A DNA stretch of 64,000 nt from Escallonia rubra (taxonomy: Eukaryota; Streptophyta; Magnoliopsida; Escalloniales; Escalloniaceae), in the NCBI GenBank assembly GCA_033065855.1, contig JAVXUO010000990.1:372001-436000 (forward strand), read 5' to 3'. Of this stretch, positions 1 to 64,000 are shown piece by piece (positions within the stretch are counted from its first letter, which is position 1; every line of letters starts with the position of its first letter). Under the pieces are notes generated by a model. It searched no databases. It was not told the origin of the DNA and worked only from the letters and a program-made list of their open reading frames with translations. The position numbers were made by a program, and so were the translations under genes.

Positions 1-482
1 ATCGCCGCCTGTTGGGGCTGCTATCACCGCTGCTCTGACCACCTACTGCCCGTAAACCCTTCACACACCCACACATGAAACAACCATCTCATGTAAAATC
101 ACGACTTACAGGTAGACCGGCGAGATCTGGAGCTACCAGATTGGATGTTAATTGCATCCATAAATACCCGGTTGGGAGTCAGAGATCTAGATCTACCTTT
201 GAATTTATTTTTTCCCTGCCTTAATGAAAATGTTGGAGAAAGAACGGTGGTGGATTTAGATACATGTTCAATGGGGGTGGTGGGTAGTGAAAATAAATGG
301 CGGTGGTGGAGGAGAATTGGTCAAATCTTGGCTATGGTGGTGGGGTAAATTTACATTCTTACGAGAGGTATTACCGTCATTTCCTTACTTCTATTAATTT
401 TATAAAAGGAAAAATAAAAATAATAATTTAATATGATAAAAATAATTAATAGACATCGTGTATAGTTTTATATAAATCCTAA
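1..482. other. Intergenic, no gene seen
   Basis: AT-rich spacer with short open frames of no recognisable content. The end of this stretch (480-482, TAA) is the left target duplication of the MITE that follows. Confidence 0.5.
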
Positions 483-923
483 GGGTTCGTTTGACAAATT
501 TTTTTTTTTGGTTTTCAGTTTTTAAAGAGCAGTTTAATTTTTTTTTAAAAAACAAGTGGGTGTTTGATAACCCCTTTTTTTTGGTGTTTGGTAACTCTTT
601 TTATTTTGACTTTTTTTTTTTGGTGGTTTGCAGTGGCGGTGGTGGGGTGTAGCGGTGGCTGCCGGCAGTCTCCGGCGGCCGGAGCGGCGGTGGTGGCCGG
701 AGGTGGCTGCCGGCAGTCTTCGGCAGCCGACGGTGGTCGCCTGAGGTGGCTTCCAGCGGTGGGAGGGTGGTGGTCTAAGAAAAAAAAACCAAAAGTGAAA
801 AAAAAAACCAGTTTCTGAAGTTTTTTTTTTTACTCTTCAGTTTAAAAACTGGTTTTTAAAATTGAAAAAAAAATATTTACCAAAAAAAAAAAAAAGAGCA
901 AAAAAAGTTCGTCAAACTGGCCC
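483..923. mobile_element. Tourist/Harbinger-type MITE
   Basis: The stretch is bounded by imperfect terminal inverted repeats. The left end reads GGGTTCGTTTGACAAATTTT and the right end, on the opposite strand, reads GGGCCAGTTTGACGAACTTT. Both ends are flanked directly by TAA (480-482 and 924-926), which is the target duplication used by PIF/Harbinger elements. The interior has long A/T homopolymers and a CGG/GGT-rich core at about 630-775, with no transposase. Non-autonomous status is inferred from size and lack of coding sequence. Confidence 0.6.
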
Positions 924-997
924 TAATCCTAAGAGTACCTTAAAAATAGTAGGTACGCAAGTAGTCGACAATGCTTACTTTGGTTCGGCTACCTGCA

Positions 998-1005
998 TTT
1001 CCCGC
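998..1005 (+). promoter_or_regulatory. E2F-type site upstream of CAP-D2
   Basis: TTTCCCGC matches the plant E2F consensus WTTSSCSS and lies 74 bp upstream of the CAP-D2 start codon. Condensin genes are expressed around S/G2/M in plants, so such a site is expected. Binding is not shown by the sequence. Confidence 0.45.
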
Positions 1006-1035
1006 TTTCTGTTACTTTTAACTTTCATTTCAAAA

Positions 1036-1074
1036 TCTCTCTCTCTCACTCACACACACACACACACACACACC
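1036..1074 (+). repeat. (CT)n(CA)n microsatellite in 5' UTR
   Basis: A CT run followed directly by a CA run ends a few bases before the CAP-D2 start codon. It would be transcribed as 5' UTR and is likely length-polymorphic. Confidence 0.8.
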
Positions 1075-1078
1075 CCAA

Positions 1079-4000
1079 ATGGCTCTGCCCTTCATCTTCC
1101 CCCCAAATCTCCACTCCCTCGAAGACGATGAAAACAGCGGCGGCCGCCTCGCTGTCCAGTCCCCCACCCCTCTCTCCCCCCTCCGACCCTCCCAACTCGA
1201 AGAATTCGTAAAAGGTCAGTTCTCTGCCTCCCGAAATTCCCCCAAAATTAACTGAAAAACCTAACGCTCCCACGTATCCGCTCTGATTTTGCAGGCGTAT
1301 CGTTCGATTTGTCGGACAAGGAGCTGTTCTGCGTCGAGGAGCAGGACGTGTTCGACCGGGTCTACTCGCTAGTCAGGGGCTTCGGCCGGCTCGCCCCCGC
1401 CTGCAAGTTGAGTATCGTCGAGAGTCTCCGGTCGAATCTCAGCGTTTTGCTTCCCAGTATCGATTCGCTCTCCAGGGCCTCGGTCTCGAATGCGGATGGC
1501 GGTGATGGAGCTACGGTACTTGACCGGGTCGCCTCGCATCGCAACACGTTCAAGATCTACACGTTCTTTCTGGTGCATATCGTGCTCGTGGAGGAGTCGA
1601 GCATTGCGGCCAGTAACAGTGTTAAAGTAAACTCTCCTCCGCACGATCACACACACGCGCACTGACTTGCACATTTGTGCAATCAATTGGTGTCGAAATG
1701 TTATTGCTTTTGTTTTGTTGTAAATGGAGTCGCAAATACACAAGTATACTCTCCGCCACGCGCGCACACACATACACATGTATACACATATATGCAATCG
1801 ATTAGTATCAAAATGTTGTTGCCACTGTTTTGTTTTGACTGGAATAGTAAGCATTATTCCACATAGGAAAATGATAATTATACAGATTGCTGATTGGTTT
1901 GCTTTCGGTGTCTTAATCTGTTAGGACACCCACACCCACACCCGCACGGACAATAACATATGGGCATGATACGTATTCAAACAGTTTTCGATTGTTTCTC
2001 GTCCATATCATGCTTGTGGAGGAGTTGAATCTCGCTTCCAGTAACAGTATCAAAGTACACTCTCCCCCACAGTTGCACACAGACATTTATGCAATTGATC
2101 CGTGCGAAATAGTATTCTTAATGGGTTCACGAGTGTTAAGAATAAAATCCCATATTGGGAAAATGTTACAATTAGCGTTCCAATATACTAAGCCTTATGG
2201 GCCTCTTCTGGTTTTGAGGTGCATGCTTTCCCAATGTTTATAGCCAAGTATGTCTAAGTCTATACGCATTTGGGTTTGTATTCAAGCAGCTAGTGTTGAT
2301 ATGCTATTCTACTGTTCTGTTCAACAGTTCGATGGATTTAGCCATTTAGGGGTTTAGTTGAATATCTTTAGTTGTACATACACGACGTATAAAGTCAATT
2401 GCCCATTTTGGTTAACAAGGTAGCTTTGGTGGTATTGTCTAATAAGATGGCATTTGGCAGCCATAAAAAACAATTACTAGCTAAAAAAGTGGATCAAGTA
2501 ACTAGTTTTACACTAGTAATGTCCGACCTTTTCAAAATTTGTGACTTTCTCTTTCATATATCAGTGCACATGCAATAAACCACTAGTATTCATGACACGT
2601 CTTGATTTTGTTATTGTTTAGTTATGATGAGGAATGTTAAAGGGTTGTCAAGATTTTGTCGTTTGTGGAATAGGTGGCGGTGACTAGTAGGAAGAAACAA
2701 ACTATAAATTCATGGAACTGGCAGCCACAGAGAGGTCGGATACTAACTGTCATTGCTAATTCACTGGAGATTAATCTCGGGTTGCTGTTTGGCTCATCGG
2801 ATCCGGACGAAAATTATTTGTCTTTCATAGTGAAGTAAGTTGCGTAGTTTTTATACCACAGAAGACAGATAACATGTATGTATGCTGTTCTCATATTGAT
2901 TTAATTTCGTAACTTGGCTTATTGTAGAAATGCTTTCTCTATGTTTGAGAATGCAACACTGTTAAAAGATTCCGACACAAAAGATGCTTTATGTCGTATA
3001 ATTGGGACTTGCGCCACCAAATATCACTATACTGCCCAATCATGTGCTTCAATCCTGCACTTAATACACAAGTATGATTTTGTCGTCACCCATCTGGCTG
3101 ATGCTGTTGCTGGGACTGAAAAGAAGTACATTGATGGCAGCCTGGCAATCTCCATCATTAGAGAGGTCGGGAGGACTAACCCGAAAGACTATCTGAAAGA
3201 TACTGTTGGGGCCGAGAATGTAGGGAGATTTCTTGTGGAGCTTGCTGATCGACTGCCAAAGCTGATCTCGACCAACATTGGTCTATTGGTCCCACATTTC
3301 GGTGGAGAGTCCTATAAGATAAGGAATGCTCTTGTGGGAGTGTTGGGTAAGTTGGTAGCAAAGGCCTTCAATGATGTCGAGGGTGAAGTGAGTTCGAAAT
3401 GTATTCGTCTTCGAACCAAGCAGGCGATGTTGGAAATCTTGCTAGAACGCTGTAGGGACGTTTCAGCTTATACTAGGAGTCGGGTTCTTCAGGTTTGGGC
3501 TGAATTGAGTGAAGAACATTCTATCTCAATTGGTTTGTGGAATGAGGTCGCAGCAGTAGCTGCTGGAAGGTTAGAGGATAAGAGTGCAATTGTTAGAAAA
3601 TCTGCGTTAAATTTACTTATCATGATGTTGCAGCATAATCCCTTTGGTCCACAACTTCGAATAGCTTCTTTTGAAGCGACCTTAGAGCAGTACAAGAAGA
3701 AGTTAAGTGATCTTGAACCAAGCTCCCCACAGGACAGTGTTGTAGATGGGTTACCATCCAATAGTGATTCTGGCAATGGAGATGGGGCGGTCGATGGTGT
3801 ATATGCTGAAGGCTTGTCCAGTGAACCGCAAGATAGCTCTAGTGACAGCTTCATGCCTCACTTAGACAATGAGGTCGGTCATAAGGATATTTCTGTGCCA
3901 GATGTTGGGAATTTGGAGCAAACTAGGACTTTGGTTGCATCCCTAGAGGCAGGATTGAGGTTTTCCCAATGTGTATCAGCCACGATGCCAACCCTGGTTC

Positions 4001-7000
4001 AACTAATGGCTTCATCTTCTGCCACTGATGTTGAGCACACAATTCTATTGCTGATGAGGTGCAGACAGTTTCAAATTGAAGGCTCAGAAGCCTGCCTCCG
4101 TAAGATGATGCCACTGGTAATATCTTATACTCATACTCTCTTGGAATCAATATCACATTTATTGTACATCAGTAATCTGACTTTGAGATCTGCTTCACTG
4201 ATAGTTTGACGCGAAGAATGACCTATATGTGATAAATATGTATAGGCTTTTTCCCAAGACAAATCCATTTACGAAGCTGTGGAGAATGCATTCATTACAA
4301 TTTACATAAGAAAGAACCCAGCAGAAACGGCTAAGAATCTTTCGAATCTGGCCATTGATTCAAATATTGGAGATCTTGCAGCTTTGGAGTCTATAGTTGG
4401 TGCCTTGGTATCAAAAGGTGACATAACTGCTAGCATGGTAATGTCCTTTTCCACCCTTGAGAAATGTCTTTGATGATCAAGTGTTCTTAGCTCATGGCAC
4501 TTTCGGTTGGATCTCATTAATTACCTAATGTTACTTCTCTGGGGGAGTTATGAATTGCATCTGTTGAACTGAAAATAAGCACCAGAAATTTTGAGGATTA
4601 GTATTTGCTATAACATATGGGCCCACATGAATTTATTTGAGGTACCCTATTAGGTTGGGGATCTTTTAACTCAGTTGCATAAGAATCAGCATGATGGTTG
4701 CAGATTTGTGTAACTTGTTGCTAATGTTGGCTGGCTTATGAAGGGTGCAGAGTTGTATGTTTTTCCATTTTATGAACACATATTTTTATGTAAATGCCAT
4801 TTTCCGTGGACCAGCTACATTGAATTGGACAGACCAAAGTAATATTAATCATATTCTGTAGCTGATCAAAGTTCTGGTGTTTTACTACTTTTGATGAATC
4901 AAAATGTGCAATCTCAGCCTAATGAACAACTTAACCTATTTTCCACCTAGAGCTTAAGTCTTCACTCCTGTTTGAGCTTCCATTACCCCGAACATCAGTT
5001 GTCAATAGCCAAAATTTTGTCATGCGTGTTACTGAATTTCTGTGTGAGTGGAATTTTAGGACATGCCCACTGAATATAAATTTGTAGAAAGTACCAGAAA
5101 GGCTCTAAAAATACTAAGTACCTGTTCCTACTGTAGCATTTGATGGACACGCCATTTGCTACAAGGAGCCCCTATTAATGATTTGGTGACCTAGCATAAT
5201 ATATTTTGTAACTGCTTGAAGCGCTTCTCATAATATTTTGTTTTAAGCAACTCTGATTTAAAATAAAATGATTCGAGCAATTCAAGTTACCAAATATTTA
5301 GAAGTTGTCTGGTTTAGAAAATACAATTATGGGAAAGTATGCTTTGTTTGTATGTTCAGTAATTTTTAGGAGGAAAACTGGCTATTTGAACTCATGCTCT
5401 GTTAACTTAAATTTATTTTAGATGGAATGAGACACAAATAGAATGCATGAGCAGCTCATTGACCTATAACTAGAATAATAAAGAGTTATTCAAACCAAAA
5501 TTTGACTACACGAGGTTCAAGCATGTTAATAATACTGTCTTGAACTTGCCTTCCATGCTTTTTATTTTTTATTATTCTCTCATTGGAATAAAGCTTGAAC
5601 TTCAGTTGTGTATCAGGAAACAGAAAACAATTCTACCAAGGTGTTCTTACATATGTAGTGAACACTAGTATGTCATGGACACTCTTTGACTTGTTTATCG
5701 CTTCTTCAACATGATTATAGTTTAGTAGAAAGGAACATGTTGTCATAAGACTATACAACATATTTCCAAGTCCAGGAGTAATCATTTAGTTTTTATGAAG
5801 GAAAAAATTTCTGACTCCTATCAGATATATGATCTGATGAGTCATAAGTCATAACTTTCTAGGTTCAGGAAGAATCATTTTGATTTTTAATGCCAAATAG
5901 TGAAACTCCGTGGGTGAATGTCAAGTTTTTTATTTTTCCTTGAATGCCCATTCTCCTGTTCATAAGGTTGCATGATACAGCACAATTTCGCTGTTAGGAA
6001 TGTTGTAATCAGTGTTCAGGTTGCGATACACTATAGGCGGGATACATACTTTTGGTAACTTATCTAGCTTTATAAATTAAAGGAAACTGACCAAGTCGTG
6101 ACTAAGTAGATATAAAGATGAAAAGGTGATGCTGGTAGTTAACATAAGATTTATCTGGTATCGGTTGTGGCTCCTGCTACTATATCCAGTGAAGTAAACA
6201 CATCTTTTATACTTGATATTGGATTCTACTGGCTTTATGAGTACTCTTTCTGTCGCCATGGTAATAGTGAGAGAGTTGGTCTGAATCTTGAAATGTGCTA
6301 GTAAGCCAAATTGTAGTCATGGACCTTTGTCCATCTTCTCCATATTACAAGCAAAACCTCCTAATCGTTTAAAATGAACCTGTTATAGCTATATTTTCAT
6401 CTTTCAGAACTTTCCTTCCCTCTCCTTTTATGAAGGGGTAAAAAAAACATGACAAAGTTATTCATTGTTGCAGATATCAGCATTATGGGATTTCTTTTGT
6501 TTTAATGTTAATGGAACGACTGCCGAGCAAAGTCGGGGTGCTTTATCTGTCTTGTGCATGGCTGCAAAGTCATCAGCAGGGGTCCTCAGTTCTCACTTAC
6601 AAGAAATAATTGATATTGGTTTTGGTCGTTGGGCTAAAGTTGAACCTTTGCTTGCGAGAACAGCATGCATTGCTCTTCAGAGGTTGTCTGAAGAAGATCA
6701 ACAAAAGTTGTTATCTAGTAATGGAAGCCGGGTGTTTGGTATTTTAGAAAGCCTAGTCACAGGATTTTGGCTTCCAGAAAATATTTGGTATGCTGCTGCT
6801 GAAAAAGCAATCACTACAATATACACACTTCATCCAACACCTGAAACCTTAGCTGCTGATCTAGTGAAAAGATCTCTTAGTTTGGTATTTCTTACTACTG
6901 GAGGGGATGAATTGCAAAATGACAGAGAAAGTAGCTGCCCCAATTTCCTTACATCTGTTCAAGTAACAAAACTAAGTAGATATCTATTTCTGGTGAGCCA

Positions 7001-10000
7001 TGTTGCCATGAACCAACTGATATATGTAGAATCCTGCGTACGAAAGATCCAAAAGGATAAAGCAAAGAAAGACAAAATGGCTGCTGAAGTGCAGACTGTT
7101 CCTAGCAAGGGCACTGCAACTCTTGATGCGTCAAAGGTTGAGATTGAACTTGTGATCTGACTTAATTTATGGAACACGATGCTGTCCTCTGTGTTCTAAT
7201 CTAGGCTGGATAGGGTTAGTGTGGTTCCAATCTCCTTTTTCCATCCCTTGCAGGAGAGTGGAATCAATGCAGAGTTAGGTCTTGCTGCCTCTGATGATGC
7301 AATGCTTGATATTCTCTCTACAAGAGCAGAAAAAGAAATTGTTGCTGGTGGTTCAACTGAGAAGAACTTGATTGGCCATTGTGCACCTTTCCTATTAAGG
7401 CTCTGTAGAAATTTTAGTCTGATGCAGAAGGTAATGCTTGCCTCCCATTTCTTATTCAATAAAGCCAAGTTTTTCGATTATTTGGTAAACACCTTAATGC
7501 ATGGCATACATTTGCATGCTTATTGTGGAGTTCTAGAAACTAAGTCGTATTTGATAAGATTCTAACATATATTCACTTATGCAAGTCTAGAGAGCATGAT
7601 GCAACATTTCAAGTCATCAGATTTTCTGCAAGAAGAAAATAGGGTCAATATCTTTGTAAAAAGAACTGAAATCTTCTTTCCTTAACCATTAATGCTTATG
7701 TATCTGATCACTGATTGGTTATTTATCATCCCATCTAAAGACTTACTAATAACTAACCATTGTTCTAGTATCCTGATTTGCACACATCTGGAATGCTCGC
7801 TTTATGTCGGCTTATGATTATTGATGCAGATTTTTGGTAAATCTCTCTCTCTCTCTCTCCCCCCCCCCTTCTCTATCCCGCCACACACGTACACACAATC
7901 TAAAATAAGTAATGCCTAAACTTTTCCTAATGGCTGCCCAGTGATGCAAATCTCCAGCTTCTATTTACTGTCGTGGAGAGTGCCCCCTCAGAAACTGTTC
8001 GTTCAAATTGCACTATTGCTCTTGGCGATCTTGCAGTTCGTTTTCCTAATCTATTAGAACCATGGACCGAGAATATGTATTTAAGGCTACGAGACTCTGC
8101 AGTTTCAGTGAGGAAGAATGCTGTGTTGGTTCTTTCCCATCTGATATTGAATGACATGATGAAGGTTTAAGAGCCTGGCTAATGAATTTATTTTCTTTAC
8201 CTTTTGGTTTGAGTTATTTATGGTCTCATTGCAACAATTTTGTGGATAGGTTAAAGGCTATATATATGAAATGGCTATAAGACTGGAAGATGAAGATGAA
8301 AGGATTTCCAACCTGGCCAAACTGTTCTTCCACGAGTTATCGAAAAAAGGTAATACTTCCATCTTGTGTTTTCTGTGCTTTCGCCCCACTCACAGATAGC
8401 TAATGAGCTTGAATTGTGGGATTTCATGCCCCACGAGTGGGTTGCGAAGCGCCTTCACATCCCAGCGCATTTCAGATGACATTGAACTACGAATATTCTG
8501 CCTACAGGGAACAATCCAATATACAATCTACTTCCTGATATCCTTGGCAAATTATCCAATCAGAATTTAAAGAGGGAGTTATTCTTCAACATAATGCAGT
8601 TTTTGATTTGTTCCATCAAGAAGGTACAGGTGTAACTTGGAGAGTGACATTGCATTCTTATTTTAAAGACAAATTTACATTGTCCCTGTCAAATCTGTTT
8701 AGGACAAACAAATGGAAGCTCTTGTTGAGAAGCTCTGCAATAGATTTTGTGGAGTCACAGGTACGGGTTCTTACAGTTCTATCAATCTCCCATCTTAAGA
8801 TTTGCTAGTTTTATCCCCCTCTTCTTGTGCCTGCTTTTAGGAGTCCAAGGCACCAAGGTAACATAATGCATGTAGTATTTTAGACTTGCATAAAATATTG
8901 TTGGAGCATGATAACATTGTTGGGTCCATTCTCTAATAGCTTAAAGCCTTTAGAGCAATTGGTAACTTAACATGGTATCATAGGTCTGGTTTGACAAGGT
9001 CTTGGATTCAACTCTTCCTGCTTGCGTATTTGGTCCTCCCTTTATTTGTGCACTTTGTGGAGGCGCACCTTGAGTTATATCTCATTGATTTGTCTCTCCA
9101 CGTGCGATCAGGGCCTTGCACATGAGTGGGTGTTAAAGCATGATAACATTTTTGGGCCATTTCTCTAATAGATTAAGATTTTAGAGCAAGTGTAACTGAA
9201 CAAATATGCCTGACACAGATCTTAAACTTACCATGCAACATGGCAACGAAAGACTACATAGTGGCGGAGTTTTAGTTAATGGTATTGTCCATTATGGATG
9301 TTTGAAATCTGTTTTGCCTTATATTTTCTAAATATGTCAGTTGCACACCACAAATTTGCCTAGGGAAAATAAGGAAAGATTTTATTTTTACACCATATTG
9401 TAAATGTTTAGGTGGGCATTCAAGAAAGCATGTGACACGGTATCACGAAAGTTATGGGGTGAGTAGAGGGCACTAGAGAAAGGAGCACCTACCAAGTATA
9501 TTGATGTGAGTAAGGATATGTATGACGAAGCAACAACTAGCGTGATAACAACTGATAGACTGGCTGCTGAGTTCCAACTTGCCAATCACTATTGGACTTC
9601 ACCAAGGGTCAGCTTTAAGCCCATATCTCTTTACTCCGGTTATGAACGAGCTCACTAAGGATATTCGGGATGAGGTCCCATGGTGTATGTTCTTTGCAAA
9701 TGATACAATTTTAATTGATGACTAGATTAAACTAAACGTCAGGCTTATGGACAAGTACTTTAGAGTCCAAAGGCCTTAGGTTTGAGCAGGGCTAAGAGAG
9801 AGTACTTGGGATGCAATTTTAGTTAAACTAGGAGGAAACGGGAGGAGGAAAGTATGGATGGTCAAAAAGTACCTAAGAAAGATATCTTTAGGCATCTTGG
9901 ATCAATATTACACATGGAGGGAGAGATTGACAAGGATGCTGCCATATGACAAGAGGAGCCTGGCTAAAGTGGGCGTTTGCAACTGGGTGTTGTGCAATCG

Positions 10001-12832
10001 CAACATCCGTCTCAAGTGGAAGGGGAAAATTTTACAGGACGGTAGCATAGACATGGACACGGCGTCCAACACCGACGCTGACCGGGACATCGGACACCTC
10101 GATTTGTGAAAAACCAAAATTTGGACACCGCAGGACCCCTCTGAATATTTTTTATATGTTCTTGACATATATCCATTTACCAAGTGTCAAGCACATTCCA
10201 CCTCCAAAATTGCACTCCCAAGTCAAGTTTCTTTCACATTGTGCAGCCTTGCTACACCTTGTTTCAAATCTCCACGAAGGTTTAAGTGGATCATCTGCCC
10301 TATCTGATATTAATGCATTACTAGCATCATGTAAATCCATTTCTGAAATCATGTAAGAAGCGTATGTCAACATCAAGAGAAGCAACAAACTTAAGAGGTT
10401 GATTGGAACGAAATTACAGAAGTTGTTGCCTTTCTTCTTAGTTACAAAAGAAAGGATAAGGAGAGAAAGGAAACAGTAAGGGAGTAAAAAAAAAATAAAA
10501 AAAATCAAGAAATAAGAAACAAGAGCAGCAGTGCATTACAACGAAAAAGAGAGAGAAAGAAGTTGCTGTACCTTCGATCAGTAGATATTTTATGGTTTGC
10601 CTAATTTTTGGTTCCTAAAAAGATCCCTGACTTCTGTAATTTGATATACTGACTTCCAATATATGTTTCAAATGCTATATTTCAGCCCCTTACCTGTTTG
10701 ACACTTTTGAGTGTCCAAAATGGTGTCTGATAATTAAATTTTTTTTAAAGGCTTTGGATACCTCCCAGAGGTGTCTGACACGTGTCTAGAGGAGTTGGTG
10801 ATATGTCGATGCGTCGGTAGGTATCAAACAAGACACCTCGACCCATAGGAGGTGTCCGTGCTTCATATGGCGGTTGTGAGGCTAAGAATGTTGTTTGGTT
10901 CAGAATGTTCGGCTACCAAGAAACACCACATGTACAAGATGAGTGTAGCTGAAATTTGAATGTTTAGTGTATGTGCGGCCACACAAGGAGAGAGAAAATA
11001 AGAAATGAGGGCGTGGTGTCGATTTAGAAAAAGTGGAGGGAACATCGTTTGATATGGTTTGGTCCCATAGAATGTAGGTTTAGATGCCCTTGTAAGAAGT
11101 GATTTGTGCCAAGTTGCTGGGGTAAGACGAGGTAGGAGTAGACTGAAGATAACTTGGGGAGAAGTAGTTAGAAAAGACTTGATTGCTAGGAAATAGGAAT
11201 ATGTGCTTTAATATGAGGGAATGGGATTCATGTAGCCGACCCAACTAGTTTGGAACAAAGGCTTGAATGATGATGAATGTTAAATTTGAGCATTCCAGTG
11301 GTAAACTTGTTTTGAATATGCTTTTGGTTAACACTGTTTCAGATGAGCATGAAGTTCTCCTGTATCGATAGAAATGTGATTGTAGAGGCTTTCTCCCGTA
11401 TTAAATGTGGTCTTTAGAGGCTTATGGTTGTTTTGAAAGAATGATTGCTCGTTCTGTCAAGTTTTGTTGCTTTGTCTATTTGAAACGGTTAAATGATACA
11501 ACTTGCTTGGTTTGCAAGGAGGCTACTTCAAATTTTCTTTCAGTTGTCAAAAGGCAAGGACTAGTTCAAATCTTTTAAGAGCTCAAATTTCTTTTATATC
11601 ACTTGTATAGGTTCATTCTTTGTCCAGGAATGCTATTAGATGGCTAGTTTTCATCTCTATACTGGTGGTAGTCTATTTTTTACACATTACTTATTGTTGC
11701 AGATATCAGGCAATGGGAACATATATCTTATTGCCTATCTCAGCTTACATACACAGAGAAGGGCATGAAAAAGCTAATCGATTCATTCAAGACATACGAG
11801 CATATCCTCTCTGAGGACTCCGTGATGCACCATTTCAGAAACATAATTAACAAGGTATTATTTATTGATTGCGTGGTACATTTGTTCTAAATTCTTGGTT
11901 TTGGTGGGCATTTCGGTTACATTATGAGCTAATGTTTCTGCTCCATCTCATTGTTAATCAGGGAAAGAAGTTTGCTAAACTCGAACTCAAATCTTGCATT
12001 GAGGAGTTTGAGGAGAAGATCAATACATTTCACATTGAAAAGAAGGAGCAAGAACTTACTTCCAAGAATGCCGAAGTTCATCAACAGAGAGTTGATACCT
12101 TTGAAACCTTTAGGGGGAATAAGGAAGCTGGAGAAGAAAATGCAGAATCCGAACTTGTTGGAGGTTGGTGCAAATTAAATCAGATAGTACTTCATAATTG
12201 CCTGTTCAGTCTGTGTTCTCTTTTATCTGGTAATTAGAGCTGTGTGAGCTTACAAATCAGTATATACGGTTTATGGTAACTCCAAAAGGAAGCTAAGTTG
12301 TTGCATATAACAATAGTTAGAGAGGAGGTTTATAGCAATTGTTCTACATTCTGGTGGTGCAACATGTTAGATTGGTCCTTTTCAGGAAGAATATTTGTGT
12401 TGTCATATCAATTTATTTCCTTGGTCTCTTTTGTGCTTTTGATGTTGTACTGCAAATTGGTTTCTGACACTGAACTTCTTGAGGATGGAATAGATGGTGA
12501 GGTCACAGATTCGTCAACAGAAGTACTGTCTGAGTTTTCCGATGAAGTATCCAAGTCAATATTTGTGAAGTCAGAAGAATATTCTCATGTGTCTAGTGAG
12601 CTGACGGAGTCAGAACCAGGTGACAATGAGGTTCAGTCACCCCAAGTTAGTCACAGAGGTTGTATAAGCTAAAGGTTTTTGTATAGCTTTTTGCCCATTA
12701 TTTTATACTGAAATTGTTGGAAATATGATTCCAGGTACTTCTAAGTGCAAAGCCAACAAAAGCAGCATGAAAGATCAAAATGGTGATTCTTATGCCTCCA
12801 CCAGAAGTAATACCAGGTCAAAAAGAAGGTGA
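1079..12832 (+). CDS. CAPD2: Condensin I complex subunit D2 (CAP-D2), 16 exons
   Basis: This is the HEAT-repeat, non-SMC subunit of condensin I, which compacts chromosomes at mitosis. Proposed exons are 1079-1214, 1295-1626, 2674-2834, 2928-4116, 4246-4437, 6474-7136, 7254-7430, 7769-7836, 7942-8164, 8250-8349, 8508-8623, 8703-8760, 11703-11854, 11962-12163, 12386-12658 and 12735-12832. They join in one frame to about 1379 aa, close to the usual plant length of about 1400. The start is the first ATG after the CA repeat and opens MALPFIFPPNLHSLED. The N-terminal Cnd1_N region is about residues 50-200. HEAT repeats follow, with an acidic linker near 560. The Cnd1 domain is about 975-1110 (for example TIALGDLAVRFPNLLEPW), and the tail is acidic then basic. 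Two junctions are uncertain: the exon 6 donor (7136 or 7151) and the exon 15 acceptor, which brings in an odd hydrophobic stretch. Introns 5 and 12 are 2.0 and 2.9 kb, and intron 12 is full of transposons. Confidence 0.93.
1995..2130 (+). repeat. Duplicated end of CAP-D2 exon 2 inside intron 2
   Basis: The 3' part of exon 2 with its donor site (about 1563-1690) recurs here. The exon encodes FLVHIVLVEESSIAASNSVK and the copy encodes FLVHIMLVEELNLASSNSIK, and both are followed at once by GTA(A/C)ACTCTCC-like intron sequence. A third, more decayed copy of the intronic part lies at about 1740-1860, marked by a CTCTCCGCCAC stretch and a GCAATCGATTAGTATC stretch. The arrangement is a local tandem duplication covering the exon/intron border. 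Confidence 0.75.
4438..6473 (+). other. CAP-D2 intron 5, nothing recognised
   Basis: A 2.0-kb AT-rich intron with GT and AG at its borders. I saw no coding remnant, long repeat or clear transposon end in it. Confidence 0.6.
8899..9202 (+). mobile_element. TRIM/SMART-type miniature LTR retrotransposon
   Basis: Two direct repeats of 74 and 72 bp (8899-8972 and 9131-9202) each begin TGTT(G/A)(G/A)AGCATGATAACAT and end in AACA. The left one is followed at once by TGGTATCA (8973-8980), the start of a primer-binding site for initiator Met-tRNA. The whole is flanked by a perfect 5-bp duplication AATAT (8894-8898 and 9203-9207). At 304 bp with no coding sequence it has the build of the smallest plant LTR elements (TRIM/SMART). 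It lies in intron 12 of CAP-D2, in the sense orientation. Confidence 0.85.
9410..11275 (+). pseudogene. LINE (non-LTR) reverse transcriptase remnant
   Basis: Frameshifted pieces in the sense strand match the reverse transcriptase of plant LINEs. These include KYIDVSKDMYDEATTSV near 9500, then LHQGSALSPYLFTPVMNEL at about 9600. The active-site block comes next and reads FANDT where F/YADD is expected. Another piece is GVVQSQH near 9980, and after 10865 a C-terminal stretch runs VVRLRMLFGSECSATKKHHMYKM and ends in an ADPT-like motif near 11240. Many stops and frameshifts make it non-functional. The stretch 10042-10865 is a later insertion. It lies in CAP-D2 intron 12. Confidence 0.8.
10042..10865. 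mobile_element. Probable short DNA transposon inside the LINE remnant
   Basis: The LINE reading breaks at an ACGGT-like position and resumes in register about 820 bp later. The left end of the insert (GCATAGACATGGACAC) and the right end read on the other strand (CATATGAAGCACGGACAC) form an imperfect inverted repeat, and GTGTC/GACAC motifs recur near both ends. No transposase is seen. The superfamily and the exact target duplication are not resolved. Confidence 0.45.
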
Positions 12833-14107
12833 ATGCCTTTCTTATGTCTTTTGTTTTGCTGACTTTGTTCTTTCAGCCATGTCCCCAAGAAGAGAAAAGG
12901 ACATACCAAATCACTCATCCGTGCCCAATGTAAGCTGGAATGTGCTGGGATAGAAAATTAGTTAGGTTCAAACAGGTGATCTTGTGAGACAAACAATGAG
13001 CAGTGTTGCTCTTCCTAAATTACCATTCCGAATAGCGAGTCTTAAATCATGAGAAACGCACATTTCAAAATACTGGGACCCGGCGACTTGAAAAGCTTGG
13101 ACAAAGATGTGCAACGTCATTTTGGGATTAACTTTTTGGGATGTAATAATTGAAGCAATTTACCATTGTGTTTATGGAACTCGGCTGTTGGTTTGTAAAG
13201 TAAGCTAGAACTTCGGTCCCTTTTTTGTGGTTTCATTCTACACCTTTAAAACAGACTTCCCTTTCACATATTAAGTCAAGAAAAATAGATCACACAGAGA
13301 GAAGTTTTTGCCTGAAATTAAAGATGTCCAGAAGATTCTTTACGTTTTATATTTGACGTCAGGAGTTATACTGGTTATGGATGTTTTTGCTTCTCTAAAA
13401 ATCTTTTTATTCTGAATCTAACAGGCTTCTATAACCATGCAGGTACAGAAAGGCAGCTGCGTAATCGTTTCTGTGTCCTTTGTTACATGCTGAAGTATAG
13501 GAAGCAGTGTCATGTTGTTTGTGTGTAAGTTAATGTGCTTTGTTCGATGTAGTGTTTTGCATTTGTTTCAGTTTATGATAGAGTACGGAATGTCTATGTA
13601 CTCACGAACTTGCGTGGTTGGCGCTCATGAACTTTTTCGTTCATGGCGTGTATGCCATGACATGTATGCTTATTGTGGCTAAATAGTGTATAGTTATAGA
13701 ATTATGCTCGGAACCTTCTTTACTTGATGCTGCTCATGAAATTGTCACAATCACCTGGTATATTGGGTGTTTTATCTCAGTCCTCTTGACTCCACCACAA
13801 ACTAATCGGACAGCTTATTACCTTGTACTATTGTGGGCGTAATAAGAAGAGAACTCCCCTTAGCATAATTGTAAGATGCATGAAGCTCATTACCTAGGGT
13901 AACGTTGAGTTCCTTAGAGTTTATTATAACAAACATGAAGATGCTAAATCAAAATTTGCAGTTCTCTGCATGTTGCTGAGTACTGCATCAGGTTACATGC
14001 ATAAATAAAATTGACTGATCCGCTGAACAAAGAGAATGTTTACTTTGACTCCGTGTTGGGAACATCTATTACATCTTCCTTGGTATTCACCCTCATCTCT
14101 GTTGTAG
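12833..14107. other. CAP-D2 3' flank and intergenic
   Basis: AT-rich sequence with no recognised coding stretch or repeat. It presumably contains the CAP-D2 3' UTR. The CAP-D2 stop codon overlaps a donor-like AAG/GTGAAT, so an alternative 3' exon is possible but not supported. Confidence 0.5.
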
Positions 14108-14692
14108 CTACAAGTTCGGCGACAATCGAGACTGCACAATCAAAACTATAAAACAAAAGGACATGACCAACCATGAAGGGCCCGTATACTCATACAGATC
14201 TAGTGTTCGAGGCATGATTGCCACGGTCACGAACAAGTTGGTCAGCCACAAGTCTGTGGAAGGCTTGAGGATCTGAATGACGGCAAGAACATCAACCCAA
14301 CAGCACATCACAAACAGAAGACCAGCTAGCGATTGTTCCGGCACAAAGCGAAGAAAACCGGTGACCAGACATGCGGCCATGGTAGCGATGAATTTGCAAA
14401 AGAATCCCTGTATTATTCTCATATCTCGCAAGCGCTTATGATGGAGGAAGAGGACACAATGAGGCACGACGAGCATCAAGTACAGTTGGAATAGAATTAA
14501 AGTTCCAAATGACGCGAAATGGGTGTTGTAGAAGTTGGTCTTTGAAAGAAACGTGAGTCCTGAGACAGAGGAGGCAATGGAGGTTAGAAACCAGAATTTG
14601 ACTGAAGAAAGGAGGAAGCTGTGTGCTTTGTTGATGAAAGGTGGAAAAGATACAGGGCTGTTCATTACGCCGCTGATGTCCATTGATAGCAT
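14108..14692 (-). CDS. Unrecognised multi-pass membrane protein, 194 aa
   Basis: I do not recognise this gene. A single open frame runs without an intron. Two in-frame ATGs are possible. The one chosen here gives 194 aa starting MLSMDISGVM. An upstream one at 14860 would add 56 residues of low-complexity, serine- and proline-rich sequence and looks less likely. The protein is strongly hydrophobic, with about six candidate membrane segments near residues 31-49, 62-83, 97-116, 121-142, 149-162 and 173-187. Short basic loops such as HHKRLRD separate some of them. No signal peptide or catalytic motif is evident. It lies tail-to-tail with CAP-D2. It could be a small lineage-specific membrane protein or a retrocopy. 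Confidence 0.5.
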   Translation of the reverse strand: MLSMDISGVMNSPVSFPPFINKAHSFLLSSVKFWFLTSIASSVSGLTFLSKTNFYNTHFASFGTLILFQLYLMLVVPHCVLFLHHKRLRDMRIIQGFFCKFIATMAACLVTGFLRFVPEQSLAGLLFVMCCWVDVLAVIQILKPSTDLWLTNLFVTVAIMPRTLDLYEYTGPSWLVMSFCFIVLIVQSRLSPNL

Positions 14693-15271
14693 GGCAGAGG
14701 GGGAGGGGATTTGTGGTGGCGCTGAGGCTGTGTTGTGTGTGCAAGCTATGAACAAGGATAGAGGAAGTTGGCATGCTGTTTGCAAAGAAAGACTCGGAAC
14801 TGCAGAAGGTAAGTCAACTCTATAAATTCCTCCCACATGTGAATTGGTGTCATTAGTCAACTTAGACTTTTTGCTTGGTGGCTTTTGGGTCTGTTAGTAG
14901 CCTCTTATTAAATGCTTCTTTCCACTAAGTCAAGAAAACTGTGACTACCCTTCCCATTTGCCCCATCATTCCACGCTCTCCTTTGTTTGATCTGGGTTCC
15001 ATCCTTCCCGGATTCAAACCAAACTCCACCTTGCTTACACAATGCATTTGTTCCATTAAACCAGCAATGTACACAATTATATACTTCATTACGCAGCAAG
15101 GTATAAATCGGGTTCCCTTTAAAACTGCTCTTTCGTGGCTCGATGAAAAGAGAGAGGCATGTTGGCAATAACGTGTTGGATTGCTCCGGTTGGGCTCTGA
15201 TTGAGATGTGAGGATGGATTTGGGTAACTTACGGTTTACTAAAAAACGATTGAGATAGTTTTAACATAATT
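14693..15271. other. Intergenic, nothing recognised
   Basis: Spacer between the membrane-protein gene and the copia fragment. Short frames on both strands match nothing I know. Confidence 0.45.
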
Positions 15272-15415
15272 CTACATTTCGTCTAATAATTTGAGAAGGT
15301 AAAGGTAAAGATGCGTGTTTAAGAAGATATATATATCACCAGAAGAGAAATTGGAGAAAAGCTTATTAAAATATGGCAAAACATATTTTTCTAATCTTTC
15401 TTCGATACAAAAATA

Positions 15416-16039
15416 GGGTAAGTCAAGAGATGTGCCAATCAATTCAAAATGCGTACCTAACTCGTCAAGGTTGATGTCTTCCTTTCGATGCTTAAGGCTG
15501 ATTCTAAAAATCTTCCAAGAATGAGGCAACTTATTCATGATACATGTAACCACGATAAATTCATCCAAGACTAACTTGTGTTGGGAATAACGATCAAGAA
15601 TACTTTTAATCTCATTAAACTGTTCCATAACGGATCTACGAGCAACCATTTTGTAATAAATTTTTTTAGAAACGATGAACCTTTTACTGGTGGCATCCTC
15701 GGTGATGTAGCGACGCTCCAATTGGTTCCAAAGTTCCTTAGCGGTCTTGACAGTATGATAGGCATCGAACAACGTGTTGGACATGCCATTAAGAATATGT
15801 CCTCGACATATCTCATCATCTTGATCCCACCTCAATCTTTCACGTGTCTTCGCAACACTTTCCTCCTCATTTTCACCGGGTTCCGGAGGTCTTGGATTCA
15901 CGATCACATAGTACACTTTCACTGTTACTAGTAGAAAGTGCATCTTCCTTTGCCAACGAACGAAGTCCCCACCATCAAAACGCTCCAAGCGGTGGAAATC
16001 CGAGCCCATGTCTTTCAACGTCACGAACGCCATTGTTGC
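15416..16039 (-). pseudogene. Ty1/copia gag fragment
   Basis: The minus-strand frame beginning MAFVTLKDMGSDFHRLERF is a copia capsid protein of the UBN2/gag-polypeptide type. Typical blocks are FDGGDFVRWQRKM, a WDQDDEICRGHILNGM helix, and the AKELWNQLERRYITEDATSK segment near its middle. The frame stays open up to 16237 on the N-terminal side, which may be leader sequence. Recognisable gag stops near 15416. No zinc knuckle, protease, integrase or reverse transcriptase follows, so the element is truncated. Confidence 0.85.
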
Positions 16040-16396
16040 AAAATATAAACTTAAGATTGTTGGGGTATAGATTCGGTATGGCTTTGTGACTGAAAGAAGG
16101 ATCGGCTTCGAGGCACGTTGTAAAACGCTCTCCTTAAGTTTATATTTGCCCCCACCAAATAAAACGGTGTGCAGCGGGTTGCCGGCAAATATCCTCCAAG
16201 ATACAACGAAGCGCTTTAGTGAATAGCGTTTGCACACACGATATTCACCCCACAGATATGTGTATGGAATTCTGGATAACGAGTTTTACAAATAAGAAAT
16301 TCTGCAGAAATTTCTCGTTGTAAAAGATCTGCAGAAAAGAGATAAGTGAAAGGAGTAAAGGCTTTTCACCAGGTCCGAAAATTTGACTATTGTGCT

Positions 16397-16405
16397 CTAT
16401 TTATA
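16397..16405 (-). promoter_or_regulatory. TATA box of copia LTR
   Basis: TATAAATAG on the minus strand, about 360 bp upstream of the likely gag start, in the right orientation to drive the copia transcript. Confidence 0.5.
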
Positions 16406-16773
16406 AAGCACTAGTGGTTGCTAATCAAGTGTCACACCTTTTCATCATCACCGAAAGCAATCTGAACCGTTGGATCAGGAACCGTTAAGATTAACGGTTC
16501 AGATCCGGACTGGTAACTAACCAGCTCCCAACAGTTGGGTCTGTCCAACTTGGAACCACCCAGCTGCCCAACAGGTGCAACTGTTCGGGTATAACCCGAG
16601 TGTAACCACCCAACTGCCAATGGTCGGATCCGACCCGGTCCGTTGAACCGGCGGTCTAGTTTTCGTCACGAAAACTTAAAGGCGTCTAATCGCGTCTCGC
16701 AACGATGCGCCATCAAAGCGCCACATTGCGCCTCACAGCCCACTGTCATGCTCGCTCGCGTGCGATTTTTCCT

Positions 16774-16796
16774 AGTATGGTGCTTCGCACCATACT
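16774..16796. repeat. Perfect 10-bp stem hairpin
   Basis: AGTATGGTGC and GCACCATACT are separated by TTC, giving a perfect 10-bp stem with a 3-nt loop inside the putative LTR U3 region. Confidence 0.8.
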
Positions 16797-17169
16797 CGGT
16801 ACATATGCATACACCTTAGTATACCACGTAAGTAATAAAGTAAGTAGAGTACTTTATTATATACCCACTTACCTTTTCAATTCCCTTCTATGTGGGATTC
16901 CTTCATTTTTACCTCTTCACATTCCTTTCATCATTTTGACAAAGAAAATGAACCAAACTTGACACTATATTTTGGAAAACACTAACAAGATTAAGGTACT
17001 CTGTCTAAAATCAATATTTCTTTCAAGATTTGGATTTCAAATTGAGAATTGAGTTTGAATTTAGAATGCAATTCAACTTTTTTCTTTGTTTGGAACAAAA
17101 GGAAACTCAAATCACATTCTGGTAATAAATTTTTAGACAATTATTTCTTTGACTAATAATAATAAAAAA

Positions 17170-17835
17170 AAAACTACGGTAGGTGGTCTCCGATGTGGTG
17201 ATGGCACCCCACGGTAATGTGGTGTGTGAATAGCTACAATGTAAGTGGCGGGGTGTAGACATTGAGGGTGGAAGTGGTGGGATGGTCAAGTGATGGTAAT
17301 GATGGTAGCGATGGTGTGTATTGATGTGTAACTAGTGGTAGGATGGTCACACTAGTGAGGCGATCTAGTTATTGTAATGATGACGGTAACGGTGGTGGTA
17401 ATTAGGTGTCATTAGTGATACGTTGGAGATAGTAGTTATGGTGGCAGCAACATAGAAGGTAGTGGTGGTGATGATGATGAACATGTTGATCGTGACATAG
17501 TTGATACAATTGCACCAGTAGTAATGGTAGTGTCAATGATAATGGTGGTAAGATCGATGATGGTGGTGGTGGTAGTAGTGGTGCGGCGGTGAAAGTGACA
17601 ATGACGATCTATTGACGAAAATGGTGGTCATGTTGGTGATATATATAACACACTTGATAGCAGCGGCGACTATGGTGGTGTTGTTTCATGTTGTTGTTGT
17701 GGTGGGTGTGACAATCTAGTGGTGGTCGGTGTCCATTGGTGGTGTGTAGTGACGGTATCGTAATGGTGGCAGTGTCAGTGTCAGCGACAGTGATGGTAGT
17801 AAAGGTGGTGCGGCAACAGTGGCAGTGAAGATAAT
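17170..17835. repeat. GGT/GAT-rich low-complexity tract
   Basis: About 660 bp of imperfect trinucleotide-like sequence dominated by GGT, GAT, AGT and GTG. There is no stable period and no sustained reading frame. It is probably a decayed simple-sequence array. Confidence 0.75.
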
Positions 17836-19129
17836 GTTGGTGACTTTATTAGTCAATTCAAGTAAATCCAAATTATATGAATTCCGACCACTTTCATACT
17901 ATGAAACTGATCCAGTCAAATCCCATGAATTACATTTCCAACGCGTTTATTTGAGGTTCGAGACAAAAAAATTGAGTATTCCGAGCAATTACTTAGGACT
18001 GTGCAATAACACAGCACCATTAGAAGTGTGATAGTAAAATTTTCGAGCAATACAGCAGATCGTCTCATCAGCCCATATCCAGAGATCCTATCTCTCCTTG
18101 TTCAACCCTTATCAAAGTTCAAACCGCCTCAAAAAAATGTTGTGCCTAGTTCTGTGTACTTTTTAGTTTCACGTCGAAGCGAACTGTGGATAGTAAGACA
18201 GGCCCGAAGAACTAGAAAAGTGCTCAACACTTTGCTAAATTTCATTGACCTGCTTATGGTTGTGTAATAGTGTGTAAGAAGATCTAGATCTAGGCTTATG
18301 GGGTGTGTTGGTGGTTGGAATTTCAAAGCTGTTGAGCGTGTGATATCACAATTAAGGCAAAGGTGTGTAGGTGATGGGTGGTTAATGACATGTAATTAAA
18401 GCTGCATGTATTGAGTTCAATGAAATCCTAAGTTTACGGTTTTTGAAAGAACTGCCTTGTAGCGTTCATTATACTATCTCCTTTGTAACTTAATTGCTTT
18501 GTGCTGTGTAAGCGAACTACCATGTGTGATGCAAATGTTGAAGTAGTGAAAATGTTCTAAATGTCCTTTGTGGTTTGTATACTATCTGGTGTCACTATTT
18601 CATGGAGCTGTTTTTCTCTCAATGCTCACTCTTATCAGACCTAGCTACTCTCCCCTACGTTCCTTTCTCTTCCATTTCTTGTATTGCAGTAATCTTACTC
18701 ATTATATGCATAAAGTTGAATCACCACCTTGGTTGTGCCTGCATGTTGAGAAATTTACTGCTAGTTGGGAGTCTATTTGACATTTTCAGGGCTAAATACA
18801 CCCAAGTATCCCTCAACTAAACGAAAATCTCACATTTAATTTTTACATGTCAAAGTCTGGATGTTCTAATTTTCATTAGTAAGTACACTTCTGTCCAAAT
18901 CGTTAACTTTGGAGACAAAATCGTCAGGAGCATAATCGTCAGCCTAGGTATGATTCTTTTCTCCTTTTTTTTTGTTTTGTTTTTCACTTCTTCTTCTTCA
19001 GCCAGCCACCTCCCCCGCCGCTACAACCCAAGCCCCGGCCCACCCACCACCACTGCAAGAAGACGCTGCCTCCACCAAACCTAAAACTGCGACATGCACC
19101 GTCCCTTTATCTGGAGAACCGCGACGCTC
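17836..19129. other. Intergenic, nothing firmly recognised
   Basis: No gene seen. At about 18790 a stretch starting GGGCTAAATACACCCAAGTA resembles the ends of non-autonomous DNA elements, but no matching inverted end was found. Confidence 0.4.
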
Positions 19130-19520
19130 ACAAACACACGCGTGCAAGCGCACACACACACACAAAAACACACTCATAGAAACAAACCACAAACGTTCCC
19201 ACATAGAATGTGTCTTGTGTGTAGGTGGTGGTGGGGGGGGGAGGGGGTGTGTGTGTGTGGAGGTTGTGCGGTAGTGGAATGGTGGTAGAATGGGGCTGGG
19301 TAGGGAGGGGGGCACCATGTTTTGAATCTATGTGTGTGTGTTTCCCTGTGTTTTGTGTGTGTGTGTGGGGGGGTGGGGTGTGGAAGGTTGTGCGGTAGTG
19401 GAAGGGTGGTAGAATGAAGCTGGGTAGGGAGGGGGGCACCATGTTTTGAATCTATGTGTGTATTGCTGTCTCTGTATGTGTGTGTTTCCCTGTGTTTTGT
19501 GTGGGGGACGTGGGGACAAC
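19130..19520. repeat. Tandem duplication and GT/CA microsatellite cluster
   Basis: A unit of about 124 bp that includes GGTTGTGCGGTAGTGGAA and GGGGGGCACCATGTTTTGAA occurs twice in tandem (about 19259 and 19383). Part of a third unit follows. Runs of GT, CA and G separate the units. Confidence 0.75.
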
Positions 19521-19524
19521 CGGG

Positions 19525-20576
19525 CAGGGGCGGAGCCAGGATTTTACCTCAGGGGGTGCTAAAAATATATCGTAGTCAGCAAATTTTTTTATAAGTAAAA
19601 TAGCACACAAAAACAGATTGCACTTTTCGATAATACACAAAAAACATACTAAGAGGCAAATTAGTATATGCTTTCTACCCTTATGAGTCAAAAATGGTTT
19701 AGATAATTTGTTATTCGAGGTATTGGATCAATTGTGATTATAAAGTGTCCAAAAGTGTTGACCCTAAATGAATATACATTGGGTTTTTGGTATGTAATAA
19801 TATACAGGCTCTAGTGGGAGGATGCTACAGGCTTATAGACATCCCAATGAGTAATTGCATCAACAGTGGCATAAACAAGATATTTGTTCGCACTTAGTTC
19901 AACTCCGCTTCCCTGAATCGTCATATTTCTCGTAAATATTTTGGAAATGGTGTGAACTTCGGCGATGGTTTTGTGGAGGTAAAAACTCATATATCTCAGC
20001 TTTTTCAGTGAACAAAAAAATAATCCACAGTAGAAATGCTAGGTATTGGAAGTACATAAAACAGCAGAAGTCACGAATAATACTTGAAGATATGAATTAG
20101 TGTAAGATGGAGGCATCAACTTGATTTGAATCCATGATATCTTAGGCATCAATTCGAACCTTACCTTTATTGCAAGGATAAAATCTGAGTTACAAAAAGA
20201 GAGAGGAATCGTAGATCTAGGCTAGATCTGGCCGGCGTTGGTGAGGGCGGTCGACCGCCGTTCGTGACCGGTAACTGAGGCGCCATGACGGCCGTGACCG
20301 GTGACTGCGGCACCGAAAGTGACTGTGACTGTGAGCATCACTTCATCCGGTTCACTACTTTGTCCGGCTCGTAGATCTAGGCTAGATCTGGCCGGAGTTT
20401 GGTGAGGGCCTTCGACCGTCATCTGTGACCGGTGAGTCGATGACTGTGAGAGGTTGACGGTCTTGAACTGAGGAGAAGAGAAGAGAGAGAGAGTGTGTCT
20501 GCGAGTGAAAAAAACTACATGTATATTTTTTTTCAAAATCTGTTAGCCCCCTCGTACAAGCATGGCTCCTCCCCTG
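19525..20576. mobile_element. hAT-like DNA element with CAGGGG termini
   Basis: The left end CAGGGGCGGAGCCAGGAT and the right end, read on the other strand, CAGGGGAGGAGCCATGCT form terminal inverted repeats of a type common in plant hAT-like elements. No transposase is present. Inside, a GTAGATCTAGGCTAGATCTG motif recurs 160 bp apart (20211 and 20371) as part of an internal tandem duplication. A clean 8-bp target duplication was not found, so the borders rest on the inverted repeats alone. Confidence 0.6.
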
Positions 20577-21387
20577 CGTGGGGGAACGGGTCGGTGTGTG
20601 ACTATTTGTCGCCTGTACGTGCGTTGTGTGCGCATCTCTTTGTCGTGCGTGCGCGTGTTTGAGTGTCGCGGTGGGTGGGGCTTGGGCAATGAGCTGGTTA
20701 TGAAGGGGGTGGGGGTGTGACTGTGTTTTGTTTGTAAGCATGTGTGTGTCGCGGTGGCCAGATACTGGACGGTGCATGGGCAGTGCTATTACTGTAACAT
20801 GCATGATCCAGTTTACAACAGTAAGATTCATGTTGAGTCAAATAAACGAGGATTATCAGTGTGCTCAAGTCATATTAATCCCTGCTTTTATGTGGCATCG
20901 CCCTACTTCACAAGGACGCATGAGGTTAGCAGCTAGCAGACTCCTTGAGCAGGTCACTAGCACGTTCTTGCAGAAACAATCCTATATATGAACAAGCTCC
21001 GATCCCCTTTTGCAGAGTTCAGCTACCCACCTTTAAGTTAACCTCTGTACTTACTGCAGTTTCTGACAATATACATAAGACTCCATGTTGTATAACATAT
21101 GTACCCTTGCACAACATTGAGACGGAAAAAGGAAAACACCGCTAGGAAAAGTAAAGCGCAGCACTGAAAGTTCAAGTTATCCAAGAAAATGCAGACAATT
21201 CAACAAGTTCTCTTTACTTAACAAAAAGGAAGTAATACACTACAAGTTGTTTCCATATATCTATTGGAGGCTCTCCAACCAACTAAACTGCTCTGCGTAT
21301 GAGATGTGAGCTTGTATGAACATGACAAGAATTAACTAGTGAAATGGTGCATGTAACACAAGACGATAACTCCTTTCTCAACTTTGG
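20577..21387. other. Intergenic / 3' flank of GT31 gene
   Basis: No coding feature seen. The first 150 bp are GT-rich and continue the microsatellite-like sequence found to the left of the hAT-like element. Confidence 0.4.
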
Positions 21388-24300
21388 TCACGTTGAATAA
21401 ATGATTTCACCTTCGCTGCACTCATCTACGTTGATTACCAGGGTGCCTTTCTTCTCCGATGGTAAGATGCTACAACAGTTTCTTCTAGGAGGCTGTTCAA
21501 AACACCAATCAAAAACTCGCTCAGCCTATTGTTAGCAACGCTATGATATAGATTTTACCGAAAACACAGACTTCAAAAGATTCAATGGGATAGACGGAGC
21601 TAAGCTATGCTTGTCATTCTCTCTCAGCACAACTATGATACCAAAAACTTGTGAAGCCAGAACATGTTAACTACGTTGTAACGAAAAAATAGTTATGATA
21701 CTCGAGCTTGGCACGTATCCTGCAACTTGAATTCGTGAGAAAGACGAGCGAGTTGCACATGTCGTAGAGCTCGTCCATTTACAGTTCAACACAGTATACA
21801 AAGTTAAGAACACGGTAATACTCATCCAGACGGACCAGACTAGACTTTTGTACAGATCAAGCAAAAATAGAAAAACTGGTATTTGCACTGCAGAAAAGCC
21901 AACCACGATCTTCCAAATACTCTACATAAGTAGCGGCATCTAAAGCATCTTGATTGTTCTTTGGAGTGCGTCTTGGCGACAGAAGTAAAAATCCTTTATG
22001 AAGTAGAAGAGGAATTAATTTACCTTGTCCCACATATTTGGGTTGGGCTTCTTGCGAACCTCCACTCTGTGAATCTGAGATGGATCAGCTTCCCCGCCCT
22101 TGCATTCTGAATACTCGGCCTTCTCAAAACGAACGTACTCACTAGCCGTCTGGTTAGTTGAAGGATTGTACAAGGCATTAGAGAGTAAGTACAACACGGG
22201 CCTTTCGCAAATACTATCACTAATGGGGCGTGAGTTGAACTCGAATCCAACTTGATCGGCATCAGGGTACCAATTGAGAAAAGTTCTTGCAGGCCTTTCG
22301 ATCAAACGGGCAGAGATTAGGCCCCTAAATAACTGGACCGCGTAGCCCCATGAGACTGATATGGTCCATTTCTTGGACTTATCGTAGCATATGGACTGTT
22401 GCATGAGGCCAGCTGAATCGAGCTTTGTCGGTACCTTGAGTCGTTGTAGGGCTTCGACCTGGTTCACGTAGGGGAATATCGGGTCGATCACGTCGAGGTG
22501 GTGTAGTGAGACTAGAGGTGCAATGGGGTGTGCTGCAAGAAGTCCAAAGACGTTGCCGTACACATCAAACTGGTAAAAAATGTAAGAAAATCATTAGGAG
22601 CAAATCCTCGTTCCAACTGTTACAAAAATGACGCGGCGCATTAGATAAACATGCATGATTTGACGATGTGAAAGGCTTGCATGCCTGAGTATTTTGCTGT
22701 TCAGTTAAATTTTCAGTGGTTTTCTAATATTGAACATTGGCTATGTAGTTTTCTATTGTATTTGTAGGCTCATCACGCACTTTTTCTAGATTCCAAAAAG
22801 TGGTATCCTAACAATGTTCGACTTGCTTTCATGTTCTTTGAGAAGGCCTTTATTTAACATCTTTTTGAAAGCATGAACACAAAAACAAAGCAAAGCCTGT
22901 TCACACGTACCCAAAGTTTCAATGAAAAAACAAAAGATTAAACCAAACAAGCACCTGGTTGATTTTTAAAGACTATAAAGCATACAATTCGAGTCCTAGC
23001 AAAAGCAATATTCAGGAAAAGTTTTAGTAGCTTCAGTAGCCAAAAATTGTGAGGCTTCTTGCTACAACAACGAAAATGGCAGCACTTATGCAGATTTTCC
23101 TCGCAACTACAGCATTCCTAGCTCTTGTTAGCGGATGCAACAAAGCATCGTTGCATTCTCTTTCGGTTAGTGCTTCCTCATCTTTATTAAGGGTGTGACT
23201 GCTGGCCTCTACGGGATAAAACAGCTGGCCTAAAGTACTAATTACTTATGGTTCAAATCACATATGAACTCATAAAATGTCATCCCAAGTACTGGTCTTT
23301 GAGGATGGGGAGTAGATATTTCTGCCACAAAAACCTCATACTACCTTGAAACAACGAAATTTCTGTTATTCTGAGACTTTCTGGGTTGAAGTTGCATCAA
23401 TCTGACTAAGCACTTAGCAAAGGCCTTAAGAACATGGAAGCATCTATCTCAGTAGCACTTCAAATAAATGCGTTTTGTGGCAAATACGAAAATTAAATAT
23501 AGCTGGACAGAGTCAATTCTACAATTTCCAAAGTAAAGACCCTGATGAGCCCTTCAGGTTTAAGATGCAAACCCACCCACTACCAGAATCATTCACATAA
23601 GTACAATGAACAGAAGGCTTTGACTATGCCATAGCAACAATGGAGGAAAATTGGAACTGCTTTTGATGAAAACCAATCCAAACAGAACACAGAGGGATAA
23701 ATGAGTAGATAAAGTGCAATAGGAGATATGAACCTGGTGAAACCCAATCTCCTTGGTGAGAGGAACTCCTAACTCAGCCATGCAAGCCTGAATCCGATCG
23801 TCCGACCCGTACAATTCCGGATACCGCTGTATACACTGGTCTTGCATCTTCGCAAGGGCTATAGCCAATGGGTAACTAATGGCAAAACCACCACCACCAT
23901 AAGCCATATTCGTCGAGAACTCTATATTCTGTATATGACTCTCCGATGAACTACCAATGTAATAAAATTGCTTATGGTCGTATTTTCTTAAGACCCTAAC
24001 CAGATTATCCACCACAAACACCGTGTCATCGTCCCCCAACACGATCCACCTCACATCCTCAATCCCTAGCTTCACGGTTTCCGAAACTATCCTCGATATA
24101 CGTATTGCAAATCTATCGCCGTTTTTGGGGGTGTACTTGAAAATCGAAGTGTCACTCGATATCTTGACCGGAGGAAGAGAATTTTCGTCCTCGGCATCGC
24201 GCTTCACGGGTTTATCTAACCATACAAAACCTCGGGTTTGGTTTTCCCTCCACCATGTTTTGATGTAGTCTTTCCTGTGCTCCCACAGCTTTGCGGAGGC

Positions 24301-24537
24301 CGCGACGCCAAAAACAACGTGGTGGAGCTGAGTTTCGTCCGAGGCTTGGGGTTTAGGGTTTTGAATGCGTTGTGTGTGGCCTATTTCCCTTTGTGGGGGT
24401 TGAAGAGACGGAATAAAACCTTTAGTGTATGAAAACAAGGGATACAAGTGAAAGGCGCATATAAGAGGGAGGAAGGCAAAGATGCAAGCGATAAATCTAA
24501 GCAAGACGACTCTTACAGGAGATCTAGGTTTTTCCAT
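21388..24537 (-). CDS. DUF604 / GT31 Fringe-related glycosyltransferase, 3 exons
   Basis: A type II Golgi membrane protein of the plant DUF604 family, which belongs to the Fringe/beta-1,3-galactosyltransferase clan. The donor and acceptor sugars are not known from sequence. Exons on the minus strand are 24537-23734, 22569-22024 and 21492-21388, all joined in phase 0, giving 484 aa, normal for the family. The start MEKPRSPVRVVLLRF gives a short basic cytosolic tail and a membrane anchor at about residues 9-30. Residues 72-98 hold the HHVVFGVAASAKLWEHRKDY block and 168-172 the GDDDT metal and nucleotide-sugar motif. YGGGGFAIS lies at 213-221 and GSDDRIQACMAELG at 244-257. The C-terminal half carries the DUF604 signature NWYPDADQVGFEFNSRP, then KKPNPNMWDK and a final PRRNCCSILPS block. 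No breaks were seen, so the gene looks functional. Confidence 0.93.
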
Positions 24538-25760
24538 GGTAGCTTCTAAATCTTTTTGGGCTGCCTTTTAAGGTATAAGCTAGGGTTTATGAGGGGTTCC
24601 ATCATTAGGATAACAGAACCCAAGACGGTACAAAGTCATGCAGGAGAACGAAGGAACAAGCCTAGGGTTAGAATAATTAGGTCTTGCATAGCTTTAATTA
24701 ATTCGCTCTCAAAGTTGTACTAGGAGGCAAGTTCCATAACTCACATAGAAGTCTTTTCTTCTTTAACTACTCCTAGGTTTTCTTTATTAATCCTTACCAA
24801 AACCAGACATTGTTAGTTTCGAATAGGGATAAATTGACATAAATCCCGCCAAAAGTTATTTTTGGCGGTGGCGGTTTTCAGTAATTTCACTCCCACAAAA
24901 GTTTTACAGCCCCTTGGAAACATTGTATCCCAGTTAGAATTGGTTTCATCTTGGGAGAAAAAGACCAGACGTACGTGTAGTCAAAACGACACACATTCCA
25001 CAGGAAGATGTTGCTAGGCTTTCGAAAGAAATATATTTACAACCATACTTTATGCTTAGTTTTGCGATCAGCAAACTTAGATTAGGTTGGTTTAGATGCA
25101 TAAACTTTTGCTTATGGCGAAATATTTGGTATCATCAAACGTGTAAACTTGACATCTACCTTGCGATTTGAAGCAGAGCAGTGCTACTCGTTTTCTAATA
25201 TTTGTCTTTTAAAATTAGAATCATAAAATGTTATGTCCATGTTAAGGTGCCACATTGATTATATATGAAAATTGGCTTCGGTTCTTGTACCTCATTCGAA
25301 GCATATTTTTGTGTTGGATACCAGCCTGTAAAATAGTATCAGATCGAGTTAGGCCAAGCCTATAACATGTAGTCTTCGGGTCGCTTTCTCGTCCCTTCAA
25401 TCTGAGGCTATGTGTGAGGGTGGTTATTAAAGTCCTTACATGACTATACATTGGAATTAAATTTGATTTTTATGCTTGGTGAGCTTCTCCTCCTCCTGCA
25501 CTTGTTCAATATGTTACGTCCAACAGCTTTTAAAGCTTTTCGACCACGAGTAGCTTGGTCCCTCTTCAAACGGTTGTGTTGTGTGGCCAAAATCTAATCA
25601 TTATGTATATCATATGATATATGTTCCATTTGGTCACAACCGGGGCTGCTGATGCATGCAACTTTACATTTGAGGCATTGATAACTTTTTATTGCCGGTA
25701 GAAGATATGTAAAGGATAGTGAATCATCTAATAAAGTGCAAGTCGAGGTTTCATATTATC
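24538..25760. other. GT31 upstream region and intergenic
   Basis: The first 300 bp should hold the GT31 promoter and 5' UTR. The rest is AT-rich with no recognised gene. Confidence 0.4.
24846..24868. promoter_or_regulatory. Inverted pair of E2F-like sites forming a 9-bp stem
   Basis: CCGCCAAAA and TTTTGGCGG are exact inverted copies with a 5-nt spacer. Each contains TTTGGCGG on one strand, which fits the plant E2F consensus WTTSSCSS. The pair is about 310 bp upstream of the GT31 start codon. Function is inferred only. Confidence 0.35.
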
Positions 25761-26125
25761 TGATTTCAAGGAAGTGGGTTCTTAATACATGTGGAAGTGC
25801 CACAAAAAATGCAGTCCAAATCAGAAGTCAAGTATGATCATGTGAGATTGATCAAGGACAGAGACCAAGGTTTCTAGAACGGAGCCCGAGAAGTGGTAGT
25901 GATGCAAGGACGAGGGCAGAGTGAATATATGACGATAATCACTAGTCCAATGCTTAATTAGGTCAAGAATCAGGGTCCGAAGTCCAGGATGTTTCTGTCT
26001 CTAATCCTTGAGCTCTAAAGTTCCATAAAATGTGCAAATGAATAATGTTTTCCTAAAAATGAATTCTCAATCCCACTATTTATAAATATTAGGACAGCAA
26101 TGTCATCAAGAAACATATGGCGCTT
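25761..26125 (-). mobile_element. Fragment of the giant gypsy LTR family
   Basis: The stretch from TGATTTCAAGGAAGTGGG to the CTATTTATAAAT (TATA region, minus strand) and GTCATCAAG matches the same order of blocks at 33142-33500 and, inverted, at 40480-40813. It covers only the 3' end of the LTR (R/U5 with the promoter) and breaks off near 26125. Confidence 0.7.
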
Positions 26126-28912
26126 GTAAGACACCAAATAATATGTAATTAAATTATTGTTATGTTTTAGGTTACCTTCGTAATTTAGTCATTTTTAGGG
26201 TTACTTTTGAATTGGTAACACATCTTTAAGGTTTTTTTTTTCTTAATTTACCCAACTTAGAGACTTTTAAGGGCTAACCGATTCTGTTTATCGACATATT
26301 CATTTTTGACTTACAGATAAATAGAAGAAGGAGAAAACTAGGGTTTTGGATGATTGTAGTTTTCTATGCACAATTGATAAGTGATCTTGAATCCACTTTT
26401 GATTATAAGGATGAGTTAGATTACATTAGGATTGTGATTGTTAAAATTTTAACATAAGTAAGCTAATTAAAATATTTAGATTTTGAGATTTTCAGAAGCT
26501 TACGCGATTTGGTGAAGATTATTGCGTAGATTTGAGTTAAGGATTTCACTTAATGCATCTACCTCTTATTTTGTGTAAAATTTGCTTCGCTATTCAGATT
26601 ATTGACAAATCAACAAAACATTAACGTTACTGATTTGAAACTATCAATTTTTGCCCAAATTATGGATCGCGTACTCACTATTCTTGATAATTCTCTTCGA
26701 TTCGTACCTTTCTTTCTGTCAATTTGTATCATTGATAATGAGATTCACGGTGACGTGCCTCTGGCACTTACCTTCCAATTGATAGCCGTTTATATACATG
26801 TGTTTTGTGTGTGTTCGTACTTGATAGTGATTTGGTTGCGTTACTTATCATGTGCAATTTTAATTTATCATGTTGTCCTTTCTCCGCCACAAACGAGGCA
26901 CCTTACTCTACCTTCTCTTCCACGGACTAGGCACACACACATTGATTCCGGTCATTGTAAAGTCTTTGCAGCCTTGGCGGGCCACCACACGTTAAGACTA
27001 AAGATTCCTTGTTTATTTTATGTGCCTGTGGCTCCTTTTGATGATTTCGGGCTCATGTAAAGTCGGATTTGAGCGATTTAAATCTCATTGAATTCACATT
27101 TTTTGTCTTCTTGGATTCGAATTCAATATCGAGTATTTGCTGAAAGCGTCAAGCTATCCTATTTAAAATACAACATTTTGATGCTTTTGTGGCTCACATG
27201 CCTTAGTGATATTTTGACGTCCTTTGGACCCTTGGAAATGAATTAACATTTAGAACATTCACGTGCTTAGGTTAGCGTGATGCATGACATGATATGATAA
27301 TTGTTTTCGGCATGTAAACTTTGAACTTAAAACCTTCACATGCTTAGGTTAACGTGCTTTATAGTCACGTATTACGTGATTGTATCGTATTTGATTCTGA
27401 GTTCAACTATTCAAATGCATACATTGGACTTTGACTTGATCTTTTATGGGTTGGATATCCCGAAGTGAGATTATTTGTCGTGCTAAGATTATCTATCGTC
27501 TTCGCACTTTTGTTTTCATTTATGATTCGCTTGGACTCAGCTAGTTATTGGACACATGCGTTGTGTTCTGTGGGTGTGTGTGTGTGAGTGATATTTTCTG
27601 GACTTTGTGTTCACCCTCCATCTCCCCCCATTTCAGATAATTAAGCTGAGACGACGTAGATGAGTTAATAGCATTATGCCTGAGTTTGGAGTGTACTTTA
27701 ATTGATAACCCTTAGTGATTTTGGAATAAGGACTTTGTAATAGCTTTTGATTTAGTGGCTTTTGAGAACTTCAAATGGTTGGGTAGTAGTTATTTGTTAT
27801 CAAATTTCTGCTGCAGTTACTAGAATTTGATGGTTAATGTGACTGATTTGATTTTGGATATGTTTTAGAGCTCTAATCACTTTTTAAGGTTACATTTTTT
27901 GTAAAATACTTTGAGTATTATATTTCTGATAAGCTGAATATTTTGAAATAATATGTGTAGGTCCGCCTCCGGGTTGGAGGCATGACAGTCATGAAAATGA
28001 GTGTGGTAGGGTCATGATGGTTTTGGTGGGGGTGGTCATAGTTGGGGATGGATATGTTTAGGGTGGTTTGGTGATGGGTTCGGTGATAAGCTTGGCCAAT
28101 GTTTATGGCAAGGTGGTCACATGTAGTTAGATGTGGTGATAAGCTTGGCCAATGTTTATCATAGGGTTACATTTTATGGGTGATCTTTCTAAAATGCCCC
28201 TATCCTTTTGTCATTTTGAATATGTTTAACGTCTTTCATCCAAAAAGTGCATGGAAGGTTACACAGGAAACAAAATTTTACCACTATGACTTATTAGGCA
28301 CAAAAAGAAATAGGAATTTAGTGGGTTAGAAATGCAAACTTAAGGGACATGTAGACCAGAAACATGTACCATACTATATGTTAAGGTTTGAGTCTTACAA
28401 AAGTAGTAAAACTTCCTTCTTTCCCCTACCCGTTTTTATTTTTGGCAAAAGAACCGTATTCAAGATTTTTTAGAAATGTTTACACATCTCTAGAGGTACT
28501 TTTACAGTGTGTTTGTAATGAAGGATTTGATGGAATTTGGAATTGAAGATGGAATTCGAAATTGAAAATGAAATTTGGCTTGTTTTGAACAACTGGAATT
28601 AGATTTTGAAAGATAATCAATGGAATTGGACAAGATTTGGTAAAAAAGACTGAAATCTCATCGAAATCACTTGGATTTGATAGGATTTCGCTGAAGGTAA
28701 ACCAAAAAAATCAACATCCCATACTTACTCCTTACACCATACCATATACCTCAAGTCTCTTCTTCTTTATTTTCTCCATCTCTTTCTATAATCTACTTAT
28801 ATTTTATTTCTACATCTATCAATTATCCCAAAAGGAGTTAATGCACTACAACATTCAAAAGGCTCTGGTGAAAATAAAATAGATTTGCTCGAGAATCGTT
28901 TGCTGTTGAGAG
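26126..28912. other. Intergenic, possible decayed LTR
   Basis: No intact gene seen. The stretch around 26900-27990 ends in GGTCCGCCTCCGGGTTGGAG and GCATGACA and has the texture of a decayed gypsy LTR, but no partner LTR or coding remnant was found. At 28510-28640 there is a run of GGAATT/GAAATT-rich sequence. Confidence 0.3.
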
Positions 28913-29062
28913 CATAGTTATGAAAACCGTACCGGAGTGTATACCGTTTTTTTCGTAAAATGATACGTACTGGTACTGGTATCGTCTCAGTACCGCCTCA
29001 AAATTTTCATCAAGAATTTACATTTGTAATATTCACGCATACAACAGTGACATTAGAAACAA

Positions 29063-30617
29063 GGGTTAATTACAAAATTGTCCCCTGTGTCTTACACGTT
29101 TTTGCACTTTGCTCCCCGTGTTTACAACTTTTGCAATACTGTTCCCTGAGGTTGACAAAATCATTGCAAACGACTCCAAAGCCCAACGTCCATCCAAAAT
29201 AGCTGTTAAAATAGTCACGTGCCTGTCATGTGCCACTTTTTTGACTAAAGTAAAGGGCAAAATTGTAACTTTAGTAAAAAAAAAGTCCATCATCTTCATC
29301 TGGGTGGACTCCATGTTGAAGACTCCCATCGTCATTCTCTTCACAAGCCAACCCGACAAGGAGCACAGACTCCACCAGCCACCTTGATTGGGACTCCCAG
29401 TCATGGTCGCCAGAATGTCAAGCACCGACGACCCGTAGATCGCCACCGGAATCTGACGTAACACGCTCTTCTTCAGCCCCGCCGCAGCCAAACGCGTCGC
29501 CGTCTGCACAACAGACGATGGAGTTTAGACCAAGAGCGCATATCAGGGCACACAACAGGGCTGCAAGGATGATCACCATATTGGTATATAAGTTTGCCTC
29601 GCTGGTGTAGGACCCACGTGTTTTGGCTGCATGACTAGGCGGTGGAGGAGAAGGCAGCGATGATGCTGGTTCTGTGTTGAGGAGTAGGCGTTGCTGGTAG
29701 AGATTCATGGTATCGTACAGTGTCTTTCACCAACTCAGAAAAACCGAACCCAAAACGAGCTAGGTCAGGATTTTTCTACCATAGTGATTGCCAGGAACGG
29801 GAATTATGCAAAAAGGCTAGAGATTTCATCGCTCCACATCACAATTCAGCAGCAAATCGTACCACAAAGGAGATTGAAAATAGTGACTTCATCTTGGGTT
29901 TCTTAATTCCTTATGAAAGGAAAAGGGAGCGGGGGTGGTTGTGGGTGGGGACTTGTGATTTGTTTGGTTAATAGATTCCAACAGCTAGAATTTAAAGCAT
30001 GTTGGTCACTATGATGAGATCGATGAGGCATGTTCCCTATATTTGGAAGTTTCAGCTGTAGTGCTAACCTTTGTATATGGGCACAATTTCCTTCCTTGGG
30101 AAATTGAATCCTTTCTTCCTCAGGCTGACAAAAAACTAACCAAAACCAGGCAAAACTCTGATGCAGATGGAAGGAGCATTTATGGACACACCACAGACTT
30201 CTGCAACTGCTAAAAACTTCCAAATCCAGGTACTCAAAAAGTTGATTTCCTGATGCAAGAGGAGATTGGTTTGTGTTAAATGGAATCATCCATTTTCATA
30301 TTATAGTTTGCTTCGGTGGAGCTGGGTCGTTCTTTGAAATTGCGGCACAGAAGAGTAGCTGGGTTCCATTTCCCGAATGAAGATGAAGATGATTGACTTT
30401 TTTTTTACTAAAGTTACAATTTTGCCCTTTACTTTAATAAAAAAAGTGGCACATGATAGACATGACTATTTTAACGGCTATTTTGGACGGACGTTGGGTT
30501 TTGGAGTCGTTTGCAATGGTTTTGTCAACCTCATGGGACAGTATTGCAAAAGTTGTAAACACGAGGAACAAAGTGCAAAAACGTGTAAATCATAAGGGAC
30601 AGTTTTTTAATTAACCC
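29063..30617. mobile_element. Mutator-like element with captured gene fragment (Pack-MULE type)
   Basis: Terminal inverted repeats of about 239 and 237 bp (29063-29301 and 30381-30617) start GGGTTAATTA and run through TTACACGTTTTTGCAC to CATCTTCATCT. The element is flanked by a perfect 9-bp duplication TAGAAACAA (29054-29062 and 30618-30626), the hallmark of Mutator-like elements. The 1.08-kb interior has no transposase but carries a piece of an ATL RING-H2 gene. Long inverted repeats, the 9-bp duplication and host gene sequence together define a Pack-MULE. Confidence 0.9.
29402..29708 (-). pseudogene. Captured ATL-type RING-H2 E3 ligase fragment
   Basis: On the minus strand the fragment opens with an ATG and [20 protein letters not shown]. 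It then carries the ATL membrane anchor [18 protein letters not shown] and continues NSIV. It resumes in another frame with [19 protein letters not shown] and YGS, the GLD-type region that precedes the RING in ATL ligases. The frame change falls at a TGTTGTGCAG/ACGG site that could be read as a splice acceptor. The fragment stops at the left inverted repeat, and the RING-H2 domain itself is absent. It is a captured, non-functional N-terminal half of an ATL gene. Confidence 0.8.
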
Positions 30618-30898
30618 TAGAAACAAATAGCTTATTCAATTGAATTACTTCCTCTAGGATTATCCCCTTTTTCAACGATCTCATTCGCAAATTTTTATGT
30701 AAGAATAAGTTTTTTGTTCAATAATAACGCCTTTAGGTTCAAGAATAAGCTGTTTTGTGTGTGTGCATGTGCGCGAGCGTGCATGTGTGTAAAGCACTAT
30801 ATTATATAGATGAAAGAATATGATAAAAACTTACAATTATGAATTTGATAACTCAATTCAGCACTTAGAACTGAAAGTTTTCAATGGTTTAAAATTAA

Positions 30899-33015
30899 GT
30901 GCGTTTGATAACGTACTTTTTTTAGCACTTAAAATAATAAGTGATACGTAAGATAAAGAGCAATATTTTAAGTCACTCATGACTAACTTATCACTTATCA
31001 CTTAAAGCGCTCAATGATTTCTCGTTAAACAATTTTCCCCTAACAGATTAATCTGCCCTCCCTCGTCCTTATCTGCCTCTTTTTCTTCCCCCTATTCTTC
31101 CCGATCGATCGTTCCGCAACCTCTTCTTCTTCTTCTCCCCTGAAGCGATCTCTTCTCATAGCACTCCAACCTTAATTGCAGGTTTGTAATTTCTTTCTTA
31201 TCATGGTGCTTGTGAATGTAATTAGGGCTTTTTTTTTTCATTTGTTTTTTGCGATATTGATAGATCGCTTGCTTTGTGAATGTAATTAGCTTCATAAATA
31301 TGATCTTGGCAAAGTCACACACAACACTAGAATCTGAATATACCTAGAAAGGGAAAACCCTAGATTTGGATAACCAGATGGTGGTCGCCTTCACAAGCTA
31401 TGGAAAACAAAATGTTTGATTCACTTAATCAATCGCAATTCACTAATCAATAAGGCTGTTTTGTGGAAAATTTCAATGCACTGAATTTTGGACTGTGGAG
31501 AGTTTTTGGAGTATGTGGAGACTTTTGGAGAATTTGAGTATTGCAAAATAGCTCTTCGCAAAAGTGCTTGCAATGATAGGAGCCCCACTAGGTTGCTTCT
31601 TTTATCTAAGAAAGACCGGAGAAACCCTAAAATTGAATCACAAGCTCATCTGAGTAGCTAACCCTACATCAGTTGGGGTATTTAACATTCCATAACGAAA
31701 GCTAGGAGTGTGAGGCTTAGGTTTTTTATTGGGTTCTTTGAGTTGAGCAGTACTCTCATGCGCAGTAGCTCCTGCCTTTCCCACTTTTACAATTGTAATA
31801 TGTATTTGTATAACATGCTTTCAAGTGCAAGAGTTGAAAAAAAAATGTGAAAGAAGGTAACAGCATCATGTAGTTAACAACACTATCCTGCTGCTATAGG
31901 CATATCTTGAATTAGTGTGTTTATGTATTGCTTTAAGTTGTCGGGAAATTACCCAAGACCACGACTAGCTGATTCAGATTACAAGGAATGTGTTGAATGA
32001 AGCAAATATGTGCCAAGTTGTAAAATTTTTTTGGAACTTTATCAAACTACTTCCTCAGATTGGTGCTTGAGTATGTAATATTGAACCATGCACAAGTCTA
32101 GATATATTTTGCTCTTGTAGTAACTCTAATTGCTAGACCTTTGGAGAAATTGATGCATGTAGACCATTGGGGTTGATTAGGTTTAGTGAATTTGGTTATC
32201 TAACGGTGTTTTACTTTACGGGAAGTTTGGGGAAATATGGTCAATGGCAAATGCCATTGATTCTATACTTTAAATTATCTTTTATCATCAAAAATCTTAG
32301 CAACACCTTTAAAACTCATTACCGACACTTTTCCTATTTTGAATTCCAAAAGCTTAGACCTTTAACCTTTTATAGTAGTATCTAATGTTGTAGTACTTGT
32401 ATCGGAATGGCTTCTAGTGACGGTTCTAGAGCAAACTGGAAGGATCCAGAATTATATAAATTTTTCATAGATGCATGCCTTGTAGAAGCATCGGAAGGTG
32501 GAAAGGCTGGGATATGGGAGCAGAAGCACGACAAGCTGATCAAAATTTTATGGTGAACTTACGGGAGCAGATTGCAACTCAATTGTTTAATTTGAGGTTG
32601 TAATCGATATATGTAATACTGTGACTTTTGACTATCAAAACATTATTGCAATTCTTATGGTGTGACTGATTTCAATTTTTTTATTATTTTGTGTTTTAAG
32701 GCTATGCTCATGATTGTAAATTTTGGATTTGAAGTATCCTTCATTGATATCGTAATACGCCCAATTATCCAATTGTTTAACAAGCTTGTTAAAGTTTCAA
32801 AAAACAGAGTAAAAGGGTATTATTGTCAAATTATACAGTTTTCAGACTTCAGTTATTCTCTTTTATCAAACATAATATTACTGATTCAGTACTTAAATTT
32901 CAGACAGGACCAAATTTTTTCAGTACTTAATATTCAGCAGCTTAAAATTTTCAGTTATACAAATTCAGCACTTTAAGTCTTCAGCACTTAAATTTCAGTT
33001 TTATCAAACAGCCCC
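30899..33015. mobile_element. PIF/Harbinger-type element, non-autonomous
   Basis: The left end GTGCGTTTGATAA and the right end, on the other strand, GGGGCTGTTTGATAA form imperfect inverted repeats. Both are flanked by TAA (30896-30898 and 33016-33018). Sub-terminal copies of TTCAGCACTTAA-like words are frequent near the right end. A small MYB/SANT-like frame lies inside, which fits the second gene of Harbinger elements. No DDE transposase was found, so it is a deletion derivative. Confidence 0.6.
32407..32556 (+). pseudogene. MYB/SANT-like ORF fragment, 49 aa
   Basis: The frame opens MASSDGSRANWKDPELYKFF and continues IDACLVEASEGGKAG, the start of the plant Myb/SANT-like DNA-binding domain (Myb_DNA-bind_3) found in PIF/Harbinger partner proteins and in L10-interacting MYB-like proteins. 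It then runs into KLIKILW and a stop, well short of a full domain. It is too short for the tracked frames but clear by eye. Confidence 0.6.
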
Positions 33016-33454
33016 TAAGTGAAGATTGATAGCTTAACTTACCAGGAAAGATTTTACAAATTATAATGAATATTATGAGTAATAGGCTATAGAAGCTTTG
33101 ATTCGTATAATAGAACTTAGAGTGTTTTTCTATTTAGTTTTTGATGCCGAGGAAAGTGGGTTCATACCTACGTGGAGGTGCCACAAAGACTGCAGTCCGA
33201 GTCAGCTTCCAAGTATGTTGATGTGAGACACAGCAAGGGTGGAACAACAGCAGAGACCAAGGGCTTCCCAGACAGAGCCTGAGGGTGGCAGTGCTGTGAG
33301 GGCGATAACGCGGGATGAATACACGATGACAGTCACAGTCCGATGCTTAGGTCCAAAGTCAAGGTCCTGTATGTTTCTCTCTCTAGGATTCTAGAGTGAG
33401 AAAGTGAAAATGTGAGAGTGAAGAAGAAGTCCTCCAAATGAATTCTCAAGACCT

Positions 33455-33463
33455 CTATTTATA
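33455..33463 (-). promoter_or_regulatory. TATA box of solo gypsy LTR
   Basis: TATAAATAG on the minus strand, in the same place relative to the LTR 3' end as the boxes at 40517 and 51928. Confidence 0.7.
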
Positions 33464-34485
33464 GAGATTGAGATAATGATGTCATAAACCGACACGTGGT
33501 GTTCCCCGGGAGTGACACGTCACCGGGGGGGGGGGGGTCCACGGGTACCGGCACTCCATGGACTGTCAGATCGCATATTCACCTGGCCTGCCCCGCACAA
33601 CGTTGCTCCGTCTGTCAGCAAAGACTGGCTCCCACCGCATCGGTGTGGCCAGAGAACCCCCTTGATCTAGCCTCCAATCCAAGGCTTTATAGAGTCCCAC
33701 AGGCCTGGCAGCGGTGGGGAAGACCCGACGCCCAACTGCCAGGTGAACTAGGCGCGATGCCCTCCGAAGACCTGCTCCCGTCTCGGAGTGACCCGGGGGT
33801 CATAGTCCCTAGGGGTGCCGACGCAAACCCCCAGTGCCGGAGCACGTAGGCCAGTCACGCAGGCACCCTGACGGAGATAGTGTCCCGGAGGAGTCGCCTA
33901 TTCCACAACGAGGTAGCATCCCAGAGGAGCCATCTACCTGGCCGGCCGAGGTAGCATCCCGGAGGAGCCTTCTACCTGGCAGAAATGGAGTCTTCATGCC
34001 GGAGCACTTAGAGCTCCCTGACACAGGTAGTGTCTCGGAGGAGTCGTCTATCCCCGCGGGTGAGTCCTTGTGCCGGAGCACTCAGAGCACGTCAAGGTAG
34101 CATCCCGGAGGAGCCGTCTACCTGGCAGAAGGGGAGTTGAAGAGCTCCTTGGCGGAGATAGTGTCCCGGAGGAGTCGCCTATCCCCGCAGGATGATGTAC
34201 ACTCTGGAGAGTGGGTTGAAGCATGTTCCACGACCAAGGCAAGGTGCGCATGGTGTGGTGAATGAGTGTGGTGCCCGGGGGGGGATGTAACATGATTGTG
34301 GTGTATGGGCACGATGAAGTGAGTAAGGTGCCGGGGGCACGTCTGTGTTAGTGGCGCGACGGAGTGCGTATGGTGCCGAGGGCATGGTAGTGTGACAGAG
34401 AGCCTGGGGGCACGGCGGTATCAACATCGCGGTGCAAGGGCGCGGTGGAGTGTTAAAGTGCGACACCCGGACACCGGCGACGGGG

Positions 34486-34724
34486 TCACGGAGTTGTGTC
34501 CGGGCGACGTGGGTCGTGGAGTTGTGTCCGCGCGACGGGGGTCGCGGAGTTGTGTCCGCGCGACGGGGGTCGCGGAGTTGTGTCCGGGCGACAGGGTCGC
34601 GGAGTTGTGTCCGGGTGACCGGGGTCGCGGAGTTGTGTCCAGGCGATGGGGTCGCGGAGTTGTGTCTGGGGACGGGGGTCGCGGAGTTGTGTGTGGGCGA
34701 TGGGGGTCGCGGAGTTATGTATGG
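34486..34724. repeat. Nine-copy tandem array of a 26-29-bp unit
   Basis: GTCGCGGAGTTGTGTCC followed by a variable GGGCGAC-like tail is repeated about nine times within the solo LTR. The same unit is present but far more diverged at 38100-38720 and 50200-50620. Confidence 0.9.
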
Positions 34725-35354
34725 TCCCTTGAAGAGAAGTGAATGTGCTAAGGATGGAGGCCAAAGGCCAACCCTTCGGGGAAGGCCAAGGCCAACCTCA
34801 TGGGGAGGCCGAGGCCGACCCCAAGGGGAAGGCCAAGGCCGAGGCCGACCCCAAGGGGGAGGCCAAGGCCAACCTCCTTGGGCAAGTGCCATGGCGCATC
34901 GACGGGCGACGTGCGACGGTCGAAGCGTGATAAGGCTTCGTGCGAAAATGAGCTTCTTAGTGACGAAGTAACGTGACGAAAGTGAGAAGTGCACGTGACT
35001 TGAGCGTGCATGCTTTGACCGGTTGTGAGCGTTGAAAATGACTGTTGCTTGTGCGGACGTGTCATGCAAAATGGGACCACAGTGGGCCTTTGGGTACGAC
35101 CAGAATAGGTTGGGAACAGTCTTTATATTTTCAATTTATAAAATTTCTAACAAAATTTGTTACCTTTATATTTTTTAAAGAACCGGTATAAAACACAATA
35201 ATTCGACCGTTATGTAGTTCTCGGGCAGTATCACCTGTACCGGCCGGTACAACCGGTACAGAGCGGTATTTTGGCCTATAAAAAATGTAAGGGATACCGC
35301 ACCAGTAGAAGACAAAAGCGGTACGTACCGACCAGTACGATATTGATAACTATG

Positions 35355-36954
35355 GTTGGCAGTTGAGGAGGGATCGTGCTTGATTGAGTAAATTGGTTTC
35401 CTTTAACTTGGAAAATGATATGTTCTCCAATTTGCAGTTCTTGTACTGTCATTGAAGTCTGGCAGTATTAGATATTTTTGTTTTTCATGTTTTCTTGGAC
35501 CATTATATCAATGTAACTGGAATCATAATTGTACCCCCGATGGTATTCAGCATGTTTGGTTTACATTTATATGTTTCTCGAAATACAATTAAACTGTATA
35601 AGGATGACTAACATCTTCCAAGATTGATTATATGCTTCATATATTTATGCCAAGCACCTTTCTAGAAAAAAAGAAACATCTACCATATAAATGACTTGTT
35701 GGCGTCCGCTCACATGATTATTTCTTAGAAGACAAATTATGATTTTCTTCTAGAAACTTACAAGAAAAACAAAAATTTTAGGCGCAATTCGATTTGGACC
35801 ACTAGATAACTATAATTGCGATCAGAATCGTACTCATGATGGTACTGAGCATGTTGGGTGTACTATTGGATATTTCATTTAGCGTGTAATCATAATTATG
35901 TTCGGATATTTAGTTCAAGGAATGAGCGGTAAGTTGCAATTAAAATTTAGAAGAATGACTAAAATATCTTCCAACATTGATTATATGTGTTTTTGTGTAT
36001 ATGTGACCATTTAAGATGCAAATATTTGTTCGAACTTCCTTCTTAAAGTATGTATGTTAAATATTGTGTCACTTTTCTTATAATTTCAAAAAAGCTAGAA
36101 TATAAGTAGTATTTTATACCTTTGATACAAATTGTTAATTTTTGAGACAATCAAAAACGAAAAAAGCTAGAAGAGGGCTAAAGGCAAACAACACACCAAC
36201 TTATCATCAATTCAAGAGTGTCTAAGTATCATACACGGAGTATAATATAATCAAAAGGTCGGGATGGAGTTGTTGTAGTTCCTGAGGGATTTGCTGATAC
36301 TTCTCTTGATTGTGCTGCTAAGATTTGTTCTGCTTTGTTTTTTGCTATCTTTATCTGGTCAATTGTACAAAAGTTTATCTGGATGAGATGATATACTTTT
36401 GCTTTCCATGGAAAGTAACATGCCTACTCATATAACCATGGTAAAAATTTTCAATATATATCGACGTTATCGTGTTTACTTAAAAAAAAAAAATTTATCG
36501 TCAATTCATACCCGTGTCTCATGTCCTTTGCGCGTGAAGATCAAAGAGAACCTGTTATATTATTAAAGAACAAGGTTAAATATGAAACTACAGAATTATG
36601 TTTCATTGCAGGCTTGGAACTAATGAAAAAAAAAAGTCTACTTGATGAAATGACAGAGCCCCTTTTTAGCGTGTCTGAAATTATATCGTAATGATCTAAA
36701 CAACAATCCAAACATCCTCTTTTCCAGATTATGGCAATTATTATGCACCTAATGACCTTTAAATGACAAATCAAATGGGCCCTTAATGTCTTATGTAAGA
36801 CTGGTGCTTAACTTTTGTGAAGAGCCACAAATATGCTTTGAAATGCTTATCTGGTCTTCATATATCAATGAATTACCATGAACAAAAGAACTTTTTCAAT
36901 TGGGTGGAAGTGTGTTGGTGAGCTTAATGACTATTACCTTTAACCAACTATTAC
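35355..36954. other. Intergenic, nothing recognised
   Basis: AT-rich spacer with no gene. Its right edge (36950-36954, ATTAC) is the target duplication of the outer copia element. Confidence 0.45.
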
Positions 36955-37201
36955 TATTTTAAAGTCTTGGCCACCAAGACAAGAGCTTGATCACCAAGTG
37001 AAGACCTTGGGCACCAAGCCTATTTGACCACCACTCCAATTCAACTTGGGCACCAAGTTTACTTGCTCCCGAATATACTTGGCCATCAAGTTGTTCACTT
37101 TGCATTATTTAATTTGTTTTAAATACCATACAACTTGTCTATAAATAGACTTGTGTAGCGAGGACTAATGTAGCCAATTCTATTCAAAAGAACATTTTAC
37201 A
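36955..37201 (+). repeat. 5' LTR of outer copia element
   Basis: A 247-bp repeat paired with 55973-56231. It contains repeated ACCAAG(T/C) words, a TATA box CTATAAATAG, and ends TTTTACA directly before the primer-binding site. Confidence 0.85.
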
Positions 37202-37250
37202 TGGTATCAGCCTAATCGATTTTGGGACGTTTCTTTCCAATTCTCTTCAC

Positions 37251-37748
37251 ATGGCTACCTCTGAAATTCCCCCTCTCATCCCAATAGTACTAGTACATGC
37301 TCTTTAGAGTCTTCTTGTCCATAATTTCTTCATCCATCCGATCAACCCGGTACACCACTTGTCACTCAGCTTCTTACTGGTGACGATTATCCGACATGGA
37401 GTCCTGTGTTACAATGGCTCTTCAAGCAAAAAATAAGCTTGACTTCATCAATGATTCCATTTCTCAACCAGCGACCCTCCTGATCATTCTCTTTGGCTTC
37501 GTTGCAATAGTATGGTTCATTCTCGGTTGAAACATTCTACCACTCACTCAATTGCCAATAGCATCCTTTGGACTAATGCTGCTAAAGCCGTTTGGGGACG
37601 ATCTATGTGATTGTTTTTCTCAACAAAATTCACCTCAAAATTTTGAAATTCGTCATGCCATTTCAAATCATTCCCAAGGGAAAGATTCTGTCTCTGCATA
37701 TTATACTACACTTAAAGGCTTTAAGGATGAATTAGCCTCTTATCATTA
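37251..37748 (+). pseudogene. Outer copia gag, first part
   Basis: It starts at the ATG of MATSEIPPLIPIV and contains gag blocks such as LWTNAAKAVWGRS and HAISNHSQGKDSVSAYYTTL, followed by KGFKDELASY. Several stops and frameshifts are present. The reading is cut at 37748 by the gypsy insertion and resumes at 52239. Confidence 0.8.
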
Positions 37749-39662
37749 TGTTCCCAACCTATCTTGGCCGTACCCATGGACCCACTGGGAGTCCCATTTT
37801 GCACAACATGTCGGCACAAGCAACAATCAATATTCAACGCTTCCAACCAGTCAAAACATGCACGCTCAAGTCACGTGCACTTTTCACTTTTTGTACGTTA
37901 CTATGTCACTAAGAAAATCACACGTCACACGTCAAAACCGTCGTATGTCGCACGTCGCTCGTTGGCACGCCTTGACACTTGTCCAAGGAGGTTGGCCTTG
38001 GCCTTCCCCTTGGGGTCGGCCTCGGCCTTCCCTTAGGGTTTTCCTTGGCCTCCCCCTAAGGGTTGGCCTTGGCCTTCCCCCAAAGGTTGACCATGCATCG
38101 TCCGCGACACCCATCGCCCACATCCGCGCATCAACTCCGCGACACTCGTCAACCGCATCGCCCCTTCGCCAGGGCACCGTCTCCACAACCCTCGTCTCCC
38201 GTGCCTGTGCGTCGACTCCGCGACGCTCGTCGTCCTTCACCCGGACGCCGTGTCCGTGACGCTCGTCGCCCATCACCCACCCATCGCCCTCACCCGCATG
38301 CCGACTCCACGATGCTCATCGACTGTCACCCCGACGCCATCTCTGCGATGCTCATTGGCCATCGCCCGGATGCCATCTCCACGAACCCCGTCGCCCGCGC
38401 TTGTGAGTCGATTCTGTGACGCTCGTCGCCCATCACCAACCCCCATCGCCCGCGCCTGAGCACCGACTCTACAAAACTCATCGATCGTCGCCCGAACGCC
38501 GTCTCTGCGACGCTTATGACTTGTCCCCCGGGCATTGTCTCTGTGACCCCCGTCGTCAGCGCCCGCTATCCTACTCGATGGCGTTCGTCGCCCGTTGCCT
38601 AGGCGCCATCTTCGCGATGCTTGTCGCCCATGGCCCAGGCACCGTCTCCACGACGCCCATGTCTAGTGCCCGCGCGCCGTCTCCGCGACCTCATCGTTGG
38701 CGCCCTCGTCCCCGGTGCCCGCGCATCGCACTCCAACACTCCGCCCTGCCACTGATATTGTCGTGCTCCTAGGCTTTCTGTCACACTATCGTGCCCCTAT
38801 CACCTCACTCACTCCGCCACGCCCACGCACCGCACCACTGATACAGTCGCCCCCATCGCTCTTTGTCACATTATCGTGCCCCCGACACTTCACATACTCT
38901 GACGCGCCCATGCACCGCGCTGCTGATACATTCGCGCCCCCAAGCTCTCTGTCATACCCTTATCATTGACGCCCTCATTATCGGTGCCCGTGCACCGTAC
39001 TCCATTACGCTGCCCTGCCGCTGATACCGCCGTGCCCCTAGGCTCTCTGTCACACTATCGTGCCCCCGTCACCTCACTCACTCCACCGCGCCCACACGCC
39101 ATACCACTGATACAGTCCCCCTGGCTCTTTGTCACATTATAGTGCTCCCGACACTTCACATACTCATCCGCACCCATGCGCCGCGCCGCTGATCCCCAGG
39201 CTCTCTGTCACACTATTGTGCCCCCGGCACCTCACTCACTCTGACGTGCCCGCGCTTTATGCCACTGATACAGTCGCGCCCCATGGCTCTTGGTCACATT
39301 ACCATGCCCCCGACACTTCACATACTCCATCGCACCCATGCGTCGCGCCGTGAATACAGCCGCCACCCTAGGCTCTCTGTCACACTATCGTGCCCCCGAC
39401 ACCTCACTCAATCCATCGCGCCCATACGCCACGCCACTGATACAGTCGCACCTCAGATTCTCAATCACACTACTGTGCCCCTGGCACCATACACACTCCG
39501 CCGTCCCCATGCGTTGCGCCGCTGATATAGTAGTGCCCCTAGCTCTCTGTCACACTACCACGCTTCTTGCGTTGGTCCATCCTTTCAAGACACCATGCGC
39601 AACTTGCCTTGGTCGTGGAACATGCTTTGACCCACTCTCCGGAGTGTGCATCATCCCACGGT

Positions 39663-40110
39663 GATAGGCGATTCTTCCAGGACACTATCTCCACCAGGGA
39701 GCTTTTCAACTCCCCTTCCGCCAGGTAGACGGCTCCTCCGGGATACTACCTCGGCCAGTCAGGTAGACGGCTCCTCCGGGTAGACAGCACAAGGACTCAC
39801 CTACGGGGATAGGCGACTCTTTTAGGACACTATCTCCATCATGGAGCTTTTCAACTCCCCTTCCGTTAGGTAGACGGCTCCTCCGGGATGCTTCTTCGAC
39901 CCATCAGGTAGACGAATTCTCCGAGATGCTACCTTGATGAGCTCCTAGTGCTCCGGCACAAGGCTCACCCGCGGGTAGGCGACTCCTTCAGACACTATCT
40001 CCTTCATGGAGCTCTAAGTGCTCCGGCACAAAGACTCCCTTTCCACCAGGTAGACGGCTCCTCCGGGATGCTACCTCGGCCCGTGGAATAGGCAACTCCT
40101 TCGGGACATT
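39663..40110 (+). repeat. Alternating GATAG..CTATC / GGTAG..CTACC hairpin units
   Basis: Units such as 39663-39689 (GATAG ... CTATC) and 39724-39750 (GGTAG ... CTACC) share a core close to CTCCTCCGGGA. The two unit types alternate. The second base of each arm differs between types but stays paired. The same alternation is seen at 33875-34195 on the other strand and 51220-51540. Confidence 0.7.
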
Positions 40111-40516
40111 ATCTTCGCTAGGGTGACTGCGTGACTGTCCTACGTGCTCCAACACTGGGGGCTTCATCAGCACCCTAGGGACTATGACTCCCGGGTCACT
40201 CCGAGACTGGAGCAGGTCTCCGAAGGGCATCGCGCCTAGTTCGCCTGGCAGTTGAGCATCATGTCTTCCCTACCGTTGCCAGGTCGGTGGGACTCTGCAA
40301 GGGTTTGGATTGGTAGCTAGATCAAGGGGGTTCTCTGGCCACACTGACGCTGTACGAGCCAGTCTTTCCAGACAGACAGAGCGACGCTGTGAGGAGCAGG
40401 CTGGGTGAATATACAATCCGACAGTTCGTGGAGCACAGACACCTGTGGACCCCTCAGTGACGTGTCATTCCTGGGGAGTGCCACGTGTCTGTTGATGACA
40501 TAATCATCTTAACCTC

Positions 40517-40525
40517 TATAAATAG
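40517..40525 (+). promoter_or_regulatory. TATA box of 5' giant LTR
   Basis: TATAAATAG about 300 bp before the LTR end. A 16-bp perfect palindrome CTCTAGAATTCTAGAG (40573-40588) lies about 50 bp downstream, inside the likely transcript start region. Confidence 0.75.
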
Positions 40526-40816
40526 GAGTCTTGAGAATTCATTTAGGGGACTTCAGTATTTTCACTTTCTCACTCTAGAATTCTAGAGAGAGAAACATAC
40601 TGTTTTGACTTTGGACATAAGCATCAGACTGTGACTGTCGTTGTGTATTTATCCTGCGTCATTGTCCTCGCAGCACTGCCACCCTCAGGCTCTGTCTGAA
40701 AAGCCCTTGGTCTGCCCTTGCTGTGTCCCACATCAGCACACTAGGCATCTGACTCGGACTGCATTCCTTGTGGCATCTCCACGTCGACTGTGAACCCATT
40801 TTCCTTGGCATCATTT

Positions 40817-40834
40817 TGGCGACTCTGCTGGGGA
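40817..40834 (+). other. Primer-binding site of the gypsy element
   Basis: TGGCGACTCTGCTGGGGA lies 3 bp after the LTR end. This motif is the tRNA-primer complement known from plant Tat/Ogre-lineage gypsy elements. Confidence 0.8.
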
Positions 40835-40884
40835 TGTGAGCATCACAGCGCAGTTCGTTCCTTGCCTGACACACCCAAGTAATC

Positions 40885-42497
40885 ATGCATCAGCAACGCA
40901 TGACTACTAGGACTACCAGCCAAAGCCTCAACCCAGTCATCCAAGAGGAACATCACCTCGAGTACCAAGAGGAGACCAGCCACAACCAACTCCAGGTTGC
41001 CCCCAGGATGGATGCACCCAATGTAGCTGCGTTCATCAGTGCCACAATCCAACACCTTACTTCTACCATCACTGAACTTTAAGACTCTCAATCTTCTCTC
41101 ATGGCTGTCATCTTAAAAATGCAATCGCCGACTTCTCAAAGCCTCAGAGCTTCCCACCTTGTGCCCACTGATCACCCCATGTCATCCCAAGCTCTAGGGT
41201 TGGCCCCTCATGCTCAAATCCAGCCTTCAGGTCTTGGGCTAGTTCTAGACACTGCCTAGGTCCCAGTGTCGCGACCACCACTGCCTTGGTCCTCCGGGCC
41301 CTCGACAGTAGGACTCGCGACACCTCAGCATGCGGCGTCATGCCTTACCTTTGCTCGAAGTGCTTCAGAGACTCACGACTCAATTGAGATGGAGTTTAAC
41401 CCTAACATAACCAATCGACACCTAAATACCCCTCTCTACCATTGTCATCCCCTCAATGCCTCAGGTCACCCTCTCTGGGGGCTCTGTTTCCAGGATCATC
41501 CTGACGGGGCACAAACCCTCGCATGCTTCGTATGTCACCAAGCATGACCTTGACGCCATCCTCCGTTGTCTCAAGCAGTCATCCTTACCACACTCCCCCT
41601 CTAAGTTGTCTGGCCATGCTCCCTACTCTGGCGACCTTGTTACCAAGCCCGACCCTGTTAAGTACAAGCAACCAGCCTTCACCCTATTCAACGACAAAGA
41701 GGGCAACGCCCGCGAGCACCTCACTCGTTTTGCTGGCTCCCTGGTGCACTACGGGGAGGACGACACTTTGAAGCTTCGAGAATTTCACAAATTCCTGACT
41801 GGCCTCGCCTACTCTTAGTATCATCAGATTCATGATGGTATTATCCACTCTAGGGCTCACATGGTCCAGCTCTTTCTCGACAAGTTTCACCGTGTGACCA
41901 TCGTTGACATTGCCGGAATCCACCAAAACACCAGGGAAGACCTCAACACCTATGTCATACGATTTCATCATAAGTGCTTGGAGTGCACTGAGTTTAGTAA
42001 GGATGAGACCCTTGTACCCATTTGTATCAAGACACATGAAAGACACATACATGGTCTGCCTTGAAAACCTCCAGCTTCGGTCTTGGGGATATCTCATGAA
42101 AGCTGCACGACGCACCTATGACTATGTCGGTCCATCAAAGACCCCAAAGCCCCAAACTCATATTGCCCTGGCCGCGACGGTAGAAGCAGCCAGTGACGAC
42201 GACAACAGCCGCAAGCGCCAATCCCAAGGAAGGGATATGTGCCCTAACAAGAGAGGATAGTCAACGCCTGCCCCAGAATACCCATGCGACTTGAAGATAG
42301 TCAGAGCTCTCATCGAGACCTGGATCAATGACAATGCCATTACCCTGCCCGATGTCGATGCTGAACCTACCCCGACAGACCTAGCCCATCCCAATTACTG
42401 CCCCTATCATCAGAAAGTCAGTCACGGCCTCAAGTGGTGCCAGGGCCTCAAGTTCGCCTTCACTGACAAGATTGCTTCAGACGAGCTCAAACTCTAA
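40885..42497 (+). pseudogene. Gypsy gag, broken
   Basis: The frame opens MHQQRMTTRTTSQSLNPVIQ. It then needs a frame change near 41500 to enter the retrotransposon gag domain, which begins near HAPYSGDLVTKPDPVKYKQP and continues through REHLTRFAGSLVHYG to KHERHIH-like sequence. Later stops are at about 41816 and 42060. A final piece, NYCPYHQKVSHGLKWCQGL, is the Cys/His knuckle that normally follows gag. No protease domain comes after it. At least three breaks make it non-functional. Confidence 0.8.
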
Positions 42498-42944
42498 GTG
42501 CGGGACCTGTGCCCTATCCGCCCAAGCCCTGGCCTCCCTAGTGCATTTTCCACACTTGTAATTTTTTTCTTTCCTACACTTTGCAAGTTTTAATGTGCTC
42601 AATCCCATGTACCAAGGCATGTTGCCTACTTTTGCTATCAATAAAGTTATATTTTTCCAGACTTAGACACTTTTCAAGCTACATTGCTCTTGCACAAGTC
42701 TACTAACACCACCCTTGATACCATCACCCACTCCCTTGGGGGCTTCACCCCTTCCCTACCCCAAGTAGGCCAGGTTCCCCTCCCCTCTCCGTCTCACATT
42801 GCAAAATGACTTGGTAGGTGGTGCGCGGGGTGGCTCGAGCCATGCTACCTAAGTCTCGACTCAGTCAGCCGACATTCTTCCAGGCCTCGCGACTGACCTT
42901 GCCAGGTAAGCCCGTAACACGCTCGCCAGCCTTACCCGACTTCT
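42498..42944 (+). other. Non-coding internal region of gypsy element, left part
   Basis: No pol-like coding sequence. It contains GTAGGTGGTGCGCGGGGTGG and a CTCGAGCC motif (about 42811-42850), which recur at about 49553-49590. The nested copia element starts at 42945 after the CTTCT target. Confidence 0.6.
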
Positions 42945-43417
42945 TATAAAGGAATATACTAGGTTTCGCACCAAGCAATAAAGAAGAGAATTGAAAAAAA
43001 TAATAGAAAATAGAGACACAAGATTTACGTGGTTCGGCGAAAGCCTACTCCACGATGGTAGCAACGATTTCACTATGTTTTTCACTAGAAATTACAGACC
43101 TTTGTCTCTCTCAACAAACCCTCTCAAAGAATGACTCATCTCTTTTCAAGAAAGACTTTTCCTACTCAAAGAAGGACTCTGCTCTCTTGTTTCAAAGAAA
43201 GATTCTTCCTACTCAAAGATGACTCTTCTCTCTTTTCTCTTATACTTAAAACACAATACAAGACAACATATATATACTTAGAGATAAGTAGTGACTTTCT
43301 CTAAATAATCAATGTGGGACAAGACTTATATACTTAGGTCCAAGTCACAATCTTCTTTGAATAACCGATGTGAGACGCCCACACATTCTGGGTTTTTATC
43401 CAAGACACATTATCACA
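42945..43417 (-). repeat. 3' LTR of nested copia element
   Basis: Same length as the 47508-47980 copy, with scattered substitutions and small compensating indels in an AAGAAAGACT/CCTACTCAAAG repeat zone. Confidence 0.9.
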
Positions 43418-43505
43418 AATCTCCACCTTGGCTTGGATAAAACAAGCCACAAACAATCTGAAAATATCATCTGCTGTTACCACACCTGCCCCCTAGGGCT
43501 GCACC

Positions 43506-43844
43506 TCAAATACTGCTGATACTGATCAAATCTAAGCAATGCTTAAACTTGATCTCTGGAATATGCTCTGTCATCATGTCCGCTAGATTTTCAACTGTGG
43601 AAATCTTCTCTACCATAACGGTACCCTGAGAAACCACATCCCGAATAAAATGAAACCTGACATCAAAGTGCTTGGTCCGCTCATGGAATATCTGATTTTT
43701 GGTCAAATGTATGGCAGTTTGGCTATCACAGTAAACGGTGCTAGACTCATGCTTCAATCCCAAATCACCAACCAAGCCCTTTAACCAAATAGCTTCCTTC
43801 ACTGATTCGGTCGCTGCTATGTACTCAGCTTCTGTAGTAGACAA
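43506..43844 (-). pseudogene. Nested copia RNase H
   Basis: [20 protein letters not shown] and [20 protein letters not shown] are the two conserved RNase H blocks of copia elements. The frame is cut off from the RT part by a stop just after CVISWKATL (about 43857). Confidence 0.9.
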
Positions 43845-43856
43845 GGCAACACTAGT

Positions 43857-45017
43857 CTAAAGAGTAGCCTTCCAACTGATCACACAACTCAAAAAAGTAA
43901 AGATATATCCTGTCAAAGATCTCTTCCTATCCAAATCTCCAGCGTAGTCTGAATCCACATATCCAATAACACTACCATTCGCATTACTGCCCCGATGGTA
44001 GACTAAACCAGTATCTGCAGTACCTATCAGATATCGAAGTATCCATTTCACTGCCTGCCAATGAGCTTTCCCAGGATTACCCATGTACCTGCTAACCACA
44101 CTGACTACATGAGAAATATCCGGTCTCGTACAAACAATAGCATACATGAGACTGCCCACTGCACTAGCATATGGAACACACGCCATGTGCTCCACCTTCT
44201 CCTGGGTCTGTGGGGAATCAGTTGCTGAAAGCTTGAAGTGTGCCACTAAAGGAGTAGTCACAGGTTTAGAGTTTTTCATACCAAAGCGCTGCAGTACTCG
44301 CTCAATGTACTTTTTCTGGGACAAGTACAAAATTCCTGCAGGTCTATCCCTCTGAATCTCCATCCTTAATATCCTCTTTGCTGCACCCAAGTCTTTCATC
44401 TCAAATTCCCTTTTCAACTGCTCTTTTAAACTGTTGACATCTGACATTGATTTTGCAGCAATCAACATGTCATCAACATACACCAACAAGTATATATGAG
44501 AACCATCTGTGAGCCTCTGGTGATACACACAACTGTCATACGCACTCCTGGTGTAACCTCTCTCTGCCATGAAAGTGTCGAACCATTTATACCACTGCCT
44601 TGGAGATTGTTTTAATCCATAAAAGGATTTATTCAACAAGCAAACATGATCTTCCTTATATTGGATCACGAATTCCTCTGGTTGACGCATGAATATCTGT
44701 TCTTCCAACTCACCGTGTAGAAAAGCTGTCTTGACATCCAGCTGTTCTAACTCCAAGTCATATAGAGAAACCATATCAAGCAGCACTCTTATCGAAATAT
44801 GTTTTACTACAGGAGAAAATATTTCATTGTAATCAATACCTTCTCTCTGAGTAAAACCCTTAGCTACCAAGCGTGCTTTATACCTTGCATCTTCCATTCC
44901 AAGAATTCCATCCTTCTTCTTGTAGACCCATTTGCAACCAACATTCTTTTGGCCCATAGGCGGTTTCACCAATTCCCACGTTTGATTTTTGTAAAGAGCT
45001 AGATTCCATCTCCTCAC
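43857..45017 (-). pseudogene. Nested copia reverse transcriptase
   Basis: A 386-codon open stretch with the copia RT blocks. ARYKARLVAKGFTQREGIDY comes first, then QLDVKTAFLHGELEEQIFM, then NKSFYGLKQSPRQWYKWF, and the active site YVDDM with the aspartate pair intact. Upstream (45017-45242) the reading shifts frame, and a stop at its other end separates it from RNase H. Confidence 0.93.
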
Positions 45018-45243
45018 TCATAGCAACTGTCCACTGCGCTGATTCCGTGCTCTTGATGGCCTCTTTGTATGTAACAGGCTCTTTAACCTCAATACTCTTT
45101 GCCACACTAAGAGCATAAGCACCCATGTCCGCATATCCATACTTCTGAGGAGGTCGAATTTCTCTTCTCGGTATGTTTCTGGCAATGTTATACTGCTGTT
45201 CCTGAGGTTCTTCATTCTCCTTGGTAGAAAAAGAACCATCATC

Positions 45244-46692
45244 CTAATCTGTAGGAATTAGCGGCAAAGAATCTGGAGCTTGAACCTCTAGCTCCACCTT
45301 CTCCCTGACACCGTGGTCTTTTCCCGCATCAATCAACTCCTTTTTCTTCGAAAGCATCAAAGACTCATCAAAGGTCACATCTCTGCTAATTAGGAACCTG
45401 GAAGACTTAGAATCAGGACACCATAACCGGTACCCTTTTACCCCATTTGCATAGCCTAAGAAAATGCACTTCTTTGCTCTTGGTTCAAGTTTATCATCAT
45501 TAACATGAGCATAAGCAAGACAACCAAATATCCTCAAAATTTCATAATTAGCATGCTTACCGGACCAAACTTCTTCAGGAGTCTTGCAATCAATTGTAGT
45601 CGATGAAGACCTATTTACCAAATATACAGCTGTGTTAACAGCTTCTGCCCAAAATTCCTTCGATAACCTGACGTTTGAAAGCATACATCGAGCCTTCTCA
45701 AGGAGAGTCATATTCATCCGTTATGCAACCCCATTCTGCTGTGGCGTTTTTCTAACAGTGTGATGCCTCATTATGCCTTCATTCTTGCAGAACTTAGTAA
45801 ACTCATCCAAGCAGAATTACATGCCATTGTCAGTCCTTAAGCATTTAATTTCTTTGCCAGTTTGTTTTTCAATCATCATCTTAAACTGCTTCTACTGAAC
45901 AAAGACATCATTCTTCTTTTTCAAGATGTACACCCAGACCTTTCTTGAAAAGTCATCAATAAAGGTCAACATATATCTGCCACCACCTTTAGAAGGAACT
46001 GTGGAAGGACCCCAAAGATCTGAATGTATATAATCCATCGTACCTATGGTGGTATGAACAACCCGACTGAATTTTACCCTGCACTGCTTCCCGAAGACAC
46101 AATGCTCACAAAAATCCAGCTTCCCGATTTTCTTGCTTCCCAGCAAATCTTGTTTGCTTAGCACATAAATATCCATCTCACTCATATGCCCAAGACGCAT
46201 ATGCCAAAGCTTGGTAGTGTTAGAATCTATATCAGAAGATAAAGTTGTTGCTGCTGCTCCTGTAACTGTGCTACCTTGTAACAAATAAATACTATTTTGT
46301 TTTAACCCCTTCATCACAACAAGAGAACCCTTCATTATCCTCATAACTCTACCTGTAGCCCGATAGCTATAACCATTGGAGTCAAGCGTACCCAAAGAAA
46401 TCAAAATTTTCCTCAGATCTGGAACGTGCCTGACATCAGTTAAAGTTCTCACAATACCATCATGCATCATAATCTGAATTGAACCTATCCCTACCATCTT
46501 ACAGGCGACATCGTTTCCCATAAAGACTTTACCACCATCAAATGAGCGATAAGTGGCAAACCAATCCCTATTGGGACACATATGATAGGAGAAACCCGTA
46601 TCAAGAATCCACCCTCCATCTGAGGAACTAATAGTAACTGAGAGAACATCTGCACCATCAGAATTATCTTCTGCTACTCCAGCATTAGCCAT
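45244..46692 (-). pseudogene. Nested copia protease and integrase
   Basis: The protease site reads DTGFSYHM (copia enzymes have D-S/T-G). The GAG-pre-integrase block LWHMRLGHMSEMDIY and the zinc-binding CEHC follow, then the integrase core start DLWGPSTVPS. Three in-frame stops interrupt the core: one at 45892, one after RTDNGM, and one after QQNGVA. The distal part (45717-45244) has FWAEAVNTAVYLVNRSSS, FGCLAYAHV and CIFLGYANGVKGYRLW. Confidence 0.9.
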
Positions 46693-47460
46693 CTTGGAAT
46701 TGTCTTTTTTTCCCTTTACGCTCAGGATAATCTTTTATGTAATGCCTTTCCTTGTGACAATGATAGCACTTCAATTTTCTGGTCTTTGACTGAGACCTCG
46801 ATCTTCCTTTATTTCTAGACCCAGCATGGTCAATGCTTTGGCCTCGAGCCATCAGACCATCACTATGTTCTTCTCCCCTATTTTCTGAAACCTTATTCCT
46901 TAATTCCTGAGAATTTATCACAGTCTCAACCTCCTCCGTGGAGATACTGTCCTTCCCATATAATAAGGTAATAACAAGATGTTCGTATGACGGAGGTAAA
47001 GAACACAACAATAGTAAAAATTTATCCTCATCTTCTATCTTGATATCAATATTTTGCAGGTCTAATATTACCTTGTTATATTCATCAAGATGATCACTGA
47101 TCGATGTACCTTCTTTCATCCGAAGATTATACAGCCGTTGCTTTAAATACAGGAGATTTTTTAGAGACTTCGTCATGTATAAGCTCTCCAATTTCAGCCA
47201 TAATCCAGCTGCAGTCATTTCCTAAGAAACCTTTCGCAACACGTTGTCGGCTAAACACAACAACAGGGCACTATGGGCTCTCTCCAACATGTCTTCTTTT
47301 TCATCATTAGACATCGTATCAGGAAGCCCTTGTTTCCCCTTTAACGCTTTCAACAACCCTTACTGAATTAAAATAGCACGCATATTTATCCTCCAAAAAC
47401 TGAATCGTTCGATCCATCAAACTTCTCCACATCACACTTCGTCGAAGTATTTGGCGTCAT
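46685..47460 (-). pseudogene. Nested copia gag
   Basis: The start is at 47460 (MTPNTSTKCDVEKFDGS). A frameshift and stops follow within 250 bp, and the reading then runs MTAAGLWLKLESLYMTKSL to the zinc knuckle CYHCHKERHYIKDY. The last ligand of the CX2CX4HX4C knuckle is tyrosine and the glycine before the histidine is arginine, so RNA binding would be lost. Confidence 0.88.
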
Positions 47461-47507
47461 TGCAAGGTACTTTCAATCTACCACTGAACCTCAGCTCTGA
47501 TACCATT

Positions 47508-47980
47508 TATAGATAAATATACTAGATTATGCACCAAGCAATAAAGAAAAGAATTGAAAACAATAACAGAAAATAGAGACATAAGATTTACGTGGTTCGG
47601 CGAAAGCCTACTCCACGGTGGTAGCATCGATTTCACTATATTTTTCACTGAAGATTACAGACCTTTGTCTCTCTCAACAAACCCTCTCAAAGAATGACTC
47701 ATCTCTGTTCAAGAAAGACTTTTCCTACTCAAAGAAGGACTCTTCTCTCTTGTCCCTTCAAAGAAAGACTCTTCCTACTCAAAGAAGAACTCTTATCTCT
47801 TTTCCCTTGTACAACACAATACAAGACAACATATATATACTTAGAGATAAGTAGTGACTTTCTATAAATAACCAATGTGGGACAAGACTTATATACTTAG
47901 GTCCAAATCACAATCTTCTTTGAATAACCGATGTGGGACACCCACACATTCTGAGTTTTTATCCAAGACACATTATCACA
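47508..47980 (-). repeat. 5' LTR of nested copia element
   Basis: A 473-bp LTR adjoining the Met-tRNA primer-binding site. It ends CTAGTATATTTATCTATA on the minus strand. Confidence 0.9.
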
Positions 47981-48374
47981 CTTCTGGACTCAGCCGGTCG
48001 TCAATGTCAGCCTGTCATCCTAAGCACCTAACTCCTTCCTCCCTCTCACCCTGCCTACTCGCGGTCGGGTCACCACCATTCATCTGCCTCCCTCAGCACC
48101 CTTTCCTGAGCTTCATTCTCCCCTTTTTGAGACTTAGAAAAAATTTATCCAAAAAACAAAAAAATTCGTTTATGTAACCACCATCCCCCTCACCCTCTCT
48201 CCAACACTTAGAAAAATTTTCAACATTTTCATCTCATCTCTCACCATCGGAGACTCTATCCCTCTTTCCCCACTGTATATGCAACTTCCATATCTCTCTC
48301 TCTCATAGGATAATTATAATTCATCACCCTAAACCTATCCTTCTATCTTCTTCCTTGTTGCAAAAAAAAATCAA

Positions 48375-48403
48375 TTTTGAAATTTGAAATTCAAATTTCA
48401 AAA
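48375..48403. repeat. Perfect 14-bp stem palindrome
   Basis: TTTTGAAATTTGAA and TTCAAATTTCAAAA are exact inverted copies around one central base. Confidence 0.85.
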
Positions 48404-48589
48404 TAGGCAGGTAGCCCACCCGCGGGTACCCACTTCGACCCGTGACCTGCTCCACCCCTTCTTTTCCTCTCTCAGTTTAACCTTGACCCATTAACCCGTT
48501 TCCCAACCCACCCGACATGCGCCGTACCTCTCTCTCATAAAACCCTAATACCAAAAACCATAATCTATCTCTTTCTCTATCTTCTTCAC

Positions 48590-49310
48590 GCTGCCACACC
48601 CTATGTGCCGCCCTCTCCCTCGACCTCGCCCTCTCTGCCGGCAGCCCCCCTCGCCGGCATTGCCCCGCCCATCGCCGGTGACCCTCCCCTCCCTCTTCCC
48701 TCACCCTCTCTCTTCTCCCCTCGTCCTTTCCCCCGCGCGACCACCTCACACCGCCGCTCCCCTTTTTGCCCCTCCTCTCTCCCCTCCCCATTCCTCCCCC
48801 CGTCCACCTCGACCTCGGTCGTCCCCTCTCCCCCTCTCTCTCCCTCTCTCTCTCTCCCCTCCTTCCCCCACGTGGCCCACATGGCAGCCTCACGCCGCCA
48901 CTGCTCCCCCATTCTTTTCCCTTCCTCTTCCCCGTTCTCCCCCACGCTCGGCCTTAGCCGACATCACCACCCCACCCCACCCTCGGCCTCGCCCCCTTCT
49001 TCTATGGCAGACCTTAGCACCCTACCCTCGGCCTCACCCCCATTCTTCCATGGCCGACCTCACCACCCCACCTTCGGTCGCCATACACCTTTCCCCTTCG
49101 GCCACATCTTCGGGCATTCCACCTTGGCCCCTCCCTTCCCCTCCGCTCTACCCACCACCCTTGGCCTTTACTTCACAAGGCCTACACCCCTCCCTCTGGC
49201 CCCTCACTCCCAATTCGGCTTCGGCCACCTTCACACAACTCGGTTGACCATCGACCACCATCACCTTCCATCATTGCCACCTTTCTCACAACCAAAACAA
49301 AAATATTTGT
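48590..49310 (+). repeat. Pyrimidine-rich low-complexity tract
   Basis: About 720 bp dominated by C and T, with loosely repeated blocks near 48950-49075 (CTCGGCCTC and TTCTTC(C/T)ATGGC). Translations are proline- and serine-rich with no domain. Confidence 0.8.
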
Positions 49311-49600
49311 GAGGATACAACGCGCACCTCGCGACCCCCCCTCCTACCCATCTCATACTCTTCTACACTTAGAACAATTTTGTAACTTTGATCAACCTTG
49401 CATTGACTACACCAACCCTGTCACCGGGGCGCTATCTCCATGCCCTCGTCTCCCTCACGCCGTCTCCGCGCCTTGTGCCCGTCGCCACGCTCCGGCATCA
49501 CGACCCCCGATCGCAGTCCTATGCCCGCCGCCATATCAACATACCCAAGCTTTAGTAGGTGGTGCACAGGGTTGCTCGAGCCACCTACTATTTACCTTGA

Positions 49601-52238
49601 CGTTCAGTGATGATCGACGCCCGGGCACTAACTCCGCGATCCCTATCACCCGCGCTCGTTCACCGACACTTCGACGTTCGTCACCCACGCCCGCGTGCCG
49701 ATGATCGTGACTGTGCCCCTGTGCCCCATCATCATGTTACCATGTCGACACACAAGCATTCCAACCGATCAAAACATGCACGCTCAAGTCACGTGCACTT
49801 TTTACTTTTTCTACATTACTTCATCACTAAGAAATTCGCACGTCGACACCGTCGCATGTCGCTCATCACCGCGCCTTGGCACTTGCCCAAGGAGGTTGGC
49901 CTTGGCCTTCCCCTTAGGGTCGGCCGCGACCTTGGCCTTCCTCTTGGGGTCGGCCTTCCCCTTGAGGTCGGCCTCAGCCTCGGCCTTTCCCTTGAGGTCG
50001 ACCTCGGCCTCGGCCTTCCCCTTGGGGTCGGCCTCGGCCTCCCCTTGGGGATCGGCGTTGACTTTCACTTGGGTTTGGCCTTGGCCTCCCCCTAAGCGTT
50101 GGCCTTGGCCTTCCCCAAAGAGGGGGCCTTGGCCTTCCCCCATGGATTGGCCTTTGCCCCCCCTTAGCACCTTCAATACTCTTCAAAGGACCATGCATCG
50201 TCCGTGACACCCATCGCCCGTGTTCGTGCTCCAATTTCGCGACATTCGTCGCTTGTCGCCCAAGCACCGTCTATGCAAAACTCGACACCCACCTTCTGGG
50301 CGTCATCTCTGCGACACTCGTCGCCCATCGCCCGGACGCCGTCTCAGCAACGCTCGTCGCCGGTAACCTGGGTACCGTCTTCATGACCCCTGTCACCCGA
50401 GCTCACATGCCGACTCCGTCACGCTCATCGACCGTCGCCCGGACGCCATCTCCGTGATGCTTGTCGCCCGTCACCAGGGCACCATTTTTGCGAACCACAT
50501 CGCCAGCGCCTGCCCACTGACTCCGCGATGCTCGTCGCCCAGGAGCCATCTCCGTGACGCCCATCGCCCGCACGCCGTCTTCGAGACCCTCATTGCTGGA
50601 ACCCGTGAGCTGCACTCCAACACTCCGCCACGCCGCCGATAGAGCTGCGCCCCCAGGTTCTCTATCATACTATCGTGCCCTCGGCACCTCATTTATTCTG
50701 CTATGCCCACGCGCCGTGCCACTGATACAGTCGCGCCCCATGGCTCTTTGTCACATTATTGTTCCCCCGGCACTTCACATACTCCGCTGTGCCCATGCAT
50801 CGTGCCGCTGATACAGCCACGCCCTCAGGCTCTATCACAGTCTCACACTTTCGTGCCTCCGATACCTCACTCACTCTACCACGCCCGCACGCTGTGCCGC
50901 TGATACAGTTGGGCCCCATGGCTCTCTGTCACATTACCGTGTCCCTGGAACTTCACATACTCCGCCGCGCCCATGCGTCGCGCTGCTGATACAGCCGCGC
51001 CCCCAGGCTCTCGGTCACACTATCGTGCCCCCGGCACCATACACACTCCGACGTGCCCATGCGCGGCATTGCTGATACAGTCATGCCCCCTGGATTTCTG
51101 TCACACTATCATACTCCTTGCATTGGTCCATTCTTTCACCACACCGGGTGCAACTTGTCTTGGTCGTGGAACATGCTTCGACCCACTCTTCGGAGTTGGC
51201 AGCATCCCGCGGGGATATGTGACTCTTCCGAGACACTATGTCTGCCAGAGAGCTTTTTAACTCCTCTTCTGCCAGGAAGACGGCTTCTCTAGGATGCTAC
51301 CTTGGCCCATCGGGTAGACGTCTCCTCCGGGATGTTACCTTGCCGCGTTTCGAGTGCTTCGGCATAAGGACTCACCTGCGGGGATATGCAACTCCTCCAG
51401 GACACTATCTCCGCCAGGGAGCTCTAAGTGATATGACACGAAGACTCCCCTTCTGCCAGGTAGACAGCTCATCATGGATGCTACCTCGGCCCACGGAATA
51501 GGCGACTCCTCCGGGACACTATCTCTGCCAGGGTGTTTGTGTGCTTGGCCTACGTGCTTCGGCACTGGGGGTTCATCAACACCCCTAGGGATTATGACCC
51601 CCCGAGTCACTCCGAGACGAGAGCAGGTCTCCAGAGGGCATCGAGCCTAGTTCGCCTAGCAGTTAGGCGTCGGGTCTTCCCCACCGTTGCCAAGTCTGTA
51701 GGACTCTACAAGGGCTTGGATTTGTGGCTAGATCAAGGGGGTTCTCTGCCCACACCGACGCTGTGCGAGCCAATCTTTCCAGACAGACAGAGGGAGGCTG
51801 TGAGGAGCAGACCGGGTGAATATGCGATCCAACGGTCTGTGGAGCACCGGCACCACTGGACCCCTCGATGACGTGTCACTCCCGGGGAACGCCACGTGTC
51901 AGTTGATGACTTCATCATCTCAACCTCTATAAATAGGGGTCTTGAGAATTCATTAAGGGACTTCTGCATTTTCACTTTCTCACTCTAGAATTCTAGAGAG
52001 ACAAATATACATGACCTTGATTCTGGACATCAGCATCGGACTGTGACTGTAGTCGTGTATTTACTCTGCGCCATTGTCCTCACAGCACTGTCACCCTCAG
52101 GCTCTGTCTGGGAAGCCCTTGGTCTCTGCCCTTGCTCCACCCTTGCTGTGTCCCACATCAGCACACTTGGCATCTGACTTGGACTGCCTTCCTCGTGGCA
52201 CCTCAACGTCGACTGCGAACCCATTTTCCTTGACATCA
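49601..52238 (+). repeat. 3' giant LTR, left end eroded
   Basis: It has the same order of zones as the 5' LTR: GCACGCTCAAGTCACGTGCA at about 49780, a GGCCTTGGCC array (49890-50160), and a CGTCGCC array (50200-50620). A roughly 110-bp array (50620-51120), hairpin units (51220-51540), TATAAATAG (51928-51936) and the end TTGACATCA follow. The first 60 bp of the 5' LTR (from TGTTCCCAACC) have no match here, so the left border is uncertain. Confidence 0.75.
51928..51936 (+). promoter_or_regulatory. TATA box of 3' giant LTR
   Basis: TATAAATAG, with the same CTCTAGAATTCTAGAG palindrome about 50 bp downstream as in the 5' LTR. Confidence 0.75.
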
Positions 52239-52640
52239 CATTCTCTTCCTTCTAGCACATGTGGCGTTCTGAAGACACTTACTGATTTTCTTGAATCGGA
52301 TGAGCTAATGGATTTTTTGCAATGTCTTAATCCCTCATACGGGGTTGTGCGAAGCCAAATTATTTTAACAGATCCCCTACCCTTAATTAACAAAGCTTAT
52401 TCTCTCTTGCTTCAAGAAGAAAAGCAACACTCCCTGACATATTTTTGGCCATCTCTTCCTCAACAGGCTACTATGGCTTCACAATGCTCATTTTTTACTC
52501 CTACTCCACCTTCGCAATCATAATTCCGAGCTACCAACATCCGTCCTCACTATCATTGTTCACATTGTTGCATGAATGGTCATTCCGAGTCTTGTTGTTA
52601 CAAGAAAAATGGATACCCTTCTTGGTGGAATAGTCGTGGC
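52239..52640 (+). pseudogene. Outer copia gag, second part, with zinc knuckle
   Basis: The reading resumes after the gypsy insertion as LKTLTDFLESDELMDFLQCL and NPSYGVVRSQIILTD. The CCHC knuckle (52557-52598) reads CSHCCMNGHSESCC and keeps all four ligands. Frame changes are needed between these blocks. Confidence 0.8.
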
Positions 52641-52904
52641 AACGAGTCTTTTTAGAGAGGTGGTTTTACTTCAAATCATGGTGGTTTTTTCCAATCGCAC
52701 CAGTAGTTCCTGTTCTGATCGCGTCTTCTCTTAAGCCAACATTGCTGCTTCTGAACTTTGGCCTACACCAACAGCTAGTCTTGCACCAACACTTACGACA
52801 ACATAACTTCAACAGTTGCTCTCGCTGCTTCCATCTAATAACTCTAACATATTAGCTACTCTTGCTGGTAAGTCATGTTGTCTTACCAATACTTCTTTTC
52901 CCAC

Positions 52905-54119
52905 CCTTACATGGATCATAGACTCTGGTCCCACGGACCACATGGTCTTTGACATAAGTCTGTTCATTAGATAGCAAAAATTGCCTAATCCCACTTTAAT
53001 TGGTCTTCCAGATGGTTCCCATGTCTTAGTTGAACATAGTGGATCAATTCCCTTATTTCCTAATTTTGCCCTCATTGACGTTTTGCATGTTCCCTCCTTT
53101 CACTTCAACTTATTATCTTTCAGCAAATTCATCACTTCCTTTGAATGTTTTATTAATTATTTTGCTGATAGATGTATGTTTCAGGACTAACAGACGAAGA
53201 AGATTTTTGTGACGGGTAGGCGGCATGGTGGTCTTTATCTTCAGGATTCCTCTACCTTATCTTTTTCATCCACCACAACTCATGGTTCTCACTTTGACCT
53301 CTGACATTGGCGTTTAGGTCATTCCGCCTTTTCTCTATCTCGTAAATTAAAGGCATTAGATAGTAGTATTTTCATTTTTAATAAATGTACTTGCACAGTT
53401 TGTCCCTTAGTAAAACACACTCGTTTGTCGTTTCTTACTTGTACGATTTCAACGACTTCTTGCTTTGAACTAGTGCATTTTCTGGTGCTTGGTATTTTTT
53501 AACTATCGTTGACGATTATTCTTGCAGCACTTGGATTTACTTAATGAATGCTAAAACTGAATTAAATCATCTTATTCGTCATTTTTTTGCCATGGTGACA
53601 ACCCAATTTCATACCAACATACGGCAAATTCGATCTGACTATACTCGCAAGTTTTTCAATAATCAAACCTTTCAATATTTTAGCACTCTTGGCGTACTTT
53701 AACAGTCTAGTTGTGTTTCCATTCCACAACAAAATGGGATAGTTGAGCGCAAACATCGTGATCTCCTTAACATTGCAAGTGCACTACATTTTCAAGCCAA
53801 CCCGCTGCTAGAATTTTTGGGTGAATACGGTTTTACGACGGTTTATTTGATCAATAGATTACCCACCTCAGTTCTTCATGGAAAGTCTCCTACGAACTTC
53901 TTTTTTCATAAAACCCCTACTTTATCTCATCTTAAAGTCATTGGCTGTTTGTGTTTTGGACGTAACATATCTGCTCAACATATATTTGATAAATGGGCGT
54001 CCCCTAGTATTTTTGTTACTTATCCTTATGGCCAGAAAGGCTATAAGATTTCTGATATTCTTTCTAAAAGAATATATGTTAGCCGAGATGTCAACTTTCA
54101 TGAGATTGTCTTTCCCTAA
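52905..54119 (+). pseudogene. Outer copia protease and integrase
   Basis: The protease site is DSGPTDHM (52921-52944). HWRLGHSAFSLSRKLKAL is the GAG-pre-integrase block and is preceded by a stop. The integrase core is split by stops and frameshifts (for example after LTIV and after FSTLGVL), but SIPQQNGIVERKHRDLL and YLINRLPTSVLHGKSP are clear. Confidence 0.85.
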
Positions 54120-54494
54120 TCAATTATTACTTCTTCCATTCCTTTCACCTCCCCAATCTTGCCTCTTCCACCATATGATTTTGATTTAGCTACTCTTGAT
54201 AACACCCACATCCCTGATATGTCCACCCTGATGTTTCACCGCCCTCAGCAAATCCTTATTTGCCACCACATCCTATATTAGTCACTGCACGCCCAGTCCG
54301 TAACCGTGCACCATTTCCCTACTTGAAAGACTATTATTGGTCGGCTATCCACAGCGATCCTTCTTCAACTGTGAGTTCTAGGACATCAAATCCTTTAGCA
54401 AATTTTTTTAACATATAATCATTTTTCATGTTCTCACCTTTCTTTCCTCTCTTCTTTATCTCTTAGTCGTGAACCTACTAACTTTTCAGAAGGT

Positions 54495-55965
54495 ATGAAA
54501 TCCAAGGTATGGCATTATGCTATGCAGGCTAAAATTATTGCCCTTACCAACAACGAAACATGGTCCATTGTCTCTTTACCTCCTGGTAAGAAGCCTATTG
54601 GTTCAAAATGGGAGTATAAGATCAAACGACGATCAGATGGTTCCATGGGATATTACAAAGCACGCCTCGTTGCTAAGGGATATACTCAAATTGAAGGGAT
54701 TGACTATCATGATACCTTTGCCCCAATTGCAAAACTTATTACTACGCACATTCTTCTGTCCTTTGCCATTGCTCGTGGATGGCCTTTGCATCAGTTAGAC
54801 ATAAACAATGCCTTCCTTCATGGTGATCTAAATGAAGAAATCTATTTGTCAATCCCTCCTGGATATCATCGATAGGGGGAGTCCTTTGTTTGCCTGTTGC
54901 ACAAATCTTTATATGGGCTCAAACAAGCATCTCACAACTAATTTTCTAAGTTTTCTAAAGCTCTTATTGATTATGGATTTTCTCAGTCACAAGCGAACCA
55001 CTCATTAATTTTCTTACATCGTCACAATGCTTCGGTGTTTATTCTTGTCTATGTTGATGACATTGTGATTATAGGATCACAATATTTTTTAATCCAGGAT
55101 CAAAGACCTTCTTTATTGCCAGTTCCATATTAAAGACCTTAGGTCTTGGAAATATTTTCTTGGCATAGAGGTGGCACAATCTCATCAAGGTCTTGTTCTT
55201 TCGCAACGACAATACATGCTTGATATTTTAGCAGATTGTGGTATGACTGGCTCTCGTCCTGCTAAATTTGCAATGGACAAAACATGAAACTTTCTGACTC
55301 AAATGAGGATCTATTATCAGGCCCCTCTTCTTGTCGGTGTATGGTTGGCCACTTGATTTATTTTACTATCACTAGGCCCAATATTGTGCACTCGGTAAAT
55401 ATCCTTAGCCAGTTTATGCGATGTAGCCTATCGCCTCTTGCGGTACTTAAAAGCTGTTCCTGGTTAATGTCCTTTTTTGTCATTTACTTCTGATCTTTCT
55501 TTCAAGCTTATTGTGATTGACTGGGCTATTTGTCCAATCACTCGTCGTTTTACAACCAATTATTGTATCTTTCTTAGTCCTAACCTTATATCGTGGAAGA
55601 CAAAGACGCAAAACACCGTATTTCGCTATTCTGCTGAGGCGGAGTGTCGTGCTATGGCTGTTACCACTTGTGAGCTTACATGGCTATCTCATTTATTTCG
55701 TGATCTTGGCCTTTCTCCTTCGACACCTTATCCACTTTATTGTGACAATCAAGCTGCTCTTCATGTTACTGCCAATCATGTCTTTCATGAACGTACCAAG
55801 CATATAGAAATTGATTGTCACGTCATTCCTGAAAATTTCCAACAAGGTTTGATTCATCCAACCAAAGTTTCCTCTGCCCGCCAACTTGCAGATTTATTTA
55901 CTAAATCTCTAGGTCGTGACCAGTTTCAATTTCTAAGATCCAACAATCTTCATGCTCCAACTTGA
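54495..55965 (+). pseudogene. Outer copia reverse transcriptase and RNase H
   Basis: RT blocks are KPIGSKWEYKIKRRSDGSMG, YKARLVAKGYTQIEGIDYHD, QLDINNAFLHGDLNEEIYL and, after stops at about 54873 and 54940, the active site YVDDIVI (55050-55070). RNase H is at 55477-55965 with AEAECRAMAVTTCELTWLSH and YCDNQAALHVTANHVFHERT. There are at least four breaks. Confidence 0.9.
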
Positions 55966-55972
55966 GGGGGAG

Positions 55973-56231
55973 TATAACAAGTCTTGGCCAACAAGACAAG
56001 AGCTTGATCACCAACCTTAGGCACCAAGTCCACTTGATCACTAAACCAAGTCAACTTGGGCACCAAGTTTACTTGGTCATCAAGAAAATTACTTGCTCCC
56101 AAAGATATTTGGTCATCAAGTTGTTCACTTTTGCATTATTTAATTTGTTGTAAATATCATAGAACTTGTCTATAAATAGATTTTATAGTGAGAACTAACG
56201 TAGCCAATTCTATTTACTAGAACATTTTATA
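55973..56231 (+). repeat. 3' LTR of outer copia element
   Basis: A 259-bp LTR matching 36955-37201, preceded by the purine tract and followed directly by the ATTAC target duplication. Confidence 0.88.
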
Positions 56232-56506
56232 ATTACCTTTAATCGTCGACTCTCTAATACTTAATATTTAATTACTTAATGTATCTAATAATTAGCAATT
56301 TTTCATGGAACTAGCTTCCTTTTTTGGCTTATAATTAATAACCTCTCATAACCGGTAATTAATGCTTTTTAAAAAAAATATGTATTAGTCATTTTCACTT
56401 CAAGTAAAAGTGTGAGTTTAAGATGTCATAAATGACAATTTGAACGACAAATGTCGGTTAACAAAAAGACGGACAAATTTCAAAACTGTTTTCTCAACTT
56501 TGTATT
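56232..56506. other. Short spacer between elements
   Basis: AT-rich, no feature seen apart from the ATTAC duplication at its left edge. Confidence 0.5.
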
Positions 56507-59417
56507 TGATGCCAATGAAAGTGAGTTCGTACTTACGTGGAGGTGCCACAAAGGATGCAATTCGAGTCAGCTTCCAGATGTACAAAGTGAGAGACAGTGA
56601 GGGTGGAGTAAGGGCAGAGAACAAGGTTTCCTAGACAGGCTGTGAGGGATGACAGTACTGTGGAGACAAGGCTGAGACGAACAGGGCCGGTAGTCAACAA
56701 TCCAAGTCAAGGTCCAAGTCAGGGTCCAATGCTATGGTCCGATGTTATGTCCAAGAATATGTCCAATTGCGTTTCTCTATCTAGAATCCAAGAGCTCTTA
56801 AGTTCTAGAGTGAGAAAGTGATTTTGTGAAAATGAGCAAAAGTCCTTGAATAAATCACAAAGTTCACTATTTACAGGCAAAGGTTTTTTTGTGTCATCAA
56901 ATGCCACATGTCATCCCCTGGGTGTGACACGTCACCAGGGGGTCCAAAAATGCCGGTTCTCTGTTGAACTTCCAGTTCCTGAATTCGCACTACCTGCCCC
57001 ACACTGCGTCGCTCTACCTGTTTGAGAAGACTGACCACAGCCACCAGTCCAAGCCTTTACTAAATACCACAAAGGTGCGTCCAGAGACGCGGAGAGAACC
57101 TGACAGTGGCGAGGAGAGGCCCCTATGAACAACTACGAGGCAGACTAGGCACGATGCCCTCCAAAGACCTGCTCCTGTCTCGGAGTGACTCGGGGGTCAT
57201 CATCTTGGGGGCGCCGATGATCACCGGTAACGTGAGTGGACGTGGTCGCAGCTTAGACGTGCCTATTGTCATGTAGGTCACCCCATATGGCGATATCTTC
57301 TGTTGTAGCGACCTTATCCCACTACGAAAGGTCCTCGTACCGGAGCACTACGAGCGGAACCCCTCGAAATGCTGCACACTCCAGAGAGTGGGTCGGAGCA
57401 TGTTCCACGTCCATCACGGGGGTGCATAGTATGGTGAATGAGTGTGGTTCCCAGAGGCATGTAACATGATTGTGGCGCATGGGCGCGGTGCCTACAGCAC
57501 GAGACATGATTGTGGCGCATGGGCGCGATGCCAACGACATGAGACATTGATTGTGGCGCATGGGCGCAATGCCTACAGCATGAGACATGATTGTGGTGCA
57601 TGGGCACGATAATAACGGCATGAGACATTGATTGTGGCACATGGGCGCGATGCCAATGACATGAGATATTGATTGTGGCGCATGGGTGCGGTGCCTACAG
57701 CACTAGACATGATTGTGGCACATGGGCGCGATGCCAATGACATGAGATATTGATTGTGGCGCATGGGTGCGGTGCCTACAGCACTAGACATGATTGTGGC
57801 ACATGGGCGTGATGCCAACGGCATGAGACATTGATTGTGGCGCATGGGTGCGGTGCCTACAGCACGAGACATGATTGTGGCACATGGGTGTAGTGCCTAC
57901 AGCACGAGACATGATTGTGGCACATGGGCGCGATGCCAACGGCATGAGACATTGATTATGGCGCATGGGCGCGATGCCAACGACATGAGATATTGATTGT
58001 GGCGCATGGGCGTGGTGCCTACAGCATGATACATGATTGTGGTGCATGGGCACAGCGACGACTGTCGTGAGACAATACCTGGTGTCGGGGGCACATGTCA
58101 TGGAAATGGCGCATGGGCATTGCGACAACCGTTGCGAGGCAAAACCTGGTGCCGGGGGCACATGTCATGGAAATGGCGCATGGGAGCGGTGATGACCGTC
58201 ACAGACACGGCGCACGGGCACGAGTGGAGTGTCCCGGAGGTGGGTCGTAAGCCGAGTGTGCATGTTGTACAATAATGACGAAGGCGATCTTCGGTAATGA
58301 TGAAGTTGGGAGTGAGGGTATGCGGCCACCGACAAAGTGTCCCTCGGGGGGTAGTGCGGGACTTTGGGAGATGGGCATCGCGGAGGCAGAGCGCGGCCGT
58401 GGGTGATGGACGTCGTGGGGTCGGCGCACGAGAGATGGTGGGCATCCCGGATACGCAAGACACCATGAAGAAAAGTGCAAGTGGAAGGGGAGGTCGAAGG
58501 CCAAACCTTGGGGGAAGGCCAAGGCCAACCCCCTTGGGGAAGGCCAAGGCCAACCCCCTTGGGGAGGCCGAGGCTGACCCCCTTGGGGGGCCGAGGCTGA
58601 CCCTTAGGGGAGGCCAAGGCCAACCCCATTAACGGGAGGCTAAGGCCACTCCCCTAGGGTAGGCACTAAGGCAAGCCGACAGTTGATGTTTTGGTGGACA
58701 ACGAGGACTTGGGCAGACGACGTGCGACGAGCACATTACCATGAGTTGCGCCAATGTAAGAAACAAGGCATCAAAGTCACGTACGAAGCGTACATAGCAA
58801 AAAATGTGCGAAAATACGCATCGCGAGGAAAGTGGGCAACTTGGGGAAGGCTTAAGGCCAACTCCTAGGGGGGAGGCTGAGGGCGACCCCATAGGGGGAG
58901 GTTGAGGCCAAATCCCTTGTCCCCGAGTGCACCGTCGGCTGATGTTTTTAGGTAAAAATGGGGTTGGGTAGTCGGGGTGCGACGAGCGTGTTACCGTGAG
59001 TTGCGCCAACATAATAAACAAGGCACTAAAGTCACATACGAAGCGCACAAGAAAGAGTAAAGACAAATTGGAGAAGGTCCAAGACCCTTGGGGGTGTCCA
59101 AGGCCAACCCTTGGGAGGAAGGCCGAGGCCAAACTCCCCCCAAAGTTCGTTCGCGGTTGATTTTTTTAGGTAGAAATGACTTGGGTGGTCATGGCATGAC
59201 GAGCGTGCTTCCGTGAGTCACATTGACGTAAAAGAATTGGCGCCAAAGTCGCGTACAAGGCGTACCCTCGTACGGAGGGAAGAACGCGCATGACTTGGAT
59301 GTGCGCATTTTGACCGGTTCAATGCGATAAAAAATTGACCGTTGACCTTGTCGACATGTCGCGCAAAATGGGACCCCTAGTGGATCCTTGGGTGCAACCA
59401 GAATGAGTTGGGAACAA
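56507..59417 (-). mobile_element. Solo LTR of the giant gypsy family (2911 bp)
   Basis: On the minus strand it starts TGTTCCCAACTCATTCTGG and ends TTGGCATCA. No internal region adjoins it. The flanking bases are GTATT and ACATT, which differ by two transitions, so the target duplication is only weakly supported. The R region has decayed: its TATA box is lost, and the palindrome seen in other copies is disrupted. It carries its own 40-bp tandem array and a long GGCCAAGGCCAACCCC array (58480-58640). Confidence 0.8.
57467..58075. repeat. About 15 copies of a 40/41-bp tandem unit
   Basis: The unit is close to CATGATTGTGGCGCATGGGC followed by GCGATGCCAACGACATGAGA. Variant spellings (GCGGTGCCTACAGCACGAGA versus GCGATGCCAACGACATGAGA, and CATGATT versus CATTGATT) alternate along part of the array, suggesting a higher-order two-unit repeat. 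Confidence 0.92.
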
Positions 59418-60526
59418 CATTGTATACAACTTTAGTATATAACTTAGAAGGTGCATCAAAGAAGTGAAAAGAGTAAGACTGTGAAAAGGATGGCCCACGT
59501 GACCACATGAATAGACTTTATCATGTTTTTTCATAATTATGGTCTTACCCCTCTCACTTTTTTAACAGTATCCGTGGTTTATTAGCCAATGTACTGATTT
59601 GGTACGTTTTTTAAAAATTAGGTGCTTCTTTGACGATGCACCTTCAAAGTTGGGCACTAAAGAGCGGTATATAATGTAAAGTTGAGAGTACAGTTTTGAA
59701 ATTTATCTTAAAAAGAAAGGTGTGCATATAAATAACTTGGCCTAGAAGGTACCATGTATTTCTCTTTCCTTGGAGGCGGCATTGGAGCACGCTTTGTTCG
59801 CCTTGACTCAACAGAGGAAGAGGAAAAGATAGGTTTGATGAAAATTCTCTTTGCAGCCATCAGAACAAAGGCAAGTTCACCAAATATAGAGCTTTGCGTT
59901 TGGCCCCATCTGCATGATTGGACTAATACAATAGAATCTCTGGGAGATGAGCATTTTGTAGTAGCTACAATAATATGTTTTGCACTATAGGCTGCTAGTC
60001 TCCCCAAAAAAATGTACGCTCCTTTTCTCAATTACACCTGCGCGATTTGTTGTTTACGCTCCACAACGTTGATAAAAGATGTAAAATGTGTCGCTAGAAT
60101 TTATCATTAGCGACCAAACTTGGAGTATTATTCGGTTACATGTCGACGGCATATATCAATAGTCAAAAGTAATTTTCTTCCATATCAAAGTGACCCATTT
60201 ATTTTATGGACAATTTTTTGCTGTTACTAGCTACAATCTTTCGTGTCGCAACAATTAATGGTCGATAAATATAGGTAGTGACATTTTTGTTAATATTTTT
60301 AGCAAAAAATATTAACAGTACATTTTTAACATCATTAAATAAAATTTGCTAAGAATATTTAACGACTATTAATTATTCATATATGAGAAGTTGTGTAGTT
60401 ATCTTTCTGCAACCCACGCAGCGGCCAAAATCTTTCCTTATTTATAGGAAATAATGCTTTTCTTATTTATAGGCAATCCATTTGGCTTTAATTCCCACAA
60501 TATCTCACTCTTCGTCTTTTTCTTCT
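59418..60526. other. Intergenic, nothing firmly recognised
   Basis: AT-rich spacer. Overlapping short frames on both strands at 59708-60031 match nothing I recognise. Confidence 0.4.

Positions 60527-60590
<64 letters not shown>
60527..60590. repeat. Compound (TA)n(TG)n microsatellite
   Basis: An alternating AT run passes directly into a long GT run, about 200 bp upstream of the glutathione transferase start codon. Confidence 0.95.
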
Positions 60591-60592
<2 letters not shown>

Positions 60593-60687
60593 GCAAATTC
60601 CAAATTGAGTTACATTAACTCCATAACCAACCGATCAATCGTGCATTTACTTGTAACGACCAGTAGCTGGAGTGAGCACAAACCCAC

Positions 60688-60695
60688 TATATAAG
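60688..60695 (+). promoter_or_regulatory. TATA box of the GST gene
   Basis: TATATAAG, 97 bp upstream of the start codon, leaving room for a 5' UTR of about 65 bp. Confidence 0.65.
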
Positions 60696-60791
60696 ACGAA
60701 GGCCACAATCCATGTACCCTTACCCCAAAACCTTTCTCTCAGAGGAAGAAGAGAAACAGAAGAAAAGAGGTTGAAGAAGCAACACAAAACA

Positions 60792-63728
60792 ATGGTGGTT
60801 AAGGTGTACGGCCCAGTTTATGCGTGCCCCAAGCGCGTGATCGTATGTCTCATCGAGAAGGAGGTAGAATTCGAGACCGTTGAGGTGGACATCATCAAAG
60901 GAGAGCACAAACATCCTGAATTCCTCAAGTTACAGGTACCCTTAATCATAGGTTATCGTATCTTGGCTTTAATTTCTAGATTTAGAAGGTTTGTATAGGT
61001 GATAATCTTTGTGGGTTGATCTTTACTGCTGCTAGTTTTCTTGTTTTTGGCTTTCTGATTCAGCCATTTGGGGAACTTCCTGTGATTCAAGATGGGGATT
61101 ATACTTTGTATGGTAAGAGGCTCCAGTTCTTGGCAGTTACTTTTGTTTCTACTTATCCCCTGTTTATGTCGTATAGCTTAACCTGAAAATTAAAATCCTC
61201 TCTTTCTTTTGTGTTCGCAAAAATAAAATCTAGCAACCCCAAAGATCGGTAGGTTTGCTCCCTTCTTTGACTTCTTGGATTCAAACCTTAGGGTCAGCAA
61301 GCAGGAAAAATAAGCACTCCTGCTGATGCACCAGTCAATGTGGGCAGCGCGCTCTTAATATCACTCGTGAAAATGACTTAATATAGGTTGAAATAAAGCT
61401 GTTCTGAAAATACACCTTATCGTCCAATTAAAATAAAATAACATAAATCTAGCACCCTATATATCAAAAATCAAAGGCCTTTAACACTATACTATATATT
61501 ACCTTAGTTTCGTTATAATCTGTACTTTTATAAGTTTAAATGTTAAACGTAATGACTGAATCTTTGGCAAAAGGCTTATTTGGCAGGGACCATGAGCCTC
61601 CTAATTTAAATTACCCTTTACATAGTTTTGCCACAATCATTGTGACAATTTATTTCCTTTATAGTAACAAAAAGCAGTTATGACTCAAGTTGTCCCAATT
61701 TATTTCTTGTGCAATGACATTACTTTTGATTTCCTCCCTAAATAGAGGATTAAATATCTTTCCCGTAGAATCATCCCTTCTATATGGAAAGCCAAACAAT
61801 CTGGAAATATCTCCTAATCACATTCTCTATGAAATCTGAATAAGCACAAAAAATTAAGAATCAACAAATAGTTTTCAAGGCTGGTCCTAACAATGGCTAC
61901 ACGCCTACACAATACGTTTAGGAGTAAATTACGAAAACAAATATATATAGAAAACGATGAATCTGTGACCAGTCCAAACAATAAAACAAAAGAATCATTG
62001 GCATGTAACGACAGACTTTGACGTGGTACACCTGGAAATGATAAAAACTGCTCTCAAAACAAGATAATTTAAAGTGTAGGCGAGTGCTACTTTGCCCCTT
62101 ACAAATCCAAGTTCGATAACTTACTTTCATGAAGGCCATACAATAGTTCCTAACGAGTATAGTTATGGTAAATTTAGGATTTCTAGGTGTAATTTACCCC
62201 ATATGTAATCAATGTGAAACTTTATCAAGAGCATTTTAAGGCCACCTACTAACTATGTTTATTACACTCCGCTCCCTGTGATTTGTATGTGTTACAAACC
62301 ACCCACTTCCATTAGGAAAACATTAAAAAAAGATAGGGCACCGTGTATTTCATATGAAAGGCCAATACCCAGCCACCGCCTTGTCGGTTGTGGTGATTCA
62401 ACTCCCCACCCCCACCAACCCACCTTTCTCTCTCTCTCTCTCCCCATCATTGTCGCCAAAGTATCCATGCCCAGCCCACCACCACTACATCTATCCACCA
62501 CGAACCACCGTTGGGTCAAGTCGCCACCACACCATTGATCCCTCACCGATCACTAATGCATCTATCCACTAAGCACCATTGTTGGGTCAAGCTGCCACCA
62601 CACCACCAATCCACCACCCACCGAAGATCTACCCAGATCCGAATCCAAGATGACCGGTTTTCTCTCTCCATCAAGCACCAACATAGGGCCAAGCTGACGT
62701 AGGTACCACTGTCTCATTGCCGCCACCGCCATCGTTGACCAAGATTACTCCGCCGACGGAAACCCCACCAACAGCGACCACACTTGCCCATTTGGATCAA
62801 GTGTAAAGGCGATGAACCAGACAGATCTTGCCCGTGGTGAATTGCGTAAATTTAATTTTTTATGAGGATTATTATCGTTCTTTCATGAATTTTGTTAACT
62901 CTGTCAATTGAAAAAGAAAAGAAGTATGGTTCAGTGTGATAAAAATAGTTAGTAGGAGCTGAGTGTAGTTATTGTAAACCAACAGCGTTCTAGGTGTTAT
63001 TTGCCCTTATATACGAAGATCAAGAGATCGATTTTATATTTTGTGGATTCCCTTCCTATGTGAATGCTTTGAGGCTACACGCTAGGCTTTAACAGGGTAT
63101 CAAAGTTGGGTTATGTCCCTGCCCCATGGCTTTTGGGTTCTACCTCAATATAATCCACTTACTCGCATCGGGGTTTGGAATCATATGATATTCCAGTACG
63201 TAGTGAGTTTGAGACATGAAAGAGAACCCAAACTATGTTTGACAGAGTTGGCTTTGCTTTTATGCCTTCACAGAATCCAGGGCCATCATCAGGTACTATG
63301 CAGAGAAGTACAAGTCCCAAGGAACTGAATTACTTGGAAGCACAATGGAGGAAAAGGGCCTTGTGGAGCAATGGCTAGAGGTTGAAGCACACAACTTCCA
63401 CCCACCACTTTATGAACTTGTCATTCAAATTGTGTTCAGCTCCAAAATGGGTTTTCCTTTAGATCCGAAGGTGGTTCAAGCTAGTGAAGAAAAACTTGGG
63501 AAGGTGCTGGACATTTACGAGGAGAGGCTTTCGAAGAGCAAGTACCTGGCTGGTGATTTCTTTAGCCTTGCAGATTTGAGCCACCTTCCATTTGCTCAGT
63601 ACTTGGTGGAAGGTTACCCTTTGGGTAAGTTGGGGAAGGAGTATATGATAAGGGACAGGAAACATGTGAGTGCTTGGTGGGATGATATTAGCAGCAGGCC
63701 ATCTTGGAAGAAGGTCTTGCAGCTCTAG
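60792..63728 (+). CDS. Phi-class glutathione S-transferase, 3 exons
   Basis: A cytosolic enzyme family that joins glutathione to electrophiles or binds flavonoids. Exons are 60792-60935, 61064-61112 and 63274-63728, giving 215 aa, the usual phi length and intron pattern. The thioredoxin-like N-terminal half starts MVVKVYGPVYACPKRVIVCL. Glutathione-site residues E65-S66 lie in ESRAIIRYYAEKY. The C-terminal helical domain carries KSKYLAGDFFSLADLSHLPF and ends SAWWDDISSRPSWKKVLQL. The sequence is closest in style to GSTF9/GSTF10 proteins, which have serine in the ASPKR motif. Here position 12 is cysteine (ACPKR), as in the flavonoid-binding phi GSTs such as TT19 and AN9. Intron 2 (2.16 kb) contains a small transposon-like insert. 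A TATA box is at 60688. Confidence 0.95.
62243..62957. mobile_element. Small DNA-transposon-like insert in GST intron 2
   Basis: The left end CACCTACTAACTATGTTTAT and the right end, on the other strand, CTCCTACTAACTATTTTTAT are inverted repeats extending about 25 bp. The interior includes a CCACC-rich tract with no coding content. No target duplication was settled. Confidence 0.45.
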
Positions 63729-64000
63729 ATTGTTGCAAGTTTTCATCTAAAAGAAGCAAGAATGCTTCCTTGGAATAATGTGCTAAAATGTTCTATGAAT
63801 CCTTAAGTTTATGTACTTGAAGTTTGTTCTCTCTTTTCATTTTGCTCTTCCTTTTCCTTTTTTTTTTTTTTTTTTTTTTTTTTGGTAGAAAAAATGACAA
63901 GAGTTCGTCAAACAAGCAAAAAGTGAGACTTTAATTTATGTGAAAGTCGGCAAGAACAATGTTTTTGTAGTTGCATTTTTTTAAAGTGACGAATCCATTT
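63729..64000 (+). other. GST 3' flank
   Basis: It includes the presumed GST 3' UTR and a long T run (about 63859-63882). No further gene starts before the window end. Confidence 0.5.

Follow-up and report, generated by a model that had tools for sequence, protein, structure and literature searches.

The stretch of Escallonia rubra DNA analysed here (the window, 64,000 nucleotides) contains, at 29063–30617, an element of 1,555 bp that is very probably a Pack-MULE carrying the 5' fragment of an ATL gene. This high probability applies to the core claim; a capture from several host loci and an old capture in an ancestor are variants within it, and their odds overlap with its own. The pickup of gene fragments by transposons, which leaves a broken fragment at a new site, is a well-known type of event. 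The first-pass annotation had also read the element as a Pack-MULE. Its non-autonomous, MULE-like anatomy with an ATL 5' fragment stands, whereas the chimeric capture and the fairly recent move that it added are not supported. The span of the element was obtained by reading the sequence directly and by aligning its two arms, and the features are as follows:

29054–29062, no strand: left target-site duplication (TSD), TAGAAACAA, with the same letters as 30618–30626
29063–29301, plus strand: left terminal inverted repeat (TIR), 239 bp, with the tip GGGTTAATTA, pairing with the right arm
29302–29404, minus strand: stretch of about 103 bp from the TIR to the point where the ATL match ceases to be recognisable, two residues short of the first RING Cys of the reference
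29405–29518, minus strand: second ATL piece in a shifted frame, the post-anchor/GLD-like region up to the RING edge (tblastn 31.6 bits)
29418–29708, minus strand: open reading frame of 96 codons that opens at the ATL start codon; its first ~64 residues comprise the N terminus and membrane anchor, and ~31 residues out of frame follow (hydropathy; tblastn 55.5 bits)
29709–30380, minus strand: AT-richer interior segment, best read as the captured 5' flank of the gene (G+C 0.41 against 0.55 downstream; no Pfam family above the cut-off in the scanned readings)
30381–30617, minus strand: right TIR, 237 bp, pairing with the left arm
30618–30626, no strand: right TSD, TAGAAACAA, with the same letters as 29054–29062

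Boundaries and class of the element

The ends of the element are defined by a pair of long inverted repeats and a short duplication outside them. In a pairwise alignment of the arms, 218 of the 237 aligned bases are identical (92%), with one additional 2-bp gap, and both arms start with the same tip. A separate repeat search recovered both arms, split into two neighbouring pairs whose ends were off by about 1 base. The duplication is identical in all nine positions and abuts both TIR tips on the outer side. A perfect 9-bp match would arise by chance at one given pair of positions with a probability of approximately 9e-6. The minus-strand self-match of the 2.7-kb region holding the element scored 336 bits, compared with 41.9 bits for the best of 100 base shuffles. 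When 46 overlapping 2.7-kb sections were compared, covering the window up to its last 549 bases, the next best section reached 52.7 bits. Inverted pairs of equal or greater length occur more than 5 kb apart, between copies of dispersed repeats (for example, 281 nt, 84%, 6.4 kb apart), and none has the spacing of the element. The TIRs have no further match in the 64-kb window. The inverted repeats of 237–239 bp and the perfect 9-bp duplication, both reported by the first-pass annotation, are borne out by these results.

In the part of the literature on tomato Pack-MULEs used here, MULEs are described as having TSDs of 9–11 bp and TIRs of typically 100–500 bp, and Pack-MULEs as non-autonomous MULEs that hold genes or gene fragments (PMC3310237). 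The arms of 239 and 237 bp and the 9-bp duplication at their tips lie within these ranges, and the TIRs probably belong to a MULE. A transposase was looked for by scanning with Pfam all 10 stop-to-stop readings of at least 70 aa inside the element, two of which were read from the first ATG. None of the 10 contained a family above the cut-off; therefore, no transposase can be recognised and the element is non-autonomous, as is expected of a Pack-MULE. Several matches below the Pfam cut-off were set aside. These were PRIMA1 (17.3 bits, with a cut-off of 38.6), DUF6264, AAR2_1st, SPOB_a, PSMD12-CSN4_N, DUF1679, and Rep_4, the last in a reading that extends across the left edge of the element. Rfam at gathering scores and a search for tRNA and tmRNA gave no hits in the window, and two TIR patterns had no exact match in viral contigs.

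The ATL-like fragment

The ATL-type piece lies on the minus strand, from its ATG at 29708 to approximately 29405. A single putative ATL74-like protein served as the reference and was used as the tblastn query. We provisionally take ATL74-like to be the nearest type of the captured gene. The two tblastn scores given above are modest, but the best of 50 shuffled queries reached 25.8 bits. The open reading frame contains a hydrophobic stretch of 19 residues with a mean Kyte-Doolittle value of 2.67, which corresponds to the N-terminal membrane helix of ATL proteins. Near 29515–29500, the reading shifts its frame, and the ATL piece in the next frame comprises 27 residues and ends near 29405. The position of the GLD motif, in this shifted frame, reads GLK. 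According to the part of PMC3161093 used here, the modules of ATL proteins are arranged in the order of N terminus, membrane helix, spacer, GLD motif, spacer, and RING-H2. The N terminus, the membrane helix, and the GLD-like region of the element follow one another on one strand in the same order.

The RING-H2 domain was not found in the element, whether by six-frame translation of the interior, with the RING part of the query, or with Pfam. Elsewhere in the window, the RING part of the query scored up to 22.7 bits, which is under the shuffled best. The first RING cysteine of the query would come two residues past the last matched residue, at the point where the element diverges. The modules that precede the RING are present and the RING is missing; therefore, the fragment is the 5' part of a gene, broken by a frameshift. 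In comparison with ATL RING-H2 ubiquitin ligases, it has the N terminus, the membrane anchor, and the post-anchor region in common, but it is frameshifted, stops before the RING, and has no C terminus. The interior had earlier been described as holding the start codon, membrane anchor, and GLD-type region of an ATL gene but no RING. The start codon, the anchor, and the missing RING are confirmed. The ATL reading does not stay in one open frame, and its GLD-like region has an altered motif. The fragment itself is not recognised by Pfam, and a literature search for printed ATL peptides of this type found none.

The origin of this arrangement can be envisaged in a few steps. A MULE would have taken up, between its ends, a copy of the 5' portion of a host gene, presumably at a parental ATL locus. 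The captured piece would most likely have been contiguous, consisting of the 5' flank and the first coding part and stopping just short of RING-H2. The element would then have been mobilised by a transposase supplied in trans, leaving the 9-bp duplication. Because the ATL fragment is without a RING, it is not expected to encode an E3 ligase. The fragment is most likely a decaying passenger, and at most it could give rise to a 96-residue membrane peptide or to small RNAs against the parent. It is very improbable that the element, equipped with an ATL promoter, N terminus, and anchor, dampens the parental ATL ligase by serving as a mobile source, under ATL regulation, of a membrane peptide lacking the RING, or of small RNAs derived from its long inverted repeats.

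Protein-level searches with the ATL reading yielded one match that had to be judged. Among 178 pattern-matched stretches in bacterial and archaeal genomes, a single one was confirmed, in Bradyrhizobium, with 47% identity over residues 65–96 of the 96-aa reading and an E value of 2e-6 that is relative to the candidates only. After rescoring, it had 33.5 bits, whereas 50 shuffled tails reached 21.2 bits at most, and the underlying DNA match spans 33 bp (30/33 bases). The match was judged to be due to chance, since it is confined to the out-of-frame tail and came from a pattern search of a very large collection. In viral contigs, the first 64 residues of the reading gave 34 pattern matches, none of which was confirmed, and solved structures gave no match at E up to 1.

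Age of the insertion and source of the interior

The divergence between the two TIRs is K2P 0.090 (14 transitions and 6 transversions in 238 columns). For comparison, K2P is 0.065 (470 columns) between the two LTRs of a Copia element in the window, and LTRs are identical at insertion. TIRs need not start identical, and for this reason their K2P value sets no more than an upper limit on age. The perfect TSD gives little information on dating because, at 8% divergence, nine positions would survive intact approximately half of the time (0.92^9). The fairly recent move suggested by the first-pass annotation is therefore not supported. The divergence of the arms and the broken ATL frame are compatible with greater age, and it is possible, if rather unlikely, that the interior was captured in an ancestor that was later amplified, the present copy having captured nothing itself. 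Amplified Pack-MULE families do exist (described in part of PMC3310237), but no second copy of the element was found in the 64-kb window.

A further question is whether the interior came from one host locus or from two. As the ATL fragment reads leftwards, the segment at 29709–30380 adjoins its start codon on the upstream side, in the place of the gene's own leader and promoter. Within the interior, G+C content has its best single change point at 29697, and the ATL ATG is 11 bp away. It was equalled in 0 of 500 shuffles and is the only significant change of composition in the interior. No second step was significant, as the best one upstream of the ATG was reached in 292 of 500 shuffles and the best one on the coding side in 444 of 500. 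This evidence is suggestive only, because bootstrapping places the step within a broad range (29546–29907). The contiguous capture of an ATL 5' flank together with the start of the coding region is favoured over two sources by these sequence features but not proven, as a junction of two captured pieces near the ATG would give the same picture.

We consider it unlikely that the Pack-MULE is chimeric, with the ATL piece and the segment at 29709–30380 (perhaps also 29302–29404) taken from different host loci. The difference in G+C between the two parts points in this direction, as does the stretch at 29302–29404, which does not extend the ATL reading. Additionally, there are four ATGs within the 200 bases before the ATL start codon, which is unusual for a 5' leader; a TATAAA or TATATA box was not found upstream of the ATG within the interior. 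Rice Pack-MULEs and maize Pack-TYPE elements are reported, in the part of PMC8903248 used here, to have captured sequence from several loci. Nevertheless, the step in composition falls where a natural gene may have one, and no further step accompanies it. The chimeric capture that was originally proposed is disfavoured by this position and by the 5'-flank location of the segment. Possible plus-strand splice sites at ~30040–30380, seen by eye, were dropped as they gave no continuous reading.

Almost no credence can be given to the idea that the region is the remnant of a real ATL gene in place, with the two inverted repeats as separate insertions: the ATL piece does open with a start codon, and the DNA upstream of it looks non-coding, but the inverted repeats form a pair of ends and share a single duplication that flanks them on the outside, and with the ATL74-like query nothing in the window matches the RING or the C terminus better than the shuffled best.

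Known Pack-MULEs and neighbouring features

The element resembles the Pack-MULEs of rice, tomato, maize, and Arabidopsis in its long TIRs, its 9-bp TSD, the lack of a recognisable transposase, and the gene fragment inside. Nothing is clearly different from them; the captured gene here is ATL-like. The length of 1,555 bp is somewhat greater than that of the commonest class of tomato Pack-MULEs, 1.0–1.2 kb, given in the part of PMC3310237 used here. The tomato Pack-MULE PM-ZIBP likewise has MULE TIRs around a piece of a host gene, and the identity of its outer TIRs is 87–94% in four rows of Table 5 of the same source (PMC3310237). Tandem TIRs are present in 13 of 14 PM-ZIBP copies (PMC3310237), whereas a single TIR is found at each end of the element described here. 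For MULE genes in rice relatives, an origin from GC-rich parents is reported in the portion of PMC4858842 used here, where earlier work is cited for this. The element fits the known kind of Pack-MULE and has no unusual feature. Among the titles listed in a literature search, none was of a paper on a Pack-MULE with an ATL fragment, which is not a claim that none exists.

If the reading as a Pack-MULE is correct, this is one more clear case of a ubiquitin-ligase gene partly duplicated by a plant transposon. The finding is of use in annotation, where the fragment could pass for a gene. Greater weight would come only with expression or with small RNAs that target the parent.

Other mobile and repeated sequences occur in the window, whose gene and transposon content points to a plant host. 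Immediately to the right of the MULE, a stretch at ~30891–33017 that runs from a 'gtttgataac' start to a ttatcaaacagccc end was noticed by eye and is possibly another DNA transposon. A reading from 32407 had a Myb/SANT-like look by eye, but Pfam gave nothing at E up to 1 in 32410–32556. The Copia-type LTR retrotransposon lies at ~42944–47985 on the minus strand and contains RVT_2, Pol_BBD, and gag_pre-integrs. A Copia-type gag reading at 15272–16285 (Retrotran_gag_2, E 1.3e-23) is separate from this 43–48 kb element. A dispersed repeat family is represented by several copies in both orientations (~33125–35040, 37830–40813, 49750–52240, and 56490–58660), and GC-rich tandem arrays with units of 24–30 bp and ~81–86 bp are found in or near these copies. 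Host genes are present as well. Two minus-strand readings at 22015–24567 belong to a DUF604/Fringe-like gene, and a reading at 2905–4209 contains Cnd1_N of condensin complex subunit 1 (E 3.2e-7).
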